Assembly (NCBI RefSeq): GCF_002895945.1
Contig: NZ_NPZB01000001.1
Location: 759,501 to 823,500 of the forward strand
DNA from: Solilutibacter silvestris
GTDB lineage: Bacteria; Pseudomonadota; Gammaproteobacteria; Xanthomonadales; Xanthomonadaceae
Reading direction: 5' to 3'
DNA length: 64,000 bases
Shown: in pieces, positions 1-64,000 of the stretch
How positions within the stretch are numbered: the first letter of the stretch is position 1
Layout: the number at the start of each line of letters is the position of its first letter
Program-made: the position numbers and the translations under genes
The notes under the pieces: model-generated
Told to the model about the DNA's origin: nothing
Database searches by the model: none
The model's input: the letters and a program-made list of their open reading frames with translations, nothing else

Positions 1-729
1 CGGCTCGGAGCGCGCCATGTCCGCCACCACCAGCACGACGTTCTTGGGATCGGTTTCGGCGGTCTGGTTGAGCAGGTTAGCCCATTCGCCGGCCAGCTGA
101 TGGTCGACGCCATCGCGCATGACGCGCACGGCCATGCGCCGCAGGTTCTCGATCAGCGCCAGTCGCAGCATGATCGGAATGGCCCACAACTCGCCCATCT
201 TCAATGGCGATACCGATTGGTAGGCCACCACGAAGCGGCTGAGTGTTTCCTCGTCGATGCGGCCATCGCCGTGGGCGATCGCTTCCATGGCGAGGTCGTA
301 AACGCGCGGCATGCCCGCCGATGGTCCGCTGCTCAGCGACGGCAATTCGCGACTGTAGCCTTTTGGCAGGTGTCGCCTGGCGGTGCGGATTTGTTCTTCG
401 ATCAGATAGTAATTGTCGAGCAACCATTCGCCGGCTGGCGTGATCCGGATTTCTTCGCGGACCATCTTGGAAAGAAAAACGCTGGCGTCATCCAGCAGGC
501 CTTCGTTCTCCTTCAGTCGTGACAACAGCAGATCCGGTTGCGGCTGCAGGTGCACGTGATGGCTGCGCGCCAGATCGCGGCCATGGGTTTCCATCTGTTC
601 GGCGCTGAACAACTGGGCGCGCAAGGGCTGCTCGCTGCCCAAGGGCTTGCTGGTCGCGGCGCGCTGCCATCGCAGGATTTGCCTGCGCAAGCCCAGCCAA
701 CGACCGAAGATGCGCCATGTAGTAGGCAT
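1..729 (-). CDS. Cyclic beta-1,2-glucan synthase, N-terminal fragment (cut by window edge)
   Basis: This is the first 243 codons of a protein that continues past the left edge of the window; codon phase is intact at base 1. The N-terminus has the layout I associate with the giant NdvB/ChvB-type membrane synthases: SEQPLRAQLFSAEQME, then REEIR..LPKGYSRELP, then PRVYDLAMEAIAHGDGR, then LGELWAIPIMLRLALIENLR in slightly altered form. Those enzymes combine a GT84 glucosyltransferase with a C-terminal GH94 phosphorylase and make periplasmic cyclic glucans from UDP-glucose. Only the region before the transferase domain is visible, so the activity is inferred. ATG at 729 is the first possible start, because an in-frame TAA lies immediately upstream. 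No clear ribosome site is seen. Confidence 0.75.
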   Translation of the reverse strand, partial: MPTTWRIFGRWLGLRRQILRWQRAATSKPLGSEQPLRAQLFSAEQMETHGRDLARSHHVHLQPQPDLLLSRLKENEGLLDDASVFLSKMVREEIRITPAGEWLLDNYYLIEEQIRTARRHLPKGYSRELPSLSSGPSAGMPRVYDLAMEAIAHGDGRIDEETLSRFVVAYQSVSPLKMGELWAIPIMLRLALIENLRRMAVRVMRDGVDHQLAGEWANLLNQTAETDPKNVVLVVADMARSEP

Positions 730-828
730 TTACATGGAACAACCATGAAGCCGATAAGCATTGAATCATTGCATTCGCAATGGAAGCAGGTTGTGAAGTC
801 CTGCTGGTTTGCGATGGCACGGGCGGCA

Positions 829-1317
829 TCAGCCCGCTAGCGACTTCACGAACATCGCCGCGACCGCTTCCAGTCCGCGTTGGTCTTCTTCGTCGAAACG
901 CGCCGTTTCCGGGCTGTCGAGATCGAGCACGCCGATCAACGCTCCATCGGCGGCGACCAGCGGCACCACCAACTCCGAACGCGAGGCCGAATCGCAGGCG
1001 ATGTGGCCGGGGAAGGCGTGGACGTCTTCGACGCGTTGAGTGGTGCGGGTATGCGCGGCGGTGCCACACACGCCCTTGTCGAGCGGGATGCGCACGCAGG
1101 CCGGCAACCCCTGGAACGGCCCGACCACCAGTTCGCTGCCATCGTGGAAATAGAAGCCGGCCCAGTTGAGCGACGGCAGCGCGTGGTAGATCAGCGCCGA
1201 GAGATTCGCGGCATTGGCGATGCGGTCGCGCTCGCCGTGGAGCAGGGCTTCGGCCTGTTCCAGTAGCTGCGCATACTGTTCCGGCTTGCTGCCGGCGAGG
1301 GTGGTGGCGGTGAACAT
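829..1317 (-). CDS. msrC: Free methionine-(R)-sulfoxide reductase (GAF domain, fRMsr)
   Basis: A single GAF domain of about 162 residues that reduces free, not protein-bound, methionine-R-sulfoxide in the cytosol. Cysteines at about 74, 84 and 108 have the same spacing (10 and 24) as the three redox cysteines I recall for the E. coli YebR enzyme (84, 94, 118). They lie in PACVRIPL, GVCGTAA and HIACDS. ATG at 1317 is preferred over an in-frame GTG six bases upstream; neither has a strong ribosome site. It is divergent from bioD with only 43 bases between the two starts, so the promoters must overlap. Confidence 0.88.
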   Translation of the reverse strand: MFTATTLAGSKPEQYAQLLEQAEALLHGERDRIANAANLSALIYHALPSLNWAGFYFHDGSELVVGPFQGLPACVRIPLDKGVCGTAAHTRTTQRVEDVHAFPGHIACDSASRSELVVPLVAADGALIGVLDLDSPETARFDEEDQRGLEAVAAMFVKSLAG

Positions 1318-1360
1318 GGCCACAGTTTATCGCGCCCGACTTCTGGTGATAATGAAAGGA

Positions 1361-1993
1361 ATGAATCCACTGCCCCGCAATTGTTATGTCACCGGCACCG
1401 ATACCGGCATCGGCAAGACCCATGCCTCGGCGTGGATGCTGCGCCAACTCGCGCTGGAAGGTCGCCGCGTCGTTGGCATGAAGCCGGTCGCCAGCGGTTG
1501 CGCTTGGCGCGATGGCGAGTGGCGCAGCGAAGATGCCGAAGCGTTGATCGCCGCAGCGAACGTGACGGCGGCGTATGCCGACATCAACCCCTATGCGCTG
1601 GAACTGCCGTTGGCCCCGGAATTGGCTGCGCGCGCTGCCGGTGTCGTCATCGATCCGATCAACATCGTCTCGGCGCACTACCGCCTGATGCAGCAGGCCG
1701 ACAGCGTGGTGGTGGAAGGCGTCGGCGGTTGGCTGGCGCCGTTGATGCCGATGCTCGAACAATCGGAACTGGTGCGTTCGCTCAACCTGCCGGTGGTGAT
1801 GGTGGTGGGCCTGCGCCTCGGTTGCGTGCATCAGGCACGTGCCACCGCACGCGCCATCCTCGGCGATGGCTGCGAACTGGTCGGCTGGATTGGCAACAGC
1901 ATCGATCCGGCGATGACGCATCGCGACGACAACATCGCCATCCTCGATCGCGTGTTGCCGGTGCCGCGGCTGGCCGTGCTGGAGTGGCAATGA
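1361..1993 (+). CDS. bioD: ATP-dependent dethiobiotin synthetase
   Basis: Closes the ureido ring of dethiobiotin from 7,8-diaminopelargonate, CO2 and ATP, the penultimate step of biotin synthesis. The P-loop TGTDTGIGKT (residues 11-20) and MKPVASG are diagnostic, followed by the EGVGGWLAPL nucleotide/substrate loop. The usual length is about 210-230 residues; this has 210. Two starts are possible, 1352 and 1361. An extended -10-like TGGTGATAAT at 1344-1353 would place transcription start at about 1360-1361, so the message may be leaderless from the 1361 ATG. No other bio gene is visible nearby. A bidirectional terminator follows. Confidence 0.9.
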   Translation: MNPLPRNCYVTGTDTGIGKTHASAWMLRQLALEGRRVVGMKPVASGCAWRDGEWRSEDAEALIAAANVTAAYADINPYALELPLAPELAARAAGVVIDPINIVSAHYRLMQQADSVVVEGVGGWLAPLMPMLEQSELVRSLNLPVVMVVGLRLGCVHQARATARAILGDGCELVGWIGNSIDPAMTHRDDNIAILDRVLPVPRLAVLEWQ

Positions 1994-2036
1994 CCACGGC
2001 GGTCATGGCGCGCGAAGCCTGATCTTCCCCAAAAGA

Positions 2037-2060
2037 AAAGCCCGGCCGAAGCCGGGCTTT
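2037..2060. terminator. Bidirectional intrinsic terminator between bioD and phasin
   Basis: A perfect 10-bp stem, AAAGCCCGGC / GCCGGGCTTT, closes a CGAA loop. It lies 43 bases after the bioD stop and 22 bases beyond the end of the convergent phasin gene. The A/T ends of the stem can serve as the U-tract for either direction. Confidence 0.85.
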
Positions 2061-2082
2061 CCACAACCATTTGGTGCTGATA

Positions 2083-2478
2083 TTACTTGCGACGACCGGC
2101 GGTCTTGGCGACCTTCTCGACCTGAGCGGTGGCCTTCTTGGTGGCCTGCTCGAACTGACCCTTGGCGATCTGGCCGATGGTCTCGTTGGTCTTGATGGTG
2201 GACTCGTAGGCTTCCTGGCCGGCGACGACCGAACGCTCGATGCCTTCGCGGGCGATCTGGACGCCGGCCGGCACGACTTCACGCAGACCGTTGAGGTCGC
2301 GCACGTCGAGCAGCTGGTTGAAGAAGGCGAATGCAGCGCCGGTGTTCTCTTCGACCGCAGCCAGCTGCAGGCCGAACACGTGTTCGATGTTCTGCACGGC
2401 GAGGCGGTTGATGTGCGCGGCAGTCTCAGCGTACTGGCGCGTGTTCGCGGCGAACTGTTCGTTGAACTGCTGGTACAT
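2083..2478 (-). CDS. Phasin family protein (PHA granule-associated)
   Basis: A 131-residue, almost entirely helical, Ala/Gln/Glu-rich protein. Its central part (FAFFNQLLDVRDLNGLREVV, then SVVAGQEAYESTIKTNETIG) matches the phasin pattern: small amphipathic proteins that coat polyhydroxyalkanoate granules and control their size. The C-terminal lysine/alanine-rich tail (TKKATAQVEKVAKTAGRRK) is also typical. GGAG seven bases before ATG 2478 supports the start. No PHA synthase gene is visible in this window, so the granule role is inferred from the family alone. Confidence 0.85.
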   Translation of the reverse strand: MYQQFNEQFAANTRQYAETAAHINRLAVQNIEHVFGLQLAAVEENTGAAFAFFNQLLDVRDLNGLREVVPAGVQIAREGIERSVVAGQEAYESTIKTNETIGQIAKGQFEQATKKATAQVEKVAKTAGRRK

Positions 2479-2591
2479 GGTGATGCTCCGTTGCGTGGAA
2501 TCGACGGGATTGTCGATTTGTGCGATGCAGCATAGCCGGGAATATTGTGCAGCGCAACATACCGGGAGAAAATATTCTGAATTGTTCAGTT

Positions 2592-2945
2592 TCAGCCGGC
2601 GTAGCGACAGCCCGAGGTGCAGGTTTCGTGGACCACGATCTCGGCCAGTAGCGGCAGGTGCGGCTTCAGGCGGTCCCAGATCCAGATCGCCAGGCGTTCG
2701 CTGGTCGGGTTGTCCAGGCCGGGGATGTCATTGAGATAGTGGTGATCGAGCTGGTCGTACAAGGGCTGGAACGCGGTCTTGAGGTCGGCGAAGTCCATCA
2801 CCCAGCCGCTGTCGGCACCGGGTTCGCCGCGAACGCGGATCTCGATGCGGAAACTGTGGCCGTGCAGGCGTGCGCATTTGTGGCCGTCCGGCACGTTGGG
2901 CAGGCGATGCGCGGCCTCGAGGGTGAAGACCTTGAAGATGTCCAT
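2592..2945 (-). CDS. queD: 6-carboxytetrahydropterin synthase QueD
   Basis: Converts 7,8-dihydroneopterin triphosphate to 6-carboxy-tetrahydropterin in queuosine/7-deazaguanine biosynthesis. This is a compact T-fold protein of 117 residues. Zinc-binding histidines are present in [10 protein letters not shown] (about residue 13) and in [10 protein letters not shown] (about 29 and 31). The catalytic region [10 protein letters not shown] and the terminal [13 protein letters not shown] are recognisable. ATG at 2945 is chosen because the conserved [13 protein letters not shown] start falls there; an open frame extends upstream but is not family-like. It is divergent from iadA. Confidence 0.92.
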
Positions 2946-3055
2946 GGATGTATTCGGATGGGGGTGCCGGGGAAGTGTGGGTTCACGCGCGCGCCGTGGC
3001 AATCCGGCCGATTCCGTGGCTTGACGGTTTCCGGCAGCCCCCGCACGCTGCGGTG

Positions 3056-4234
3056 ATGACGAATCCGCTGCTGTTGCTGCGCAATGCCGACGTATATGCA
3101 CCCGACGCACTGGGCCTGCGCCATCTGTTGATCGGTGGCGGCAAGCTGTTGTGGATAGGCGAAACCGAACCGCAGTTGCCCGCTGCGCTGGAGGTCGAAA
3201 CGCTCGACCTGGAAGGACTGCGGTTGATTCCCGGCTTGATCGATGGCCATGTCCATGTCACCGGTGGCGGTGGCGAAGCCGGATTCGCCAGCCGGGTGCC
3301 GGCGCCGATGCTGACGCGCTACACCACGGCCGGGGTGACATCGGTGGTCGGGCTGCTCGGCACCGATGACGCCGCGCGCGGCACTGCGGAATTGCTGGCG
3401 CAGGTGTATGCCCTGCGCGAGTCGGGGCTGTCGGCGTGGGGATATTGCGGCGGCTACCACTTTCCGCCAACCACGCTGACCGGCACGGTGCGCGGCGATA
3501 TCGCCTTTGCCGAACCGCTGATCGGCGTTGGGGAAGTGGCGATCAGCGATCATCGTTCCAGCCAGCCAACGCTCGATGAAGTCTTGCGGTTGGCATCCGA
3601 AGCGCACGTGGCCGGACTGATGACCGGCAAGGCCGGGATCGTCCATCTGCATTTGGGTGATGGCGCGCGCGGCCTCGAACTGGTGCGGCAGGCGCTCGAC
3701 ACGAGCGAGTTGCCGCCGCGGGTGTTCCAGCCGACGCATGTGAATCGCAAGAAAGCTTTGTTCGAGGAAGCGCTGGCGCTGGCGATGCGTGGTTGCCACG
3801 TCGACATCACCGCGTTCCCGGTCGAGGAAGGCGAGGACGCATGGCCCGCCGATGAAGCCTTGATGCGCTATCTCGACAGCGGTGCGTCGCCGCAACGGGT
3901 CAGCATCAGTTCCGATGCCGGTGGCTGCCTGCCCTGCTTCGATGGCGAAGGCCGCGTCTGCGGCATGGACGTCGGCCACTCCGGTGCATTGCTGGAAACG
4001 TTGAATGCGCTGCTGGCGCGCGGCTTGCCGCTCGATCGCGCACTGCCGGCCTTCACCCGCAATCCGGCGACGCTGCTGCGACTGCGCGGCAAGGGCACGA
4101 TCGCGGTCGGGAGCGATGCCGATCTGGTCGCGCTGGATGGCGAAGGCCGCGCGCATCACGTTCTGCTCGGCGGCGCCATGCACGTGCGGGCAGGCGTGGC
4201 GGTCGTGCGTGGTATGTTCGAACATCAACACTGA
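3056..4234 (+). CDS. iadA: Isoaspartyl (beta-aspartyl) dipeptidase
   Basis: A 392-residue amidohydrolase-superfamily metallopeptidase that cleaves beta-Asp-X dipeptides. The metal-binding motif [15 protein letters not shown] lies at about residues 61-74. [25 protein letters not shown] and the catalytic Asp in [11 protein letters not shown] are all IadA-like. It is the first gene of the cyanophycin locus, 17 bases ahead of cphB, so its likely substrate here is beta-Asp-Arg released by cyanophycinase, giving free Asp and Arg. ATG at 3056 starts [11 protein letters not shown]; the open frame further upstream has no family similarity. Confidence 0.93.
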
Positions 4235-4251
4235 GAGAGAAGTCGCAGCAC

Positions 4252-5103
4252 ATGTGTCCCAGCAAGGTCGCCGATGGCGCGCAACGTGGTTGGATCGTTC
4301 CCATCGGCGGTGCGGAGGACAAGGAAAACGACAAGCGCGTGCTGCGCAGGTTCTTCGAACTGTGCGGCGGCAAGGGTGCGGAAATCGCGGTGATTCCCAC
4401 CGCCAGTCGCCTCAGCGACACCGGCGGGCGCTATGAGCAGATCTTCGGCGGGATGGGTGCGCGCAACGTCAGCGTGCTCGATTTCGACACCCGCCGCGAT
4501 GCCCACGAACGCAACCGCATCGCGCGCATCGAACAGGCATCGGGCATCTTCATCACCGGCGGCAACCAGTTGCGCTTGTCGACCATCCTCGGCGGCACGC
4601 CGGTGGCGCAGGCGATCCGCGCCCGCAATGCCCACGGCATCCCGGTGGGTGGCACCAGTGCCGGCGCCGGCATCCTCAGCGAACACATGATCGCCGGCGG
4701 CGAAAGCGAATCGGCAACGCCGCATGCCAACGGCGTGCGTCTCGCGCCCGGACTCGGGCTCACCAATCGCGTCGTCATCGACCAGCATTTCCGCCAGCGC
4801 GATCGCCTTGGGCGTCTGCTCGCCGCGCTCGCCTGCAATCCGTTTGCGATCGGCTTGGGCGTGGACGAGGACACCGCGGCCTTCATCGGCCCGGACAACA
4901 TCATCGAAGTCGAAGGCAGTGGCGCGGTCACCGTGGTCGATGCCGACGGCTTGCAGTTCTCGTCGATGGCGCAGGTCGTCGGCGATGCCGCGGTGTGCAT
5001 GCTCGGCGTGCAACTGCACATCCTGACCGCAGGCGCCAGTTTCAATCTGGAAACGCGCAAGGCGTCGGCGGGCATGTTGGCCACGGTGAAAGACAGAACG
5101 TAG
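4252..5103 (+). CDS. cphB: Cyanophycinase (S51 serine peptidase)
   Basis: Hydrolyses cyanophycin (multi-L-arginyl-poly-L-aspartate) exolytically into beta-Asp-Arg dipeptides. It has 283 residues, close to the roughly 270 of characterised enzymes. The nucleophile elbow GGTSAGAG places the catalytic Ser at about 136. VVIDQHFRQRDRLGRLL and the GGAEDK start are strongly conserved in the family. It has no signal peptide, so it is the intracellular recycling type rather than a secreted degrader. A good purine-rich ribosome site (GAGAGAGAAG) precedes ATG 4252. It sits between iadA and cphA in one transcription unit. Confidence 0.95.
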   Translation: MCPSKVADGAQRGWIVPIGGAEDKENDKRVLRRFFELCGGKGAEIAVIPTASRLSDTGGRYEQIFGGMGARNVSVLDFDTRRDAHERNRIARIEQASGIFITGGNQLRLSTILGGTPVAQAIRARNAHGIPVGGTSAGAGILSEHMIAGGESESATPHANGVRLAPGLGLTNRVVIDQHFRQRDRLGRLLAALACNPFAIGLGVDEDTAAFIGPDNIIEVEGSGAVTVVDADGLQFSSMAQVVGDAAVCMLGVQLHILTAGASFNLETRKASAGMLATVKDRT

Positions 5104-5121
5104 GTTCGGAAAGGGAGTTTC

Positions 5122-7902
5122 ATGCGCATTCTCAATCGCAATGTCTATGTCGGTCCGTCGCAATACGCGAAGTTTCCGGTCATCCGCCTCGAACTCGATC
5201 TCGGCGCGCTGGAACAGTGGCCGACCGCGAAGTTGGGCGATGGCTTCATCGAAGGATTGCTGCAGGCATTGCCGGGACTGGCCGAACATGGTTGTTCGTA
5301 CCGCGAGCCCGGCGGCTTCGTCCGTCGCATGCGCGAAGGCGAGGGCACCTGGCTGGGTCATGTGCTGGAACACGTGGCGATCGAATTGCAGAACGTCGCT
5401 GGCGAAGACGTCACCTTCGGCAAGACCCGCAGCATCGATCATCGTCCCGGCGTGTATTCGGTGGTCTACGAATACGCCCAGAAGGAGGAAGGCATCGCTG
5501 CCGGCGAACTGGCGCTGAAACTGCTGGACTCGCTGCTGCCGGCGGAATTGCGCACGGCGACCGATGCTTCGTGGAACTGGGAAGAAGAGCGCGACGAGTT
5601 CATTCGCTATGCGCAGCGTCGTGCGCTGGGACCGTCCACGGCATCGCTGGTGCGTGCGGCGGAAGAGCGCGGCATTCCATGGCTGCGTCTCAACGAACAG
5701 TCGCTGGTGCAACTCGGCCACGGCAAATACCAGCAACGCATCCAGGCGACGGTGACCGGGCGCACGCCGCATATTTCGGTGGAACTGGCCAGCGACAAGG
5801 AGGAAACCAACAAGATCCTCGCCTCGCTCGGTTTGCCGGTGCCGCGCCAGGAGTTGGTGCAGAGCTCGGAAGCAGCGTGGCGTGCGGCGCGCCGCCTGGG
5901 TGGAACCGTGGTGCTGAAGCCGTACAACGGCAACCATGGTCGCGGTATCACCATCAACATTTCCGCGGAAGAGGACGTGCGTGCGGCGTTCGAGGCCGCG
6001 CGCGAGCATTCGCGTTCGGTGATCGTGGAAACGTATCTCGCGGGCGACGATCATCGCCTGCTGGTCGTCAATGGCGAATTGATCGCGGCGACCAGGCGCA
6101 CGCCCGGCCACGTCGTCGGCGATGGCAGGCACACGGTGACGGAACTGGTCGAAATCGTGAACAGCGATCCGCGTCGTGGCGTCGGCCACGAAAAGGTGCT
6201 GACCAAGCTGCAGCTCGATCGCGAAGCCGAATTGATGCTGGAACGCGTCGGCTATAGCGCCGATTCGGTGCCGAAGGAAGGCGAGGTGGTGCCGCTGCGT
6301 TCCACCGCCAATCTCTCGACCGGCGGCACCGCGACCGATGTCACCGACATCATCCATCCCGACAATCGCGCGATGGCCGAACGTGCGGTGCGCGCAGTCG
6401 GGCTCGACGTCGGCGGCGTCGATTTCCTCACCACCAATATCGCCGAGAGTTACAAGACCATCGGCGGCGGCATCTGCGAAGTCAATGCCGCGCCCGGCTT
6501 CCGCATGCACATCGCGCCCAGCGAAGGCACGCCGCGCGATGCCGCGGGACCAGTGATCGACATGCTGTTCCCGCATGGCACGCCGTCGCGCGTGCCGATC
6601 GCCGCGGTGACCGGCACCAATGGCAAAACCACCACCGCGCGCATGCTCGCGCACATCACCAAGATGGGCGGTTACACGCCCGGCTTGACCACCACCGATG
6701 GCGTTTACATCGATGGCCAGCGCACGGTCGAAGGCGACATGACCGGTCCGGTGTCGGCGCGCATGGTGCTGTCCGATCCGCAGATCGACATGGCGGTGCT
6801 GGAAACCGCGCGCGGTGGCTTGTTGCGTGCCGGCATGGGCGTGCCCGAGGTCGATGTCGGCGCGGTCATCAATGTCGCCTCCGATCATCTCGGATTGAAG
6901 GGCATCGACACGCTGGAGCAACTGGCGGAGATCAAGCGGATCGTGATCGAAGTCGCACGCGAGTGCGCCGTGCTCAACGCCGACGATCCCAACGTGCTGA
7001 AGATGTCGGGCTACACCGATGCCAAGGTCATCTGCTACGTGACGATGAATCCCTCGCACCCGCTGGTGCGCGAGCACATCCGCGCCGGCGGCCGCGCCTG
7101 CGCGCTGGAAGCCGGCGTCAACGGTCACATGATCACCCTGTACGACAAGGGCAGCCACATCCCGTTGCTGTGGACGCACCTGATCCCGGCGACGCTGGAA
7201 GGGCGCGCACTGCACAACGTGCAGAACGCGATGGTCGCCTCGGCGATGGCGTTCTCGATGGGCATCAAGCTCGATGCGATCCGCCATGGCCTGCGTACCT
7301 TCGACACCACCTTCTTCCAGGCGCCGGGGCGGATGAATGTCTACAGCGAACATCCGTTCAAGGTGTTGATGGACTACGGCCACAACGCGCATGCGGTCGG
7401 GGTGATGGCCGACCTCGCGCAACGGCTGGATCCGTCCGGTCGCCGCATCGTGGTGGTCGCCGGTCCCGGCGATCGTCGCGATGAAGACCTGCGCGAGATT
7501 GCGGCTGCGGTCGCCGGGCGTTTCGATCACTACGTCTGCCGTCGCGATGACGGCTTGCGCGGGCGCGATGGCGACGAGGTGCCGCGCATCATCGCCAAGG
7601 CGCTGCAAGCGGCCGGGGTGGATGAGGCCGACATCAGCATCATTCCCGACGAACAGCAGGCGGTCGACGCCGCATTGCGGATGGCGCAGCCGGGCGACCT
7701 GGTGCTGATCTTCGCTGATGCGCTGAGCCGTACCTGGAAGCAGATCATCCGCTTCCAGCCCGAGGGCGAGATGCCGCGCGCAGTCCCGCGCACCGAGGTG
7801 CCGGCGCTCGACACCACGCTCGACGAGCAATTGGTGGCGGCGATGGAAGGCGTGGTGCGCGACGAACGCGGCCTGCGCTTCGAGCGCGAGGAAAGCGATT
7901 GA
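5122..7902 (+). CDS. cphA: Cyanophycin synthetase
   Basis: Polymerises Asp (backbone) and Arg (side chains) with ATP. All three modules of the 926-residue enzyme are visible. The N-terminal domain (1-160) contains GTWLGHVLEHVAIELQN. The ATP-grasp domain (about 220-480), with LKPYNGNHGRG, is the half that adds Asp. The Mur-ligase-like domain has P-loop VTGTNGKTTTARML at about residue 496, then DYGHNAHA, and is the half that adds Arg. AAGGGAG lies just before ATG 5122. The 3' end overlaps the next ligase gene. Confidence 0.96.
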   Translation: MRILNRNVYVGPSQYAKFPVIRLELDLGALEQWPTAKLGDGFIEGLLQALPGLAEHGCSYREPGGFVRRMREGEGTWLGHVLEHVAIELQNVAGEDVTFGKTRSIDHRPGVYSVVYEYAQKEEGIAAGELALKLLDSLLPAELRTATDASWNWEEERDEFIRYAQRRALGPSTASLVRAAEERGIPWLRLNEQSLVQLGHGKYQQRIQATVTGRTPHISVELASDKEETNKILASLGLPVPRQELVQSSEAAWRAARRLGGTVVLKPYNGNHGRGITINISAEEDVRAAFEAAREHSRSVIVETYLAGDDHRLLVVNGELIAATRRTPGHVVGDGRHTVTELVEIVNSDPRRGVGHEKVLTKLQLDREAELMLERVGYSADSVPKEGEVVPLRSTANLSTGGTATDVTDIIHPDNRAMAERAVRAVGLDVGGVDFLTTNIAESYKTIGGGICEVNAAPGFRMHIAPSEGTPRDAAGPVIDMLFPHGTPSRVPIAAVTGTNGKTTTARMLAHITKMGGYTPGLTTTDGVYIDGQRTVEGDMTGPVSARMVLSDPQIDMAVLETARGGLLRAGMGVPEVDVGAVINVASDHLGLKGIDTLEQLAEIKRIVIEVARECAVLNADDPNVLKMSGYTDAKVICYVTMNPSHPLVREHIRAGGRACALEAGVNGHMITLYDKGSHIPLLWTHLIPATLEGRALHNVQNAMVASAMAFSMGIKLDAIRHGLRTFDTTFFQAPGRMNVYSEHPFKVLMDYGHNAHAVGVMADLAQRLDPSGRRIVVVAGPGDRRDEDLREIAAAVAGRFDHYVCRRDDGLRGRDGDEVPRIIAKALQAAGVDEADISIIPDEQQAVDAALRMAQPGDLVLIFADALSRTWKQIIRFQPEGEMPRAVPRTEVPALDTTLDEQLVAAMEGVVRDERGLRFEREESD

Positions 7903-9725
7903 GCGCGGATGTGATGGGCGAACCATTCGAGGACTCTCGCCGGCTGACCGGCGCCAATCTGTATTTCGATGGATCCGGGGCAGCGCTGGAAACTGTGCCC
8001 GGCCTCGCGTTCGATGTCGCCATGTTGAAACGTTGGCACGCCAATATCGTGCGTGCGTGCGATGCACTGGGTTGGCCGGCTGGTGCGATCGTCGTGCGCG
8101 AACACGCCACGGGTGCATCGCTGGCCTTCGAGGCGCCGCTCGATCAGCTCTACATCGCGACCGAAGTCAACGAATGGGCGCTATATGCCGCGCTCGGCCT
8201 GCGCGCGGACGACACGCCGATGGATGCGGAGGCTGAGTCGCCGCGTCCGCATGTCGCGCATTTCGACGATGACGAAGCCTTGCGTCGTTTGCATGAACTC
8301 GCGAGCGCGGAAGCGAAGCCGACGCTGCTCGCGTTGCTCGCTGCCGCACGCGCCCATGGCGTGCCAGCGCACGCCGACGACGATGCGCTGTCGATCGGCG
8401 AAGGCGAGACATCGCAGACGTGGTCGATCGATGCATTGCCCGCAGCGGATGCGCTGCCGTGGTCGCAGCTGCACGGCGTGCCGAAGGCGGTGGTGACCGG
8501 ATCGAACGGCAAAACCACAAGCGTGCGCTTGCTCGCGGCGATGTTGCGCGCGCACGGACTGCGCAGCGGTTACAGCAGCACCGATGGACTGTTCGTCGAT
8601 GGCGAACGCATCGAGTCCGGCGACTATTCCGGCCCGGTCGGTGCGCGCACGGTGCTGCGCCAGCCGCTGGTACAGGCGGCGGTGCTGGAAAGCGCACGCG
8701 GCGGTTTGCTGCGGCGCGGACTGGTGACGAACGATGCCCGCGTCGCGCTGGTCACCAATGTCAGTCCTGATCATTTCGGCGAATACGGCATCCACACCCT
8801 GGATGATCTGGCGCAAGTGAAACTGGTGGTGGCGAAGGCGCTGGCATCGAATGGCACACTGGTGCTCAATGCCGATGATCCGATGCTGCTGCGTTACGCT
8901 CCGGCGTTGTCATGGCCGCGACGCATCGGCTGGTTCGCGCTCGATCTCGCCACCGCGTGCGCGCATGGCGCACTCGCCTGCGGGATGCGCGACGGACGAC
9001 TGGTATTGGTTGCCGATGACGGAGAACACGATCTCGGTGAAGTCGTCGCGATGCCGCTCACCGTCGCCGGCAGCGCGCGCTACAACATCGCCAACATCGC
9101 TGGTGCTGCATTGGCCGCACAGGCGATGGGTGTGTCGTCCGCGACGATCGCCACGGTGTTGTCGCGATTCGGTAGTGCGCGCTCAGACAATCCCGGACGC
9201 CTGCAACGCTGGCGATTGGGTGATGTCGATGTATTGCTCGATTACGCCCACAATGCCGATGGCTTGCACGGACTGTTGCAGGTCGCGCAAGGTTTGCGCC
9301 GCGATGGCCGCTTGGCGCTGATCCTCGGCCACGCCGGCAATCGCACCGACGGAGAACTGCGCGCGCTGGCGGACGTGGCTGCCGCAGCGAAACCCGATCG
9401 GGTGTGGCTGAAGGACATTGGTGGCGACTATCTGCGTGGCCGCGCCCCGGGGGATGTCGCGGCATTCCTGCGCGAAGCGTTGCTCGCCGCCGGCATGCAT
9501 ACGGACACGTTGCCGGTCTGTCTCGACGAAGCTGCAGCCACGCATCAGGCGCTGGCGTGGGCGAAGGCGGGCGATCTGCTGGTGCTGCCGGTGCATGAAC
9601 CGGTGCGCCGCGACGTGGTGGTCGCCTTGCTCGATGCCTTGCAGGCATCGGGTTGGCGCGCGGGGCAGGAGTTGCCTGCGATGGTGGCTATGGGTGGACT
9701 CGAACCACCGACCCCAGCATTATGA
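7899..9725 (+). CDS. Second cyanophycin-synthetase-like Mur ligase, lacking the ATP-grasp domain
   Basis: A 608-residue paralogue of the C-terminal half of CphA. The P-loop VVTGSNGKTTSVRLL is at about residue 199, followed by YSSTDGLFVDGERIESGDYS, LESARGGLLRRG, NVSPDHFGEYGI and DYAHNADGLHGLL. The first 190 residues do not contain a recognisable ATP-grasp lobe. TTG at 7899 overlaps the cphA TGA and has GAGGAA five bases upstream, so translation is probably coupled; ATG 7914 is an alternative. A CphA'/CphA2-like partner acting on dipeptides or primers is plausible but unproven. The last 14 codons lie antisense in the tRNA-Met gene, and the stop codon falls in its anticodon. Confidence 0.85.
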   Translation: MSADVMGEPFEDSRRLTGANLYFDGSGAALETVPGLAFDVAMLKRWHANIVRACDALGWPAGAIVVREHATGASLAFEAPLDQLYIATEVNEWALYAALGLRADDTPMDAEAESPRPHVAHFDDDEALRRLHELASAEAKPTLLALLAAARAHGVPAHADDDALSIGEGETSQTWSIDALPAADALPWSQLHGVPKAVVTGSNGKTTSVRLLAAMLRAHGLRSGYSSTDGLFVDGERIESGDYSGPVGARTVLRQPLVQAAVLESARGGLLRRGLVTNDARVALVTNVSPDHFGEYGIHTLDDLAQVKLVVAKALASNGTLVLNADDPMLLRYAPALSWPRRIGWFALDLATACAHGALACGMRDGRLVLVADDGEHDLGEVVAMPLTVAGSARYNIANIAGAALAAQAMGVSSATIATVLSRFGSARSDNPGRLQRWRLGDVDVLLDYAHNADGLHGLLQVAQGLRRDGRLALILGHAGNRTDGELRALADVAAAAKPDRVWLKDIGGDYLRGRAPGDVAAFLREALLAAGMHTDTLPVCLDEAAATHQALAWAKAGDLLVLPVHEPVRRDVVVALLDALQASGWRAGQELPAMVAMGGLEPPTPAL

Positions 9726-9758
9726 GTGCTGTGCTCTAACCGGCTGAGCTACATAGCC
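9682..9758 (-). tRNA. tRNA-Met (anticodon CAT), CCA encoded
   Basis: The reverse strand reads a full cloverleaf. The acceptor stem is GGCTATG/CATAGCC, followed by a discriminator A and a genomically encoded CCA (9682-9684). The D-arm contains AGCTCAGCCGGTTAGAGC, the anticodon arm CAGCACTCATAATGCTG, and the T-arm GGTGGTTCGAGTCCACC. The anticodon CAT corresponds to plus-strand bases 9722-9724. The first acceptor pair is G-C, as in elongator tRNA-Met; initiators lack that pair. Isoleucine tRNA carrying a lysidine-modified CAT is the alternative and cannot be excluded by anticodon alone. Confidence 0.93.
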
Positions 9759-9882
9759 GAAACGCCCGCAGGGTGCGGGGAACCCATAATTCTGCATGGC
9801 AACGGACACGGCGTCAATGCTGTTGTTCCGTCACAGTTCGCGTGGCAGAGTCGAAGGCAGTCAGGTTTCAGGAGTCCGCATC

Positions 9883-10485
9883 GTGATCGATCCGGACGGT
9901 TATCGCCCCAATGTGGGCATCGTGCTGATGCGTGCCGATGGGTGCGTGTTCTGGGCGCGGCGCATTCGCCGTGACGGTTGGCAGTTCCCGCAGGGCGGGA
10001 TGAATTCCGACGAGACGCCGCTGGAAGCGATGTATCGGGAGCTGCAGGAGGAAACCGGCCTGCAGGCCCACCATGTCGAAGTGCTGGGCGCGACGCCGGG
10101 CTGGCTGCGCTATCGCCTGCCGCCGCGGGCGATTCGCTACCAGGAGCGCGCGGTCTGCATCGGCCAGAAGCAGGTGTGGTTCCTGCTGCGGCTCACTTGC
10201 GATGAAGCCGAGCTGCGACTGGACGCCACCGAGCATCCCGAGTTCGACCGTTGGCGCTGGGTTGATTTCTGGTATCCGATCGACAATGTGGTGATGTTCA
10301 AGCGCCGGGTCTATGCCTCGGCCCTGCATCATCTCGCACCGATCGCGCGCGATGCCGCCGGCCAGCAGGCGATTGCGCCACCCGATCCGCGATCACGGGC
10401 ACTGCTGTTCAACCATGCGCGGCGACGCTCGATCCGGCCGCGCCAGACGGTGATGGTGTCGGTGACTCAGGCTGGCGACGACTGA
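9883..10485 (+). CDS. rppH: RNA pyrophosphohydrolase RppH
   Basis: A Nudix hydrolase that removes pyrophosphate from 5'-triphosphorylated mRNA and so triggers RNase E decay. The Nudix box [20 protein letters not shown] lies at residues 38-57. The N-terminus [15 protein letters not shown] is the RppH signature. The start is GTG 9883, with AGGAG eight bases upstream. An ATG at 9796 gives a longer frame, but its extra 29 residues are not family-like. The C-terminal tail is basic ([12 protein letters not shown]). Its end overlaps the convergent DUF4126 gene by 19 bases. Confidence 0.94.
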
Positions 10486-11129
10486 TCGTCGACTTCGATC
10501 GCGGGCTTGCCCTGGAAGGTCTCGCGCAATTGCCGGTGCAGGCGGCTGAGCTTGCGCCACAGCCACCACATCAGCAGCAGCACGGTGACGGTGACGGCCA
10601 TCGCCAGTCCAAAGGCGACCCATGGGTGCGTCCACAGCAGCGCCAGCGCGCTGACGGCGGTGGTGTCCTCGACGATCGATGCGGTCCAGTTGCTGACCGG
10701 TTCCGGCGAGGTGTTGATCATCCCGCGGGTCGCGGTCTTCAGCGTGTGGCTGGTCAGCGCGGTGAGAGCACCCGCAGCGAGCATCCCGGTGTGCATGCCC
10801 GCGCCGCCATCGGCGCTGCCGCCGGTGATGGTGGGAATGGCCGCTGCTGCGAGGAAGGCGCCGGCTGGCACGCGCAGCAAGGTATGGGCGAGATCCCAGG
10901 CGCTGTCGACGCCGGGAATCTTGTCGGCGAAGAATTCGGCGACCGCCATCACCCCGGTGATGCCGAGCACCCACGGCGATTCGGTGACCTGCAGGCCTTC
11001 GGGCAGGTGCATCCAGCCCATGGCACCGGCCAAGCCGATGCCGAATACGGTGAGATAGACGCGGATGCCCGCCAGCCAGGCCAGCAGGATGCCGATGATG
11101 AAGACATGGGTGGAGGTCAGGTGCAGCAT
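10467..11129 (-). CDS. DUF4126 integral membrane protein
   Basis: A 220-residue hydrophobic protein with about five to six membrane segments. Glycine-rich stretches such as [20 protein letters not shown] and the conserved-looking [15 protein letters not shown] point to the DUF4126 family, whose function is not known to me. ATG 11129 is preferred because a GAGGGG ribosome site stands nine bases upstream; ATG 11138 follows that site directly and is less likely. A charged cytosolic tail ([17 protein letters not shown]) ends the protein. It is convergent with rppH. Confidence 0.75.
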
Positions 11130-11220
11130 GTGGCACATCCCCTCGGGAACAGATCCCGTTCCGGCGCTTTATGCAGCAGCGTACCTTGACGCGATGTGAA
11201 GCCGGGAGCTATACGAGCGT

Positions 11221-11910
11221 ATGACTGCGAAGCCGTCCACACATTCGAATCCGAATCGCCGCCCGTGGCTTGGCGTGACGTGGGCCATTGCCGCGGTGCT
11301 GGTACTGGCCGGGGCGGGGCTCGGGCTATGGCGCGCTGCGCATCGTCCGCTGCCAGGTGCGCTGAATCCCGGTGCGGCGATGCCGGGCAACGTCAGCGAT
11401 CTGCAGCAGGCGCTGGCGAATGCCCGCAAGTCCGACGAGATCTCGCGCGCGGCCAATGCCGAGTTGCAGAAGACGCTGGCGCAGCGCGACGAGGAAAACG
11501 CGTCGTTGAAGGCCGATATCGCCTTCTACCAGCGCTTCGTCGGGGCGAACGCAGATCACCGGCCGTTGGCGGTGCAGGCAGTGCGGATGCACCAGCAGGC
11601 TGCGGTCTGGCGCTTCGAAGCGATGATCGCGCAGAACACCAACCGTGACGCCGACAACAGCGGCAAATTCACCCTTGGGCTGGAAGGCATGCAGGACGGC
11701 AAGTTGCGCAAGCTGGCGTGGAGCGACCTGCGCCAGGACGCCGGCAGCGATGGCGTGCCCTATGACTTCAAGCTGTTCCAGCGGGTGTCGGGCGATATCG
11801 CGCTGCCGCCGGGGTTCGCGCCAACGCGGGTGCTGACCCACCTGCAGCCGGTGGGTGGCGCGGCAGTGGACAACTCGTTCGCGTGGAAGGACGTGTTCGA
11901 AGCGGATTGA
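11221..11910 (+). CDS. Conserved hypothetical membrane-anchored coiled-coil protein (DUF6776-like)
   Basis: A 229-residue protein with one N-terminal membrane segment (about 20-38, WAIAAVLVLAGAGLGLW). A coiled-coil stretch follows (about 58-105: LQQALANARKSDEISR, LQKTLAQRDEENASLKAD), then a globular C-terminal domain. This is the layout of a small family found in Lysobacterales and relatives next to fimbrial or division genes; I assign it to DUF6776 from memory only. It is alone in its transcription direction here, between two minus-strand genes. Confidence 0.6.
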   Translation: MTAKPSTHSNPNRRPWLGVTWAIAAVLVLAGAGLGLWRAAHRPLPGALNPGAAMPGNVSDLQQALANARKSDEISRAANAELQKTLAQRDEENASLKADIAFYQRFVGANADHRPLAVQAVRMHQQAAVWRFEAMIAQNTNRDADNSGKFTLGLEGMQDGKLRKLAWSDLRQDAGSDGVPYDFKLFQRVSGDIALPPGFAPTRVLTHLQPVGGAAVDNSFAWKDVFEAD

Positions 11911-11925
11911 ATTGAACGGCGTCCT

Positions 11926-13059
11926 TCAGCGATCCACCGTCGCCACGATGTCCTGCAGCAGCAGGTCCACGCGTCTGGCAACGGCGACATCGCCATAGGC
12001 GCCGGCGGTGACGACGACGCACAGATCCAGGTCCGGCACCACGAAGATGCGTTGGCTGCCGTTGCCGAAAGCGGCGGCCCAGGGGAGGTTCTTGCCCCGC
12101 CATTGCAGCGAACCCGTCCACCACTGGTAGCCGTAGCGGGTTCCGTCGAAGCCGGTGTCGAGGCGTGGTTTCAGGGAAGCATCGATCCACTCGGCGGGCA
12201 CGAGTTGCAGCTCTTTCCATCGGCCGTGATTGAGCACGAGCCTGCCCAGCTTCGCCATGTCGCGGGGACGCATGCGCAGCCCGGTGAAAGCCATCGGTTG
12301 ACCGTGCAGGTCTCCCGTCCATTCCCAATCGGTGATGCCAAGGGGTTGGAAGAGGCGGGTGCGCGCGTAGTCCTTCAGTGGCGTTGCCGTGGCGCGGGCG
12401 AGGATGTCCGCCAGCACCAGGTTGCCGCCACTGTTGTAGTTGAAACGCGTTCCCGGCGGCGCAGCGATCGGTCGACTCAGGGCGTAGTAGGCCGGCGTCC
12501 ATTTCCAGTAGAGGCGGTGTTCGTCGTCGCGGCCGGGGCCGCCTTCCTGCCATTCGAAGCCGCTGCTCATGGTGAGCAGGTGCTCGATGGTGATGGCGCG
12601 GCGCGGCGGCGTCTGCAGGTCCTTGAACTCGGGATAGAAGTCGAGAACAGGTTTCGACAGATCATCGAGCTTGCCTTCCTGCCGCGCGGCGCCGATGAGC
12701 AGGCTGACTACGCTCTTGCCGACGGAACGCACGTCGTGAAGCGTGGTGGGGCCGAAGTCGCGGGTGGTGGCAAAGAGGTCATAGACGCCTTTGTCCTTGC
12801 CGGCGCGATAGATCTCGGCAACAAGGCGCCCGTGGCGCTCGACGACGACAGCGTGCAGGTCGATCGGCTCGCCGGCAGCCTTTTCAAGCGTGGCCTGCAG
12901 TTTCGCCGCATCGAACCCCGAGGCAACGGGATCTGCCCGTTCCCAGCCATCACCAATGAGTGCAGGCAAGACGCCAGCGGCGGGCGCCGGATGGTGTTTG
13001 CCGCAAGCGGCCAGGCCAACGAGCGCCAGGCAAAGGATCAGGCGAAGCGGAAGGCGCAT
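11926..13059 (-). CDS. Serine hydrolase, beta-lactamase/class C (esterase) family lipoprotein
   Basis: A 377-residue protein with a type II signal peptide (lipobox LAAC, Cys about 19), so it is probably membrane-attached in the periplasm. The active-site SxxK is in VRSVGKSVVSLLIG, and a YxN-type motif is in FNYNSGGNLVLAD. The surrounding MSSGFEWQEGG and PPGTRFNYNSG are typical of EstB/AmpC-like serine hydrolases that act on esters or D-amino peptides rather than clinical beta-lactamases. The substrate cannot be read from sequence. It is divergent from erpA, with 134 bases between the starts. Confidence 0.85.
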   Translation of the reverse strand: MRLPLRLILCLALVGLAACGKHHPAPAAGVLPALIGDGWERADPVASGFDAAKLQATLEKAAGEPIDLHAVVVERHGRLVAEIYRAGKDKGVYDLFATTRDFGPTTLHDVRSVGKSVVSLLIGAARQEGKLDDLSKPVLDFYPEFKDLQTPPRRAITIEHLLTMSSGFEWQEGGPGRDDEHRLYWKWTPAYYALSRPIAAPPGTRFNYNSGGNLVLADILARATATPLKDYARTRLFQPLGITDWEWTGDLHGQPMAFTGLRMRPRDMAKLGRLVLNHGRWKELQLVPAEWIDASLKPRLDTGFDGTRYGYQWWTGSLQWRGKNLPWAAAFGNGSQRIFVVPDLDLCVVVTAGAYGDVAVARRVDLLLQDIVATVDR

Positions 13060-13193
13060 CGAGACCTCGGGGATGGCTCGGCGGGCCGACCAATGCGCCG
13101 AGTCTACCGATTCCCCGCTTTATTCATGCATCCTCCCGAAATGCCAGTGCTTGCCGAACTTGAATCGCCGCCATTCGCCCTTATCCTGTAGGC

Positions 13194-13571
13194 ATGGAAA
13201 CGCAGCCCGCCACCACCACCACGCCCAGCTACCAGCAGCTCGATGCGCCATTGGAATTCACGCCGGCCGCGGCCGCCAAGGTGGCTGAACTGATCGCCGA
13301 GGAAGGCAATGCCGACCTCAAGCTGCGCGTCTACATCCAGGGCGGCGGTTGCTCGGGCTTCCAGTACGGCTTCGAGTTCGATGAAACACAGGCCGAGGAC
13401 GACCTCGCCGTGGTCACCAATGGCGTCACCTTGCTGGTCGATCCGCTCAGCCTGCAATACCTGATGAGCGCGTCCGTCGATTACGTCGAATCGCTGACCG
13501 GCGCGCAGTTCACCATTCGCAATCCCAACGCGAAAACCACCTGCGGCTGCGGATCGTCGTTCACGACATGA
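13194..13571 (+). CDS. erpA: Iron-sulfur cluster insertion protein ErpA
   Basis: An A-type carrier that delivers [4Fe-4S] clusters to targets such as isoprenoid-synthesis enzymes. It has 125 residues with the three cluster-ligating cysteines at about 53 ([12 protein letters not shown]), 117 and 119 (TTCGCGSSF). The N-terminal 20 residues are Thr/Gln-rich and unconserved. Its stop overlaps the nudC start (ATGA), so the two are translationally coupled. Confidence 0.95.
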
Positions 13572-14464
13572 CGCCGGCGCTTCCCGGCCACGATCTGCCC
13601 GGATTCGCCTTCATTGCCGAACCGCTGGATCGCGCCGACCATTTGCGTACCGATACTGTCGCACTCGCGGCGTTGCGGGCGCGAGCGCAGTGCATCGGCG
13701 TAGATGATGACGGACGCGCCGCGACGGATGCACAGGGGAACTTGCAGGTCCTGCGCGCGGGCGCAGCGGAAGATGCAGTGTTCCTCGGCCTGCGCGGTGA
13801 TGTGCCGTGGTTCGCGCAACGCATCGAACAGTGGCCGGACGATCAGTCCACGCTCGATCTGCGCGCCGCGGCGATGCAATGGCCCGCCTTCGATTCCACC
13901 CTGTTCGCGCAGGCGCGCGCGGTGCTGCGCTGGCGTTCGCAACATCGCCATTGCCCGGTGTGCGGTGGTGCGCTGACATTCGCGCGTGCTGGTTGGCAGG
14001 GCGAATGCGCGGCGTGCGGCGCGGTGCAGTATCCGCGCAGCGATCCGGCGGTGATCGTCGCGGTCAGCGATGGCGAGCGATTGCTGCTCGGCCGGCAATC
14101 GACCTGGATGCCGAAAACGCGCTATTCGACACTCGCTGGTTTCGTCGAGCCGGGTGAATCGCTGGAACAGACGGTGCAGCGCGAAGTGTTCGAGGAAAGC
14201 CGCGTGCGGGTGATTCGCAGTCGCTACCTCGCCTCGCAGCCGTGGCCGTTCCCGGGATCGCTGATGCTCGGTTTCGTCGCCCATGCCGAACCCGACATGC
14301 CTGATACACACCAGGACGAACTGGAAGACGCGCGCTGGTTCACGCACGACGAAGTGGTATGCGCGCTGGAAGGACGATCTGGCGAAGATGGTCTTGAAGT
14401 GTCGCCGAAGGTGTCGATTTCGCGTTGGTTGATCGAACAATGGGCTGCAGGCGCACGCGCCTGA
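13568..14464 (+). CDS. nudC: NAD(H) pyrophosphatase NudC (NAD decapping)
   Basis: Cleaves NADH to NMNH and AMP, and removes NAD caps from RNA 5' ends. The 298-residue protein has an N-terminal domain and a zinc ribbon with Cys at about 129, 132, 147 and 150 (CPVC, CAAC). The Nudix box [20 protein letters not shown] is at 191-210, and the family-specific SQPWPFPGS follows at about 223. It overlaps erpA by four bases. It is convergent with the DUF2752 gene, eight bases away. Confidence 0.94.
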
Positions 14465-14471
14465 CGATTCC

Positions 14472-14915
14472 CTACCAGCCGAGTCCACCCGGCGCGAGCC
14501 AATGGAACGGCGGCCACGGCAGATTGCGCAAGACCCAATAGGTGCACAGCACCCACAGCCATGTTTTCGGATTGCCGAACAGGCGGCGGAATCCCGCGAG
14601 TTGCGGTGGATTCCAGCCGGCGGCACTGAGTGCCATCAGCGCGACGACAGGCAGGGCACAGACCAGCAACGGATTCATCGCGAAGGCATGCGCGATGTCG
14701 CCGTGCAGCAGGCTGCGCACCACGCGCGTGCTGCCGCAACCGGGGCACCACAGGCCGGTCATTGCATGGAACGGACATTGCGGAAGCGGGAACGGCAAAC
14801 GTCCTGCATCCGCGGTGGCTACAACCGTGAATGCCGTGGTCGCAGCAACACCGAGGACGACGGTCGGTGCCCACCTCGGCCACGATGGTGCTGGCGATGA
14901 TGCGATGCCGCGCAT
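14472..14915 (-). CDS. DUF2752 membrane protein
   Basis: A 147-residue protein with three or four membrane segments. The signature CPFHAMTGLWCPGCGSTRVV, with two Cys pairs, is typical of DUF2752, a family of unknown function. A short GD motif follows (LLHGDIAHAFAMNPLL). It lies 23 bases after the CD225-type gene on the same strand, a pairing that suggests joint expression. Confidence 0.8.
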   Translation of the reverse strand: MRGIASSPAPSWPRWAPTVVLGVAATTAFTVVATADAGRLPFPLPQCPFHAMTGLWCPGCGSTRVVRSLLHGDIAHAFAMNPLLVCALPVVALMALSAAGWNPPQLAGFRRLFGNPKTWLWVLCTYWVLRNLPWPPFHWLAPGGLGW

Positions 14916-14938
14916 CGTCGATGCGGATCAATGACGGA

Positions 14939-15211
14939 TCAGCGGTGCGACGTCAGTGCGCCCAGGCCACCGAGAGCGAACACGAAGATGATGTAAAGCA
15001 CGATGATGGCGGCGCTGGCAGCGGCGGCGTAAATCGCCCACTTCTTGGCGTTTTCCGAGGCCAGTCTGGCGCCCACGGTGTCGCCGGCGCTGACCAGGCC
15101 ATCGACCTTGGCCGCGTACACGATCGACACGATGCCGAACGGCAGGCAGCAGAACAATGTGGCCAGGATGCCCCAGACCAGGTTGTTCGGGATGTTTTGC
15201 GGATTCGTCAT
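14939..15211 (-). CDS. CD225/dispanin family small membrane protein
   Basis: A 90-residue protein with two hydrophobic segments flanking an amphipathic loop. NNLVWGILATLFCCLPFGIV is followed by YAAKVDGLVSAGD and then AIIVLYIIFVFALGG. The CCLPFGIVSIVYAAKV core is the hallmark of the dispanin/CD225 fold shared with interferon-induced transmembrane proteins; bacterial members have no assigned role. It sits upstream of DUF2752 in a probable two-gene unit. Confidence 0.85.
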   Translation of the reverse strand: MTNPQNIPNNLVWGILATLFCCLPFGIVSIVYAAKVDGLVSAGDTVGARLASENAKKWAIYAAAASAAIIVLYIIFVFALGGLGALTSHR

Positions 15212-15270
15212 TGTGATACCCCCTCAGGCTGTTGATGACTTTCCGCGCAGCATACCAGCCGGATGCGCCA

Positions 15271-17154
15271 TCAAGCCGCATCCCCGCGCAGTTCGCGAAC
15301 CTTCGCTTCCAGCGTTTCACTGGTGAGGCCATGGCCAGTGATCGGCGCGTCGGCGACGACATCGACATGCGCGCGGAAACGCCGCGGCAGGCGCGCGCGA
15401 TGCAGGCGCGAATCGCGACGACTCCACATGCTCGACCACATTCCGCGCAGGGCCATCGGGATTACCGGCACGGGGCGGCGCTCGAGCACCTTCTCGACGC
15501 CGGACTTGAACGGCGCGATCTCGCCATCCTTGGTCAACGCGCCTTCCGGGAAGATGCCGACCAGTTCGCCTTCGGCCAGCGCGGCATCGATGGCATCGAA
15601 GGCGCGCTGCATCATCTGCGGATCCTCCTTGGCGCCGGCGATCGGGATCGCCTTGGCCGTGCGGAAGATCCAGCTCAACACCGGGATGTTGAAGATCTTG
15701 TAGTACATGACGAAACGCACCGGGCGCGGGATCGATGCCGACAGGATCAACGCATCCATGAAGCTGACGTGGTTGCAGATGATCAGCGCCGCGCCTTCGT
15801 CGGGGATGTGATCGATGCCGCGCGTGCGCAGCCGGTACAGCGTGCGCACCAGCATCCAGCTGAGGAAGCGCATCAGGAATTCGGGAACGATGGTGAAGAT
15901 CCAGATCGCCACCAGCGTGTTGGCGACGGCGAGCGCGAGGAAGATTTGCGGAATGCTCCAGTGCGCGTAGGAGCGCAGCACCAGGCAGATCAGCGACGCC
16001 GCGACCACGAAGCCGGAATTCTGGATATTGAGCGCGCCGATCACCCGCGACAGTTCGTCCTTCGGCGTGCGGCTCTGGATCAGCGCGAACAACGGCACCA
16101 CGAAGAAGCCGGTGAACAGGCCGATGCCGACGAGGTCGATCACGATCCGCCAGCTTCCGGCCTGATGGATGAAACCCATCACGTCGAGATCGTGCGCGGT
16201 CGCGGCGCCACTGCGCGCGAAGTAGAGATCGAACAGGAACACGCTGATGCCGAATGCGCCGAGTGGCACCAGTCCGATTTCCACCGTGCGCGCCGATAGT
16301 TTTTCGCACAGCACCGCGCCGACGCCGGTGCCGATCGAGAACAGCGCCAGCACGAACACATACAGGGTGTTGCTGCCACCAAGATTGAGCGGCGCATAGT
16401 CGGGCAGTTCCGCCGCGAACACCGTGCCGACGAACCAGAACCACGACACGCCCAGCACTGCATTGCGCACCGCCAGCTGCTTGCGCGCCAGCTTCATCAC
16501 ACTGACGGTTTCCGTCACCGGATTCCAGTTGATGCGCAGATCGGGCGCGCTGGCGCCGACATTGGGAATCAGTTTCGCCGCCAGCCACGCCGCCGATGCA
16601 ATCGCCAACACGGCCGCACCCGCGAGCCACGGCGAAATCGCGCCGCCGATGCTGAAGATCAATCCGCCGACGATCATCCCGACCAGGATCGACACCGACG
16701 TGCCCATCTCCACCAGCCCGTTGCCGCCGGTCAATTCGCGCGGATGCAGCACCGCCGGCAGGATCGAATACTTCACCGGTCCGAACAGCGTCGAATGCAC
16801 GCCGGTCGCGAACAGCGCCACCAGCAACAGCGGCAGGTTGTGCATCACGAAGCCGAACGCCGCGATCAACATGATCGCCACGCCCAGCAACATCGCGAGA
16901 CGGATCAGCTTGGCCTTCTCCATCTTCTCGGCGATCTGGCCCGCCGTCGCCGAGAACAGGAAATAGGGGAGGATGAAGATCGCCGGCGCCAACTGCGTGT
17001 ACAGGCCGCGTTCCGACACTGGCGCCTGCATCCAGAACAGCAGGCCGATGATGCCCTGGCGGAACACGTTGTCATTGAAGGCGTTGAGGCATTGCACCGT
17101 GAAGAACGGCGCGAAGCGGCGCTGGCGCAGCAGGGCGAATTGGCTGTGGGACAT
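15271..17154 (-). CDS. MFS transporter fused to 1-acylglycerol-phosphate acyltransferase (PlsC domain)
   Basis: A 627-residue fusion. Residues 1-420 form an MFS permease of the LplT lysophospholipid-flippase type (NAFNDNVFRQGIIGLLF, FGPVKYSILPAVLHP). Residues about 435-627 form a PlsC acyltransferase with NHVSFMDA (HX4D, about 458-465) and FPEG (about 535). The combination suggests uptake and re-acylation of lysophospholipids at the inner membrane. The AMP-binding acyl-ACP synthetase domain of the full three-part Aas/LplT fusion is absent, so acyl donors must come from elsewhere. No operon partner is within 30 bases. Confidence 0.87.
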   Translation of the reverse strand: MSHSQFALLRQRRFAPFFTVQCLNAFNDNVFRQGIIGLLFWMQAPVSERGLYTQLAPAIFILPYFLFSATAGQIAEKMEKAKLIRLAMLLGVAIMLIAAFGFVMHNLPLLLVALFATGVHSTLFGPVKYSILPAVLHPRELTGGNGLVEMGTSVSILVGMIVGGLIFSIGGAISPWLAGAAVLAIASAAWLAAKLIPNVGASAPDLRINWNPVTETVSVMKLARKQLAVRNAVLGVSWFWFVGTVFAAELPDYAPLNLGGSNTLYVFVLALFSIGTGVGAVLCEKLSARTVEIGLVPLGAFGISVFLFDLYFARSGAATAHDLDVMGFIHQAGSWRIVIDLVGIGLFTGFFVVPLFALIQSRTPKDELSRVIGALNIQNSGFVVAASLICLVLRSYAHWSIPQIFLALAVANTLVAIWIFTIVPEFLMRFLSWMLVRTLYRLRTRGIDHIPDEGAALIICNHVSFMDALILSASIPRPVRFVMYYKIFNIPVLSWIFRTAKAIPIAGAKEDPQMMQRAFDAIDAALAEGELVGIFPEGALTKDGEIAPFKSGVEKVLERRPVPVIPMALRGMWSSMWSRRDSRLHRARLPRRFRAHVDVVADAPITGHGLTSETLEAKVRELRGDAA

Positions 17155-17193
17155 GTGGGCTCCCCGGGGATTGGGGCAGGATAGCGGACGTCG

Positions 17194-19065
17194 TCAACGC
17201 CCGTGCAGGCGAGTGCGGAAATAGCCGCGCGTTTCCCCATCGCTGCAATAGATGTAGCAACCTTTCATGCCACGCGTCATCAACGTGCGATAAGTATTGC
17301 GGATGATGGCGTCGAGGCGCTCCAGCGTGCCTTCGCGATCCTGCTTGACCAGGGTTTTCCAGCCACGGATCGATCGGTCCATTTTCGAACGACCTTCCGG
17401 TACGCTCATGAGCACGCCGTCGCGGACGATCAGGTCGGGCCCGATGATCACGCCGACGTAATCCAGTTCCAGGCCCTGGCAAGTGTGGATGCAGCCGATT
17501 TGTTCGATCGAATCGGGCGCGGTGATCCACAGGCTGCCATCGCTGCCGAGGTTCCATTGCTTGCGGAACTCGAATTCCGGGAATTCGATATCGAAGGCAT
17601 CCGGATTTCTTTTGCTCTTCCAGTCCCAGCAATAGCCGGCGACCAGGCGCGACTTGTTGTTGACGCGATTGCGCTCCTCGATGAGGCAATGCAGATCCGT
17701 GGGCGAATCGACGACGCGGAAATCGAAGGTGTCGGTATCGAAGTCGCGATTCGCGGTTTCGCGTATCCCGAGGGCATCGTCGAGCCAGGCGAGGTAACCG
17801 TCGGAGCCGGCGCAACGGAATTGCGACGCCAGCGCGAGACGTGTCACCTCGGCGCCGGACAATGCCGCCCATTTCTCCAACTCGGCGATGCGCCCGATAT
17901 CGTTCAAGGTGACGATCTGGTCATCGTCCACGAACAGGATCGCGCATTTCGCGGCGTCGATGATTTCCTTGACTTGGTTTTGGCCGAGGTTGCCGTACAG
18001 GCCGCTTTTCTCGTTGAGGCGATGGGCCTCGTCCACGACCAGGGCATCGAAGGTGTCGGCTTCCGTCTCGAAGAACGCGCCGGATCCGCCGAACATCGCC
18101 GAGATCTGGGCTTGCGTGCGGTGTCCCTTGAGTCGTTGCTGGTACACCGCGCGCGGCGCGGCGTTTTTCGACACATATTTCGTCAACAGCCCCTTGTCTG
18201 TCAGCGCGACCATGAGGTTGATGGCGATGACCGATTTTCCGGTGCCCGGCCCGCCCTCGACGATGACGACCTGCTTCTTCGTTGCGGCGGCTTCGATCGA
18301 TCTCGCCAGACAGGTTTCGTAGGCCACTTTCTGGTCGTCGATCAGGACGAATTCGCGATTGCCCTTGAGCATCTCCACCAGGCTGTCGGCCAGCATCCGG
18401 GAGGGACGGATGCGTGCCTGGTCGATCCTGAAAAGCAGTTCCCCGTCGTCGCCACGCTTCACGTACTGGCGGATGAAATCGCGGAGCTTCTGGCGTTCGC
18501 CATGCCCGCGCAGGAACAGCGGAGCCTTCTCGATGTAGCGTGCGTAGATCGGCGAATCGATGACGCCGTCGCGTTGGTAGTTGTGCAGGTAGGCGCACGG
18601 CTGCAGGCGGATGGCGCCTTCATGTACGGCTTCGTTGAAGCCTTCGAGGAGCGCTGCATACGACCACGCCTGATAGCTGGGGTGGGTGCCTTCCCGTTCC
18701 GAACGACCACCGCGCTGGGCGATGACGATGCCATCTTTCTCGGAGATCCGCGAAGTCGACCATTGCTTCAATTCGACGATGACGACGCGCGGCTGCCCGT
18801 CCTCCGATTCGCCGGACAGGATGAAGTCGATGCGCTTGCCTGTTTGTGGAATCCCGAATTCGACGCCCACGCCCATCGTGTCCGGCAGGCTGTCGTCCCG
18901 GAGCACTTCGGCCATCTGCGTCAGCGAGTGTTGCCAGGCGCGGTACTCCGCTTGTGGCGCATAACGACCGGTGTTGGTGAGGAACGCGCTTGCGATGATG
19001 TCCTCGATCGCCCGGTTCTCGTTGTCCTCGAGGAATTTTTCCCTTGTCGATTGATAGACGATCAC
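17194..19065 (-). CDS. DUF2075-type nuclease/helicase (AAA ATPase) protein
   Basis: A 623-residue protein. The N-terminal part has a PD-(D/E)xK-like arrangement with Asp about 80 (KRIDFILSG), Glu 98 and Lys 100 (VVIVELKQW). The C-terminal half is a superfamily I-like ATPase with Walker A VEGGPGTGKS (about 275), Walker B VVDEAHRLNE, ALASQFRCAG and a final HTCQGLELDYVGVI. This matches DUF2075 proteins, which occur mostly in accessory DNA and are suspected of defence or DNA-processing roles. It is a lone gene between unrelated housekeeping genes, and its base composition looks less GC-rich than its neighbours. Confidence 0.78.
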   Translation of the reverse strand: MIVYQSTREKFLEDNENRAIEDIIASAFLTNTGRYAPQAEYRAWQHSLTQMAEVLRDDSLPDTMGVGVEFGIPQTGKRIDFILSGESEDGQPRVVIVELKQWSTSRISEKDGIVIAQRGGRSEREGTHPSYQAWSYAALLEGFNEAVHEGAIRLQPCAYLHNYQRDGVIDSPIYARYIEKAPLFLRGHGERQKLRDFIRQYVKRGDDGELLFRIDQARIRPSRMLADSLVEMLKGNREFVLIDDQKVAYETCLARSIEAAATKKQVVIVEGGPGTGKSVIAINLMVALTDKGLLTKYVSKNAAPRAVYQQRLKGHRTQAQISAMFGGSGAFFETEADTFDALVVDEAHRLNEKSGLYGNLGQNQVKEIIDAAKCAILFVDDDQIVTLNDIGRIAELEKWAALSGAEVTRLALASQFRCAGSDGYLAWLDDALGIRETANRDFDTDTFDFRVVDSPTDLHCLIEERNRVNNKSRLVAGYCWDWKSKRNPDAFDIEFPEFEFRKQWNLGSDGSLWITAPDSIEQIGCIHTCQGLELDYVGVIIGPDLIVRDGVLMSVPEGRSKMDRSIRGWKTLVKQDREGTLERLDAIIRNTYRTLMTRGMKGCYIYCSDGETRGYFRTRLHGR

Positions 19066-19107
19066 GGAATCTCCCCGATCCGATTGATGGTCGCCGCCGC
19101 GTCTTGA

Positions 19108-19503
19108 TTACTTCCGATTCACGCTATAAGCACCGGGCCCCAGCAGCGCGATCGCAACGGCAGCCGCAAGAAACATGCCCTGCAGCTCCAGGTCCCAGCC
19201 GCCCTGCTGGTTGAGATGACCGAGTTGCCCCATGTGCACCAGCGCGAACGCGACCAGCATGTTGATGGCGATGATCACGCCGCCGAAGCGCGCGAAGAAG
19301 CCGAACAACACCATGATCGGCGCGACCACTTCGCCGATCAGCACGCCATAGGCGACGAAGCCGGGCAGGCCGTGCGCTTCGACCAGCCCGGTGATCTGGC
19401 CGATGCCGCCCTTCAGCTTGGCGATGCCGTGCAGCAGGATCAGGCAGCCGAGCGCGAGGCGCAGGACCAGTTTGCCGAGATCGGACATGTTTTTTTCGTT
19501 CAT
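19108..19503 (-). CDS. DoxX family membrane protein
   Basis: A 131-residue protein with four membrane helices. LRLALGCLILLHGIAKLKGG, the acidic IGEVVAPIMVLFGFF and FGGVIIAINMLVAF are DoxX-like. The family includes subunits of thiosulfate:quinone oxidoreductase in archaea, but most bacterial members have no defined role. ATG 19503 has a GGGG stretch eight bases upstream; ATG 19488 (MSDLGK) is an alternative. Confidence 0.85.
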   Translation of the reverse strand: MNEKNMSDLGKLVLRLALGCLILLHGIAKLKGGIGQITGLVEAHGLPGFVAYGVLIGEVVAPIMVLFGFFARFGGVIIAINMLVAFALVHMGQLGHLNQQGGWDLELQGMFLAAAVAIALLGPGAYSVNRK

Positions 19504-19599
19504 GGTGTTTGCCCCGATGCGAATGGATGGGAACGCGACTGCGCGAGTATCGCATCGCAGGCCAGCCAGTCCGCAAGGGGGATACTGCGAGAGGCGATC

Positions 19600-20892
19600 T
19601 CAGGCGGAAGGTTCGCGCTCGATCGCCCGCCAGCCAATGTCCGTGCGGTGGAATTCGCCATCCCAATGGATGTGTTCGACTTCCGCATAGGCCTTGCGCT
19701 GCGCATCGGCCACCGAGTTGCCCAGCGCGCACACGCACAGCACGCGACCGCCTGCGGTGACAGTGTTGCCATCCGCATCGAAGGCGGTGCCGGCCTGGAA
19801 CACCTTGCAGTCGGGATCGGTCTCGGCGTCGAGTCCGTGGATCACGTCGCCGGTGCGCGGCGTATCCGGATAGTGCTCGGCGGCCATCACCACGCCCAGC
19901 GAGATCTGCGGATTCCAGTGTGCTTCGGTCTGATCGAGACGGCCATCGATCGCCGCTTCGATCAGTTCGGAGAGATCGGACTGCAGGCGCAGCATCACCG
20001 GCTGGGTTTCCGGGTCGCCGAAGCGCACGTTGAATTCGATCACCTTGGGCGTGCCCGCGGCATCGATCATTAATCCGGCATAGAGGAAGCCGGTGAACGG
20101 AATGCCATCCTTGATCATGCCGGCGACGGTCGGTTCGACAATCTCGCGCATCACCCGCGCATGCACGTCCGGCGTGACCACTGGCGCCGGCGAGTACGCG
20201 CCCATGCCGCCGGTGTTCGGTCCGGTGTCGCCATCGCCGACACGCTTGTGGTCCTGCGATGTCGCCATCGGCAACGCGGTGCGGCCATCGACCATCGAGA
20301 TGAAGCTGGCTTCCTCGCCGGCGAGGAATTCCTCGATCACCACGCGCGATCCGGCGCTGCCAAAGGTATTGCCCTGCAACATGTCGCGCACCGCGACTTC
20401 GGCTTCGTCGAGTGTCATCGCCACAATCACGCCCTTGCCGGCGGCGAGACCATCGGCCTTGATCACGATCGGTGCGCCTTTCTCACGTACATAGGCGAGC
20501 GCGGCATCGACATCGTCATGCACGGCGTAGTACGCGGTGGGAATGCCGTGCCGCGCGAGGAAATCCTTGGCGTAGGCCTTGCTGCCTTCCAACTGCGCGG
20601 CGGCGGCGGTTGGGCCGAAAATCTTCAGGCCTTCAGCGCGGAAACGATCGACGACGCCGGCGACCAGCGGTGCTTCCGGCCCGACCACGGTGAAGGCGAC
20701 GCCTTCGTTGCGGGCGAGTGCGATCAATCCGTCGAGATCGCTGGCGGCAACGGCGACATTGCGGCATTTCGCTTCGCGCGCGCTGCCGGCATTGCCGGGC
20801 GCGACCAGCACTTCAGCGACGCGCTGCGATTGCGCGAGACGCCAGGCCAATGCATGTTCGCGGCCGCCGGAACCGATGACGAGGAGTTTCAT
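19600..20892 (-). CDS. purD: Phosphoribosylamine-glycine ligase
   Basis: ATP-dependent ligation of glycine to phosphoribosylamine, the second step of de novo purine synthesis. The 430-residue ATP-grasp enzyme has the N-terminal [38 protein letters not shown] and [13 protein letters not shown]. It is full length. It follows purH by 10 bases, so the two purine genes are co-transcribed, as in many gammaproteobacteria. Confidence 0.97.
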
Positions 20893-20902
20893 CGCTGCGT
20901 CC

Positions 20903-22492
20903 TCAATGCCGGAAGTGGCGAATGCCGGTGAACACCATCGCGATGCCGTGTTCGTCGGCAGCGGCGATCGTTTCGTTGTCGCGCATCGAGCCGCCGGGCT
21001 GGATCACTGCCTTGATGCCGGCTTCCGCGGCGGCGTCGATGCCATCGCGGAAGGGGAAGAAGGCATCGCTGGCCATCACCGAGCCTGGCACGATCAAGCC
21101 GGCATCGTTGGCCTTGATGCCGGCGATGCGCGCGGAATAGACGCGGCTCATCTGGCCGGCGCCGACGCCGATGGTGTGCAGATCCTTCGCATAGACGATC
21201 GCGTTCGACTTGACGAACTTCGCCACTTTCCACGCGAACAGCAGGTCGGCGAACTGTGCTTCAGTCGGCGCGAGCTTCGTCACCACCTTCAGTTCGTCGC
21301 GGGTGACGACGCGATCATCTGCGGTCTGCATCAGCATTCCGGAATTGACGCGCTTGGTGTCGATGAAACCCTGCGATGGCGGCGCCAGCGGAATGCGCAA
21401 CACGCGCACGTTGGCTTTCTTCTTGGCATAGGCCAAGGCTTCGTCGTCGTAGTCGGGAGCGATCAGCACTTCGACGAACTGGCGGTCGAGGATAGTCTTC
21501 GCGGTGGCGCCATCGAGCCTGGTGTTGAAGGCGATGATGCCGCCGAAGGCCGAGGTCGGATCGGTGGCGTAGGCTTTCTCGTAGACATCGGCCGGACCGG
21601 TTCCCACCGCGACACCGCAGGGGTTCGCGTGCTTGACGATCACGCAGGCCGGCGCGTCGAACTGGCGCACGCATTCCCACGCGGCATCGCTGTCGGCGAT
21701 GTTGTTGTAGCTCAGTTCCTTGCCCTGCAGCTGGTTGAACGTCGCCAGCGAACCCGGTGCCGGATACAAATCGCGATAGAACGCCGCCTGCTGGTGCGGG
21801 TTCTCGCCATAGCGCAGGTCCATCACCTTGACGAAGTTGCCATTGGCTTGCGCGGAGAACTGTGAGCGCGCGCCATCGGGGCCGATCGCCGAAAGATAGT
21901 TGCTGATCGCGGCGTCGTACTGGGCGACGCGGTTGAACGCGGCGACGGCGAGATCGAAACGCGTCTTCGCTGAGAGTGCGCCGTCGCTCGCTGCGAGTTC
22001 CGACAGCAATCCCGCGTACTGTTCCGGCGCCGTGGCGACCGCGACGCGCGCGAAATTCTTCGCCGCCGAGCGCAGCATCGCCGGGCCACCGATGTCGATG
22101 TTCTCGATGATGTCGGCGAAGCTGCTGTCCGGATTGGCGCTGACCTGCTCGAACGGATAGAGATTGAGCACCAGCAGATCGATCGGCGCGATGTCGTGTT
22201 CGGCCATCACCGCGTCGTCGGTGCCGGCGCGACCGAGCAGACCGCCGTGCACGACCGGATGCAGCGTCTTGACGCGGCCGCCCATCATTTCCGGGAAATC
22301 GGTGACTTCGCTGACGTCCTGCACCGCCAGGCCGGCGTCGCGAATGGCTTTCGCGGTGCCGCCGGTCGAGACCAGTTCGACGCCGCGCGCGGCGAGCGCC
22401 TTGGCAAGTTCGATCAAGCCGGTCTTGTCGGAGACGGACAACAGGGCACGGCGGATGGCGATGGCGTCGCCAGTCACGGAATTCACGGGCAT
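20903..22492 (-). CDS. purH: Bifunctional AICAR formyltransferase / IMP cyclohydrolase
   Basis: Catalyses the last two steps of IMP synthesis. It has 529 residues. The N-terminal cyclohydrolase domain has the MGS-like fold ([38 protein letters not shown]). The C-terminal transformylase has [13 protein letters not shown], the catalytic Lys-His in [12 protein letters not shown], and the final [23 protein letters not shown] 22492 (MPVNSVTG) is preferred; the longer upstream frame overlaps pepP and is not conserved-looking. Confidence 0.97.
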
Positions 22493-22521
22493 GGTCGCAA
22501 GGGTGGCGCGGGGAGGCGTAA

Positions 22522-23844
22522 TTATAGGCCGTCGGCCATGAAGGCCTCGATGGCGTCGACGTCGCGGACCAGTGTTTCGCTCAATATGCGATGGCCATTC
22601 GCCGTCACTACCACGTCGTCCTCGGTGCGGATGCCGATACCGCGCCATTTTGTCGGGACCGTGCGCTCGTCGTGGCCGACGTAGAGGCCGGGTTCGACGG
22701 TGAACGCCATGCCCGGTTCCAGTAGTCGCGATTCGCCGTCGATGCGGTATTCGCCGACGTCGTGAACGTCGAGGCCGAGCCAATGACCGGTCTTGTGGCG
22801 GGTGAAGCGCTTGTGGCTTTCATCCTTCAAGTGCTGCTTGAGCGTGCCCTTGAGCAGGCCGAGGCCGAGCAATCCATCCGTAAGCGTCTCGATCGCGGCA
22901 TCGTGCATTGCCGACCACGGACGTCCCGGCTGCGCCTGCGCCAGTGCCGCGCGTTGCGCCGCGCCGACCAGATCATGCAGTGCGCGCTGTTCGGCGCTGA
23001 AGCGGCCGGAGACCGGGAAGGTGCGGGTGATGTCGGCGGCATAGCCGCGGTATTCGGCGCCGGCATCGATCAGGATCAGGTCGTTCTTGCCCGACTTGGC
23101 GTTGTTGTCGATGTAGTGCAGCACGCAGGCATTGGCGCCGGCACCGACGATGCTGCCGTAGGCGGGGCAGGCATCGTGGCGACGGAACACGCGTTCCACT
23201 TCGGCCTGCAGTTCGTATTCGGCGATGCCCGGTTTCGCGGCGCGCATCGCGTGTCGGTGGGCTTCGATGCTGATGTCGACCGCGCGTTGCATGACCCGCA
23301 ATTCCTCGGCACTCTTGAACAGCCGCATTTCGTCGAGGAGATGGCCGAGCTCGATGAATTCATTGGGCGATTGGGTGCCGCGGTGGCCGCGCGCGCGGGT
23401 GCGATTGAGCCAGCCGATCAGCTGCAGGTCGAATTCGGTGTCGCGGCCGAGGGGGTAGTGGACGCAGCTGCGGCCTTCCAGCAACCCGGGCAGGATGTCG
23501 TCGAGGTCATCGATGGGATAGGCATCGTCGAAACCGAGGCTGTGCACCGCGCCTTCGGGCCCCACGCGCGCACCATCCCAGCCTTCGCGTTCGGGATCGC
23601 GTTCGCGGCAGAACAGGATCGATTCGCCATGCATGCGCCCCGGGATCAGCACCAGCACGGCGCGCGGTTCGGCGAATCCGCTCAGGTACCAGAGATCGGA
23701 ATCGGGACGATAGGGATAGTGGGTGTCGCGACTGCGGATACGTTCCGGCGCGCTCGGCACGATGACGATGCCGTCATCGCCAACCTGCCGCATCAGCTGC
23801 TTGCGGCGGCGGACGTAGGTGGCGGCGCTGAGGCCGGTGGCCAC
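22522..23844 (-). CDS. pepP: Xaa-Pro aminopeptidase (M24B)
   Basis: Removes N-terminal residues that precede proline. It has 440 residues with an N-terminal creatinase-like domain and a C-terminal pita-bread domain. The dimetal ligands are visible in [17 protein letters not shown] (two Asp), [11 protein letters not shown] (His), [12 protein letters not shown] (Glu) and IGIRTEDDV (Glu). The start is a GTG at 23844, two bases after the UPF0149 stop, as in the E. coli ygfB-pepP pair. purH follows 29 bases later. Confidence 0.95.
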
Positions 23845-23846
23845 GG

Positions 23847-24389
23847 TCAGTGGAGTTGGCGACGGCGGCGCGCGATGGCGACGTCACCGTGCAGCAGCAA
23901 TGCCGCCACCCGTACGAATTCCTCGATCTCGGTCAGCGCGGTTTCATCGTCCTCGTCGCCTTCCGGTTCGGCGGTGGCGGTGGCCAGTCGCGCCAGATCC
24001 TGCAGCGCTTCCTCGCCTTCCTCCGACAAAGGCGGTTTCGCGCCTGCGGCCAGCCCGAAGGCGCCGAGGAAGTGCCGGCACCAGTCGAACAAGGCGGCGC
24101 TGCGTGCCTGCAACGTGGTGTCATCGCCCGGCAACAGCAGTGCCAACTCGAAGTCGTTGTCTTCCATCCGCGCCTGGGTGCCGCGACCGAGGCGATCGAT
24201 CGCGCTGCCATCCTTCAGTGCGGGCAGGGCGGGATCGGCCATCACCTTGCCCAGCCAGCCGCCATCGGCGTCGCCGCCACCGGCGATCCAGCCGATCAGT
24301 GCGCCCTGCAATTCCCAGGGTGACGTCGCCAGCCCGAGCTGGTCCAGTTCGGCTTGCAGGGTGGGTGCGTCGGGCAGGGGATCGGCCAT
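23847..24389 (-). CDS. UPF0149 (YgfB/YecA) family protein
   Basis: A 180-residue acidic helical protein. SPWELQGALIGWIAGGG, LLLPGDDTTLQARSAALFDW and CRHFLGAFGLAAG are the conserved UPF0149 stretches. In E. coli and Pseudomonas the gene precedes pepP exactly as here. YgfB of Pseudomonas aeruginosa has been reported to modulate an AmpDh3-related regulatory path, but general function is unsettled. It is the first gene of the pepP-purH-purD run and is divergent from the zapA pair. Confidence 0.88.
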   Translation of the reverse strand: MADPLPDAPTLQAELDQLGLATSPWELQGALIGWIAGGGDADGGWLGKVMADPALPALKDGSAIDRLGRGTQARMEDNDFELALLLPGDDTTLQARSAALFDWCRHFLGAFGLAAGAKPPLSEEGEEALQDLARLATATAEPEGDEDDETALTEIEEFVRVAALLLHGDVAIARRRRQLH

Positions 24390-24448
24390 GGCGCAAGTGT
24401 AAATCAGGCGGTCACGCGCTGTCGTGATCGCATGCTAATGTGCCCGGC

Positions 24449-24670
24449 ATGAACGGGCAGGACGCGATCGAACGACTGCATGCGCTGGTGGAGCGCGCTG
24501 AAGCGCTGTCCGCGCGCCTGCATCGGCTGAGCGACGAGAACCGCGCGTTGCGCGCCGAACAGCAGCAGTTGATGAACGAGCGCGCCGACCTGATCGCCCG
24601 CAACGAACAGGCCCGCGTGCGCGTGGAAGCACTGATCCATCGCATCCGCACACTCGAGGATCAGCCGTGA
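24449..24670 (+). CDS. ZapB-like small coiled-coil protein (TIGR02449 type)
   Basis: A 73-residue protein that is one continuous coiled coil (IERLHALVERAEALSARLHR, ENRALRAEQQQLMNERADL, IARNEQARVRVEALIHRIR). It stands directly before zapA with a stop/start overlap, a conserved arrangement in Pseudomonas and Lysobacterales. Position and shape suggest a helper of Z-ring assembly, like ZapB. ATG 24449 is chosen; GTG 24440 is an in-frame alternative. Confidence 0.82.
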   Translation: MNGQDAIERLHALVERAEALSARLHRLSDENRALRAEQQQLMNERADLIARNEQARVRVEALIHRIRTLEDQP

Positions 24671-24966
24671 GCGAAGTCGTCAACGTCCGCGTGATGGATC
24701 GTGACTACAGCGTCGGCTGCTCGCCGGAGGAACGCGACGATCTGGTCGCCGCCGCCCGCATGCTCGACCAGCGCATGCGCGACATCCGCGGCAACAACCG
24801 CATGGCCGCGATCGAGCGCATTGCGGTGCTGGCCGCGCTCAATCTTGCCCACGAATTGCAGCAGACACGTCATCAGGGTGGTGCCCTCGGCGATGAATTC
24901 GATCGCACGCTGGGTGATCTCGAACGCAAGCTCGGCACACTCGCCGAACTCCCCGAGCGAGCCTGA
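24667..24966 (+). CDS. zapA: Cell division protein ZapA
   Basis: An FtsZ-ring stabiliser of 99 residues. The N-terminal VVNVRVMDRDYSVGCSPEER forms the globular head. LVAAARMLDQRMRDIRGN and ERIAVLAALNLAHELQQ lead into the C-terminal coiled coil. GTG 24667 overlaps the TGA of the preceding gene. 6S RNA and fthC follow, the classical ygfE-ssrS-ygfA order. Confidence 0.93.
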   Translation: MSEVVNVRVMDRDYSVGCSPEERDDLVAAARMLDQRMRDIRGNNRMAAIERIAVLAALNLAHELQQTRHQGGALGDEFDRTLGDLERKLGTLAELPERA

Positions 24967-25028
24967 CGCGCGCTGAATGCGCGAAGAAAATGATGGCGCG
25001 GCGCGCACGGGTGGCTATACTGATGTCG

Positions 25029-25208
25029 CTTCCTCTGCTGTGCTCGACAGCGCGCAAACATTCGCCTTGTCCCTTAAGAACGACATCGGGAATGTAAAGC
25101 CACCGGGGGTGCATGTCCGCCATGTGCGGAAAGCCCGAAGGTTGCCGAGCGCTCCCACTTGAACCCTGGGTTCAAGGTCGTTTCGCCGCATCGGCACGGC
25201 GGAGGAAC
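25029..25208 (+). ncRNA. ssrS: 6S RNA (ssrS)
   Basis: Binds the housekeeping RNA polymerase holoenzyme and dampens sigma70 promoters in stationary phase. The ends form a 14-bp closing stem (25030-25043 with 25194-25207, including two G-U pairs). CACTTGAACCCTGGGTTCAAGG at 25156-25177 closely matches the strongly conserved hairpin of E. coli 6S RNA. A -10-like TATACT at 25016-25021 is correctly placed for a start near 25029. The gene lies between zapA and fthC, as in E. coli. The T-rich stretch at 25209-25217 may end the transcript. Exact ends are inferred. Confidence 0.9.
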
Positions 25209-25270
25209 CTTTTCTTTCGGCCCATGGTCTGGCTGTCAGGATCATCTGCGGCCGCCGCTACAATGCGCGC

Positions 25271-25861
25271 ATGGCTTCCGTTCGCGATCCCTCCGCCGAT
25301 CTTCGTCGCCGCCTGCGTGACGCCCGCCGTGGCGTGAGCGTGGGCGAGCGCCTGGCCGCAGCCGATGCGGTGGCGCGCGGATTGCTGGCGCTGTCGTTTG
25401 CGCCAACGCGCGGCTACGTTGCCGGTTATTGGGCAGTGGATGGCGAAGTACCGCTGCATGCCTGGCAATTGCGCCTGCCGAAAGACTGCGTATATTGCCT
25501 GCCGGTTCTGGATGAAAGCGACAACAGCCTGTGCTTCGCCCCGTTCTGCGCCGGCGATGCCACGCGTCCGAACCGCTTCGGCATCCCGGAGCCGGTACTG
25601 GAAGCCTCGTCGTTGCTGTCAGTGACCGAGATGGCGTTGATCGTGCTGCCGCTCACCGGCTTCGATGCCAGCGGCCATCGTCTCGGCATGGGCGGCGGCT
25701 GGTACGACCGCACCCTGCGCGATCATCGCGGCGCGCCACCCCATCTCGTCGGCATCGGCTTCGACTGCCAACGCGTCGACGCAATTCAGCCGCGCGAGTG
25801 GGACGTGCCCTGCGATGCCATCGTCACCGAATCCACCACCTATCTGCGGGAATCGACATGA
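25271..25861 (+). CDS. fthC: 5-formyltetrahydrofolate cyclo-ligase
   Basis: Converts 5-formyl-THF to 5,10-methenyl-THF with ATP (the YgfA family). It has 196 residues. The C-terminal LPLTGFDASGHRLGMGGGWY and YDRTLRD carry the conserved glycine-rich nucleotide/folate site, and RRRLRDARRGVS is the basic N-terminal helix. Being next to ssrS, it can be co-transcribed with 6S RNA, as in E. coli. Its TGA overlaps the start of the EVE gene. Confidence 0.93.
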   Translation: MASVRDPSADLRRRLRDARRGVSVGERLAAADAVARGLLALSFAPTRGYVAGYWAVDGEVPLHAWQLRLPKDCVYCLPVLDESDNSLCFAPFCAGDATRPNRFGIPEPVLEASSLLSVTEMALIVLPLTGFDASGHRLGMGGGWYDRTLRDHRGAPPHLVGIGFDCQRVDAIQPREWDVPCDAIVTESTTYLREST

Positions 25862-26331
25862 GCACGCGCAAGCACTATTGGTTGATGAAGACCGAGCCGA
25901 CCGATTTCTCCATCGATACCCTGGAGAAGGTCGGACGCGAACCGTGGACCGGCGTGCGCAATTACCAGGCGCGCAATTTCATGCGCCAGATGAAAGCCGG
26001 CGACGAAGTCTTCGTCTACCACTCCAATTGCGAAGTGCCGGGCATCTACGGCATCGGCGAAGTGGTGGGCACGCCGTATCCCGATCCGACCCAGTTCAAC
26101 AAGAAGTCGAAATACTTCGATCCCAAGTCGACGCAGGAACAGCCGCGCTGGGATCTGGTCGACATCGGCTACGTGCGCCATCTCAAGCGCCTGCTGTCGC
26201 TCACGGAAATCCGCGAACATCGCGACGCGCTCGGCGAGGAATTCGCGTTGACGCGTACCGGTTCGCGCCTGTCGGTGCTGCCGGTGACCGCGGCGCAGTG
26301 GAAGTTGCTGCTGGCGCTGGAAAAGAAATGA
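25858..26331 (+). CDS. EVE domain protein (thymocyte nuclear protein 1-like)
   Basis: A 157-residue single-domain protein. [40 protein letters not shown] and [20 protein letters not shown] are the canonical EVE (PUA-like) segments. EVE domains are thought to recognise modified bases in DNA or RNA; alone they have no enzyme activity known to me. The gene is coupled to fthC by ATGA and precedes rpiA. Confidence 0.92.
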
Positions 26332-26353
26332 CCATTCACTGGAACGCGTGCGC

Positions 26354-27019
26354 ATGAGCAACGAAGGCAAGCGGCTGGCCGCCGAAAAGGCCATGGATTG
26401 GGTCGAGGACGACATGGTGGTCGGCGTCGGCACCGGATCGACGGTGGCGTTCTTCATCGATGCGCTGGGTCGCGAGCGGCATCGCATCCGTGGCGCGGTG
26501 TCGAGTTCCGAGCAAAGCAGCGAGAAGCTGCGCGCGCACGGCATCGAGGTGTTCGATCTCAATGCGGTCGGCGAGCTGGCGCTGTATGTCGATGGCGCCG
26601 ACGAATGCGATCCCGGCAAGCACCTGATCAAGGGTGGTGGCGCGGCACTGACGCGCGAGAAGATCATCGCGCAGGCGAGCAAGAAGTTCGTGTGCATCAT
26701 CGATCCGAGCAAGCTGGTCGATGTGCTCGGGCGCTTCCCGCTGCCGGTGGAAGTGGTGCCGATGGCGCGCAGCATGGTCGCGCGCGAACTGGTGGCGCTC
26801 ACCGGCGGCCAGCCGGTGTTCCGCATGGACGCGATGGAGCGGCCGATCGTCACCGACAACGGCGGCCACATTCTCGATCTGCACAATCTGCGCATCACCG
26901 ATCCGGTGGGCGTGGAGGAACGCCTGAACCAGATTCCAGGCGTGATCAGCGTCGGGCTGTTCGCGCGTCGCCCGGCGGATGTGGTGATCGTGGGTGGGGA
27001 GCCGCCGCGGGTGTTGTAA
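26354..27019 (+). CDS. rpiA: Ribose-5-phosphate isomerase A
   Basis: Interconverts ribose-5-phosphate and ribulose-5-phosphate in the pentose phosphate pathway. It has 221 residues. [16 protein letters not shown], the catalytic DGADECD, and [14 protein letters not shown] with its Lys and Glu are all intact. ATG 26354 is preferred over GTG 26348. It is the last gene before the repeat-bearing gap. Confidence 0.96.
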
Positions 27020-27066
27020 TTCCAGGCACGCGCTGGCTGGCGTGGCCGGCAGACCCAATGCGCGGG

Positions 27067-27300
27067 ACGCCGTGAATCCGTCCATGGAGGCTCGACTCGG
27101 CATCCCTGCCTCGTATGCCCGCGCATCGGGCAAGACCGACCACTGGCCGCGCGCGTGTTGTGACTTCATCGCAGCGACGAAACGCTGCCCGCCCGGCAGC
27201 GCCTGCGCGGTGGGTCCCTATGGCCGACCATTCCGCCGCATGGATGCGGCGGCTGAGCCTGCATGGACGTATTCACGGCGTGTCGGCAATAGGGACACCC
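27067..27300. repeat. Nested inverted intergenic repeat (REP-like)
   Basis: The non-coding stretch 27020-27476 contains three nested palindromic parts. The outer arms 27067-27093 and 27255-27281 are inverted copies with 25 of 27 matches. A second, overlapping pair, 27212-27228 and 27282-27300, holds GGTCCCTATGGCCGAC against its near-complement. At the centre is a perfect hairpin, CCGCCGCAT GG ATGCGGCGG (27233-27252). Further right, 27337-27358 (CTTCACTGCGTTCGGGATGA...) resembles another short dispersed element of this order. I see no gene in the gap. Such elements are typically mobilised by a REP-associated transposase encoded elsewhere. Confidence 0.7.
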
Positions 27301-27476
27301 AAGCGGGCGCACGCCGGGTGCGAGAAAGCCGATCCTTCACTGCGTTCGGGATGACATGCGCAATCGCAACCGCTGCGACACGGCCACCGCACCCTCATCC
27401 GTTAGTAGAACCGTGAAATTCGCAACCGGTGCGGAGACGCGCGGAGCGGATACTGCGGAACCAAGCGGATGCCGTG

Positions 27477-28928
27477 ATGACGCTGCGTTGCCTCTTCGTC
27501 GACTTCAATTCCTACTTCGCCTCCGTCGAACAGGAGGACGAACCGACATTGCGTGGGCGACCGATCGCGGTGGCGCCGGTGATGACCGAGAGCACCTGCT
27601 GCATCGCCGCCAGCATCGAGGCCAAGACGTTCGGCATCCGCACCGGAACACCGGTGTGGGAGGCGCGCGAACGCTGCCCGGAACTGCTCGTGGTGCCGGC
27701 GCGACCGGCGCGCTACCTGCAGGCGCACACGCAGCTGATGGCTGCCATCGCCGATTGCGTTCCGCACGGCACGCCCGAGTCCATCGACGAAGTGCCATGC
27801 TGGCTGATCGGGCGCGAGTGCCAGCGCGACAACGCGATCGCGATCGCCCATTCGATCAAGCGCCGCATCGCCTCGGAGTTCGCTGCGATCCGCTGTTCCA
27901 TCGGCATCGCGCCCAACAAGTTCCTCGCCAAGACCGCCTCGGACATGCAGAAACCGGATGGCCTGGTGGTACTGGAACGCCATGATCTTCCCCACGCCTT
28001 GCACGCACTGGAACTGCGCGACCTGTGCGGGATTGGTGCGTCGATGGAGGCGCGCCTGCGCGCCGCCGGTATCGACAGCGTGGAGGAGTTGTGCGCATCG
28101 CCGAAGGATCGTTTGCGCGCGGCCTGGGGCAGTGTCGAAGGCGAACGCTTCTGGATGCAGCTGCGTGGCATCGACGTGCCGATGCGTGCGACCCAGCGCG
28201 GATCGATCGGTCATTCGCACGTGCTCGGCCCGGAGCTGCGCAACCTCGACGGCATGCGCGCGGTGCTGTTCAAGTTGCTGGCCAAGGCGGCGATGCGGCT
28301 GCGCAACGAGGACGACGGCTATCTCGCGCGTGGCCTGCAATTGCACGTGCGTTTCGTCGGACTGGATGAGCGCTTCAGTCCGGCGGTCGATTTCGCGCCG
28401 ATCGACGACACTCCCAGCCTGCTGCACCTGCTGGCGAAGATGCTGAAACCGCTGGAGCGCGCAGCGGCAAGCGGGCGCTGGAACGTCAAGCGCCATCCGC
28501 CATTGTCGGTCGCGGCCACGCTGACAGGTGTCGAATTGCGCAGCAAGCGCAGTGGCGAACTGATCGCGACCACGCGCAAGCGGCAATCGATCACGCAGGT
28601 ACTGGACAAGGTCAATCGCCAGTTTGGCAACAACGCGCTCTATGTCGCGGCGATGCTGCCGGCGATCGAGCACGATGCCGCGCCGATGCGGATCCCGTTC
28701 GCCCATCTCCCCGATGTGAAACTGGAAGAAGACGTGCGCACCCATGCCCATGCGGCGGAGCTGGTGCGGCTGCGCGAACGCCAGTTCAAGGTGTTGGCCG
28801 AGGCAAGCCACAAACAGGCGCAGGCGCAGCGATCGCCGCGCGCCAGCGGCCCTTCCGGGGCGTCGTCGCGGATCCGCATGCCGCCACGGATCGTGCCGCC
28901 GTCACCACAGTTGGGGCTGGGATTCTGA
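27477..28928 (+). CDS. Y-family DNA polymerase (DinB/ImpB-type)
   Basis: A translesion polymerase-like protein of 483 residues. Catalytic acidic residues are present: Asp 9 (LFVDFNSYFASVEQ) and Asp-Glu 104-105 (ESIDEVPCW). The palm motif CSIGIAPNKFLAKTASDMQK and the thumb/HhH region LRDLCGIGASMEARLRAAGI follow. The C-terminus (about 310-483) is longer than in DinB and rich in basic residues, ending in PQLGLGF, which could be a beta-clamp-binding peptide (QLxLxF). Neither lexA nor imuA is adjacent. ATG 27477 is chosen; GTG 27474 is directly upstream in frame. Confidence 0.87.
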   Translation: MTLRCLFVDFNSYFASVEQEDEPTLRGRPIAVAPVMTESTCCIAASIEAKTFGIRTGTPVWEARERCPELLVVPARPARYLQAHTQLMAAIADCVPHGTPESIDEVPCWLIGRECQRDNAIAIAHSIKRRIASEFAAIRCSIGIAPNKFLAKTASDMQKPDGLVVLERHDLPHALHALELRDLCGIGASMEARLRAAGIDSVEELCASPKDRLRAAWGSVEGERFWMQLRGIDVPMRATQRGSIGHSHVLGPELRNLDGMRAVLFKLLAKAAMRLRNEDDGYLARGLQLHVRFVGLDERFSPAVDFAPIDDTPSLLHLLAKMLKPLERAAASGRWNVKRHPPLSVAATLTGVELRSKRSGELIATTRKRQSITQVLDKVNRQFGNNALYVAAMLPAIEHDAAPMRIPFAHLPDVKLEEDVRTHAHAAELVRLRERQFKVLAEASHKQAQAQRSPRASGPSGASSRIRMPPRIVPPSPQLGLGF

Positions 28929-28972
28929 GTGGCTGCGGTATCCTTGCGCCTTTCCATCGACACTTCCCCCAC

Positions 28973-30505
28973 GTGAGCGTTTCAACGTCTTCGCCATTCG
29001 ACCAGGAAGAGGCGCGCATCGCGCCGTGGCTGATCCTGCTGGTGATCGGCACCCTGCTGTACCGCATCGGCTTTGTCTGGGCCCACGACTACAGTCTGTT
29101 CGTCGACGAGGCGCAGTACTGGCTGTGGTCGCGCGCGCCTGCCTTTGGTTACTACTCGAAGCCGCCAATGGTGGCGTGGATGGTGCGCATCAGCACCGCA
29201 TTGCTTGGCGATGGCGAGCTCGGCATCAAGCTGCCGGCGTTGCTGGCCTATCCGCTGGCCGCGCTCGCCCTGTATCGGTTGGGCACGACGGTGAAAAACG
29301 CTCGCGTCGGCCTGATCGCCGCGGCGCTGTTCCTGTCCATGCCGGGCCAGGCGTTGGCCGGCTGGGTGCTGTCGCCGGACGCGCTGTTGCTGGTGGCGTG
29401 GTCATGGTCGCTGTGGTTGCTGTGGATGGCGCGCACGCAACAGCAGTTGAAGTGGTGGCTTGGCCTTGGCGTGGTCGTCGGACTCGGCGCGTTGTCGAAA
29501 TACACCATGCTGGCGTTCGTGCCGCTGGCGGCGTGGGTGCTGTGGCGTGGACGCGCTGCGGTGCCGGTGCGCGGCAAGGGGCCATGGCTGGCGTTGGCGA
29601 TCGTGTTGCTGCTGATCGCGCCGAATATCGTGTGGAACATCCAGAACCATTTCGAGACGGTGCGCCATACCGTCGATCTCACCAATGCCGATCAGGCCGG
29701 CCTGCACCCGCGCCATCTACTCGAATTCGTCGGTGCGCAATGGGGCATCTTCGGGATGCTGGCGTTCCCGTTGCTGGTGATGCTCATGGTATGCAGCCGG
29801 CGTGATCGCAGCGATATCACTCGCTTCCTGGCGGCGTTTACCATTCCGTATTTGTTGGCGATCATCGCGCTGTCGCTGGTGACCCTCGCCAACGCCAATT
29901 GGGCGGTCACCGTGTACGCCGCCGGCAGCGTGTGGCTGGCCATCTGGCTGGATGGACGCAGGCCGGCGTGGGCATGGAGCGTGATCCTGCTCAATTTCGT
30001 GCTGCAACTTGGCCTGCTCCACTATCGCGATATCGGCACGCGCCTTGGCCATCCGCCATCGCACAGCGGCCGCGATCTCTACGCGCGCGTGCTGGGCTGG
30101 CGCGAACTCGGTCGTGCCTTGCAGCCGATCACCGAAGCGCAGGGCGGACTGCCGATCCTCTCCTCCGACCGCATGTTGCTGGCCGAACTCGATTACTACC
30201 TGCAACCACGGCCGTATCCGGTCGCCGCGCTCGATGTCGATGGCAAGATCAACAACCAGTATGAGGCCGATACCGCGCGTCGCGGTCTGCCGCAGGAAGC
30301 CTTGTGGGTGCAATTCGTCGGTGGCCAGGATGGCTCGCACCACGGGGAAAACGACGGCGACGCGCCCAATCCCCCGGCACTGACGCGCGCCTACGATGTC
30401 ATCGAAGACCTTGGCGTGGTCCGCGTGCAGCGCATGGATGCACCGCCGCGCTCAGTGCAGATCGTACGCGTGCGTCGCCACGTCACCACGGAGCCATTGC
30501 CATGA
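28973..30505 (+). CDS. Glycosyltransferase family 39 (PMT/ArnT-like) membrane protein
   Basis: A 510-residue protein with about 11 membrane helices. The first periplasmic loop carries the acidic motif FVDEAQYWLWSR, as in ArnT-type transferases that use polyprenyl-phosphate sugars, and YYSKPPMVAWMV follows. The C-terminal soluble part (about 360-510) resembles the DUF2029/PMT_2 periplasmic domain. Donor and acceptor cannot be told. The start is GTG 28973. It overlaps the PAP2 phosphatase by four bases, and such a pairing suggests envelope lipid or glycan modification. Confidence 0.8.
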   Translation: MSVSTSSPFDQEEARIAPWLILLVIGTLLYRIGFVWAHDYSLFVDEAQYWLWSRAPAFGYYSKPPMVAWMVRISTALLGDGELGIKLPALLAYPLAALALYRLGTTVKNARVGLIAAALFLSMPGQALAGWVLSPDALLLVAWSWSLWLLWMARTQQQLKWWLGLGVVVGLGALSKYTMLAFVPLAAWVLWRGRAAVPVRGKGPWLALAIVLLLIAPNIVWNIQNHFETVRHTVDLTNADQAGLHPRHLLEFVGAQWGIFGMLAFPLLVMLMVCSRRDRSDITRFLAAFTIPYLLAIIALSLVTLANANWAVTVYAAGSVWLAIWLDGRRPAWAWSVILLNFVLQLGLLHYRDIGTRLGHPPSHSGRDLYARVLGWRELGRALQPITEAQGGLPILSSDRMLLAELDYYLQPRPYPVAALDVDGKINNQYEADTARRGLPQEALWVQFVGGQDGSHHGENDGDAPNPPALTRAYDVIEDLGVVRVQRMDAPPRSVQIVRVRRHVTTEPLP

Positions 30506-31668
30506 ACCTGCGCCTGCATGCAAAGCTGCCGTGGATCGCGCTTGCGATCGCCGCACTGATTTGCACGCTGCCGTTCTGGTGGAGCGATCTCGACATCCGC
30601 GCCGCCGCACACTTCTACCAGCGCGCGCCATTCGAGCTCGGTTACGACGCGTCGTGGCCGATGGGCAACCAGCAGCCCTACAAAGCCTTGTACGTGTTCG
30701 GTTCCGCGCTGTCGTGGCTGATCGTGCTGGCCTCGATCGTCGCCTTCGCGGTGCCGCGCTGGCGGCGCCATCCGCTGGTGCGCAGGATGGCGCTCACCAC
30801 ATTGGCGACGGTCGCGCTCGGCACCGGATTGCTGGTGAACGGTATTGGCAAGGATTACACCGGTCGCCCGCGCCCGCGCACGCTGCAGGAATTCGGCGGC
30901 CAGGCGCAATATCGTCCACCGCTCGATCTCGGCACGCCCGGCGTCGGCAAGTCGTTCCCGTGCGGACATTGCTCGGTCGGTTTCGCGGTTGGTGCAGTCG
31001 GCCTCGTGGTGATGACGGCGCGGCCCACGCTTGGCGTCGCGATCATCATCGGTTCGTTCCTGCTCGGTGGCGCCATCGGCAGCGCGCGCATGGCCGCCGG
31101 TGCGCATTTCTTCTCCGACGTGTTGTGGTCGGGCATCCTCACGTGGGCGGCGGCGCTGACATCGAATGCGCTGATTTCCGGGCAGCGCGTGCGTGCCTGG
31201 GTCTCGCGCTGGCCACCGTGGCTGGGGTATGCATTGCTCGGCGCACTGGTGGTCGTGGTGATCGCCGGGCTGTTGTTCGTGCGCCCGTTCCACAAGCGCA
31301 TCGATGTGCGCATGGTGATGACGGATCCACGGACATACTATGTGCTGAAGCTGGAAAGCGCCGCGCTCGATGTCCGGGTCGATCCCGCGCAAAGCGATGC
31401 CGTGCGCCTGCAGGGCGAGGTCAAGGGCGTCGGCTTCCCCAATGTGCGCGTGCACGAAGACGACAGCAGTGACGCCACATCGCAGGTCCACGCCATTCGC
31501 CACAGCGGTCAGGCGCGCGAGATCTTCGCGCCGATGGTGTTGAGCGTGCGTCCGGAAGCGGTACCGAATTTGCAGGTGGAAATTGGCCGCGGTTCGGTGC
31601 GATTGGCCGATCCGGCGGCGTTGCATGCAGCGCAGATCCACGTGCAGGTCGAGGACGCAGCAGAATAA
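30502..31668 (+). CDS. PAP2 superfamily phosphatase with extra C-terminal domain
   Basis: A 388-residue protein. The three-part PAP2 signature is complete: KDYTGRPRP (117-125), PCGHCSVG (153-160) and [16 protein letters not shown] (about 197-212). This suggests a lipid phosphate or undecaprenyl-pyrophosphate phosphatase facing the periplasm. After the sixth membrane segment (about 245-262) a 120-residue soluble domain follows, which I do not recognise. It is coupled by ATGA to the GT39 gene, and its stop overlaps the prmA start by one base. Confidence 0.83.
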
Positions 31669-32588
31669 TGCCTTGGCTCGAACTCACATTGCCGTGCACG
31701 CTGGCCGAACAGGCGCGCTGCGAACGCGCGCTGGAAGATCTTGGCGCGCTGTCGGTGACGATGCAGGACGCCGATGCCGAAACCGCCGACGAACAGGCGA
31801 TTTTCGAGCCCGGCGTCGGCGAAACGCCGCTATGGAAACAGATGGTGCTGACCGCGTTGTTCGAGGCCGATATCGATGCGCTGGCCTTGCTCGCCGCGCT
31901 GGAAAGTTTCGATCCCGACTTGCATTGGGATCAGGCGGCCTTCCGCAAGGTCGAGGATCAGGACTGGGAACGCGCCTGGCTCGACCAGTTCAAGCCGATG
32001 CGCTTCGGCGCACGCACCTGGGTGGTGCCGTGGAATCTCGACGTTCCCGCCGATGCTGGCGCGGATGCGGCAATCATTCGCCTCGATCCCGGGCTGGCCT
32101 TTGGTTCCGGCACCCATCCGACTACCGCGCTGTGTCTGGAATGGCTGGATGATCTGGCGGCGCGCGGATTGCTGCAGGGCCGCGACGTGCTCGATTTCGG
32201 CAGCGGCAGCGGCATCCTCGCGCTGGCGGCGATCAAGCTCGGCGCCGCGCGCGCCGACGGCATCGACAACGATCCGCAGGCGATCATCGCCACCCATGAC
32301 AATGCCGAACGCAACGGCGTGGCATCGCAGTTGCGCGCGGTGCTGCCGGATCAGGCATCGCCGCGACGCTATCCGGTGGTGGTGGCGAACATCCTCGCTT
32401 CCGCACTCGACGCGCTCGCCGAAACGCTGGTCAGTCACTGCGAACCAGGCACGCGCATCGCCTTGTCCGGCATCCTCGCCGGACAGGAAGATGAACTGCT
32501 GCAACGTTACGCGACATGGTTCGATGAACTGAAAGCGACGCGACAGGACGACTGGATGCGCATCGATGGCGTGCGTCGTGCAGGATGA
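31668..32588 (+). CDS. prmA: Ribosomal protein L11 methyltransferase
   Basis: SAM-dependent trimethylation of L11. It has 306 residues. The N-terminal substrate-recognition domain is followed by [15 protein letters not shown], the signature [19 protein letters not shown], the SAM motif [20 protein letters not shown] and [12 protein letters not shown]. It is full length. It precedes the DUF3426 gene and fis, an order usual in this bacterial group. Confidence 0.96.
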
Positions 32589-33160
32589 TCGGCATGGCTG
32601 AAGAGTCCGCTGCCCCGCGTTTCGCCCGCGGAACGCCCGAAATCGAACCCGGGAAATTGCCGGTGCCGCGCTGGTTGTGGCCGGCGATCGCCGCGCTGGG
32701 CTTGCTGTTGCTGCTGCAGGTGGTAATCGGCGGACGCGCGGCGCTGGCCAACGATGTCGCGACGCGCCCATTCGTGGTGGCGATCTGCAAGGTCTTCGCT
32801 TGCAACGTGCCGTCGTGGAGCGAACCGGCGGCGCTGCAGATCGTCGATCACCGCATCCACGCCGCGCCCGATCATCCCGGCGTGCTGGTGGTGGAGGCGA
32901 GCTTCCGCAACGACGCGCGCTGGCCGCAGGCGTGGCCGCTGCTGCAACTCACGCTCTCCGACATCAATGGCGTGCCGATCGCGCAAGGAAAATTTGCCGC
33001 GGCGCAGTATCTGGCGGGCGCGCACGCCGCGGAGATCGGCAGTGGCCAGACTGCGGCCGTCCAGCTGAATGTGACCGATCCCACGCAAAAGGCGGTGTCG
33101 TTCGATTTCGCATTGTTGCCGGCAACCGGCGGCGTGGTCGCAGGGACAAACACGCGCTAG
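32585..33160 (+). CDS. DUF3426 domain membrane protein
   Basis: A 191-residue protein with one membrane segment (about 30-47, [19 protein letters not shown]). The C-terminal domain has [20 protein letters not shown], followed by [16 protein letters not shown]. Longer family members carry an N-terminal zinc ribbon (MJ0042), which is absent here. The function is unknown. It overlaps prmA by four bases; ATG 32594 is an alternative start. Confidence 0.82.
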
Positions 33161-33175
33161 ACTCATCAGCCGCTG

Positions 33176-33478
33176 GTGCATCGTGCACCGGCGCCCGATT
33201 CCCACATCGCCGTGCCAGACCGCTCCGATCAACTTCGCCATCCGCGCACGCCGTTGCGCGACCATGTCGCCTCCTCGATCAGTCGCTACCTGCGCGATCT
33301 CGATGGCTGTGGCGTGTCCGACCTGCATGCGGTGGTGCTGCGCGAAGTGGAAGTGCCGCTGTTCGTCGAAGTGTTGAGCCATTGCGATGGCAACCAAAGC
33401 CGCGCCGCCGACATGCTCGGCATCCACCGCGCGACCTTGCGCAAGAAGCTGCGCGAATACGGCATCGACAACGGCTGA
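33176..33478 (+). CDS. fis: Fis family nucleoid-associated regulator
   Basis: A DNA-bending factor acting on rRNA promoters, recombination and many operons. The C-terminal helix-turn-helix [20 protein letters not shown], then KKLREYGI, is clear. [17 protein letters not shown] is the dimer helix, and [15 protein letters not shown] is the usual N-terminal helix. GTG 33176 gives 100 residues, near the 98 of E. coli Fis. GTG 33212 (88 residues) is equally possible, since neither has a clear ribosome site. It follows prmA-DUF3426 rather than dusB, with a 15-base gap. Confidence 0.9.
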
Positions 33479-33481
33479 GCC

Positions 33482-34382
33482 TCAGCGCCGCGCGCGTTCG
33501 CGCAAGGTCGCCACCAGCAACGCGAAGGCCGGCGAATGCTGGCGCCGGCTGGGATAGTAAAGATGGAAACCGGGGAAGGGCGGGCACCAATCGGCCAGTA
33601 CCCGCCGCAGGCGCTTGCCCTTCAGCAACTCCTTCACCATCGATTCGGGCACGCAGGCCAGGCCGAAGCCATCGAGCGCGGCTTGCACCACCTGGTCACT
33701 GTTGTTGAAGACCAGCCGGCCCTCGACCCGCACGTTGACCGCGCGGCCGTTCTTTTCGAACTCCCACGCATACAAGCCGCCATGGGTGAGGAACCGCAGG
33801 TTGATGCAATCGTGCGCGGTGAGGTCCTGTGGCGCGCGCGGTCCACGATGGTTGGGCGAAGTACGCCGGCGCGCCGACCACTGCCATGCGTTCCGGTGGC
33901 CCGATCGGCACCGCGATCATGTCCTTGGCGATCTGCTCGCCGAGGCGGATGCCGGCATCGAAGCGTTCGGCGACGATATCGGTCAACGCGGAATCGGTGA
34001 CCACTTCGACGTGGATGTCGGGATAGCGTGGCAGCAGGTCGCGCAACGCTGGCCACAGCACCGCTCTCGCGGGGTACTCGCTGCTGGTGATGCGCAATGT
34101 CCCACTCGGGCGATCGCGCAACGCGCTCAACGATGACAGTGCGGCGTCGATATCGGCGAAGCCGGGGCCGAGTGCGTTCGCCAATTGTTCGCCCGCCTGG
34201 GTGGTCGCGACACTGCGGGTGGTGCGGGTGAGCAGGCGCAGTCCGAGACGGGCTTCCAGCGCACGGATGGTGTGGCTGAGCGCGGAAGTCGTCACGCCGA
34301 GCTGTGCCGCCGCGCGGGTGAAGCTGCGTTCGCGCGCCACCGCCAGAAAGGCCTGCAGATCATTGTAGTTGTCGCGCGCCAT
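33482..34382 (-). pseudogene. LysR-type regulator broken by a frameshift
   Basis: The first 190 or so codons (start 34382) encode a normal LysR helix-turn-helix (FLAVARERSFTRAAAQLGVT) and much of the effector domain, as far as VGAPAYFAQPSWTARA. The rest of the domain (APQDLTAHDCINLRFLTHGG, then LYAWEFEKNGRAVNVRVEGR) continues in another frame to 33482. The break lies in the run GGCGCGCGCGG at 33831-33841; adding one CG unit would restore a continuous protein of about 300 residues. It may be a real mutation, phase variation by slippage, or a sequencing error. Its divergent partner is the cupin/dehydrogenase set, which it probably regulates. Confidence 0.85.
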
Positions 34383-34384
34383 TA

Positions 34385-34399
34385 TTGAATTACATTCAA
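34385..34399. promoter_or_regulatory. Candidate LysR-type operator
   Basis: A perfect palindrome, TTGAAT TAC ATTCAA, containing the T-N11-A core of LysR-regulator boxes. It lies between the divergent LysR-type gene (start 34382) and the cupin gene (start 34479). Its closeness to the regulator start (3 bases) suggests autorepression as well as control of the cupin operon. Confidence 0.6.
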
Positions 34400-34478
34400 C
34401 AGACCATTCGTACTATAGCGGCTAATCAAGGCAAAGCGCAGGGCGCAGACTGTCTCCCGCTGAATCCGGAGTTTCAAC

Positions 34479-34892
34479 ATGCAGATTTTTCGCAACGGTT
34501 CGGTGCCTTCCGTCAAAGGCCCATCCGAGTGGTTCACCGGCGACGTCCGCATCGACATGATGTTCAAGCACGAGGGTGGTTCACCGGCCACCGGCGCGAT
34601 CGTTACGTTCGAGCCAGGCGCGCGTACCGCATGGCACACCCATCCGTTGGGGCAGACGTTGATCGTCACGTCCGGCAAGGGCTGGACGCAATGCGAAGGC
34701 GGCCCGATCGTCGAGATCAACGCCGGCGACATCATCTGCTGTCCGTGCCAGCATCGCCATTGGCATGGCGCGACGCCAGAGACCGCGATGACCCATATCG
34801 CCATCACCGAGGAGAAAGACGGCAAGGCGGTGGAGTGGATGGAGCATGTCAGCGATACGCAATACCTTGCAGGCCCGGAGCACAGCCGATGA
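34479..34892 (+). CDS. Cupin domain protein ((R)-mandelonitrile lyase-like)
   Basis: A 137-residue single cupin. The metal site is in GARTAWHTHPLGQTLIV (two His and a Gln) and CQHRHWHGATPE (His). The N-terminal VPSVKGPSEWFTGDVRID is common to a family often annotated as cupin/mandelonitrile lyase or quercetinase-like proteins. The substrate is unknown. It is translationally coupled (ATGA) to the carboxymuconolactone-decarboxylase gene. Such pairs, divergent from a LysR gene and followed by an alcohol dehydrogenase, are widespread and point to detoxification of a reactive carbonyl or phenolic compound. Confidence 0.85.
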   Translation: MQIFRNGSVPSVKGPSEWFTGDVRIDMMFKHEGGSPATGAIVTFEPGARTAWHTHPLGQTLIVTSGKGWTQCEGGPIVEINAGDIICCPCQHRHWHGATPETAMTHIAITEEKDGKAVEWMEHVSDTQYLAGPEHSR

Positions 34893-35581
34893 CACGCATG
34901 CAGGACATGGAGAAGGTAGCGCCGGCGTTGGCGCGGCAAACGCGCGAACGGCTGCAGGGCAGCGTCTGGAAGCGACCTCAGCTGGGGCCGCGCGATCGCA
35001 GCCTAGTCACGGTTGCCGCCCTGATCGCGCGCGGCCAGACGGAGATGCTCGGTGACGAGGTCGAATCGGCGCTCGACAACGGCGTCACGCCGGCCGAACT
35101 GTCGGAGACGATCACCCACCTCGCGTATTACTCCGGATGGGGCAATGCGGTCGCGGCGATCGTGCCGGTTGCCGCCGTGTTCACGCGGAGGAATATCGGT
35201 GCCGACCAGTTGCCCCCGGCGACGCCGGTGCCATTGCCGCTGGATGCGGAGATCGAAGCGCGTCGCGCGAAAAACGTCGCCGCGCAATTCGCCGAAGTGG
35301 CGCCGGGCCTGGTCGATTACACTGCCGACTACCTGTTCCGCGATCTCTGGTTGCGGCCTAATCTGGCGCCGCGCGATCGCAGCCTGGCCACCGTCGCCGC
35401 CTTGCTGGCATCCGGGCAGGCCGCGCAGTTGACCTTTCATTTCGGGCGGGCGATGGATAATGGCCTCACCGCGGAACAGGCGGCGGAAGTCGTCACCCAT
35501 CTGGCGTTTTACGCTGGCTGGCCCAATGCAATGTCGGCTTTGCCCGTGCTCAAGGAAGTGCTGGCGCAACGAAGTCCGTAG
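34889..35581 (+). CDS. Tandem carboxymuconolactone decarboxylase (AhpD-like) protein
   Basis: A 230-residue protein made of two CMD repeats. Residues about 20-105 (GPRDRSLVTVAALIARGQTE ... ITHLAYYSGWGNAVAA) are echoed at about 140-225 (APRDRSLATVAALLASGQAA ... VTHLAFYAGWPNAMSA). Neither repeat shows the CxxC of AhpD, so a disulfide-reductase role is unlikely and a decarboxylase/lactonase-like role is more plausible. It is coupled to the upstream cupin; the dehydrogenase follows 48 bases later. Confidence 0.87.
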   Translation: MTRMQDMEKVAPALARQTRERLQGSVWKRPQLGPRDRSLVTVAALIARGQTEMLGDEVESALDNGVTPAELSETITHLAYYSGWGNAVAAIVPVAAVFTRRNIGADQLPPATPVPLPLDAEIEARRAKNVAAQFAEVAPGLVDYTADYLFRDLWLRPNLAPRDRSLATVAALLASGQAAQLTFHFGRAMDNGLTAEQAAEVVTHLAFYAGWPNAMSALPVLKEVLAQRSP

Positions 35582-35629
35582 CAAGCCGGCACCGCGCAAT
35601 ATTCGATCCTGCTATGGAGAAAATCGAGC

Positions 35630-36679
35630 ATGACCACCAAAGCCTATGGCGTCCAAAGCGCCGACCAGCCGTTCGAAGCGATGGACATCACGCGCCGCGC
35701 ACCCGGCCCGCATGACGTGCGGATCGAGATCGCCTATTGCGGCATCTGCCACTCCGACTTGCACACCGCGCGTTCGGAGTGGGGTGGGACGCGCTATCCC
35801 TGCGTGCCCGGCCACGAGATCGTCGGCACCGTGAGCGCGGTTGGCGGCGACGTGCACAAGTTCAAGGTGGGCGAGACAGTCGGCGTCGGTTGCCTGGTCG
35901 ACAGTTGCCAACATTGCAGTGCCTGCGATGAAGGGCTGGAGCAATTCTGTGAGAACGGCTTCGTCGGCACCTACAACGGCCCGACCCATGACGCGCCCGG
36001 CCACACCTTGGGCGGTTATGCGCAGCAGATCGTGGTCGATGAAAAGTTCGTGCTGAAGATCCGCCATCCGCAGGAACAACTGGCCGCGGTCGCGCCGTTG
36101 CTGTGCGCTGGCATCACCACGTATTCGCCGCTGCGCCACTGGAAAGTGGGGCCGGGCAGCAAGGTCGGGGTCGTCGGCATCGGCGGGCTCGGCCACATGG
36201 GCGTGAAACTGGCGCATGCGATGGGCGCGCACGTGGTCGCGTTCACTACGTCGGACAGTAAACGCGCGGATGCCAAGGCGCTGGGCGCGGATGAGGTGGT
36301 GGTATCGCGCAATGCCGATGAGATGAAGGCGCATGCCAACAGCTTCGATTTCATTCTCGATACCGTCGCCGCCAGCCACGATCTTGATGCCTACACGTCG
36401 CTGCTCAAGCGCAATGGCACCCTGGTGCTGGTTGGTGTGCCCGAGCATCCGCATCCATCGCCGGACGTCAGCAATCTGATTTTCAAGCGCCGCGCGATCG
36501 CCGGCTCGCTGATCGGAGGCATCGCGGAAACGCAGGAAATGCTGGATTTCTGCGCTGAGCACGGCATCGTGTCGGACATCGAGATGATCAACGCGCAGCA
36601 GATCGACGAGGCCTACGAGCGCATGCAGCGCAGCGACGTGAAGTACAGGTTCGTGATCGACAACGCAACGATGGCGTGA
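35630..36679 (+). CDS. Zinc-dependent NAD(P) alcohol dehydrogenase (YahK/cinnamyl-alcohol type)
   Basis: A 349-residue medium-chain dehydrogenase. Catalytic zinc ligands are Cys 40 in CGICHSDLH, the GHE at 61-63 and a Cys in LLCAGITTYSPL. Structural zinc Cys are at about 93, 96, 99 and 107. The cofactor loop is VVGIGGLGHMGVKLA. The family reduces broad-range aldehydes with NADPH. It is the last gene of the cupin/CMD set and probably handles the same substrate. Confidence 0.92.
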   Translation: MTTKAYGVQSADQPFEAMDITRRAPGPHDVRIEIAYCGICHSDLHTARSEWGGTRYPCVPGHEIVGTVSAVGGDVHKFKVGETVGVGCLVDSCQHCSACDEGLEQFCENGFVGTYNGPTHDAPGHTLGGYAQQIVVDEKFVLKIRHPQEQLAAVAPLLCAGITTYSPLRHWKVGPGSKVGVVGIGGLGHMGVKLAHAMGAHVVAFTTSDSKRADAKALGADEVVVSRNADEMKAHANSFDFILDTVAASHDLDAYTSLLKRNGTLVLVGVPEHPHPSPDVSNLIFKRRAIAGSLIGGIAETQEMLDFCAEHGIVSDIEMINAQQIDEAYERMQRSDVKYRFVIDNATMA

Positions 36680-36682
36680 GAA

Positions 36683-37423
36683 TCACCGCAGCGGATTGAC
36701 CAGAAACACCACGTAACCGCGGAACTGCGGATTCGTTGCGAGATCGGGCGGCGCGCGCCATGCGCCACCTTGCGCCAGTCCGACGCGGAACGGGATCGGG
36801 AAGTCGCGCATCCGTTCGAGATAGCGTTCGTAACCGGGAATGGTGGTGCGATCCTGGTAGGTCTGCACCACCACTTCATCGACGATGCCGGTGAGGCGCG
36901 ACAACTGCGCGGGGTTGCCATTGGCGCTCCAGTCCATCAGGCCGGTGATGCCGAGTTCGGTATCGCGTGGAAGCCATGCGCGGAAGTCGCGGAGGAAATC
37001 GACGTAGCGATCAAGGTGACGTGTGCGGGCGTCGAAATCCAGTTGCACGCCGACGACGCGATTGCCGTTGCCGCGCCAGCGCGCGATGTCGGTGCGGATG
37101 GCGGGAGCGACATCCTCCGACCAATTCAGCGTGTCGGCGCGATAGACGATCCACACATCTGCGTGCGCGATGCGTGGTGTCGCGGCGCGACGATGCGACA
37201 GGTGCGCCGGTTCGCCGCCGATGATTTCGCCTTCCAGCAGGTAGAGTGTGCGGGCGCGGTCCAGTACCGGCTGCGCTTGCACGCCGGCCCATAACCAAAA
37301 GGCATCGTGATCCTCTGCGTGTACCACGTCATCGGGGGAGCGCAAGCAGGACGACAGCGCAAGGCACAGCGCGCCGGCTGCGATCCCGGCTGCGATCAGT
37401 GTGGCCAGCGCGCGAGGCTTCAT
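36683..37423 (-). CDS. DUF3142 secreted/lipoprotein-like protein
   Basis: A 246-residue protein with an N-terminal hydrophobic signal ending at ALSSC (possible lipobox, Cys about 26). GVQLDFDARTRHLDRYVDFL and LGITGLMDWSA suggest a TIM-barrel glycosidase-like fold (DUF3142), with LDFD as candidate acidic residues. The function is unknown. It starts one base after the stop of the 721-residue protein, so the two form one unit and may act together in the envelope. Confidence 0.72.
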   Translation of the reverse strand: MKPRALATLIAAGIAAGALCLALSSCLRSPDDVVHAEDHDAFWLWAGVQAQPVLDRARTLYLLEGEIIGGEPAHLSHRRAATPRIAHADVWIVYRADTLNWSEDVAPAIRTDIARWRGNGNRVVGVQLDFDARTRHLDRYVDFLRDFRAWLPRDTELGITGLMDWSANGNPAQLSRLTGIVDEVVVQTYQDRTTIPGYERYLERMRDFPIPFRVGLAQGGAWRAPPDLATNPQFRGYVVFLVNPLR

Positions 37424-39589
37424 CTACCAGTAATGCTCCACCGAAGATGCCCAGTGCGATGATTTGTGCGTGGTCTTGAGCATGGTGAACCAGCGCTTGC
37501 GTTCCGACACGGGGACGTCTTCGCCGCCGCAGTCATTGTTGCCGCTGGGTGCGTAGCAGCGGATCGCGCGAACCAGCGCATAGGCGCGATCGTCGTTGCC
37601 GGCGGCGCCATCGGCGATCACCCGGCGATAGATCGCCTGGCGGTTGCCCTGCATGCCCGGGAACAACAGCGGCGTGGTCCCGAGTTGTTGCGCGGTGTTG
37701 ATCGATTCGCGCCATTTGCGTTCCTGCGCATTCGGTGCGGCCAGCGTGATGTGGTCGAAGCGGTTGAGGCGCAGGAATTCGCCGAGGCAGAGATTGGCGT
37801 GGGCATCATCGGGCGTACGCGCCAGCGTGGTGGTGATCGCGGATAGCGCCGGGCAGGTGTAGCCCTTGTCGTTGCCGGCCCAGTGGAATACGGCGAGTGC
37901 TGGCGTCGGATTCAGCAGCTGGTACCTGTCCGGTTCCGGCTTTGCATCGGCAGGAACGCGTGCCAGCCAGGTGTTGAACTCGGCGTAGCGACCACTCATC
38001 AGATCGCGATAGAGCAACACGAACAAGGCGACATTGCGTTCGTTGACGGGTGTTTTCGCGTTCGCCGCCTGTTGTTGCAGGATGTCCGCTCCGGCGACAT
38101 TTTCCAGCAGGATGCGGCGGATCGCGGGGTCGCGCACCTGGCTGTCCGGCGCGAATACCTTCGCCAGCAATTGGTGGCGTTCGTCGTGGATCGCCAGCGC
38201 CAGTTCCAGCGTGGCGCGCTGATAGGGCTGCGTCGCCGCGGGCAGCAATTTGAGCAGGCCGTCGCGCACGCCGCCTTGGCCAAGATCGTCCATCGCCATC
38301 AGCCGCAGCAGTTGTCCGCTGAACTCGACATAGCCCATGCCCTTGCGTGGCTCCGCGGCGGGCAGCAGTTTCAGCACCTGTGCCGGTTGCTGCTGCACGT
38401 GATAGGCAAACACGGCTTGCAGGTAGCGGAACAGTGCAGGATCGTTGGCGAACACCGCCTGTTGCGACGCCAGTTCATTGGCCGACAGCGCGAGCTTGGC
38501 GTTGCTCTTGTCTTTCGGATCGAGGCGCATGCGCCAGAGATCATCGACGGCCAACAGCAACGGATCGTGCGTCGCCAGTGGGTTGGTCGCGCCGTTCTGC
38601 GAGGTGAGCAACAGGCGCGTGTCGATTTCATTCAGCAGATCGACAGTCGCCGCGCCGTTCACGCGCTGCGCCAATGCCGCGGCGTAGACGTGCGCGGCGG
38701 CATCACTATTGCCGCCCAGCCATTCGACGCGGCGCATCAGGCCGCTGGCCGAAACGGCATAGGCGCCGTCCGGATACGTTTTCAGGTAACGCAGCATGCC
38801 TTCGCGCGCGCGCTTGATCGCGGCCTGGTCGACCTTGGCGGCATCGTAGTTGCCGTAGTCGGAAAACGCGTTGAGTTGCGCGACGTTGAGGTCGGTGCGT
38901 GCCAGCATGTAGAGCGCGGCTTCGCGCACCCACGGTTGTTTCACTTCGGACAGCGACTGGAATGCCGGGCGTGCACTGCCGGGATCGGGGCCGTAGAACA
39001 CCGCGGCGGCCATCAGATAGGCGGCGAAGGCCTTGCCGTTTGCGGTTTGCATCTTGCCGGGCAACGGATCGAGCAGTGCGGCGGTCCTGCCGGGATTGCC
39101 GCAGGCTGCGGAAATCTTCGTGCGCGCATCGACAAGCAGATTTCGTTCTTCGGGTTTCAGGCTGGTATCGGCCTGTACGGCTTGCAGGAAGTGCGCCGTG
39201 CCATCGCCATTGCTGATGCAGCGCCCACTGGCGGGATCACTGGCGCTGGAGGCGTTCGTTGCATCGTCGGATTTGCCGACATCGCCATACCAGGTGGCAT
39301 TGGACAGCGCCGGCCAGGACAGGATCGCTTCCGGCACCGGGCTGGGATCGGGATCGTTGTACTTGATCATCGCCGTCTGCACGCGACCGCGATCAGCGAG
39401 CAGCAACAGCAGGTTGAAGCGGGTATCGTTGCCCGGGCTGATCAGCACCAGATCACTGCAGGATGCGTAGTCGCGGTGGTGCAGTCCCGGTTGCGCGCTG
39501 CAACCGTTATCGCCACTGGCATGCGCCTGAACGCTGATCGCAAGCAGACCCAACCCCAGCAACATGCTGGTGCAAGAATGTTTCGACAT
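37424..39589 (-). CDS. Large secreted helical-repeat protein, function unknown
   Basis: 721 residues with a cleavable signal peptide (hydrophobic MLLGLGLLAISVQAHAS). I do not recognise the family. The body is helical and tetratricopeptide-like, with repeating Ala/Leu patterns (AIKRAREGMLRYLKTYPDGA, WVREAALYMLARTDLNVAQL). Several paired cysteines (ALSAITTTL region, CYAPSGNNDCGG near the end) suit an oxidising periplasm. The C-terminal part has FLRLNRFDHITLAAPN. It is directly followed by the DUF3142 gene, an arrangement that suggests a periplasmic two-protein system. Confidence 0.7.
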   Translation of the reverse strand: MSKHSCTSMLLGLGLLAISVQAHASGDNGCSAQPGLHHRDYASCSDLVLISPGNDTRFNLLLLLADRGRVQTAMIKYNDPDPSPVPEAILSWPALSNATWYGDVGKSDDATNASSASDPASGRCISNGDGTAHFLQAVQADTSLKPEERNLLVDARTKISAACGNPGRTAALLDPLPGKMQTANGKAFAAYLMAAAVFYGPDPGSARPAFQSLSEVKQPWVREAALYMLARTDLNVAQLNAFSDYGNYDAAKVDQAAIKRAREGMLRYLKTYPDGAYAVSASGLMRRVEWLGGNSDAAAHVYAAALAQRVNGAATVDLLNEIDTRLLLTSQNGATNPLATHDPLLLAVDDLWRMRLDPKDKSNAKLALSANELASQQAVFANDPALFRYLQAVFAYHVQQQPAQVLKLLPAAEPRKGMGYVEFSGQLLRLMAMDDLGQGGVRDGLLKLLPAATQPYQRATLELALAIHDERHQLLAKVFAPDSQVRDPAIRRILLENVAGADILQQQAANAKTPVNERNVALFVLLYRDLMSGRYAEFNTWLARVPADAKPEPDRYQLLNPTPALAVFHWAGNDKGYTCPALSAITTTLARTPDDAHANLCLGEFLRLNRFDHITLAAPNAQERKWRESINTAQQLGTTPLLFPGMQGNRQAIYRRVIADGAAGNDDRAYALVRAIRCYAPSGNNDCGGEDVPVSERKRWFTMLKTTHKSSHWASSVEHYW

Positions 39590-39666
39590 GAACGGCCTCC
39601 CCGTTGCCCGAACCGCAAGTTTACTGCGATCCGGATAACGGGAATGACGCCGTCAATGCATCGCGA

Positions 39667-40542
39667 TCAGTGCATCGCGCCGAACTTGCCGCCGTTGAAA
39701 TCACGGATGGCTTCGGCGATCTCGGCTTCGCTGTTCATCACGAAGGGACCGTAGCCGACCACCGGCTCGTCGATCGGTTCGCCCGCGAGCAACAACAACT
39801 TGGCATCGCTGTTGGCTTCGATGCGCAGCCCTTCGCCTTCGGTGGAGAGCGTGACCATCTGTGCCTCGCGCAGCACGGCTGCGCCGTTCACCTGCACGGT
39901 GCCGGCCAACACCACCAGCAGGGTGGTCCAGCCTTCGGGTTGCGGCAGGTCGATGGTCTTGCCGGCCTGCACGCGCACGTCCCAGACATTCATCGGGGTG
40001 AAGGTGGTGGCCGGTCCTTTCGCACCGTCGTAGTCGCCGGCAATCACGCGCAGCGTGCCGGCATCATCGGGCAATGCGCGCGCGGGAATCTGCGCATCGG
40101 TGATCGCCTGGTAACCACCCGGCGCCATCTTGTCGCGCGCCGGCAGGTTCACCCACAACTGCACCATCTCGAACGGGCCACCGGTGCGGCTGTAGTCATG
40201 CGAATGGAATTCTTCATGGAGGATGCCGCCGCCTGCGGTCATCCATTGCACGTCGCCGCGGCCGATCACGCCGCCCTTGCCGGTGGAGTCGCGATGTTCG
40301 ACTTCGCCGTCATAGACGATGGTGACGGTTTCGAAACCGCGATGCGGATGTTGGCCGACGCCGCGGCGATAGCCGGTGTTGGGCGGAAATTCGGTCGGCG
40401 CGGCGTAATCCAGCATCAGGAACGGGCTGCGCTGGGCGACTTCCGGGCCGTTGTAGCCGAACATGCCGTGGACGGGGAAGCCGTCGCCGACCCAATGGCG
40501 GCCGGGGGCGCTGGAGGTGCCGAGGATCTTCTTCATGTTCAT
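39667..40542 (-). CDS. Pirin family protein
   Basis: A 291-residue bicupin. VGQHPHRGFETVTIVYDGEV has the metal-binding HPH; GDVQWMTAGGGILHEEFHSH and FEMVQLWVNLPARDKM follow. Bacterial pirins include quercetin 2,3-dioxygenases and regulators of pyruvate metabolism; the role here is unknown. ATG 40542 has GGAG six bases upstream. It is divergent from a LysR regulator that probably controls it. Confidence 0.93.
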   Translation of the reverse strand: MNMKKILGTSSAPGRHWVGDGFPVHGMFGYNGPEVAQRSPFLMLDYAAPTEFPPNTGYRRGVGQHPHRGFETVTIVYDGEVEHRDSTGKGGVIGRGDVQWMTAGGGILHEEFHSHDYSRTGGPFEMVQLWVNLPARDKMAPGGYQAITDAQIPARALPDDAGTLRVIAGDYDGAKGPATTFTPMNVWDVRVQAGKTIDLPQPEGWTTLLVVLAGTVQVNGAAVLREAQMVTLSTEGEGLRIEANSDAKLLLLAGEPIDEPVVGYGPFVMNSEAEIAEAIRDFNGGKFGAMH

Positions 40543-40652
40543 GGAATGCTCCAATGGAGTTCGGCAGGATCGCCGACTGGACACAGGCTAATGCCGCAAC
40601 GATCCGGCGAATAGTTGGCAAAATCTGCCCATATCGTCCTATGATTGGAACG

Positions 40653-41558
40653 ATGCAGGATCTCAACGACCTCTACTACTTCGTCCAGGTGGTCGACCAC
40701 GGCGGGTTCGCGCCGGCGGGGCGGGCGCTGGGAATTCCCAAGTCGAAATTGAGCCGGCGCATCGCGTTGCTGGAGACACGGCTGGGTGTGCGCTTGATAC
40801 AGCGTTCCAGCCGTCGCTTCGTGGTGACCGAGCCCGGACAGACGTATTACGGGCATGCCCGCGCAGCACTGGTGGAAGCGCGGGCGGCGGAGGAGGCGAT
40901 CCAGCGCGATCAGGCGGAACCGCGTGGCGTGGTGCGGATGAGTTGCCCGACCACGCTGCTCGATGTCCAGGTCGGGGCGATGGTGTCCGATTTCCTGCGG
41001 CTGTATCCGCTGGTGGAATTGCATGTCGATGCCACCAATCGCCGCGTCGACGTGATCGGCGAAGGCATCGACATCGCGTTGCGGGTGCGGCCGCCGCCGC
41101 TGGAGGATTCCGATCTGGTGCTGCGGGTGCTGGCGACGCGGTCGCAATGCCTGGTCGCGAGTCCGGTGCTGCTGGCGCGGTTGGGGCAGCCGACATCACC
41201 CGCCGAATTGATGAACTATCCGAGCATGGACCTCGGCCTGCCGCAGAACCTGCACGTGTGGGATCTGCACGGCCCCGATGGCGCGCATATCGCGATTCAT
41301 CACCAGCCGCGTTTCGTCACTCGCGGAATGCTGGCGCTGCGCGATGCCGCGGTCGCCGGCGTCGGCATCGTGCAATTGCCGAAAATGGTGACGCAGGAAC
41401 TGGTGGCGGAAGGGCGCTTGCAGCATGTGCTGGATGGTTGGGCGCCGCGCGAAGACATCGTCCACGCGGTGTTCCCGTCGCGTCGTGGTTTGCTGCCATC
41501 GGTGCGCGCGCTGATCGATTTCCTGGTCGAGCGGTTTGCCGCGCTCGAAGAAAACTAG
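40653..41558 (+). CDS. LysR-type transcriptional regulator
   Basis: 301 residues. The N-terminal winged helix contains FVQVVDHGGFAPAGRALGIP, then KSKLSRRIALLETRLGVRLI. An effector domain follows (RGVVRMSCPTTLLDVQVGAM). It is divergent from pirin, the common arrangement in which an oxidised aromatic or quinone induces pirin. ATG 40653 gives the typical MQDLNDLYYFV start; ATG 40641 is a less likely alternative. Its stop overlaps the convergent MipA/OmpV stop by four bases. Confidence 0.93.
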   Translation: MQDLNDLYYFVQVVDHGGFAPAGRALGIPKSKLSRRIALLETRLGVRLIQRSSRRFVVTEPGQTYYGHARAALVEARAAEEAIQRDQAEPRGVVRMSCPTTLLDVQVGAMVSDFLRLYPLVELHVDATNRRVDVIGEGIDIALRVRPPPLEDSDLVLRVLATRSQCLVASPVLLARLGQPTSPAELMNYPSMDLGLPQNLHVWDLHGPDGAHIAIHHQPRFVTRGMLALRDAAVAGVGIVQLPKMVTQELVAEGRLQHVLDGWAPREDIVHAVFPSRRGLLPSVRALIDFLVERFAALEEN

Positions 41559-42349
41559 AAGTGGTAGACGAAGGCGATCCCTTCGCTGATCTGGTTACGC
41601 TGCCCGAATGACTTCAACAACAGGCTGCTGGCAGGTTCGCCGAGCAGTCGTGAATATTCGATGTTGGCCGCGATGCCGGTGTGCTCGCTGGTCGGCACGA
41701 AAATCTGGTACTGCACGGCGGCTTGCTGCCAGCTTGCGCCGGGACGCCATGGCGTGAGATTCAGCTGCGTCGCCTGTGTCGGATCAAGACCGAAACGTTC
41801 GCGGTTCGATGCCGCGTTGGCGGCGCGCGCCGAGAATTCCAGTCCGTGATCGACATGGGTGAATACCTTCGGCAGCGTCACGTCGGCGTAGAGATCGGCA
41901 TAGGCGCCGCCGCCTCCGAGTTCGTGGATGGCGCGGCCACCAATGGTGAAGGTCTTGTTGAATTCGTGTTCGAGATAGCCGCCGGCGACGAGGCGGTCGT
42001 TGATGCGCTTCACCACCGGTGCCAGCTGCGGACCGAGATCGCTGCGGGTGCGTCCCCAGACGATGTCGGCGTAGAGGCCGCCGTGCCAGTGCTTGCCGCG
42101 CAGCACGTCGACAGTAAGGCCATCGACCGACGACAATTCCGCCTTGCCGGGCAATTCGATGTCGAAGAACGGCAGCGCCTGGGTCCGCTGGTGCTTCGCC
42201 CCGAGCCATGCCGGCAAGCGCTGTGCGCCAGCGCCGATGGCGTAGACAGGTGCTGTCGCTGCGTCTTTCACCGCTTCCTGCGCTTGTACGAGCGAGCCGC
42301 AACCGGCAAATGTGATGGCAAGCAAGCTGTGGTGCAGGATCCGTGGCAT
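41555..42349 (-). CDS. MipA/OmpV family outer-membrane protein
   Basis: A 264-residue protein with a signal peptide (ILHHSLLAITFAGCGSLVQA). Beta-strand-rich stretches include YAIGAGAQRLPAWLGAKHQR, GGLYADIVWGRTRSD, FGLDPTQATQLNLTPWRPGA and the terminal aromatic (FVYHF), as expected of an outer-membrane barrel. The family includes MipA, a scaffold for MltA and PBP1B, and osmoporin OmpV. It is convergent with the LysR gene. Confidence 0.87.
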   Translation of the reverse strand: MPRILHHSLLAITFAGCGSLVQAQEAVKDAATAPVYAIGAGAQRLPAWLGAKHQRTQALPFFDIELPGKAELSSVDGLTVDVLRGKHWHGGLYADIVWGRTRSDLGPQLAPVVKRINDRLVAGGYLEHEFNKTFTIGGRAIHELGGGGAYADLYADVTLPKVFTHVDHGLEFSARAANAASNRERFGLDPTQATQLNLTPWRPGASWQQAAVQYQIFVPTSEHTGIAANIEYSRLLGEPASSLLLKSFGQRNQISEGIAFVYHF

Positions 42350-42494
42350 GAAGGCGATCAATGTGAAGTGGCGGAACAGTCCAAGTGTAGCCGGCGCCAC
42401 GGGAAAACCGCAGCTAAACGCCTGATTTTGGTCTGAAAGGCATGCGAAAGGCGCTTTGTCCAAGCTTTGTGACGTATTTCTGCAAGGTGCGCGT

Positions 42495-43190
42495 GTGAGC
42501 GACTGGACCGTACTGTGTGATTTCGACGGCACCATCAGCGTCGAAGACGTGATTGACTCATTGCTGGTGCGCTTCGGCGAGCCAGGCTGGGAAGTGCTGG
42601 AACGCGACTGGCGGGCAGGCCGCATCGGTTCGCGCGAATGCCTGCAAGGCCAGATCAAGCTGTTGCAGATGCGTCGTGACGAACTCGACGCCCATCTCGG
42701 CGAATTGTGGATCGATCCGGCGTTCCCGGCGTTCCACGCCGTGTTGCACCAACGCGGCATTCCGTTGCGCGTGGTCAGCGATGGCCTCGACTACGCCATC
42801 CACAACATCCTTGCGCGCTTCGGCATGGACGAACTCGATGTCGTCGCCAATGCACTGCAGCCGACCGACGATCCCAAGCACTGGCGCCTGGAGTCACCGT
42901 TCAGCGCCGCAGGTTGCGCCAGCGGCACCTGCAAATGCGCGATCGCGGCGAAGGAGCGCGCGCAGGGCCGCAAGACCTTGCTGATCGGCGATGGCGTCTC
43001 GGATTTCTGCGTCGCCGATCGCGCCGATTTCGTGTTCGCCAAGAACCGCCTGATCGAACATTGCCGCGCCGCCGGTATTCCCTATGTGCCGATCACCAGC
43101 TTTGCCGAGGCGCTGGAATGGCTGCCGAAGCTGCTGCGTGGCGAACTCGAACACAACACCCATTATCTGGAGACCACGTATGTCGATTAA
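42495..43190 (+). CDS. MtnX-like HAD-IB phosphatase
   Basis: A 231-residue phosphatase that opens the biosynthetic operon. The catalytic motif CDFDGTIS gives Asp 9 and 11; the Ser/Thr motif II is in RVVSDGLDY; GDGVSDFCVADRAD is motif III/IV. MtnX dephosphorylates an enol intermediate of methionine salvage, but no other mtn gene is near, so here it probably serves a phosphorylated pathway intermediate. The start is GTG 42495, with AAGG seven bases upstream. It overlaps the aminotransferase gene by 11 bases, so they are translationally coupled. Confidence 0.85.
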   Translation: MSDWTVLCDFDGTISVEDVIDSLLVRFGEPGWEVLERDWRAGRIGSRECLQGQIKLLQMRRDELDAHLGELWIDPAFPAFHAVLHQRGIPLRVVSDGLDYAIHNILARFGMDELDVVANALQPTDDPKHWRLESPFSAAGCASGTCKCAIAAKERAQGRKTLLIGDGVSDFCVADRADFVFAKNRLIEHCRAAGIPYVPITSFAEALEWLPKLLRGELEHNTHYLETTYVD

Positions 43191-44601
43191 TCCCGCCATG
43201 GCATCGGCCGCCCGCCCTGGCGATGGTTACGACGATGCGCAACTGCTCGCCGACGAGGAGTTGTACAGCTCGCATGGCGATACCGTGCATTACGTCGATC
43301 CGCCGAAGATCTTCCACGGTTGCAATGGCAGCTACATGTACGACGGCGCGGGCATCCCCTATCTCGATTTGCAGATGTGGTATTCCGCCTGCAACTTCGG
43401 TTATGCCAATCCGCGCCTCAACGATGCGCTGAAGCGCCAGATCGACACCTTGCCGCAGGTCGCCAGCCAGTACCTGCATCCGACCCGCATCGAACTGGCG
43501 AAGACCATCGCGCAGGACGCCGAAGCCAAGTTCGGCCGCAAGGGTCGCGTGCATTTCAACGTCGGTGGCGCGCAGGCGATCGAGGATTCGCTGAAGATCG
43601 TCCGCAACGCCAGCAACGGCAAAAGCCTGATGTTCGCCTTTGAAGGCGGCTATCACGGTCGTACGCTCGGCGCATCGGCGATCACCTCGAGCTATCGCTA
43701 TCGCCGCCGTTTCGGCCATTTCGGCGAACGCGCGATGTTCATTCCGTTCCCGTATCCGTTCCGCCGGCCGAAGGGCATGACGCCGGAAGAATATTCCGAT
43801 GCCTGCGTGCGCCAGTTCGAGCGGCTGTTCGAAACCGAATACAACGGCGTGTGGGATCCCAAGGTCAGCCAGGCCGAATACGCCGCGTTCTACGTCGAGC
43901 CGATCCAGGGCACCGGCGGTTACGTGATTCCGCCGATGAACTTCTTCAAGGACCTGAAGAAGGTGCTGGACAAGTACGGCATCCTGCTGGTGGTCGACGA
44001 AATCCAGATGGGGTTCTGGCGCACCGGCAAGCTGTGGTCTATCGAACATTTCGGCGTCCAGCCCGACGTGCTGGTCTTCGGCAAGGCGCTGACCAATGGT
44101 CTGAATCCGCTGTCGGGCCTGTGGGCGCGCGAAGAGCTGATCAACCCGACGGTGTTCCCGGCCGGTTCGACGCATTCGACGTTCAACTCCAATCCGCTCG
44201 GCACCGCGCTGGGCCTGGAAGTGATGCGCCTCGGCAAGGACATGGATTACGAACGCACCGTGCCGCTGAAGGGCGCACACTTCCTCGAAGGGCTGCGTGA
44301 CCTGCAGAAGCGTCATCCGGAAATCGGCGACGTCGATGGTCTTGGCCTGGCATTGCGTGCGGAAATCTGCGAAGCCGATGGCTTCACGCCGAACCGCGTA
44401 CTGCTCGACAAGATGGTCGATATCGGCCTGGCCGGCGATTTGCGCCACAACGGCAAGCCGATCGGCCTCGTGCTCGACGTCGGTGGTTGGTACAAGAACG
44501 TGATCACGCTGGCGCCGTCGCTCGACATCACCCATGAGGAAATCGATCTCGCGATCGCGTTGCTCGACCAGTTGCTGACCCGCGCGAAAGCGTCGGCCTG
44601 A
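43180..44601 (+). CDS. Class III (PLP) aminotransferase
   Basis: 473 residues. The PLP lysine is about residue 302 in VFGKALTNGLNP; the cofactor-binding Asp is in LLVVDEIQMGFWRTG; FEGGYHGRTLGASAI binds phosphate. The overall type is omega/diaminobutyrate-like, transferring an amino group to an aldehyde or ketone end rather than an alpha-keto acid. GGAG is seven bases before ATG 43180. It lies directly before an ACP and a ketosynthase, so its substrate may be a carrier-bound or carrier-released carbonyl. Confidence 0.88.
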   Translation: MSINPAMASAARPGDGYDDAQLLADEELYSSHGDTVHYVDPPKIFHGCNGSYMYDGAGIPYLDLQMWYSACNFGYANPRLNDALKRQIDTLPQVASQYLHPTRIELAKTIAQDAEAKFGRKGRVHFNVGGAQAIEDSLKIVRNASNGKSLMFAFEGGYHGRTLGASAITSSYRYRRRFGHFGERAMFIPFPYPFRRPKGMTPEEYSDACVRQFERLFETEYNGVWDPKVSQAEYAAFYVEPIQGTGGYVIPPMNFFKDLKKVLDKYGILLVVDEIQMGFWRTGKLWSIEHFGVQPDVLVFGKALTNGLNPLSGLWAREELINPTVFPAGSTHSTFNSNPLGTALGLEVMRLGKDMDYERTVPLKGAHFLEGLRDLQKRHPEIGDVDGLGLALRAEICEADGFTPNRVLLDKMVDIGLAGDLRHNGKPIGLVLDVGGWYKNVITLAPSLDITHEEIDLAIALLDQLLTRAKASA

Positions 44602-44626
44602 CAGATACCTTCAAGGGAGAGGAACC

Positions 44627-44896
44627 ATGAGCGACACACCGGACGAGAAAGCCATCTTCGACGAGATCGCTTCGCAGATCGCCGCGAAGGCCAAGATCGA
44701 CCTTGCCACCATCCAGCCGCAGTCGACGTTGAAGGACATCGGGGTGAGTTCGCTCGATGCGATCGAGCTGCTGTTCGACATCGAAGAGCACTACGGCATC
44801 ACCTTCCCCGACCAGGGCCCGAACTTCGGCAGCGATACCGTGCAGCAACTGGTCGACGTGGTGCGCGACACGCTCGCGGCGAAAGCAAAGGCCTGA
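44627..44896 (+). CDS. Acyl carrier protein
   Basis: An 89-residue acidic four-helix protein. The phosphopantetheine Ser is residue 42 in KDIGVSSLDAIELLFDIEEH. It is distinct from the housekeeping AcpP (whose DSL motif and fab neighbours are absent here) and belongs to a dedicated pathway. A strong GGGAGAGGAA ribosome site precedes ATG 44627. The ketosynthase follows five bases later, so the pair almost certainly works together. Confidence 0.92.
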   Translation: MSDTPDEKAIFDEIASQIAAKAKIDLATIQPQSTLKDIGVSSLDAIELLFDIEEHYGITFPDQGPNFGSDTVQQLVDVVRDTLAAKAKA

Positions 44897-44901
44897 ATTC
44901 G

Positions 44902-46116
44902 ATGATGAAGCGGCGGGTCGTCGTCACCGGCATGGGCGCGGTGAGTCCCTATGGCGTGGGCGTCGCCCCGCTATGGCAAGGCTTGCGCGCGGGCCGTTCG
45001 GCGATCGCGCCGTTGCGCCATCCCGAGGCGGCGCGGGTGCGGATGAAGGTTGCCGCGCAGTTGCCGGAAGGCATCGATCTCGCGTCGATGCTGAGTGAAT
45101 CGATGTTGCCGCTGCTCGATCGTTGCTCGCAATTCGTGGTGATCGCATCCAATGAAGCCGTGCGCCAGAGCGGACTCGACGTCCGTGCCAACGGCGATCG
45201 CATCGGCGCCATCATCGGCACGGGCATCGGTGGCGTGACCTCGCACGACGAGCAGAGCAAGCGGCTGTATGGCGAGGGTGCCGAGCGCATGCATCCGCTC
45301 ACCATCGTCCGCACCATGGTCAACGCGCCAGCCAGTCACGTCAGCATGGCGCACGGTTTGCGCGGCCCGGTGTTCTCGGTGTCGAGCGCATGCGCATCGG
45401 CCAATCATGCAGTAGCACAGGCGATGGCGGCGATCCGTTCCGGTGCCGCCGACGTGATGCTGACCGGTGGCACCGAAGCCTGCCTCACCTTCGGATTGTT
45501 GAAGGCGTGGGACGCGATGCGCGTGATCGCCGACGACACCTGCCGGCCGTTCAGCGCCAATCGTCGCGGACTGGTGCTGGGCGAAGGCGCGGCGGTGTTC
45601 GTGCTGGAAGAAATGGAACACGCGAAAGCGCGTGGCGCGACCATCCTTGCCGAACTCGCCGGTGCCGGCATGAGCGCCGATGCCGGCGATATCGTCGCGC
45701 CATCGGCGGACGGCGCGGCACTGGCGATCACCCGGGCATTGCAGGATGCGGAATTGCAGGCATCCGACATCGATTACATCAACGCGCACGGCACCGGAAC
45801 GATGGCCAACGATGCCACCGAAACCCGTGCGATCCATCTCGCGCTGGGTGCGCACGCGCAGTCGATCCCGGTGACATCGACCAAGTCGATGCACGGACAT
45901 GCGCTTGGTGCGGCCGGCGCGCTGGAACTCGCGGCGACCATCGCCGCGCTTGATGACCAGTTCGTGCCGCCGACCGCGAATTACGAGCAGGTCGATCCCG
46001 CCTGCGATCTCGACATCGTGCCGAATGTCGGCCGGCCGGCGAAGATCCGCGCGGCGCTGAGCAATTCGTTCGCGTTCGGTGGATTGAATGCGGTGCTGGC
46101 GGTGCGCCAGGCGTGA
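44902..46116 (+). CDS. Beta-ketoacyl-ACP synthase (FabF-like, pathway-specific)
   Basis: A 404-residue condensing enzyme with a complete Cys-His-His site: Cys 164 (SVSSACASANHA), His 296 (NAHGTGTMAND), Lys 328 and His 333 (KSMHGHALGAAG). It is FabB/F-like and so elongates ACP-bound chains, but no malonyl transferase, ketoreductase or dehydratase is encoded nearby; those would be borrowed from primary metabolism. A single-module role, one condensation on the dedicated ACP, is the simplest reading. Confidence 0.9.
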   Translation: MMKRRVVVTGMGAVSPYGVGVAPLWQGLRAGRSAIAPLRHPEAARVRMKVAAQLPEGIDLASMLSESMLPLLDRCSQFVVIASNEAVRQSGLDVRANGDRIGAIIGTGIGGVTSHDEQSKRLYGEGAERMHPLTIVRTMVNAPASHVSMAHGLRGPVFSVSSACASANHAVAQAMAAIRSGAADVMLTGGTEACLTFGLLKAWDAMRVIADDTCRPFSANRRGLVLGEGAAVFVLEEMEHAKARGATILAELAGAGMSADAGDIVAPSADGAALAITRALQDAELQASDIDYINAHGTGTMANDATETRAIHLALGAHAQSIPVTSTKSMHGHALGAAGALELAATIAALDDQFVPPTANYEQVDPACDLDIVPNVGRPAKIRAALSNSFAFGGLNAVLAVRQA

Positions 46117-47183
46117 ACGCCGCAGCCCGCGTGACGGACACGGGCACTCGCTGGATCGCGCAACTCGAACCGGATGCGCTGATCGCTGCATGGCTGGCGC
46201 ATCCACCCAGGGATTTCATCGCCGACACGGTGGCCGGCGCGCCGCGTTTCCTCGCCGCGTTCGACATCCTCACCACGCTGGAACCGCCGCTGTTGCAACG
46301 ATTGCAAGGCTGGCCCGGTTATCGCCTGTGGTCGCGCTGGCTGCGCTGGAAGACGCAGTTCGTCGGCTGCACCTCGAGCGAGTACGCGTTGTTGCCCAAG
46401 GGTGTCGATGCCGATGCATTCGCCGATGCCATCGTGGGCGACGCTGACGCTAGCGCGCGCCTGTTGATCGTCAAGGATCTGGCGCGCCATTCGCCACTGT
46501 TGGATGCCGATGAAAACGCGGCGTGCGAGGCTGCCATCGCCGCGCTGGAAGCGCGAAGCTTCGTGTTGCTGGAAGGCATGCCGCTGGCATGGGTAGCGCT
46601 CGATTTCGCCGATGAAGACGACTACCTCGCGCGATTGTCCTCATCGCGCCGCAAGAACATTCGCCGCAAGTTGCGTTCACGCCAGGACGTGGCGATCGAG
46701 CAGGTCGCCTGCGGGGACCCTCGCTTCGACGACGAGTCGGTGATCGACGAGTACGTGCGCTTGTTCGCCAATGTCCATGCCCAGAGTGATGTCCATTTCG
46801 ACGAATTGACGCGCGGTTATCTCGCCACGCTGCTGCGCCAGGCCGCAGGCGGTGGCATCGTCTTCATCTATCGCCATGATGGTGAAATGATCGGCTGGAA
46901 CCTGTGCTATCCGTGGCGCGGAGCACTGGTCGACAAATACGTTGGCTTCGTTTACCCGCAGGCACGCGAGCACAATCTCTATGCGTTGAGTTGGATGCAC
47001 AATCTGGGGATTGCACGCAGCATGGGACTACAACGCTATATCGCGGGCTGGACCGATGCCGAAGCGAAACGGCAACTCGGCGCGCAGTTCACCATGACCT
47101 GGCACGCCGTGCGGCCGCGCAATCCGCTGCTGCGCATGTTGCTCAGTCGCATGCGTGGGCTGTTCGAAGGTGCACCTGCATGA
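46113..47183 (+). CDS. GNAT/FemAB-like acyl- or aminoacyltransferase (peptidogalycan-synthesis type)
   Basis: A 356-residue protein. The central RRKNIRRKLRS (about 179-189) and, further on, GGGIVFIYRHDGEMIGWNLC and YVGFVYPQAREHNLYALSWM are the pattern of Acetyltransf_6/BioF2-like GNAT proteins related to FemAB. These proteins form amide bonds, for example in cell-wall or amino-acid conjugation. Here it could join an amine to an acyl-ACP product. GTG 46113 overlaps the ketosynthase stop, and its own stop overlaps the arginase-like start. Confidence 0.75.
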   Translation: MNAAARVTDTGTRWIAQLEPDALIAAWLAHPPRDFIADTVAGAPRFLAAFDILTTLEPPLLQRLQGWPGYRLWSRWLRWKTQFVGCTSSEYALLPKGVDADAFADAIVGDADASARLLIVKDLARHSPLLDADENAACEAAIAALEARSFVLLEGMPLAWVALDFADEDDYLARLSSSRRKNIRRKLRSRQDVAIEQVACGDPRFDDESVIDEYVRLFANVHAQSDVHFDELTRGYLATLLRQAAGGGIVFIYRHDGEMIGWNLCYPWRGALVDKYVGFVYPQAREHNLYALSWMHNLGIARSMGLQRYIAGWTDAEAKRQLGAQFTMTWHAVRPRNPLLRMLLSRMRGLFEGAPA

Positions 47184-48037
47184 GCGTGCCGTTGATCCTC
47201 GACCTTGATGACTCCGTGCGCGACATCGGCAGCGCCGACCGCTTGCCGTTGCAGCAGTGGCAGGAACGCCTGCGATTCTCCTGCAGCCGGCGCGACCTGC
47301 GGCGCTTCGGTGCGGCGATTGCGCCGGTGCTGATGGCGGTGCACGGCACGGTGCTGATGGGCAGTGGCGATTTCCATCATCTCAGCCTGCCGCTGGTCGA
47401 ACGCGAGGCGCGGCGCCGACCATTGCGGGTGGTGGTACTCGACAATCACCCCGACAACATGCGTTTTCCGTTCGGGGTGCATTGTGGATCGTGGGTCGGG
47501 CGCGCGGCGAAGTTACCGGGCGTGGTCGACGTGCACGTGCTCGGCATCAGTTCACTCGATGCTGGCCGCGGACATGCCTGGGAAAACCAGCTAGGCGCGC
47601 TGCGCAGCGGTCGCGTGCATTACTGGTGCGTGGGCGTGGATACGGAGTGGGCGCGACGTTTCGGTATTGCGACTGTTCACAGTTTCGAGTCGCCGGAAGA
47701 GTTGGTGGCCGCGTTTGTACGGCAGGTGAAAGATGACGAGATGCCGGTGTATTTCTCGGTCGACAAGGATGTGTTCGCGCCGGACGTGGTGCGGACCAAC
47801 TGGGACCAGGGAAAATTCCAGCTCGATGATGCGCTGACGATCATCGCCGCGTTGAAATCTCGCATTGTCGCCAGCGATATCACCGGCGAGGTGTCGATCC
47901 ATCGATATCGCAGTTTGTTCAAGCGCTTGCTGAGCGCGCTCGATCAGCAGCCAGATCCGTCGCCTGACGAAATCGAGGCGTGGCAGCAACAGCAGGCAGT
48001 GGTGAATCGCGCGTTGATTGCGGCGCTGGGGTGGTGA
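47180..48037 (+). CDS. Arginase/ureohydrolase-fold protein, divergent
   Basis: A 285-residue protein that closes the operon. The two-metal site of the ureohydrolase superfamily is recognisable although the protein is otherwise unusual: GSGDFHH (His 66 or 67 in place of GGDH), LDNHPDN (Asp 88, His 90, Asp 92) and FSVDKDVF (Asp 195, Asp 197). An arginase, agmatinase or formimidoyl-type hydrolase of a guanidino, amidine or amide group is therefore possible; true arginine use cannot be claimed. It is coupled by ATGA to the preceding gene and convergent with the DegT gene. Confidence 0.75.
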   Translation: MSVPLILDLDDSVRDIGSADRLPLQQWQERLRFSCSRRDLRRFGAAIAPVLMAVHGTVLMGSGDFHHLSLPLVEREARRRPLRVVVLDNHPDNMRFPFGVHCGSWVGRAAKLPGVVDVHVLGISSLDAGRGHAWENQLGALRSGRVHYWCVGVDTEWARRFGIATVHSFESPEELVAAFVRQVKDDEMPVYFSVDKDVFAPDVVRTNWDQGKFQLDDALTIIAALKSRIVASDITGEVSIHRYRSLFKRLLSALDQQPDPSPDEIEAWQQQQAVVNRALIAALGW

Positions 48038-48063
48038 TCAAGACCCGCGCCAGCCAGCGCGCG

Positions 48064-49269
48064 CTAGGAAGCCGCGATTGCCTCAATCACGCGGCAAATC
48101 GCCTCGAAATCCTCATCCCGTAGCCACGGACTGTTGCTGATCGTGAAACTGCGCGCAGCGAGATCGCGGGCGTTCGGACAATCCTGCTGCGGCACGATCG
48201 CGCGTAGCTCGGTGTAGTCCGGCAGGGCATGGATGAACATCCGACTTGCGCCGAGACCGGACGTCCACAACTTGTCGAGCACTGCATCACGTCGATGTTC
48301 GCTGTCCATCCGGACCAGCAATGTCGGCCACGTGCCGTGCTCGCCAGCACGATCGCCGAACACCTGCGCGCCGGGAATCGCATGCAGCCGTTCGATCCGC
48401 GCCAACGCACAGGCACAACGCTCCTCCAGGAACCGTGGCAAACGCAACGCCGCGTTCGCACCGATGCGTTTTCGCCATGCCCCCATGCGATGCAACGGCA
48501 CCTGCATCGGGAAACGATCGCCGATCGCGCCAACCGGATCGCCGCGTTTCAATGCGCGACGCAACGGCAGGCCGTAGGCCCAACGCATCCCCAGCGGGCG
48601 ATACAGCGCGGTGTAACCGGCCAGCTCAACACAGCGCTTGCGCTCCATCGCCGCTTGTTCGGGCAATGCATCCTGCAAAGCACGCATCGCCTCCAGCCAC
48701 TGCCGATCACGTGCGACCGCCACGCCGCCCTCGTAGGTCGAGAGGCCCTTGCCGGCGGCGAGGCTGAAGAAGCCGATATCGCCCCGCAATCCGACACTGC
48801 GTCCATTGATGGTCGCGCCGAGCGATTGCGCGGCATCTTCGATCACCACGATGCCGCTGTCGGCTACAACGCGATTGACGGCAGCGACATCGGTGACGCG
48901 CCCGCCCAGATGCGTCGGCACCACCGCGAGGACGCGCTCGTCGAGCTGCGCGCGCAACGCGTATTCATCCATGTCGAGACTGTCGTGGCGGAGGTCGACG
49001 ATACGCAGGCGCAGGCCGATAGCATGTACCGCGATCGCCACCAACGGGCAGGTGTAGGCCGGAACCACCACGACATCGCGCTCGGGCTGTCGCTGTTGCG
49101 CAACACGCAACGCCAGCATCAGCGCGGCGGTGCCGGAGCAGGTGACCAGCGCAGCATCCACGTCGAGTTGCGTGGCCAGCGTAGCGGCGAGATCGCCGTG
49201 CTGCGCGAACAGATCGGAAAACCGCGGCGGCAGGCCGGCGGTCGGCGGGATCTCAGTGAGGCGTCGCAT
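48064..49269 (-). CDS. DegT/DnrJ/EryC1/StrS-type PLP aminotransferase
   Basis: A 401-residue sugar-aminotransferase-family protein. The PLP lysine is 174 in FFSLAAGKGLSTYEGG, the cofactor Asp is 145 in VIEDAAQSLGA, and THLGGRVTD is typical. ArnB, which makes Ara4N, belongs to this family. It is the last gene of a run that also encodes two ArnE/ArnF-like membrane proteins, with overlap of 17 bases. An amino-sugar or similar aminated headgroup is plausible, but the substrate is unknown. Confidence 0.87.
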   Translation of the reverse strand: MRRLTEIPPTAGLPPRFSDLFAQHGDLAATLATQLDVDAALVTCSGTAALMLALRVAQQRQPERDVVVVPAYTCPLVAIAVHAIGLRLRIVDLRHDSLDMDEYALRAQLDERVLAVVPTHLGGRVTDVAAVNRVVADSGIVVIEDAAQSLGATINGRSVGLRGDIGFFSLAAGKGLSTYEGGVAVARDRQWLEAMRALQDALPEQAAMERKRCVELAGYTALYRPLGMRWAYGLPLRRALKRGDPVGAIGDRFPMQVPLHRMGAWRKRIGANAALRLPRFLEERCACALARIERLHAIPGAQVFGDRAGEHGTWPTLLVRMDSEHRRDAVLDKLWTSGLGASRMFIHALPDYTELRAIVPQQDCPNARDLAARSFTISNSPWLRDEDFEAICRVIEAIAAS

Positions 49270-49654
49270 CGGCGTGTTCCGCGGTCTCCCGCGATTCCGA
49301 GATGGCCAGGAGTCCGATGCCGAGCACGATCACCAACGCACCGAACAGCTGCAAGGGGGTGATGCGTTCATGCAGAAACCACGCGGAGACCAGCAGCACG
49401 CTCACCACTTCCAGATGCGAAGCGGCGAACGCGGGGCCGATCGGTGCATCGCGCAGCAGGCGCATCCATGTCACGAACGCGCCGAGATAACCGCACAGCG
49501 CGATCCACGTCCACGGTTGTTCGGCCACGCGCAGGATCCACGCGGCATCGGGTGCGAACGGCAAGGCATGCGTGCCCGCGACCTTGAAGCAGGTTTGCGC
49601 CAGCGTGTCGAACGCCATCAGCACCGGGAATCCGATCGCATACAAGCGCCTCAT
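49253..49654 (-). CDS. EmrE/ArnF-like small membrane protein, subunit 1
   Basis: A 133-residue DMT/EamA-half protein with four membrane helices. AFDTLAQTCFKVAGTHALPF in helix 1 and WFLHERITPLQLFGALVIVL in the last helix match the ArnE/ArnF (Ara4N-lipid flippase) pattern. ATG 49654 overlaps the stop of its partner (ATGA), so the two are made together, as expected for a heterodimer. A polyprenyl-linked or lipid product could be its cargo. Confidence 0.82.
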   Translation of the reverse strand: MRRLYAIGFPVLMAFDTLAQTCFKVAGTHALPFAPDAAWILRVAEQPWTWIALCGYLGAFVTWMRLLRDAPIGPAFAASHLEVVSVLLVSAWFLHERITPLQLFGALVIVLGIGLLAISESRETAEHADATPH

Positions 49655-49995
49655 GCGCCGATCCCCACCAAGGCGACGCCGATGCACACCAGCACGATGC
49701 CGCCGACGCGCAATGGCGTCAGTCGTTCATGGAAGAACAGTCGTCCGCATACCATCAACACGACGATGTTGATCGAGCCGAGCAGCACGCCCAGCGACAA
49801 CGGCACCTGCGACAGGAAGGCGATCCACACCAGGAATTCGCCGAAATAACACAACAGGCCGAGCCACAGGATCGGTTGCCTGGCCAGTGCGCGCCAACCG
49901 TCATCTCCGTGTTTCGCCGCCACCTTGAAGCATAGTTGGCCGCCGGTATCGAGTGCGGCATTGCAGAGCCAGAGGGCGGTGGCCAGTGGCGTCAT
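49651..49995 (-). CDS. EmrE/ArnE-like small membrane protein, subunit 2
   Basis: A 114-residue four-helix protein. Helix 1 has LDTGGQLCFKVAAKHGDD, a clear relative of the partner's DTLAQTCFK; the end has LFFHERLTPLRVGGIVLVCI. In size and pairing it resembles ArnE. ATG 49995 overlaps the hydrolase stop and its own stop overlaps the next start, so a strict four-base coupling chain runs through the operon. Confidence 0.82.
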   Translation of the reverse strand: MTPLATALWLCNAALDTGGQLCFKVAAKHGDDGWRALARQPILWLGLLCYFGEFLVWIAFLSQVPLSLGVLLGSINIVVLMVCGRLFFHERLTPLRVGGIVLVCIGVALVGIGA

Positions 49996-50861
49996 GCGCG
50001 CGGAGTGTCGGCGATGCGGTCGAAGAAGGTGGCGCTGCGATCGATCAGCAAACGATGTTCGCGATCGATCGTGATCATGTGGTAGCTGTTGTCGAGCAGC
50101 AGCAGTTCGGTCGGGCCGGAAACGCTGCGCAACACCACTTCGGCGTTGTCGACGCTGGCGATGTCGTCGTCGCTCGCATGCGCGACCAGGCAGGGTGCGC
50201 TGACCTGTGCCAATTGGCCGCGCACGCGCTTCGCCAGCAGATAGAGTTCCGCCAGCGAGTGCCAGGGATTGCCGGGCAATCCGGCGATGCTGCTGTCGCC
50301 GCTCTGCATCGCGGTGCTGATCTGCGCGCGCAGGCGTTCGTCGCGAATCCCGTAGGGCGGCTGTTCCATGAAGACGCGGTCGCGGCCGATGTTGAAGCGC
50401 TTCAGCAGCGGCAACAATCCCGACAGGCGCGCGATGCGCGGCACGCTCCAGCCGTCATAGCGGAAGGTTGCACCGTAGACGCCGACGCCATCGACGAGAT
50501 CGGGGCGATCGGCGGCAAGGTTGAGCGCGAGCAGCGCGCCCATCGACAAGCCGCCGACGAACAGGCGATCACAATGTTGGCGCAAGCGTTCCGCACCGGT
50601 CTGCACGCTCGCTGCCCAATCCTGCCAGCGCGTTGCCAGCAGGTCGTCCATGTCGCCGCAATGCCCGGCCAACTGCACGCCGTACACGGTGAAGCCGCGA
50701 CGGTTGAGCCCGCGCGCCACCAGCCGCATCTCGTTGGGCGTGCCGGTGAGGCCGTGGGTCAGGAGGACGGCGTTGGGGCCGCCTTCATAGAAGAATTCGG
50801 CCGGCTTCAGTGGAAAAGGTGCTTCGTTCACACCGTCAAGCTTGTCAGCCAGCGGTTTCAT
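49992..50861 (-). CDS. Alpha/beta hydrolase (carboxylesterase-like)
   Basis: A 289-residue protein. VLLTHGLTGTPNEM is the oxyanion-loop motif, VGGLSMGALLAL holds the nucleophile Ser, ASDDDIASV the Asp and DNSYHMITID the His. It is close to Est30/monoacylglycerol-lipase types acting on medium-chain esters or acyl groups. It lies between the sensor kinase (17-base overlap) and the membrane pair. It could release or trim an acylated product. Confidence 0.85.
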   Translation of the reverse strand: MKPLADKLDGVNEAPFPLKPAEFFYEGGPNAVLLTHGLTGTPNEMRLVARGLNRRGFTVYGVQLAGHCGDMDDLLATRWQDWAASVQTGAERLRQHCDRLFVGGLSMGALLALNLAADRPDLVDGVGVYGATFRYDGWSVPRIARLSGLLPLLKRFNIGRDRVFMEQPPYGIRDERLRAQISTAMQSGDSSIAGLPGNPWHSLAELYLLAKRVRGQLAQVSAPCLVAHASDDDIASVDNAEVVLRSVSGPTELLLLDNSYHMITIDREHRLLIDRSATFFDRIADTPRA

Positions 50862-52263
50862 CAGCCTTTCCGGGCGCATCGGCGATCGGCAGCAACAACT
50901 CCACCCGCAATCCGCCGGAGGCGCCGCGGACGTAGCGCACCTGCCCACCGTAACGCGACAGCACCTCCTCGACGATCGCCAGTCCCAGTCCGCTGCCGCG
51001 GGCGTTGCTGCCCGCGACCTGGAAGAAGCGTTCGCCCAGCCGCGCCAGCGTTTCGTCAGGCACGCCGGTGCCATCGTCTTCCACCGCGAGCTCGATGGCA
51101 CCATCGCGCTGCGACAAGCTCACCGTCGTGTTGTGCCCGCGTCCGGCATGGTGCAGGGCGTTGTCGATCAGGTTGTCGAGCGCTTCCTGCAGTGCGGGCA
51201 CGTCGATGGCGGCATGCAACGACTGTTGCGATGGCGCTTCGTAGCCAAGGTCGATGCCGGCACGCAGTGCATCGGGCACGCGTTCGCCGACCAGCAGCGG
51301 CACCACTTCGGCGAGATCGACGCGTTCCGGCAAGCGGGTCTGCACCGATTGCGCGCGCGCCAGGGACAGCAGTTGTTCGGCGATGCGCGAGGTGCGATGG
51401 GTCAGTCGTGAGACATGTCCGAGCGCATCCTCCAGCACTTCCGGGCGCGGATCGTCCAGCGCGCGCTCGGCGTGCAGGCTGAGGCCGGCCAATGGCGTGC
51501 GCAACTGGTGCGCGGCATCGGCGATGAAACGCGACTGCACCGCCAGCGCTTCGCGCAGGTCGGAGACCAGGTTGTCGATGGTGCCGGCCAGCGGCGCGAC
51601 TTCCGAAGGCACGTTGGCATCGAGCAGCGGCTTGCTCAAGGCATCGCCACGGCGCAACCGCGCGATCAGCGGGTCGAGCTGTCGCAAGCCGGTATCGACG
51701 CCGCTGCGCACCACCAGCAGCACGCCCACCACCATCAGCAGCAGGGTGGGAACGGTGATCAGCAGGATCTGTTGCGCCCAGCGCCGGCGATCGGAATATC
51801 CCTCGCCTACGGTGACGGTGACCGTATCGGTCGAATCGACCTTGGGATGGAACGTGCGTGATGCCAGCCGCAGATGATGTTCAGTGCGGATTGACGACAG
51901 TTTCACCGGAGCACCGACCTGCACCGGCAACGATGCCGCTGGCGGCTGGAAATTGGCCGCGATCACGCCCCTGTGCGCGCTGGTGATCGCGTAATACTGG
52001 AAGCCGTCGGGATCGTACTGGATCAGGAACAGCGCCTGTGGCGAAAACGTGCTGAAGGTTTCCGGGCTGTGATCCATCAGCTTCGCGACTGCATCGACCT
52101 GCTCGATCAGCGCGGAATCGTGGGCGCGGTTGGAGTAGTAGCGTGCCATTTCGTAGGTCACCAGCGCGGCGAGGATCGCCAGCACCGTCAACGGCACGCT
52201 GAGATAGAGCAGCAGGCTGCGATAGAGGCTGCGACGACGCGGCGCGCGTTCGTGCTCACTCAT
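50845..52263 (-). CDS. Sensor histidine kinase (TctE/QseC-like)
   Basis: A 472-residue inner-membrane kinase. The first transmembrane segment (about 16-35) is followed by a periplasmic domain of about 130 residues and a second membrane segment (LLITVPTLLLMVVGVLLVV). Then come HAMP, the H-box FIADAAHQLRTPLAG, the N-box LDNLIDNALHHAG and GSGLGLAIVEEV. It overlaps the regulator by eight bases and the hydrolase by 17, so the downstream genes are in the same message. The ligand is unknown. Confidence 0.92.
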   Translation of the reverse strand: MSEHERAPRRRSLYRSLLLYLSVPLTVLAILAALVTYEMARYYSNRAHDSALIEQVDAVAKLMDHSPETFSTFSPQALFLIQYDPDGFQYYAITSAHRGVIAANFQPPAASLPVQVGAPVKLSSIRTEHHLRLASRTFHPKVDSTDTVTVTVGEGYSDRRRWAQQILLITVPTLLLMVVGVLLVVRSGVDTGLRQLDPLIARLRRGDALSKPLLDANVPSEVAPLAGTIDNLVSDLREALAVQSRFIADAAHQLRTPLAGLSLHAERALDDPRPEVLEDALGHVSRLTHRTSRIAEQLLSLARAQSVQTRLPERVDLAEVVPLLVGERVPDALRAGIDLGYEAPSQQSLHAAIDVPALQEALDNLIDNALHHAGRGHNTTVSLSQRDGAIELAVEDDGTGVPDETLARLGERFFQVAGSNARGSGLGLAIVEEVLSRYGGQVRYVRGASGGLRVELLLPIADAPGKADETAG

Positions 52264-52930
52264 TGGCTTCGGGTTCCAGCAGATAGCCGAGGCCGCGCAC
52301 GGTGCGCAGGCGCACGCCACAGTTGTTGATCTTGCGACGCAGGCGATGCAGTGCGATGTCGAGACCGTTGTCGGTCAACTCGTTGTCCCAGGCGCACACG
52401 GTCTCCATCATCTGCACGCGACTGACGATGCGGCCGGCACGCGAGGCCAGCAGCGACAGCAGGGCGAATTCACGCGCGGTGAGTTCGATCGGTCCTTGTG
52501 GCCCGCGTGCACGCTGGTCACCGGCATCGATCACCAAGCCGCCGACTTCCAGTTCGGTCGCGCCCTGCGCCGATCCGCGGCGCAGGTGGGCGCGCACGCG
52601 TGCATCGAATTCGGCGATCGCGAATGGCTTCACCAGGTAATCGTCGGCACCGAGGTCGAGGATGCGTACGCGTTCGTTCAACGCTTCGCCCGCGCTCACC
52701 ACCAGGATCGGCGTATCGATCTTCGCTGCGCGCAACCTGCGGATCACCTCGCCGCCTTCCAGCGAGGGCAGGCCGATGTCGACGATCAGCAGCTGGTAGA
52801 CGCCGGTCTTGCCGGCCTGCTCGGCCAGCTTGCCATCAGCCACCCAATCGACGGCATGGCCGCGCGCCACCAGCAAGGTCTGCATGCCGGAGGCGATGTG
52901 GTCGTCGTCTTCCGCGATCAGGATGCGCAT
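52256..52930 (-). CDS. OmpR/PhoB-family response regulator (TctD/QseB-like)
   Basis: 224 residues. The receiver domain has the acidic pocket EDDD (8-11), the phosphorylated Asp in LLIVDIGLPSLEGG and the conserved VKPF lysine. The C-terminal winged helix has LTAREFALLSLLASRAGRIV and IALHRLRRKINNCGVRLRTV. It lies four bases downstream of the outer-membrane protein gene and is coupled to the kinase. It probably autoregulates this operon. Confidence 0.94.
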   Translation of the reverse strand: MRILIAEDDDHIASGMQTLLVARGHAVDWVADGKLAEQAGKTGVYQLLIVDIGLPSLEGGEVIRRLRAAKIDTPILVVSAGEALNERVRILDLGADDYLVKPFAIAEFDARVRAHLRRGSAQGATELEVGGLVIDAGDQRARGPQGPIELTAREFALLSLLASRAGRIVSRVQMMETVCAWDNELTDNGLDIALHRLRRKINNCGVRLRTVRGLGYLLEPEANE

Positions 52931-52934
52931 GCCG

Positions 52935-53699
52935 CTACTTTAATACTTGTACGCCGAGATAGAACACCGGGCTGGAACGCGGGCGATCCCCCGAGACCTG
53001 CCGTCCCAGCGAAGCCATGAACAGCAGGTGTTCGTTGATCGGGTGGCGAACGCCGAGGTTGGCGATGGTCTGCGTCGATGCGTGATCGGTCCGCGTGGTG
53101 TTGATTTCTGCGAGGCATTGCCATTGCAGCGGGCAGGGGCGCGCCCAGAACAGCCCGGCCTGCCAGGCATCGCTGTCCTTCTCGACGAAATGCCGTGCCA
53201 GCTCGACGCCCATGGTCGACTTGCCGAAGGTCTTGACGATCTGCAGCGGCAGCACGAATTCCTGCGTCGCCGGACTCAGGTCCTTGTGCTGCGCCGCGGG
53301 CGGTCCCGGCAGCACCCAATGCGGTTGCACCGCCATCGCCACACCGGCCTTGTCCTCGTCGAGGAAGCGCCAGCGCGCGGCGAGTTCGACCGGGCCGAGG
53401 CCGGATGCCATCGGCATGCGTTGTTCGCTGCGATGTTCCCAGCCGAGATGGATCGACAACTGGATACGTTCGCCCAGACCGTAGTTGATGTCGGCATCGG
53501 GTGCCGAGACATTCCATGCATGTCCCGTGCGATCACCGGTCGCGGCGAGGTTGATCTCCCAATGGCCAGCGCCTGGCGTGCCGGTATCGTTGGTGATCAT
53601 CGGCGGCCCGGCCTGCGCCAGCGCGATCCCTGGAATGCAGGCGCAGGCGACCAGCAGGAGCGCGAGCCATCTCCAGCCGCGGCGAAGCGACATCCTCAT
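52935..53699 (-). CDS. Outer-membrane beta-barrel/transporter-like protein
   Basis: 254 residues with a signal peptide (WLALLLVACACIPGIALAQA). TNDTGTPGAGHWEINLAATG, YGLGERIQLSIHLGWEHRSE and NLGVRHPINEHLLFMASLGR are typical of MetA-pathway/phenol-degradation-type outer-membrane proteins of unknown substrate. ATG 53699 overlaps the upstream stop by one base; ATG 53693 is also possible. It is in the same tight unit as the two-component system, so it may deliver or sense the signal. Confidence 0.7.
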   Translation of the reverse strand: MRMSLRRGWRWLALLLVACACIPGIALAQAGPPMITNDTGTPGAGHWEINLAATGDRTGHAWNVSAPDADINYGLGERIQLSIHLGWEHRSEQRMPMASGLGPVELAARWRFLDEDKAGVAMAVQPHWVLPGPPAAQHKDLSPATQEFVLPLQIVKTFGKSTMGVELARHFVEKDSDAWQAGLFWARPCPLQWQCLAEINTTRTDHASTQTIANLGVRHPINEHLLFMASLGRQVSGDRPRSSPVFYLGVQVLK

Positions 53700-54511
53700 C
53701 AATGTGCTTTGGTCGCGGCCCGTTGCGGGAAGATCAGGATGCACAGCACGATCGCAGCGAGCAGCGCCAGCGATCCACTGTAGCGGCTGAGTTCCAGGCC
53801 ACCCTTGGCATGCGGCTTGTCCATGAAATCGCCGACGACGGCGCCGAGTGGACGCGTCAGCACGAACGCCGACCAGAACAACGCGGTGCGCGAAATCTTG
53901 GTGGTGAAATACAGGAACGCGACGAGCAGCAGCAGGCCGCCAAAGATCGCCATGCCGCCGGTGTAGCCAAGCCCCTGCGTATCCGCCACCCAATCACCGA
54001 GCGCGGTGCCCAATGTTTGCGAGAAGGTGATGGTGAGCCAGTAGAACAGTTCCGAGCGGGTGTCGCGCACGCTGTCGACGGCGATCGTGCCGGTGCTGCG
54101 ATACCAGGTGAACAACGTCGCCAGCAGCAGCGCGAGCAACAGTGTCGAACCACCGGTGTAACCGATGCCGAGCGAGCGATCGGCGAAATCCGCCAGGGTG
54201 GTGCCGACCGTGGTGCTGGCGACGATGGCGAACCAGTACAGCCAGCGATTGAAACGCGGCGTGCGGATTTGCAACGCCACTGCCGCCGCGAAGACCGCCG
54301 CGAAGATACCGGTCCCGATCAGATAGCCAGGATGCCAGGCCGTGGCGCTGGCATTCGGGGTGGTTTCGCCCAGCCACGACATGGTGACCGCGTCGCCGCC
54401 AATTTCGCCGAGCGTGGTCGCGAGGATCTTGATGATCCAGAAGCCGAGGGTGATGGCGGGGACCTTGGCGATCCAGTCGGTCAGGGTGTCCTTGCGGTTG
54501 GCGTCGATCAT
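53699..54511 (-). CDS. COG4705-type multi-pass membrane protein
   Basis: A 270-residue protein with seven or so helices. Four GDWVAD/ADFADRS-like turns repeat: GGDAVTMSWLG, GTTLADFADRSLGIGYTGGS, GTALGDWVADTQGLGYTGGM and LGAVVGDFMDKPHAKGG. Internal repeats with Asp in the membrane suggest ion or substrate transport. The function is unknown to me. It is the first gene of the eight-gene minus-strand run that ends at the DegT gene. Confidence 0.75.
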   Translation of the reverse strand: MIDANRKDTLTDWIAKVPAITLGFWIIKILATTLGEIGGDAVTMSWLGETTPNASATAWHPGYLIGTGIFAAVFAAAVALQIRTPRFNRWLYWFAIVASTTVGTTLADFADRSLGIGYTGGSTLLLALLLATLFTWYRSTGTIAVDSVRDTRSELFYWLTITFSQTLGTALGDWVADTQGLGYTGGMAIFGGLLLLVAFLYFTTKISRTALFWSAFVLTRPLGAVVGDFMDKPHAKGGLELSRYSGSLALLAAIVLCILIFPQRAATKAH

Positions 54512-54612
54512 GGGCGGAACCGTGGCGGCGGAAAGCGCATATGTTGGGGCGCTGCGATGAAACGCGTGTTAAACAAAGCTTCAGGCACGAAATTCCTGCG
54601 TGTCAGAACATG

Positions 54613-55629
54613 TCAGAAGGCGTGATCGAAGCCCACTTCACCGGTCACCCCGAGCTGGTAGGCACTGACGCGACGCTCGAAGAAGTTGGTGAGTTCCTGC
54701 ACGTCCTGCAATTCCATGAAGGGCAGCGGATTGCGCACGCGGTAGCGCTTGTCCATGCCCAACCGGGCGAAATGGCTGTCGGCGCAGTGCTGCAGGTACT
54801 GGCGCATGTCGCGTTCGGAGATGCCGGCGACGCCGCCCGAGAGCACGTCGGCGGCGAACTGCATCTCGCACTCGATCGCTTCCTCCAGCATGTCGTAGAC
54901 CTGCTGCTTCATCGCGTCGTCGAACAGTTCCGGTTCCTCCCCGCGCACCGTGCGCACCGCTTCGAAGGCGAATTCCATGTGGCAGGACTCGTCGCGGAAC
55001 ACCCAGTTGGTGCCGGAGGCGAGGCCGGACAGCAAGCCGCGCGAACGGAAGTAATAGACGTAGGCGAACGCAGCGAAGAAGAACAGGCCTTCGATGCAAG
55101 CGGCGAAGCAAATCTGGTTGAGCAGGAATTGCCGGCGTTGCTCGCGCGTTTCGATGCGATCGAGTTGCTGGATCGAGTCGATCCACTTGAAACAGAACCC
55201 GGCTTTCTTGCGGATCGACGGGATGTTCTCGATCGCGGCGAAGGCGCGCACGCGTTCCGCCGGGTCGGGCAGGTAGTTGTCGAGCAGGGTGAGGTAGAAC
55301 TGTACGTGCAGCGCTTCCTCGTACAATTGGCGCGACAGGTACATCCGCGCTTCCGGCGCGTTGAGGTGCTTGTAGAGGTTGAGGACCAGGTTGTTGGAGA
55401 CGATCGAATCGCCGGTGGCGAAGAACGCCACGAGCCGGTGGATCAGGTGGCGATCGGCCGGCGACATCTTGGCGTGGAGGTCGCTGATGTCGATCTGGAA
55501 ATCGATCTCCTCCACCGTCCAGGTGTTGCGCACGGCGTTGCGGTACATCTCGTAGAACTGCGGATAGCGCATCGGCCGCAGCGTCAGCTCGAAGCCGGGA
55601 TCGAGCAGGCGGGACATGCGGGCGTTCAC
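54613..55629 (-). CDS. nrdB: Ribonucleoside-diphosphate reductase, beta subunit (class Ia)
   Basis: Houses the diiron-tyrosyl radical cofactor. It has 338 residues. The EExxH metal ligands are in QLYEEALHVQFY and the second Glu/His pair in FRDESCHMEFAFEA. It is full length. GTG 55629 overlaps the nrdA stop (GTGA), so subunit ratio is probably set by translational coupling; ATG 55617 is an alternative. The gene ends with QLGVTGEVGFDHAF. Confidence 0.95.
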   Translation of the reverse strand: MNARMSRLLDPGFELTLRPMRYPQFYEMYRNAVRNTWTVEEIDFQIDISDLHAKMSPADRHLIHRLVAFFATGDSIVSNNLVLNLYKHLNAPEARMYLSRQLYEEALHVQFYLTLLDNYLPDPAERVRAFAAIENIPSIRKKAGFCFKWIDSIQQLDRIETREQRRQFLLNQICFAACIEGLFFFAAFAYVYYFRSRGLLSGLASGTNWVFRDESCHMEFAFEAVRTVRGEEPELFDDAMKQQVYDMLEEAIECEMQFAADVLSGGVAGISERDMRQYLQHCADSHFARLGMDKRYRVRNPLPFMELQDVQELTNFFERRVSAYQLGVTGEVGFDHAF

Positions 55630-58034
55630 TGGCAGGCCTCGCACGATTCCGGATTCTCCAGCGAACACGACACCGCTTCGGTTTCAGTCGGGGTGACGCT
55701 GCTCACCGTGGTCTTGGCGATGCGCGTCGCCGGGCGCGAGCGCAGGTAGTAGGTGGTCTTGATGCCGCGCTTCCACGCATACATGTACATCGACGACAAC
55801 GCGCCGATGTTCGGGCTTTCCAGGAACAGGTTGAGCGAGGCCGATTGGTCGATGAAGGCGCCGCGATCCGCCGCCATGTCGATCAGGCTGCGCATCGGCA
55901 GCTCCCACGCGGTGCGATAGATCTCACGCAGCGTTTCCGGAATCGCCTCGATGCCCTGGACCGAACCTTCCGCCAGCTTGATCGCGTCGCGCATCTCCGG
56001 CGTCCACAGCCCGAGCTTCTTCAACTCGTCGACCAGATAGCGATTCACCTGGAGGAAATCGCCGGACAGCGTTTCACGCTTGAACAGGTTGCTCACCTGC
56101 GGTTCCACGCATTCGTAACAGCCGGCGATCGAGGCGATGGTCGCGGTCGGCGCGATCGCGATCAGCAGCGAATTGCGCAAACCGTGTTCGCGAATGCGCG
56201 CGCGCAAGGCGTCCCAGCGTTCCAGGTGTTCCGGCTGCACATTCCAGGCGTCGAACTGCAATTCGCCGAGCGCGGCGCGGGTGTCGGCGAATGAAGGGTG
56301 CGCGCCCTTGGCGATCGCCAGTTCGCAGGAGGCATCCAGTGCGTGGAAATAGATCGTCTCGGCGATCCGGCGCGACAGCACGCGCGCCTCATCGGAATCG
56401 AACGGCAGGCGCATGCGGAAGAACACGTCCTGCAGGCCCATGCAGCCGAGCCCGACCGGTCGCCAGCGCAGGTTGCCGCGACGTGCTGGTTCGATCGGAT
56501 AGAAGTTGAGATCGATCACGCGATCGAGTTGCGCCACCGCCTGCCGCACGGTTTCGCCGAGCTTGGTGAAATCGAATTCGCCGTCCGCGTCGAAATGGCG
56601 CGAGAGATTGATCGAGCCGAGATTGCACACCGCGGTTTCCTCGGCCGATGTCACTTCGAGGATTTCGGTGCAGAGATTGGACAGGTGGATCACGTTGCGT
56701 TCGCGCAGCGTCTGGTTGCTGGCGCGATTGCACTTGTCCTTGAAGGTGATCCAGCCGTTGCCGGTTTCGGCCAGCGTGCGCATCATCCGCGCATAGAGCT
56801 TGCGCGCCGGGATCGTCTTCAGCGCCTTGCCCTGCGCTTCGGCCTGCAGATAGGCGGCGTTGAACGCCTCATTGTGGAGGTCGACCAGCTCCGGCACGGT
56901 GGCGGGATCGAACAGCGACCATTCCTGGTCGGCTTCGACGCGCTGCATGAACAGGTCTGGCACCCAGTTGGCGAGATTCAGGTTATGGGTGCGACGCGCC
57001 TCGTCGCCGGTGTTGTCGCGCAGTTCGAGGAAATCCTCGATGTCGGCGTGCCATGTTTCCAGATAGACGCAGGCCGCGCCCTTGCGCTTGCCGCCCTGGT
57101 TTACCGCCATCACCGACGAATCCAGCGTCTTCAGCCACGGAACAATGCCGTTGGAATGGCCGTTGGTGGAACGGATCAGCGCGCCACGCGCACGCACGCG
57201 GCTGTAGGCGACGCCAATGCCGCCGCTGAATTTCGACAACTGCGCGATCTCGCCGTAGCGCGCGTAGATCGATTCCAGTGTGTCCTGTGGCGAATCGAGC
57301 AGGAAGCACGACGACAGTTGCTCGTGGCGCGTGCCGGAATTGAACAGCGTCGGCGAACTCGGGATGTATTCCAGCGCGCTCATCGTCTGGTACAGCGCCA
57401 GCGCTTCGGGCACGTCTTCGCTCAGTGCGCAGGCGATGCGCAGGAAGAACTGCTGCGGCGTCTCGATCACCTTGCGGTTGTGCGGATGACGCAACAGATA
57501 GCGGTCGTACAACGTGCGCAGGCCGAAGTATTCGAAGTGGCGATCCTGCGTCGCGTCGATGGCGTCGTTGAGCTTGCGGGCATTGGCCTGCACGAAGTCG
57601 AGCAGGCGGTCGTTGATCAACCCGACTTCGTGGCCGCGCATCACCGATTGCGAGAACGCGTGGATTTCCTGTCCCGCAACTTCCTTGGCGATGGCGTTGG
57701 CGAGCAAGCGTGCGGCCAGCTTGCCGTATTCCGGTTCCTCGCCCGTCAACAGCGCCGCGGTGCGGATCGACAGTTCGTCCAGCTCGCGCGTGGTCGCGCC
57801 GTCGTACAAACCGGAAATCGTGCGCGTCGCCACCCGCATCGGATCGATCGCGTACAGGCCTTCGCAGCAGCGCTGGATCGCCTGGACGATCTTGTTGAGA
57901 TCGACCGACTGGCGCACGCCGTTGCGCTTGGTCACCATCATCGCCAATGCGTTGTGTGGTGGCGTCAGCGCGAATTGCGGATCACGGGAGGCGCGGCTTT
58001 CGACAGCCGCTTCGGACAACAGGGATTCGGACAT
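55626..58034 (-). CDS. nrdA: Ribonucleoside-diphosphate reductase, alpha subunit (class Ia)
   Basis: Reduces NDPs to dNDPs. It has 802 residues. The N-terminal ATP-cone (about 30-120, VTKRNGVRQSVDLNKIVQAI) gives dATP feedback. Active-site segments LSSCFLLDSPQDTLESIY, CNLGSINLSRHF, the YECVEPQVSNLFKRETLSGD loop and a C-terminal Cys pair (ESCEACQ) are present. It is preceded by a 350-base leader carrying a cobalamin riboswitch and, at the promoter, an NrdR box, so it is doubly regulated. ATG 58034 is the start. Confidence 0.96.
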   Translation of the reverse strand: MSESLLSEAAVESRASRDPQFALTPPHNALAMMVTKRNGVRQSVDLNKIVQAIQRCCEGLYAIDPMRVATRTISGLYDGATTRELDELSIRTAALLTGEEPEYGKLAARLLANAIAKEVAGQEIHAFSQSVMRGHEVGLINDRLLDFVQANARKLNDAIDATQDRHFEYFGLRTLYDRYLLRHPHNRKVIETPQQFFLRIACALSEDVPEALALYQTMSALEYIPSSPTLFNSGTRHEQLSSCFLLDSPQDTLESIYARYGEIAQLSKFSGGIGVAYSRVRARGALIRSTNGHSNGIVPWLKTLDSSVMAVNQGGKRKGAACVYLETWHADIEDFLELRDNTGDEARRTHNLNLANWVPDLFMQRVEADQEWSLFDPATVPELVDLHNEAFNAAYLQAEAQGKALKTIPARKLYARMMRTLAETGNGWITFKDKCNRASNQTLRERNVIHLSNLCTEILEVTSAEETAVCNLGSINLSRHFDADGEFDFTKLGETVRQAVAQLDRVIDLNFYPIEPARRGNLRWRPVGLGCMGLQDVFFRMRLPFDSDEARVLSRRIAETIYFHALDASCELAIAKGAHPSFADTRAALGELQFDAWNVQPEHLERWDALRARIREHGLRNSLLIAIAPTATIASIAGCYECVEPQVSNLFKRETLSGDFLQVNRYLVDELKKLGLWTPEMRDAIKLAEGSVQGIEAIPETLREIYRTAWELPMRSLIDMAADRGAFIDQSASLNLFLESPNIGALSSMYMYAWKRGIKTTYYLRSRPATRIAKTTVSSVTPTETEAVSCSLENPESCEACQ

Positions 58035-58206
58035 GGCGTCGCTCTCATCGAACGCACGGGCGCATGGCCATCCCGCGTGGCCAGGCGACGAGAGGAATCG
58101 ACGGAAGATGGGCCACGAATGGCGCGCCATCTTTCGCGGCGACGCCCCCTCGGGCGGCGGATTGCTCCGCATGCCGACACCGCACGAGCGTGCATGACGC
58201 GCGGCT

Positions 58207-58387
58207 GTCGGCAGGTCTTCGGACTTACGGGCACGAAGCGCGGGCGCTTCTCCTAACCGTCGCTTCCCGGATCGCTCCAGTGCATGTGACGGGTTCGTTC
58301 CCGATTACCGCTGCGGGGCAGTGCCGGAGTTGGCCCGAAGGCCGCACCGACTTCCCTTTTCATCCGACGCCATCGCCGGAACCGACG
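58207..58387 (-). promoter_or_regulatory. Cobalamin (AdoCbl) riboswitch in the nrdA leader
   Basis: On the reverse strand the conserved elements occur in order. GTCGG pairs with the final CCGAC (P1). GATGAAAAGGGAAGTCGGTG is the invariant AAGGGAA region. CACTGCCCCGCAGCGGTAA follows, then the L5 region with CACTGG and GGGAAG, and finally GTAAGTCCGAAGACCTGCC. This matches the B12-element layout of the E. coli btuB leader. The predicted transcript start falls at its 5' edge. The remaining 172-base stretch to nrdA (58035-58206) is GC-rich and presumably the expression platform; I see no clear U-tract terminator there, so ribosome-site control is likelier. Confidence 0.92.
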
Positions 58388-58388
58388 A

Positions 58389-58404
58389 CCACAACATATT
58401 GTGG
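58389..58404. promoter_or_regulatory. NrdR box overlapping the nrdA -10
   Basis: The 16-base palindrome CCACAACATATTGTGG matches 13 of 16 positions of the NrdR consensus as I recall it (acaCwAtATaTwGtgt) and covers the -10 hexamer. NrdR boxes usually come in pairs 31-32 bases apart; a weak half-match (ACACCACAT at 58421-58429) starts 32 bases away. Binding here would block the nrdAB promoter. Confidence 0.75.
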
Positions 58405-58421
58405 ACAAGTCGCCCTGTCAA
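58393..58421 (-). promoter_or_regulatory. Sigma70 promoter of nrdAB
   Basis: On the reverse strand, a perfect -35 TTGACA (58421-58416), a 17-base spacer and a -10 TATGTT (58398-58393). It predicts transcription start at about 58386, exactly where the riboswitch begins. Confidence 0.8.
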
Positions 58422-58457
58422 CACCACATGGCGATGCCGTGCAGCGCGGCTGCGGCA

Positions 58458-59135
58458 TCAGGAGGCCTTGTTCTTGTCCGCAGCGATCTGGCGCAGGGCT
58501 TGCTCGAACACTTCCACCGGCTGGCCGCCGGAAATCAACTGCTGCTGGTCGATGATGAACGCCGGCACCGACTGGATGCCGAGCCCGGTCCAGAAGCGTT
58601 CCGCCTCGCGCGTGGCGGCGGCGTATTCGTTCGAGGCGAGGATCGCTCGCGCGCGATCAGCGGGCAGGCCGACGCTTTCGGCGATGCGCACCAGCGTGTC
58701 GTGATCGGAGATGTTCTTGCCTTCGCTGAAATAGGCACGCAACAAAGCGCGCTTGAGTTCGAGTTGATGCCCGGCGGATTCCGCCCAATGCAGCAGGCGA
58801 TGGGTATCGAAGGTGTTCCAGATGCGGCTGCGTGCGTCCATGTCGAAAGTGAAACCGAGCGCTGCGCCACGCGCACGGATCGCTTCCTGGCTCTCGGCGA
58901 ACTGCGCGCGTGTCATTCCGTATTTCTGCTGCAGGTGTTCGAAGATGTCCTGGCCTTCCGCCCCGAGTTGCGAATTCAATTCGAACGGCTGGAAATGCAG
59001 TTCCGCTGCGATCTCCCCATCGAGCCGCGCCAATGCCTGCGTCAGCGACGCAAGTCCTATCGCGCACCAAGGGCAGACCACGTCGGAGACGATGTCGATG
59101 CGGAGGGGAGTGGGGGTGTTGGCTGGCGTGGTCAT
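58458..59135 (-). CDS. DsbA-family oxidoreductase, FrnE type
   Basis: A 225-residue thioredoxin-fold protein without signal peptide. The CPWC active site is in [15 protein letters not shown] near the N-terminus, and the C-terminal [20 protein letters not shown] has the cis-Pro loop. Cytosolic FrnE proteins are disulfide isomerases linked to oxidative stress. ATG 59135 is preferred, since it gives [14 protein letters not shown]. It is divergent from the gnd-like gene. Confidence 0.9.
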
Positions 59136-59237
59136 CAGGTCTTCCCGGTTGCGGAAAATGCCGACAGGGTACTCCTGCCCAAGGCAGGAGGTCAGCGACA
59201 CGGGCATGATGGTGCGACTCAGGCGGGAGACGCGGAC

Positions 59238-60257
59238 ATGCAGCTTGGAATGATCGGCCTCGGCCGAATGGGGGCGAACATGGTGCGCCGTCTTTTAGCG
59301 GGTGGTCATCAATGCGTCGTCTACGACCGCTCGCCCGACGCGGTTCAAGCGCTCGTCAAGGAAGGCGCGGTGGGCGCGGCCTCGTTGAACGAGTTCGCGC
59401 GATCACTGACAAAACCACGGGCCATCTGGCTGATGGTGCCGGCGGGTGCGGTCGACGACACCATCGCCGAGTTGCTGCCCGATCTCGAGCCGGGTGACAT
59501 CCTGATCGATGGCGGCAATTCCTATTACATCGACGACATTCGTCGCGCCAGCATGCTGGCAGCACGGGGCATCCACTATGTCGATGTCGGGACCAGTGGT
59601 GGTGTCTGGGGATTGGAGCGCGGCTATTGCCTGATGATCGGCGGCGAATCGGATGTGGTGACGCATCTCGATCCGATCTTCGCAACGCTGGCGCCGGGCC
59701 GCGGCGATATCGCACGTACCGCAGGACGCGAGCACGCGAGTGGTACCGCCGAAAACGGCTATCTGCATTGCGGTCCCAGTGGTGCCGGCCACTTCGTCAA
59801 GATGGTGCACAACGGCATCGAGTACGGCCTGATGGCGGCCTATGCGGAAGGGCTTGCCGTGCTCAAGGGCGCCAACATCGGCAACACGGGTGACACGATC
59901 GATGCCGAGACGACACCACTGCGCGATCCCGAACATTATCGATACGATCTGAACCTGGCGGACATCACCGAGGTCTGGCGCCGCGGCAGCGTCGTCACCT
60001 CATGGCTGCTCGATCTATCGGCGGCAGCGTTGATGAAGGATCCGGGCCTGTCGAATTTCGCCGGTCGCGTTTCGGATTCCGGCGAGGGCCGCTGGACCGT
60101 CAAGGCCGCCATCGATGAAGGCGTGCCGGCGCCCGTGTTGTCATCCGCCCTCTACGAGCGTTTCAGCTCGCGCGGCAACGCCGATTTTGCCGACAAACTG
60201 CTGTCGGCGATGCGCTACGAATTCGGCGGGCATCTCGAAAAGCCCGCGGGCTCATAG
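59238..60257 (+). CDS. 6-phosphogluconate dehydrogenase (short, Gnd-type)
   Basis: A 339-residue NAD(P)-binding protein. The Rossmann loop [17 protein letters not shown] is at about 4-20, [10 protein letters not shown] at about 92, the catalytic [19 protein letters not shown] region at about 117, and [20 protein letters not shown] at about 176. This is the short decarboxylating family (GndA/YqeC type), often NAD-linked, which oxidises 6-phosphogluconate to ribulose-5-phosphate. GGGAG precedes ATG 59238. It ends overlapping the convergent GNAT gene. Confidence 0.9.
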
Positions 60258-60737
60258 TCGATCGCGATAGCGCATCGCCACGTCACAGCGTTGGTAACGC
60301 GCGCCGTAGCGTTCCATGATCTGCGCATCGTGGTGGAAGCCGAGTTTCTCGTAGAGATGGATCGCCGGCGCGCATTTGGAATTCGTCAGCAGGTACAGCG
60401 GCTCCGCCTTCAGGACCGCTGCACGTTCGATGACGGCTGACAACAGGAACTCGCCTGCCTTTTGGCCACGCACCGATTCCAGTACGCCCATCTTCGTCAG
60501 TTCATAGCTGGTCGGGCCGGTCTTCTGGAGCGCGCAAGTTCCCACGATACCCAGCGACGCGTGTTCGACGAACAGGATCACTCCACCCGGCTGGATGATT
60601 TTCGTCCCCGGGTTGTCGAGGACTTCGCGATCCGTGTCCTCCAGGCGGAACATGGAACTGATCCATTCGGCGTTGATGTCGCGGAAATGCGGCGCCAGTG
60701 CGTCGCTGTACTCACGGATGGCCAGGGCGTTGTTCAT
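60252..60737 (-). CDS. GNAT family N-acetyltransferase
   Basis: A 161-residue acetyltransferase. [20 protein letters not shown] is the acetyl-CoA pyrophosphate loop (Q/RxxGx), [20 protein letters not shown] the C-terminal fold. The substrate is unknown. ATG 60737 lies seven bases after the pseudouridine synthase stop; ATG 60752, which would overlap that stop, is possible. The 3' end overlaps the gnd-like gene by six bases. Confidence 0.85.
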
Positions 60738-60744
60738 AGTGATG

Positions 60745-61653
60745 TCAGGCATGGAAAAGGGGGAATCCGCGGAGCCGAAAGCCACTGGTGTAGCTGCGCT
60801 CCACGCCGCTGAGGGGATCGATGAAGGTCAGGTGCTTCGCCAGCAATTGCAGTGGAGCCGAGTAATCGCCTGCTTCGCGATGGTGTAGTGACGGATAGAC
60901 GTTGTCGTTGGCAATCGGTGCGCCCATTGCCGCCATGTGCACGCGCAACTGGTGCTTGCGGCCGGTGATGGGCGTCAATGCATATCGCCAGTATTCGTTG
61001 CCGCGTTCGATGACCTCGATCCGGGTTTCGCTGTTCGCCGGGCCTTCGATCTCCTGCATGCGGAAAAACGGGTCGCCAGTGACGATGCGACTGGTGCGGA
61101 TGCATGGAAATTCGACATCAGGCAATGCCGCTGCGATCGCCTCATAACTCTTGTTGATCCGTCGCTCGCGAAACAGCGCCTGATAGCGCGCGCGGCTGCC
61201 TGGATTGGCCGAGAACAACACCAATCCGGCGGTGTCGCGATCGATCCGGTGCAGCGGCGCCAAGGCATCGTTTCCGGTACGGCGAATCAACCGGCCCAAC
61301 AGGGTTTCATGGACATGCGCGCCGGCAGGCGTGACCGGCAGGAAATGCGGTTTATCCACCACCAGCAAGTCGGGATCTTCATGCAGCACGACTTCGTCGA
61401 ATGGAATCGGCGCCTCGTCGGGAACTTCACGGTAATAGTGGACTTCGAGGCCGACGCGATACGGCGTTTCCGGCGTCAACGATCGCCCGTCGCTGTCGAC
61501 AACCCGGTCGCGTGCCATGCGTTCCACCCATTGCGCGCGCGGCACTGAAGAAAACCGTTCGCATAGGCAATCGAGCACCGTCAGCCACGCGCCCGTTGGC
61601 AGCTGCAACGTGCTCGCAGCGAGGCCATCGATGTTGGGCGGGCGGTTGCGCAT
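60745..61653 (-). CDS. RluA-family pseudouridine synthase
   Basis: A 302-residue enzyme. LHRIDRDTAGLVLFSANPGS is the catalytic motif with its Asp. LVVDKPHFLPVTPAG and ITGRKHQLRVHMAAMGAPIA are the other RluA blocks. There is no S4 domain at the N-terminus. The target RNA position cannot be predicted. ATG 61653 (MRNRPPNIDG) is chosen. Confidence 0.9.
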   Translation of the reverse strand: MRNRPPNIDGLAASTLQLPTGAWLTVLDCLCERFSSVPRAQWVERMARDRVVDSDGRSLTPETPYRVGLEVHYYREVPDEAPIPFDEVVLHEDPDLLVVDKPHFLPVTPAGAHVHETLLGRLIRRTGNDALAPLHRIDRDTAGLVLFSANPGSRARYQALFRERRINKSYEAIAAALPDVEFPCIRTSRIVTGDPFFRMQEIEGPANSETRIEVIERGNEYWRYALTPITGRKHQLRVHMAAMGAPIANDNVYPSLHHREAGDYSAPLQLLAKHLTFIDPLSGVERSYTSGFRLRGFPLFHA

Positions 61654-61690
61654 GGGGCCAGTTTGCCACGAGCATCTGCCGATGCCTGGT

Positions 61691-62902
61691 TCATCGATTG
61701 AACCCGAACAGTTCGGCCAATGGATGCGGCTTTGCCTCGATGGTGGCGCGAACGATTGCGGCACCGAGCATGGAATAGACCGTGCCATTCCCACCGTAGC
61801 CCATGGCGAAGATGACGCGTTTCCCATATCGGGAGTTGATTCCGAAGTAGGGCAGGCCGTCCTCTGTTTCCGCAAATGTTCCGGCCCAGCAGAACGACGG
61901 CTGCAAATGCGGCGCCAGTCGGGGAAACAAGGCAGCGAGTCGGCGCAGCAATTTCCCGGTCTTCATCGCCACCCTGGCATCGCGTCTGGCAGGAATGTCG
62001 ATGTCATCATCTTCCCCGCCCGCCACCAGGCGATGGTCACCTGTCGTCCGCAGGTAGATGTAGGGACGTGCCGACTCCCACACCAGAGTGGTTTCCAGGA
62101 CCCCAAGCGCTTCGACGGGAATGGGTTCGGTCACGAAGGCATAGCTGCTCCTGTTCTTCGCAAGCGGGCGAGCAAGGAATCCCTCGCTCTCATAGCCAGC
62201 CGCGATCACCGCGTGCTTGCAATGGATAACGGCGCCATTCGAGGTGCGCAGCTCGACATGACGCGGGTGGACATCCAGTGCTTCCACACGGGTATGGTCG
62301 TGGATGGCAGCGCCTTGGTTGGCCAAGCGCCCCAGCAGTCGGTAGGTGAGGCGATAGGGGTCCACGCGTGCCGCCTTCGCCGACAGGATCGCGCAAGGCG
62401 CGTGGATTCCGGAAAACTCCAGCAACGAGGGTGCGTCCAGCCATGTGACATCGATGCCGTATTGCGCTCGCAGCTGGCACTCCCGCTCAAGGGCTTTCCG
62501 GTGACGCGGGCGGCTGGCGAAATAAAGGCTCTGCATCGGCTGGAACTCGACATCGCGCAGCGAGCGTGCCACGTCCCCGATCTGGTCTATCGCGTCCACG
62601 CACGACCCGTAGGCAAGCGCGGCGTTCGCCACTCCGAATGCCTTGGCCAGATCCGTCATGTGCGTATCGATTTCGTATTGCAGCAGGGCGGTGCTGGCGC
62701 AGGTGCTTCCCCAGCCGACATCCCGCTGATCCAGCACGGCGACTTCATGGCCATGCTCGACCAGGTCATGGGCGACCAGGGCGCCCGTCACTCCCGCGCC
62801 GATGATTGCGACATCACAGCGAAGGTCTTGTTCCAAAGGGGGAAATGCACGCAGCAAACCGTTCTTGATCGCCCAGTACGGGTAACCGCTCTTGAGATCC
62901 AT
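61691..62902 (-). CDS. FAD-dependent oxidoreductase (DAO family)
   Basis: A 403-residue flavoprotein. The dinucleotide motif VAIIGAGVTGALVAHDLVEH lies near residue 30, ASTALLQYEID further on, and FAMGYGGNGTVYS at the C-terminus. These are typical of D-amino-acid-oxidase-like enzymes that act on amines or amino acids. The preferred ATG 62902 gives MDLKSGYPYWAIKNG; ATG 62953 would add 17 residues. The substrate is unknown. Confidence 0.85.
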   Translation of the reverse strand: MDLKSGYPYWAIKNGLLRAFPPLEQDLRCDVAIIGAGVTGALVAHDLVEHGHEVAVLDQRDVGWGSTCASTALLQYEIDTHMTDLAKAFGVANAALAYGSCVDAIDQIGDVARSLRDVEFQPMQSLYFASRPRHRKALERECQLRAQYGIDVTWLDAPSLLEFSGIHAPCAILSAKAARVDPYRLTYRLLGRLANQGAAIHDHTRVEALDVHPRHVELRTSNGAVIHCKHAVIAAGYESEGFLARPLAKNRSSYAFVTEPIPVEALGVLETTLVWESARPYIYLRTTGDHRLVAGGEDDDIDIPARRDARVAMKTGKLLRRLAALFPRLAPHLQPSFCWAGTFAETEDGLPYFGINSRYGKRVIFAMGYGGNGTVYSMLGAAIVRATIEAKPHPLAELFGFNR

Positions 62903-63056
62903 CGGTTGCGGCCCGATGCGATGCACGATTCCAGCCGGCAAGGGAATTGCCATGACAATCGCACGAGTCTTGTCGACAACAGTTGAAATCCATGGTCGCA
63001 CGCTCTGTTGCGCTGCGGTTCAGGCACTTCTGTCGGGTTCAGCCACCGCGCGTACC

Positions 63057-63593
63057 ATGGATTTTGACATGAAAGCATTCCTGCGAATCATTCCAATCGT
63101 TCATGCCCTGATGGCTTCGCTATTTGCGCTATCAGCGCTTTCGCTTATTTTCATTGCAGTCAAAATCGGTGTCTCGACCTTTTCCGGCGACATGGGCCGG
63201 TCGGCAGCCCAGAACATCGTCGAGGCCATGGGCGTTCTTGCCTCGGCTGTCGTTGCGCTGCAAATCGCGCAAACCATTGCCGAGGAAGAGGTCGTCCGCG
63301 ACGCCCACGTCAGTGGTCCGACGCGGGTACGCCGTTACTTGTCCAGGTTCATGGTGGTTGTCATTGTGGCGCTCGCAGTCGAGGGTCTTGTCGCGACATT
63401 CCGCGCAGCTGACAACAACTCGGGACAGCTGTTTCATGCGGCAGCCATGATATTGGCGGTGGGAGCGCTGCTGGCTGGCTGGGGCTTCTTTATCCGAATG
63501 AATTGCTATGCCGAGGAGCTTGAACCCGAAGCAATGGAAGAGGCCAAGCGCGAGGACGTCAAGCTGGGCCAAGGTGGAAAGCGCGCGTCTTGA
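63057..63593 (+). CDS. Hypothetical integral membrane protein
   Basis: 178 residues with about four hydrophobic segments (IPIVHALMASLFALSALSLI, NIVEAMGVLASAVVALQIAQ, FMVVVIVALAVEGLVATF, AAMILAVGALLAGWGFF) and a charged acidic tail (AEELEPEAMEEAKREDVK). I do not recognise the family. ATG 63057 or 63069 could be the start. It is divergent from the FAD oxidoreductase. Confidence 0.65.
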   Translation: MDFDMKAFLRIIPIVHALMASLFALSALSLIFIAVKIGVSTFSGDMGRSAAQNIVEAMGVLASAVVALQIAQTIAEEEVVRDAHVSGPTRVRRYLSRFMVVVIVALAVEGLVATFRAADNNSGQLFHAAAMILAVGALLAGWGFFIRMNCYAEELEPEAMEEAKREDVKLGQGGKRAS

Positions 63594-63622
63594 CCATCGG
63601 CGTACCCAAGAAAAAGCATGGC

Positions 63623-63955
63623 TCAATGCACACTGACGATGCCAAGCAAGACTTCTTGCGGATTTGTATCGCCGTCCATCTTCAGTTCGATGGAGTGGAT
63701 GACTTCTTCATCCGTGACCAGAAGTTCCAAGGGAATGCCTTTCCCAAGTGACTCGGCATGCCCCCAGGAGCGAACTTCATGGAATTTCGATTTGATGATT
63801 CCAAGACGCCTGAATTGCCCGTACTTGCGCTCCATGTTGACAGACGGTTGCAAAAACAACGGAACGATCAACATCAGGTTCGAAGCATTCAACGGCGCAT
63901 AGACGCCGAAGGCAGTGCTATTGAGCATGGCCAATCTCCCGTCGTTGGATTCCAT
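63623..63955 (-). CDS. Hypothetical protein in low-GC DNA
   Basis: A 110-residue protein (MESNDGRLAMLNSTAFGVYA start) with no family I recognise. It lies in DNA clearly poorer in GC than the rest of the window (many A/T third positions, for example LELLVTDEEVIHSIELKMDG), so it may be recent or mobile. A competing frame on the plus strand (63618-63902) has Ser/Arg-heavy content and reads less like a protein. The 45 bases to the window end are AT-rich, with no gene visible. Confidence 0.5.
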   Translation of the reverse strand: MESNDGRLAMLNSTAFGVYAPLNASNLMLIVPLFLQPSVNMERKYGQFRRLGIIKSKFHEVRSWGHAESLGKGIPLELLVTDEEVIHSIELKMDGDTNPQEVLLGIVSVH

Positions 63956-64000
63956 TGAAGTCCACTCGCGGGATTTTTTAATACAAACCCGGGAATTTGT

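What the first reader, a model, noticed from the sequence alone, without database searches (positions are those of the whole stretch)
42495..48037. Uncharacterised six-gene ACP/ketosynthase operon with a class III aminotransferase, FemAB-like transferase and arginase-fold enzyme
Six tightly coupled genes (HAD phosphatase, class III aminotransferase, acyl carrier protein, ketosynthase, GNAT/FemAB-like transferase, arginase-fold protein) form one transcription unit. All active-site motifs are intact. There is only one ketosynthase and no reductase or malonyl transferase, so it is not a classical polyketide or fatty-acid cluster. A likely reading is that one condensation product is released, aminated and joined to another group by amide formation, with a phosphorylated precursor processed by the HAD enzyme. 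I do not recognise this gene set as a described pathway. The product is inference.
Basis: partly seen in the sequence, partly recalled or inferred. Interest (0 to 1): 0.82.

Follow-up and report, generated by a model that had tools for sequence, protein, structure and literature searches.

The report
Uncharacterised proteobacterial biosynthesis-and-export gene cluster
The six genes are real but are part of a larger gene set, found on chromosomes and plasmids of many Proteobacteria, that probably builds and ships out a small amine-bearing, perhaps lipid-like, molecule that seems undescribed; the two fatty-acid-type genes are optional extras.

Summary
The six genes are present as described, overlapping or within 25 bp of each other, with intact catalytic residues. 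The boundaries are wrong. Among 63 full-flank relatives (found with ARG), GNAT occurs in 63, an EamA pair in 59, DegT aminotransferase and alpha/beta hydrolase in 58, HAD and class III aminotransferase (AT) in 57, but the ACP/ketosynthase pair in 39, mostly on the other strand. The unit in the window thus runs about 41.5-52.9 kb on both strands. The core also occurs in other proteobacterial families and on Rhizobium, Agrobacterium, Bartonella and Roseomonas plasmids: of 72,556 plasmids, 34 of 34 with the AT and 47 of 47 with the GNAT also hold ARG. An exporter and two-component genes often accompany it; two of nine annotated plasmid loci add a fatty-acid desaturase, one also a cyclopropane synthase. 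Best reading: AT+HAD make a small amino head group, the FemAB-fold enzyme acylates or aminoacylates it, EamA pair and (where present) pump move it out. Product and chemistry are inferred. Seven open-access text searches aimed at this gene set found no description.

The parts
41555..42349 (-). MipA/OmpV family outer-membrane protein, divergent neighbour; possible accessory
   Evidence: Pfam MipA 7.9e-19; homologue in 24 of 63 full-flank loci; MipA/OmpV in two of nine annotated plasmid loci
42495..43190 (+). MtnX-like HAD-IB phosphatase
   Evidence: TIGR01489 91.4 bits, cut-off 81.55; in 57 of 63 loci
43180..44601 (+). class III PLP aminotransferase-fold enzyme (AT)
   Evidence: Pfam 8.8e-71; 57 of 63 loci, median 87% identity; 34 plasmid records at 69-81%
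44627..44896 (+). acyl carrier protein (optional part)
   Evidence: Pfam PP-binding 1.1e-9; 39 of 63 loci; Ser42 55 of 55
44902..46116 (+). FabF-type ketosynthase (optional part, paralogue of the housekeeping type)
   Evidence: PRK07314 430 bits, cut-off 387; closest other match in the same genome 42%; 39 of 63 loci, within 120 bp of ACP in 39 of 39
46113..47183 (+). FemAB-like tandem-GNAT transferase
   Evidence: PF13480, PF04339; model pLDDT 87.6; best Foldseek matches aminoacyl-tRNA-dependent peptide synthases, MprF, FemX
47180..48037 (+). arginase-fold metallohydrolase (ARG)
   Evidence: PF00491 4.8e-8; model pLDDT 83.5 matches agmatinase, proclavaminate amidino hydrolase, guanidinopropionase; ligand motifs in 97 of 97
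48064..49269 (-). DegT/DnrJ/EryC1-type PLP aminotransferase
   Evidence: Pfam 2.3e-44; 58 of 63 loci; 50% identical partner beside an EamA pair in Roseomonas
49253..49654 (-). small EamA-family membrane protein 1
   Evidence: Pfam EamA 2.4e-10; 59 of 63 loci; frame checked
49651..49995 (-). small EamA-family membrane protein 2
   Evidence: Pfam EamA 1.8e-9; 59 of 63 loci; frame checked
49992..50861 (-). alpha/beta hydrolase (start codon chosen by me)
   Evidence: Pfam Hydrolase_4 4.8e-20; 58 of 63 loci; near HAD and AT also in distant genomes without ARG
50845..52263 (-). sensor histidine kinase (start codon chosen by me)
   Evidence: Pfam 2CSK_N, HisKA, HATPase_c; kinase match in 44 of 63 loci at E<=1e-10, orthology not tested
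52256..52930 (-). OmpR-type response regulator
   Evidence: Pfam; at 429 bits or more in 5 of 17 genomes of the genus, all 5 among the 6 that carry ARG

Best explanation
A conserved, horizontally moving locus that makes, flips and exports a small amine-bearing and probably acylated (aminolipid-like) molecule. Proposed order: the class III PLP enzyme puts an amino group on (or moves it within) a small, probably phosphorylated precursor and the HAD phosphatase removes the phosphate, giving an amino head group (a possible case is DHAP to serinol phosphate to serinol). The FemAB-fold transferase forms an amide on that amine, taking an acyl or aminoacyl group from an ACP, CoA or tRNA. Where present, the dedicated ACP and FabF-type ketosynthase supply a special acyl chain; elsewhere the housekeeping pool does. 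ARG and the alpha/beta hydrolase trim or deprotect. The EamA pair works as a flippase with the DegT aminotransferase, and a TolC/HlyD/ABC pump, in genomes that have one, exports the product under two-component control. Shown: gene set, co-occurrence, predicted folds, catalytic residues. Inferred: every chemical step, the lipid nature and the direction of transport.
For: Co-occurrence: of 63 loci found with ARG, GNAT in 63, HAD and AT in 57, DegT and hydrolase in 58, EamA pair in 59; all 16 strong ARG genomes of 398 are among the 25 with the AT (hypergeometric 1.5e-22, kinship not corrected for); plasmids: 34 of 34 AT and 47 of 47 GNAT records also hold ARG. Acyl link: KS and ACP always together (39 of 39); KS also sits beside HAD-AT-hydrolase in three genomes of a distant family, ACP detected in one of them (L158, L161, L164); two of nine annotated plasmid loci add a fatty-acid desaturase, one of these a cyclopropane-fatty-acid synthase. 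Export link: pump permease in 30, HlyD in 31, TolC in 29 of 63 loci; homologous pump beside the Agrobacterium locus (permease 45%, ATPase 57.5%). Amide link: fold of the transferase. Head-group link: HAD within 2 kb of the AT in 7 of 8 AT-positive, ARG-negative genomes read; DHAP-to-serinol precedent in passages of PMC3222319.
Against: No product, substrate or expression data. KS/ACP not found in 24 of 63 loci and 8 of 9 annotated plasmid loci; pump permease not found in 33 of 63 loci, nor in the window's own genome (which had no positive control). Lipid-tailoring genes are in only 2 of 9 annotated plasmid loci. The best Foldseek neighbours of the transferase are tRNA-dependent aminoacyl transferases, not acyl-ACP N-acyltransferases. 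ARG has no clear place in an N-acyl amino alcohol pathway. The Bartonella locus shows no HAD or hydrolase in the stretch read.
Confidence: 0.45

Rival explanations
1. Cationic envelope modification: the FemAB/MprF-fold protein aminoacylates a membrane or lipid-carrier-linked substrate, the DegT aminotransferase and ArnE/F-like EamA pair handle an amino sugar, and the two-component genes and MipA respond to envelope stress. KS/ACP only adjust the anchor.
For: Best folds are streptothricin-type peptide synthases, MprF, A-PGS, L-PGS and FemX; DegT and EamA pair sit together also in Roseomonas (50, 51, 60% identity); undecaprenyl-diphosphate phosphatase beside both Roseomonas loci read; MipA near 24 of 63 loci.
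Against: No glycosyltransferase, lipid A or PG synthesis gene among the families identified in the conserved set; a TolC-type pump suggests a secreted rather than anchored product; HAD+AT+ARG are not part of any such system known to me.
Confidence: 0.22
2. Secreted soluble small molecule (antimicrobial or signal) built from an amino acid: ARG acts as an amidino- or formimino-hydrolase, the transferase joins building blocks with aminoacyl-tRNA, and the pump exports and protects.
For: ARG fold closest to agmatinase, proclavaminate amidino hydrolase and guanidinopropionase; fold tie to streptothricin peptide synthases and a clavulanic-acid tandem GNAT; plasmid carriage and patchy presence, 6 of 17 genomes of the genus.
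Against: ARG shares only weak sequence similarity with ureohydrolases (agmatinase model 20.4 bits against cut-off 302); desaturase and cyclopropane synthase in rhizobial loci point to acyl chains.
Confidence: 0.2
3. One reading: the six plus-strand genes alone form the pathway, with the ketosynthase condensation product as its core.
For: Tight coupling of the six genes in the window and the same order in near relatives such as L026, L027, L029, L030.
Against: KS/ACP not found in 24 of 63 relatives that keep the rest, and on the other strand in 27 of 39.
Confidence: 0.06
4. Catabolic locus for an acylated or guanidinylated amine: hydrolases, phosphatase and transaminase break down an imported compound.
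For: Two hydrolases and a PLP enzyme in one set.
Against: The constant FemAB-fold transferase, a dedicated KS/ACP and an efflux-type pump are anabolic in character; I saw no recurring importer among the neighbour clusters (not searched for specially).
Confidence: 0.07

Closest known systems
FabF (beta-ketoacyl-ACP synthase II) with ACP, as in dedicated acyl-chain suppliers such as rhizobial AcpXL/FabF (recalled)
   Same: KS passes the PRK07314 cut-off and keeps Cys, His, Lys, His; ACP keeps its serine
   Different: no reductase, dehydratase or malonyl transferase among the genes identified beside it; the pair is optional in the locus
Serinol formation by RtxA (rhizobitoxine pathway)
   Same: amination of DHAP and removal of phosphate (passages of PMC3222319); here a separate AT and HAD are paired
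   Different: substrate here unknown; RtxA was not compared by sequence; no sulfhydrylase in the conserved set
FemX / MprF / streptothricin aminoacyl-tRNA-dependent transferases
   Same: tandem-GNAT fold, Foldseek E 1.6e-11 to about 1e-9
   Different: 11-19% identity; donor unknown; no MprF membrane domain
Ureohydrolases (agmatinase, proclavaminate amidino hydrolase, guanidinopropionase)
   Same: fold and metal-ligand motifs
   Different: far below family cut-offs; a subfamily of its own with GDFHH and LDNHPDN motifs
ArnE/ArnF flippase pair with ArnB-type DegT aminotransferase (recalled)
   Same: two small EamA proteins next to a DegT aminotransferase
   Different: DegT far below the sugar-aminotransferase cut-offs listed; no other arn-type gene seen
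DevBCA-TolC type exporters (recalled)
   Same: HlyD adaptor, ABC ATPase, permease, TolC near the core in 29-36 of 63 loci, by gene
   Different: cargo unknown; permease not found in the window genome

Membership tests
Classical type II polyketide or fatty-acid synthase cluster | KS with partner KS/CLF, reductase, malonyl transferase in the same set | tested here: not met
   one KS and none of the partners among the window genes 40554-54511 scanned or the recurring neighbours identified
FabF / KAS II | score above a curated cut-off and Cys-His-Lys-His | tested here: met
   PRK07314 430 vs 387, though TIGR03150 435.5 vs 493.75 is not reached; residues 57 of 57
Arginase/ureohydrolase superfamily | arginase fold with binuclear metal-ligand motifs | tested here: met
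   (fold is a prediction)
Named ureohydrolase (agmatinase, arginase) | score above the curated cut-off | tested here: not met
   agmatinase models 20.4 vs 302 and 16.2 vs 174.3 bits
GABA/ornithine-type class III transaminase | carboxylate-binding Arg in the C-terminal motif (role recalled) | tested here: not met
   Thr443 in 91 of 91; Arg in 4 of the 4 shown PDB relatives that align there, a fifth ends before it; control: Arg in 4 of 15 class III paralogues, Thr in none, so other transaminase types are not excluded
FemAB/MprF-type aminoacyl-tRNA transferase | tandem-GNAT fold | tested here: met
   (fold is a prediction)
FemAB/MprF-type aminoacyl-tRNA transferase | uses aminoacyl-tRNA as donor | not testable with these tools
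   needs biochemistry
Exosortase A (PEP-CTERM) associated cluster | exosortase-associated hydrolase and FemAB equivalogs | tested here: not met
   hydr2_PEP 26.1 vs 202.75 bits; GNAT hits no NCBIfam model at E<=0.01
Cispentacin biosynthesis (AmcB, AmcF) | equivalog scores for ACP and KS | tested here: not met
   17.4 vs 80 and 217.3 vs 325 bits
Serinol pathway (RtxA-like) | DHAP as amino acceptor | not testable with these tools
   in vitro assay needed

The most novel reading that the evidence does not exclude
A previously undescribed class of exported proteobacterial aminolipid (for example with an N-acylated serinol-like head group), made by a mobile pathway in which the PLP enzyme can be swapped for a glutamate-semialdehyde-aminomutase-family enzyme (Roseomonas, Aureimonas) and the acyl chain is customised by clip-on genes: ACP+KS in Xanthomonadales, desaturase and cyclopropane synthase in rhizobia.
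Probability: 0.3. Interest if true: 0.8.

Novelty: new variant of a known kind. Interest (0 to 1): 0.62.

Why it matters
One gene set recurs on chromosomes and plasmids of plant, soil, skin and bat-associated Proteobacteria; on plasmids the marker genes co-occur in 34 of 34 and 47 of 47 records. Its product is therefore probably useful at the cell surface or outside in many niches. It gives a concrete target for deletion and heterologous expression, and its swappable parts (two kinds of PLP enzyme, optional KS/ACP, desaturase, cyclopropane synthase) make the chemistry testable gene by gene. If the product is a lipid it may correspond to unidentified aminolipids reported in taxonomic descriptions of such genera (recalled, not checked).

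Tried and rejected
Rejected: six-gene pathway centred on KS/ACP. Rejected: the AT's Thr443 as proof of a non-transaminase; it looked striking (91 of 91; Arg in 4 of 4 PDB relatives aligned there) but Arg is absent from 11 of 15 other class III paralogues too (16 stretches were fetched, one gave no match and was dropped). Rejected by score: cispentacin, exosortase-A, agmatinase, MtnX proper (PRK09552 97.9 vs 292 bits). Led nowhere: paper searches aimed at the set (five empty, one unrelated paper each, listing only); ceramide synthase, empty; 200 papers held the terms, the 8 listed were unrelated, listing only. led to PMC3222319, of which only matched passages were read. Pump permease in own genome: no match (no positive control). 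Empty-site test: the two genus members without ARG that I fetched keep a LysR relative, one with its left neighbour, but no gene of the block in 20 kb, so the ends of the insertion were not defined. ARG and GNAT against PDB sequences: best E 0.13 and 0.17. My first KS check looked at His331, which is not the catalytic residue (56 of 57); His333 was checked afterwards (57 of 57). Selection: the 63 loci were found with ARG, so ARG in 63 is by construction; they are the 63 of 80 kept loci with at least 18,800 bases (17 left out), and the 80 are the best of 173 matches. Absences are absences from the stretch read: one search found the AT in 7 of 7 carrier genomes, including L100, whose stretch lacks it. 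In some searches and 109 rows below identity or coverage limits are left out.
Full report
What is in the window. Six plus-strand genes lie at 42495-48037 with junctions between an 11-bp overlap and a 25-bp gap. Families: MtnX-like HAD-IB phosphatase, class III PLP enzyme (AT), acyl carrier protein, FabF-type ketosynthase (KS), FemAB-like GNAT, arginase-fold protein (ARG). Catalytic residues are intact and conserved. The closest other KS in the same genome is 42% identical, so this KS is a separate paralogue. The host is a 2.85-Mb genome; its nearest named matches are Lysobacter/Lysobacterales assemblies.

The unit is larger. A scan with ARG gave 173 confirmed relatives, of which the best 80 were kept. 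In the 63 of these 80 with full flanks (ARG in all by construction) GNAT occurs in 63, directly upstream of ARG in 57; the two small EamA proteins in 59, DegT aminotransferase and alpha/beta hydrolase in 58, HAD and AT in 57, KS+ACP in 39, a kinase match in 44, a regulator match in 34 at E<=1e-10 (39 at E<=1e-3), HlyD in 31, ABC ATPase in 36, permease in 30, TolC in 29, MipA in 24. KS and ACP are adjacent in 39 of 39, on the GNAT strand in 12 and opposite in 27. In the S. maltophilia-group, X. vasicola, X. prunicola and Delftia loci the pair was not found in the stretch while AT, GNAT, ARG and HAD were; S. nitritireducens, S. mori and the X. sacchari plasmid do have it. In the window the minus-strand genes from 48064 to 52930 are the DegT, EamA pair, hydrolase, kinase and regulator. 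In the window's genus 6 of 17 genomes carry ARG; the regulator occurs at 429 bits or more in 5 of 17, all among those 6 (chance about 0.001).

Breadth. In 398 genomes of the phylum an ARG profile hits 18, 16 of them strongly (E<=1e-35); the AT at E<=1e-120 hits 25, including all 16. Two genomes of one such family (G452, G486; 'Pseudomonas-like' is my inference from size and grouping) carry ARG, EamA pair, HAD, AT (73-74%), hydrolase and GNAT within about 7 kb; a third (G380) has GNAT-ARG-EamA pair on one contig and HAD-AT-hydrolase-GNAT on another. Nine genomes have the AT but no ARG match; I read eight: HAD and hydrolase lie near the AT in seven, KS in three, a GNAT match in two, pump and EamA pair in one, and nothing recognisable in one (G178, AT 55%).

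Plasmids. Among 72,556 plasmid records the AT (E<=1e-100) is in 34, GNAT (E<=1e-5) in 47, ARG (E<=1e-5) in 49. By accession, 34 of 34 AT and 47 of 47 GNAT records are in the ARG list, and in the 34 the AT and ARG start within 4 kb of each other. The two extra ARG records are Lachnospira eligens at 26% identity. The 13 GNAT records without the AT are 11 Roseomonas, one Azospirillum and one Aureimonas. Ten regions were fetched, nine of them annotated. All nine have a class III PLP enzyme, GNAT and ARG (some called hypothetical); eight of nine have HAD, hydrolase and at least one EamA (not Bartonella). KS/ACP is in one (X. sacchari), pump genes in three (cut by the stretch in X. sacchari), a fatty-acid desaturase in two, a cyclopropane synthase in one, undecaprenyl-diphosphate phosphatase in two, regulator plus kinase-like genes in seven. 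In Roseomonas mucosa HV2 and Aureimonas AU20 the PLP enzyme is 24% identical to the AT and passes a subfamily cut-off of glutamate-1-semialdehyde aminomutase, not the hemL equivalog cut-off: a non-orthologous swap. These bacteria make the haem precursor by the other route (recalled), so a haem role is unlikely.

Folds. The GNAT model (pLDDT 87.6) is closest to aminoacyl-tRNA-dependent peptide synthases of streptothricin type, MprF and FemX. The ARG model (pLDDT 83.5) is closest to agmatinase, proclavaminate amidino hydrolase and guanidinopropionase, with the ligand motifs in 97 of 97 rows, yet far below the curated agmatinase cut-offs.

A residue that tempted me. The AT has Thr where GABA-transaminase and the racemase relatives have a C-terminal Arg (91 of 91 against 4 of 4). 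A control on 15 other class III paralogues from carriers shows Arg in only 4 and Thr in none. So the AT is probably not of the GABA/ornithine type, but this does not show that it is not a transaminase.

How it may work. The most economical reading joins AT+HAD (amino head group, with a DHAP-to-serinol precedent read in passages of PMC3222319), FemAB-fold amide formation, optional dedicated acyl supply, trimming by two hydrolases, an EamA pair as flippase and a TolC-type pump. The rhizobial desaturase and cyclopropane synthase, and the recurrent KS/ACP in several arrangements, are why I favour an acylated product. Against this, lipid genes are in the minority of loci, the pump was not found in the window's genome (no positive control), and the transferase's nearest folds use aminoacyl-tRNA. 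A cationic envelope modification or a soluble secreted compound remain serious rivals.

Novelty. Seven searches of an open-access full-text library with combinations of the family and organism names found no description of the set; three further searches asked related questions. Subscription papers, preprints and MIBiG were not searchable. All parts belong to known enzyme families; the combination and its plasmid-borne spread appear undescribed.

Noticed in passing
58193-58401 (-): Cobalamin riboswitch, 116.6 bits, just upstream of the minus-strand ORF 55626-58172.
   Followed up: no
25029-25209 (+): 6S RNA (SsrS), 88.4 bits.
   Followed up: no
53699-54511 (-): DUF347 repeat membrane protein, kept beside the cluster in the near loci L026 and L030.
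   Followed up: no
L172 7324-15060 and L175 5321-13054 (Roseomonas plasmids): Roseomonas plasmids, one from human skin, carry the set with another class III PLP enzyme in place of the AT (GSA-aminomutase family in L172; L175's was not scanned) and an undecaprenyl-diphosphate phosphatase beside it.
   Followed up: partly
L169 8986-14989 (Bartonella sp. HY406 plasmid): Bat Bartonella plasmid: AT (80% to the window), GNAT and ARG without HAD or hydrolase in the stretch, next to an MBOAT O-acyltransferase related to DltB (below its cut-off).
   Followed up: partly
L128 5199-10566: Same-family genome with KS-ACP-EamA-GNAT-hydrolase-EamA-ARG in one run but no HAD or AT match within the 20 kb fetched; diverged GNAT and ARG.
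   Followed up: partly
L123 15524-18824; L172 15092-18281; L175 14634-16275; L176 13743-16933: Outside Xanthomonadales the set is often followed by a kinase (AtoS-like in L123) and a sigma-54-type regulator rather than an OmpR-type pair.
   Followed up: partly
window 42495-50861 against L026 and L030: AT, ACP, KS and alpha/beta hydrolase stay at 90-95% identity while GNAT, ARG and DegT drop to 76-81%, suggesting different constraints inside one pathway.
   Followed up: no
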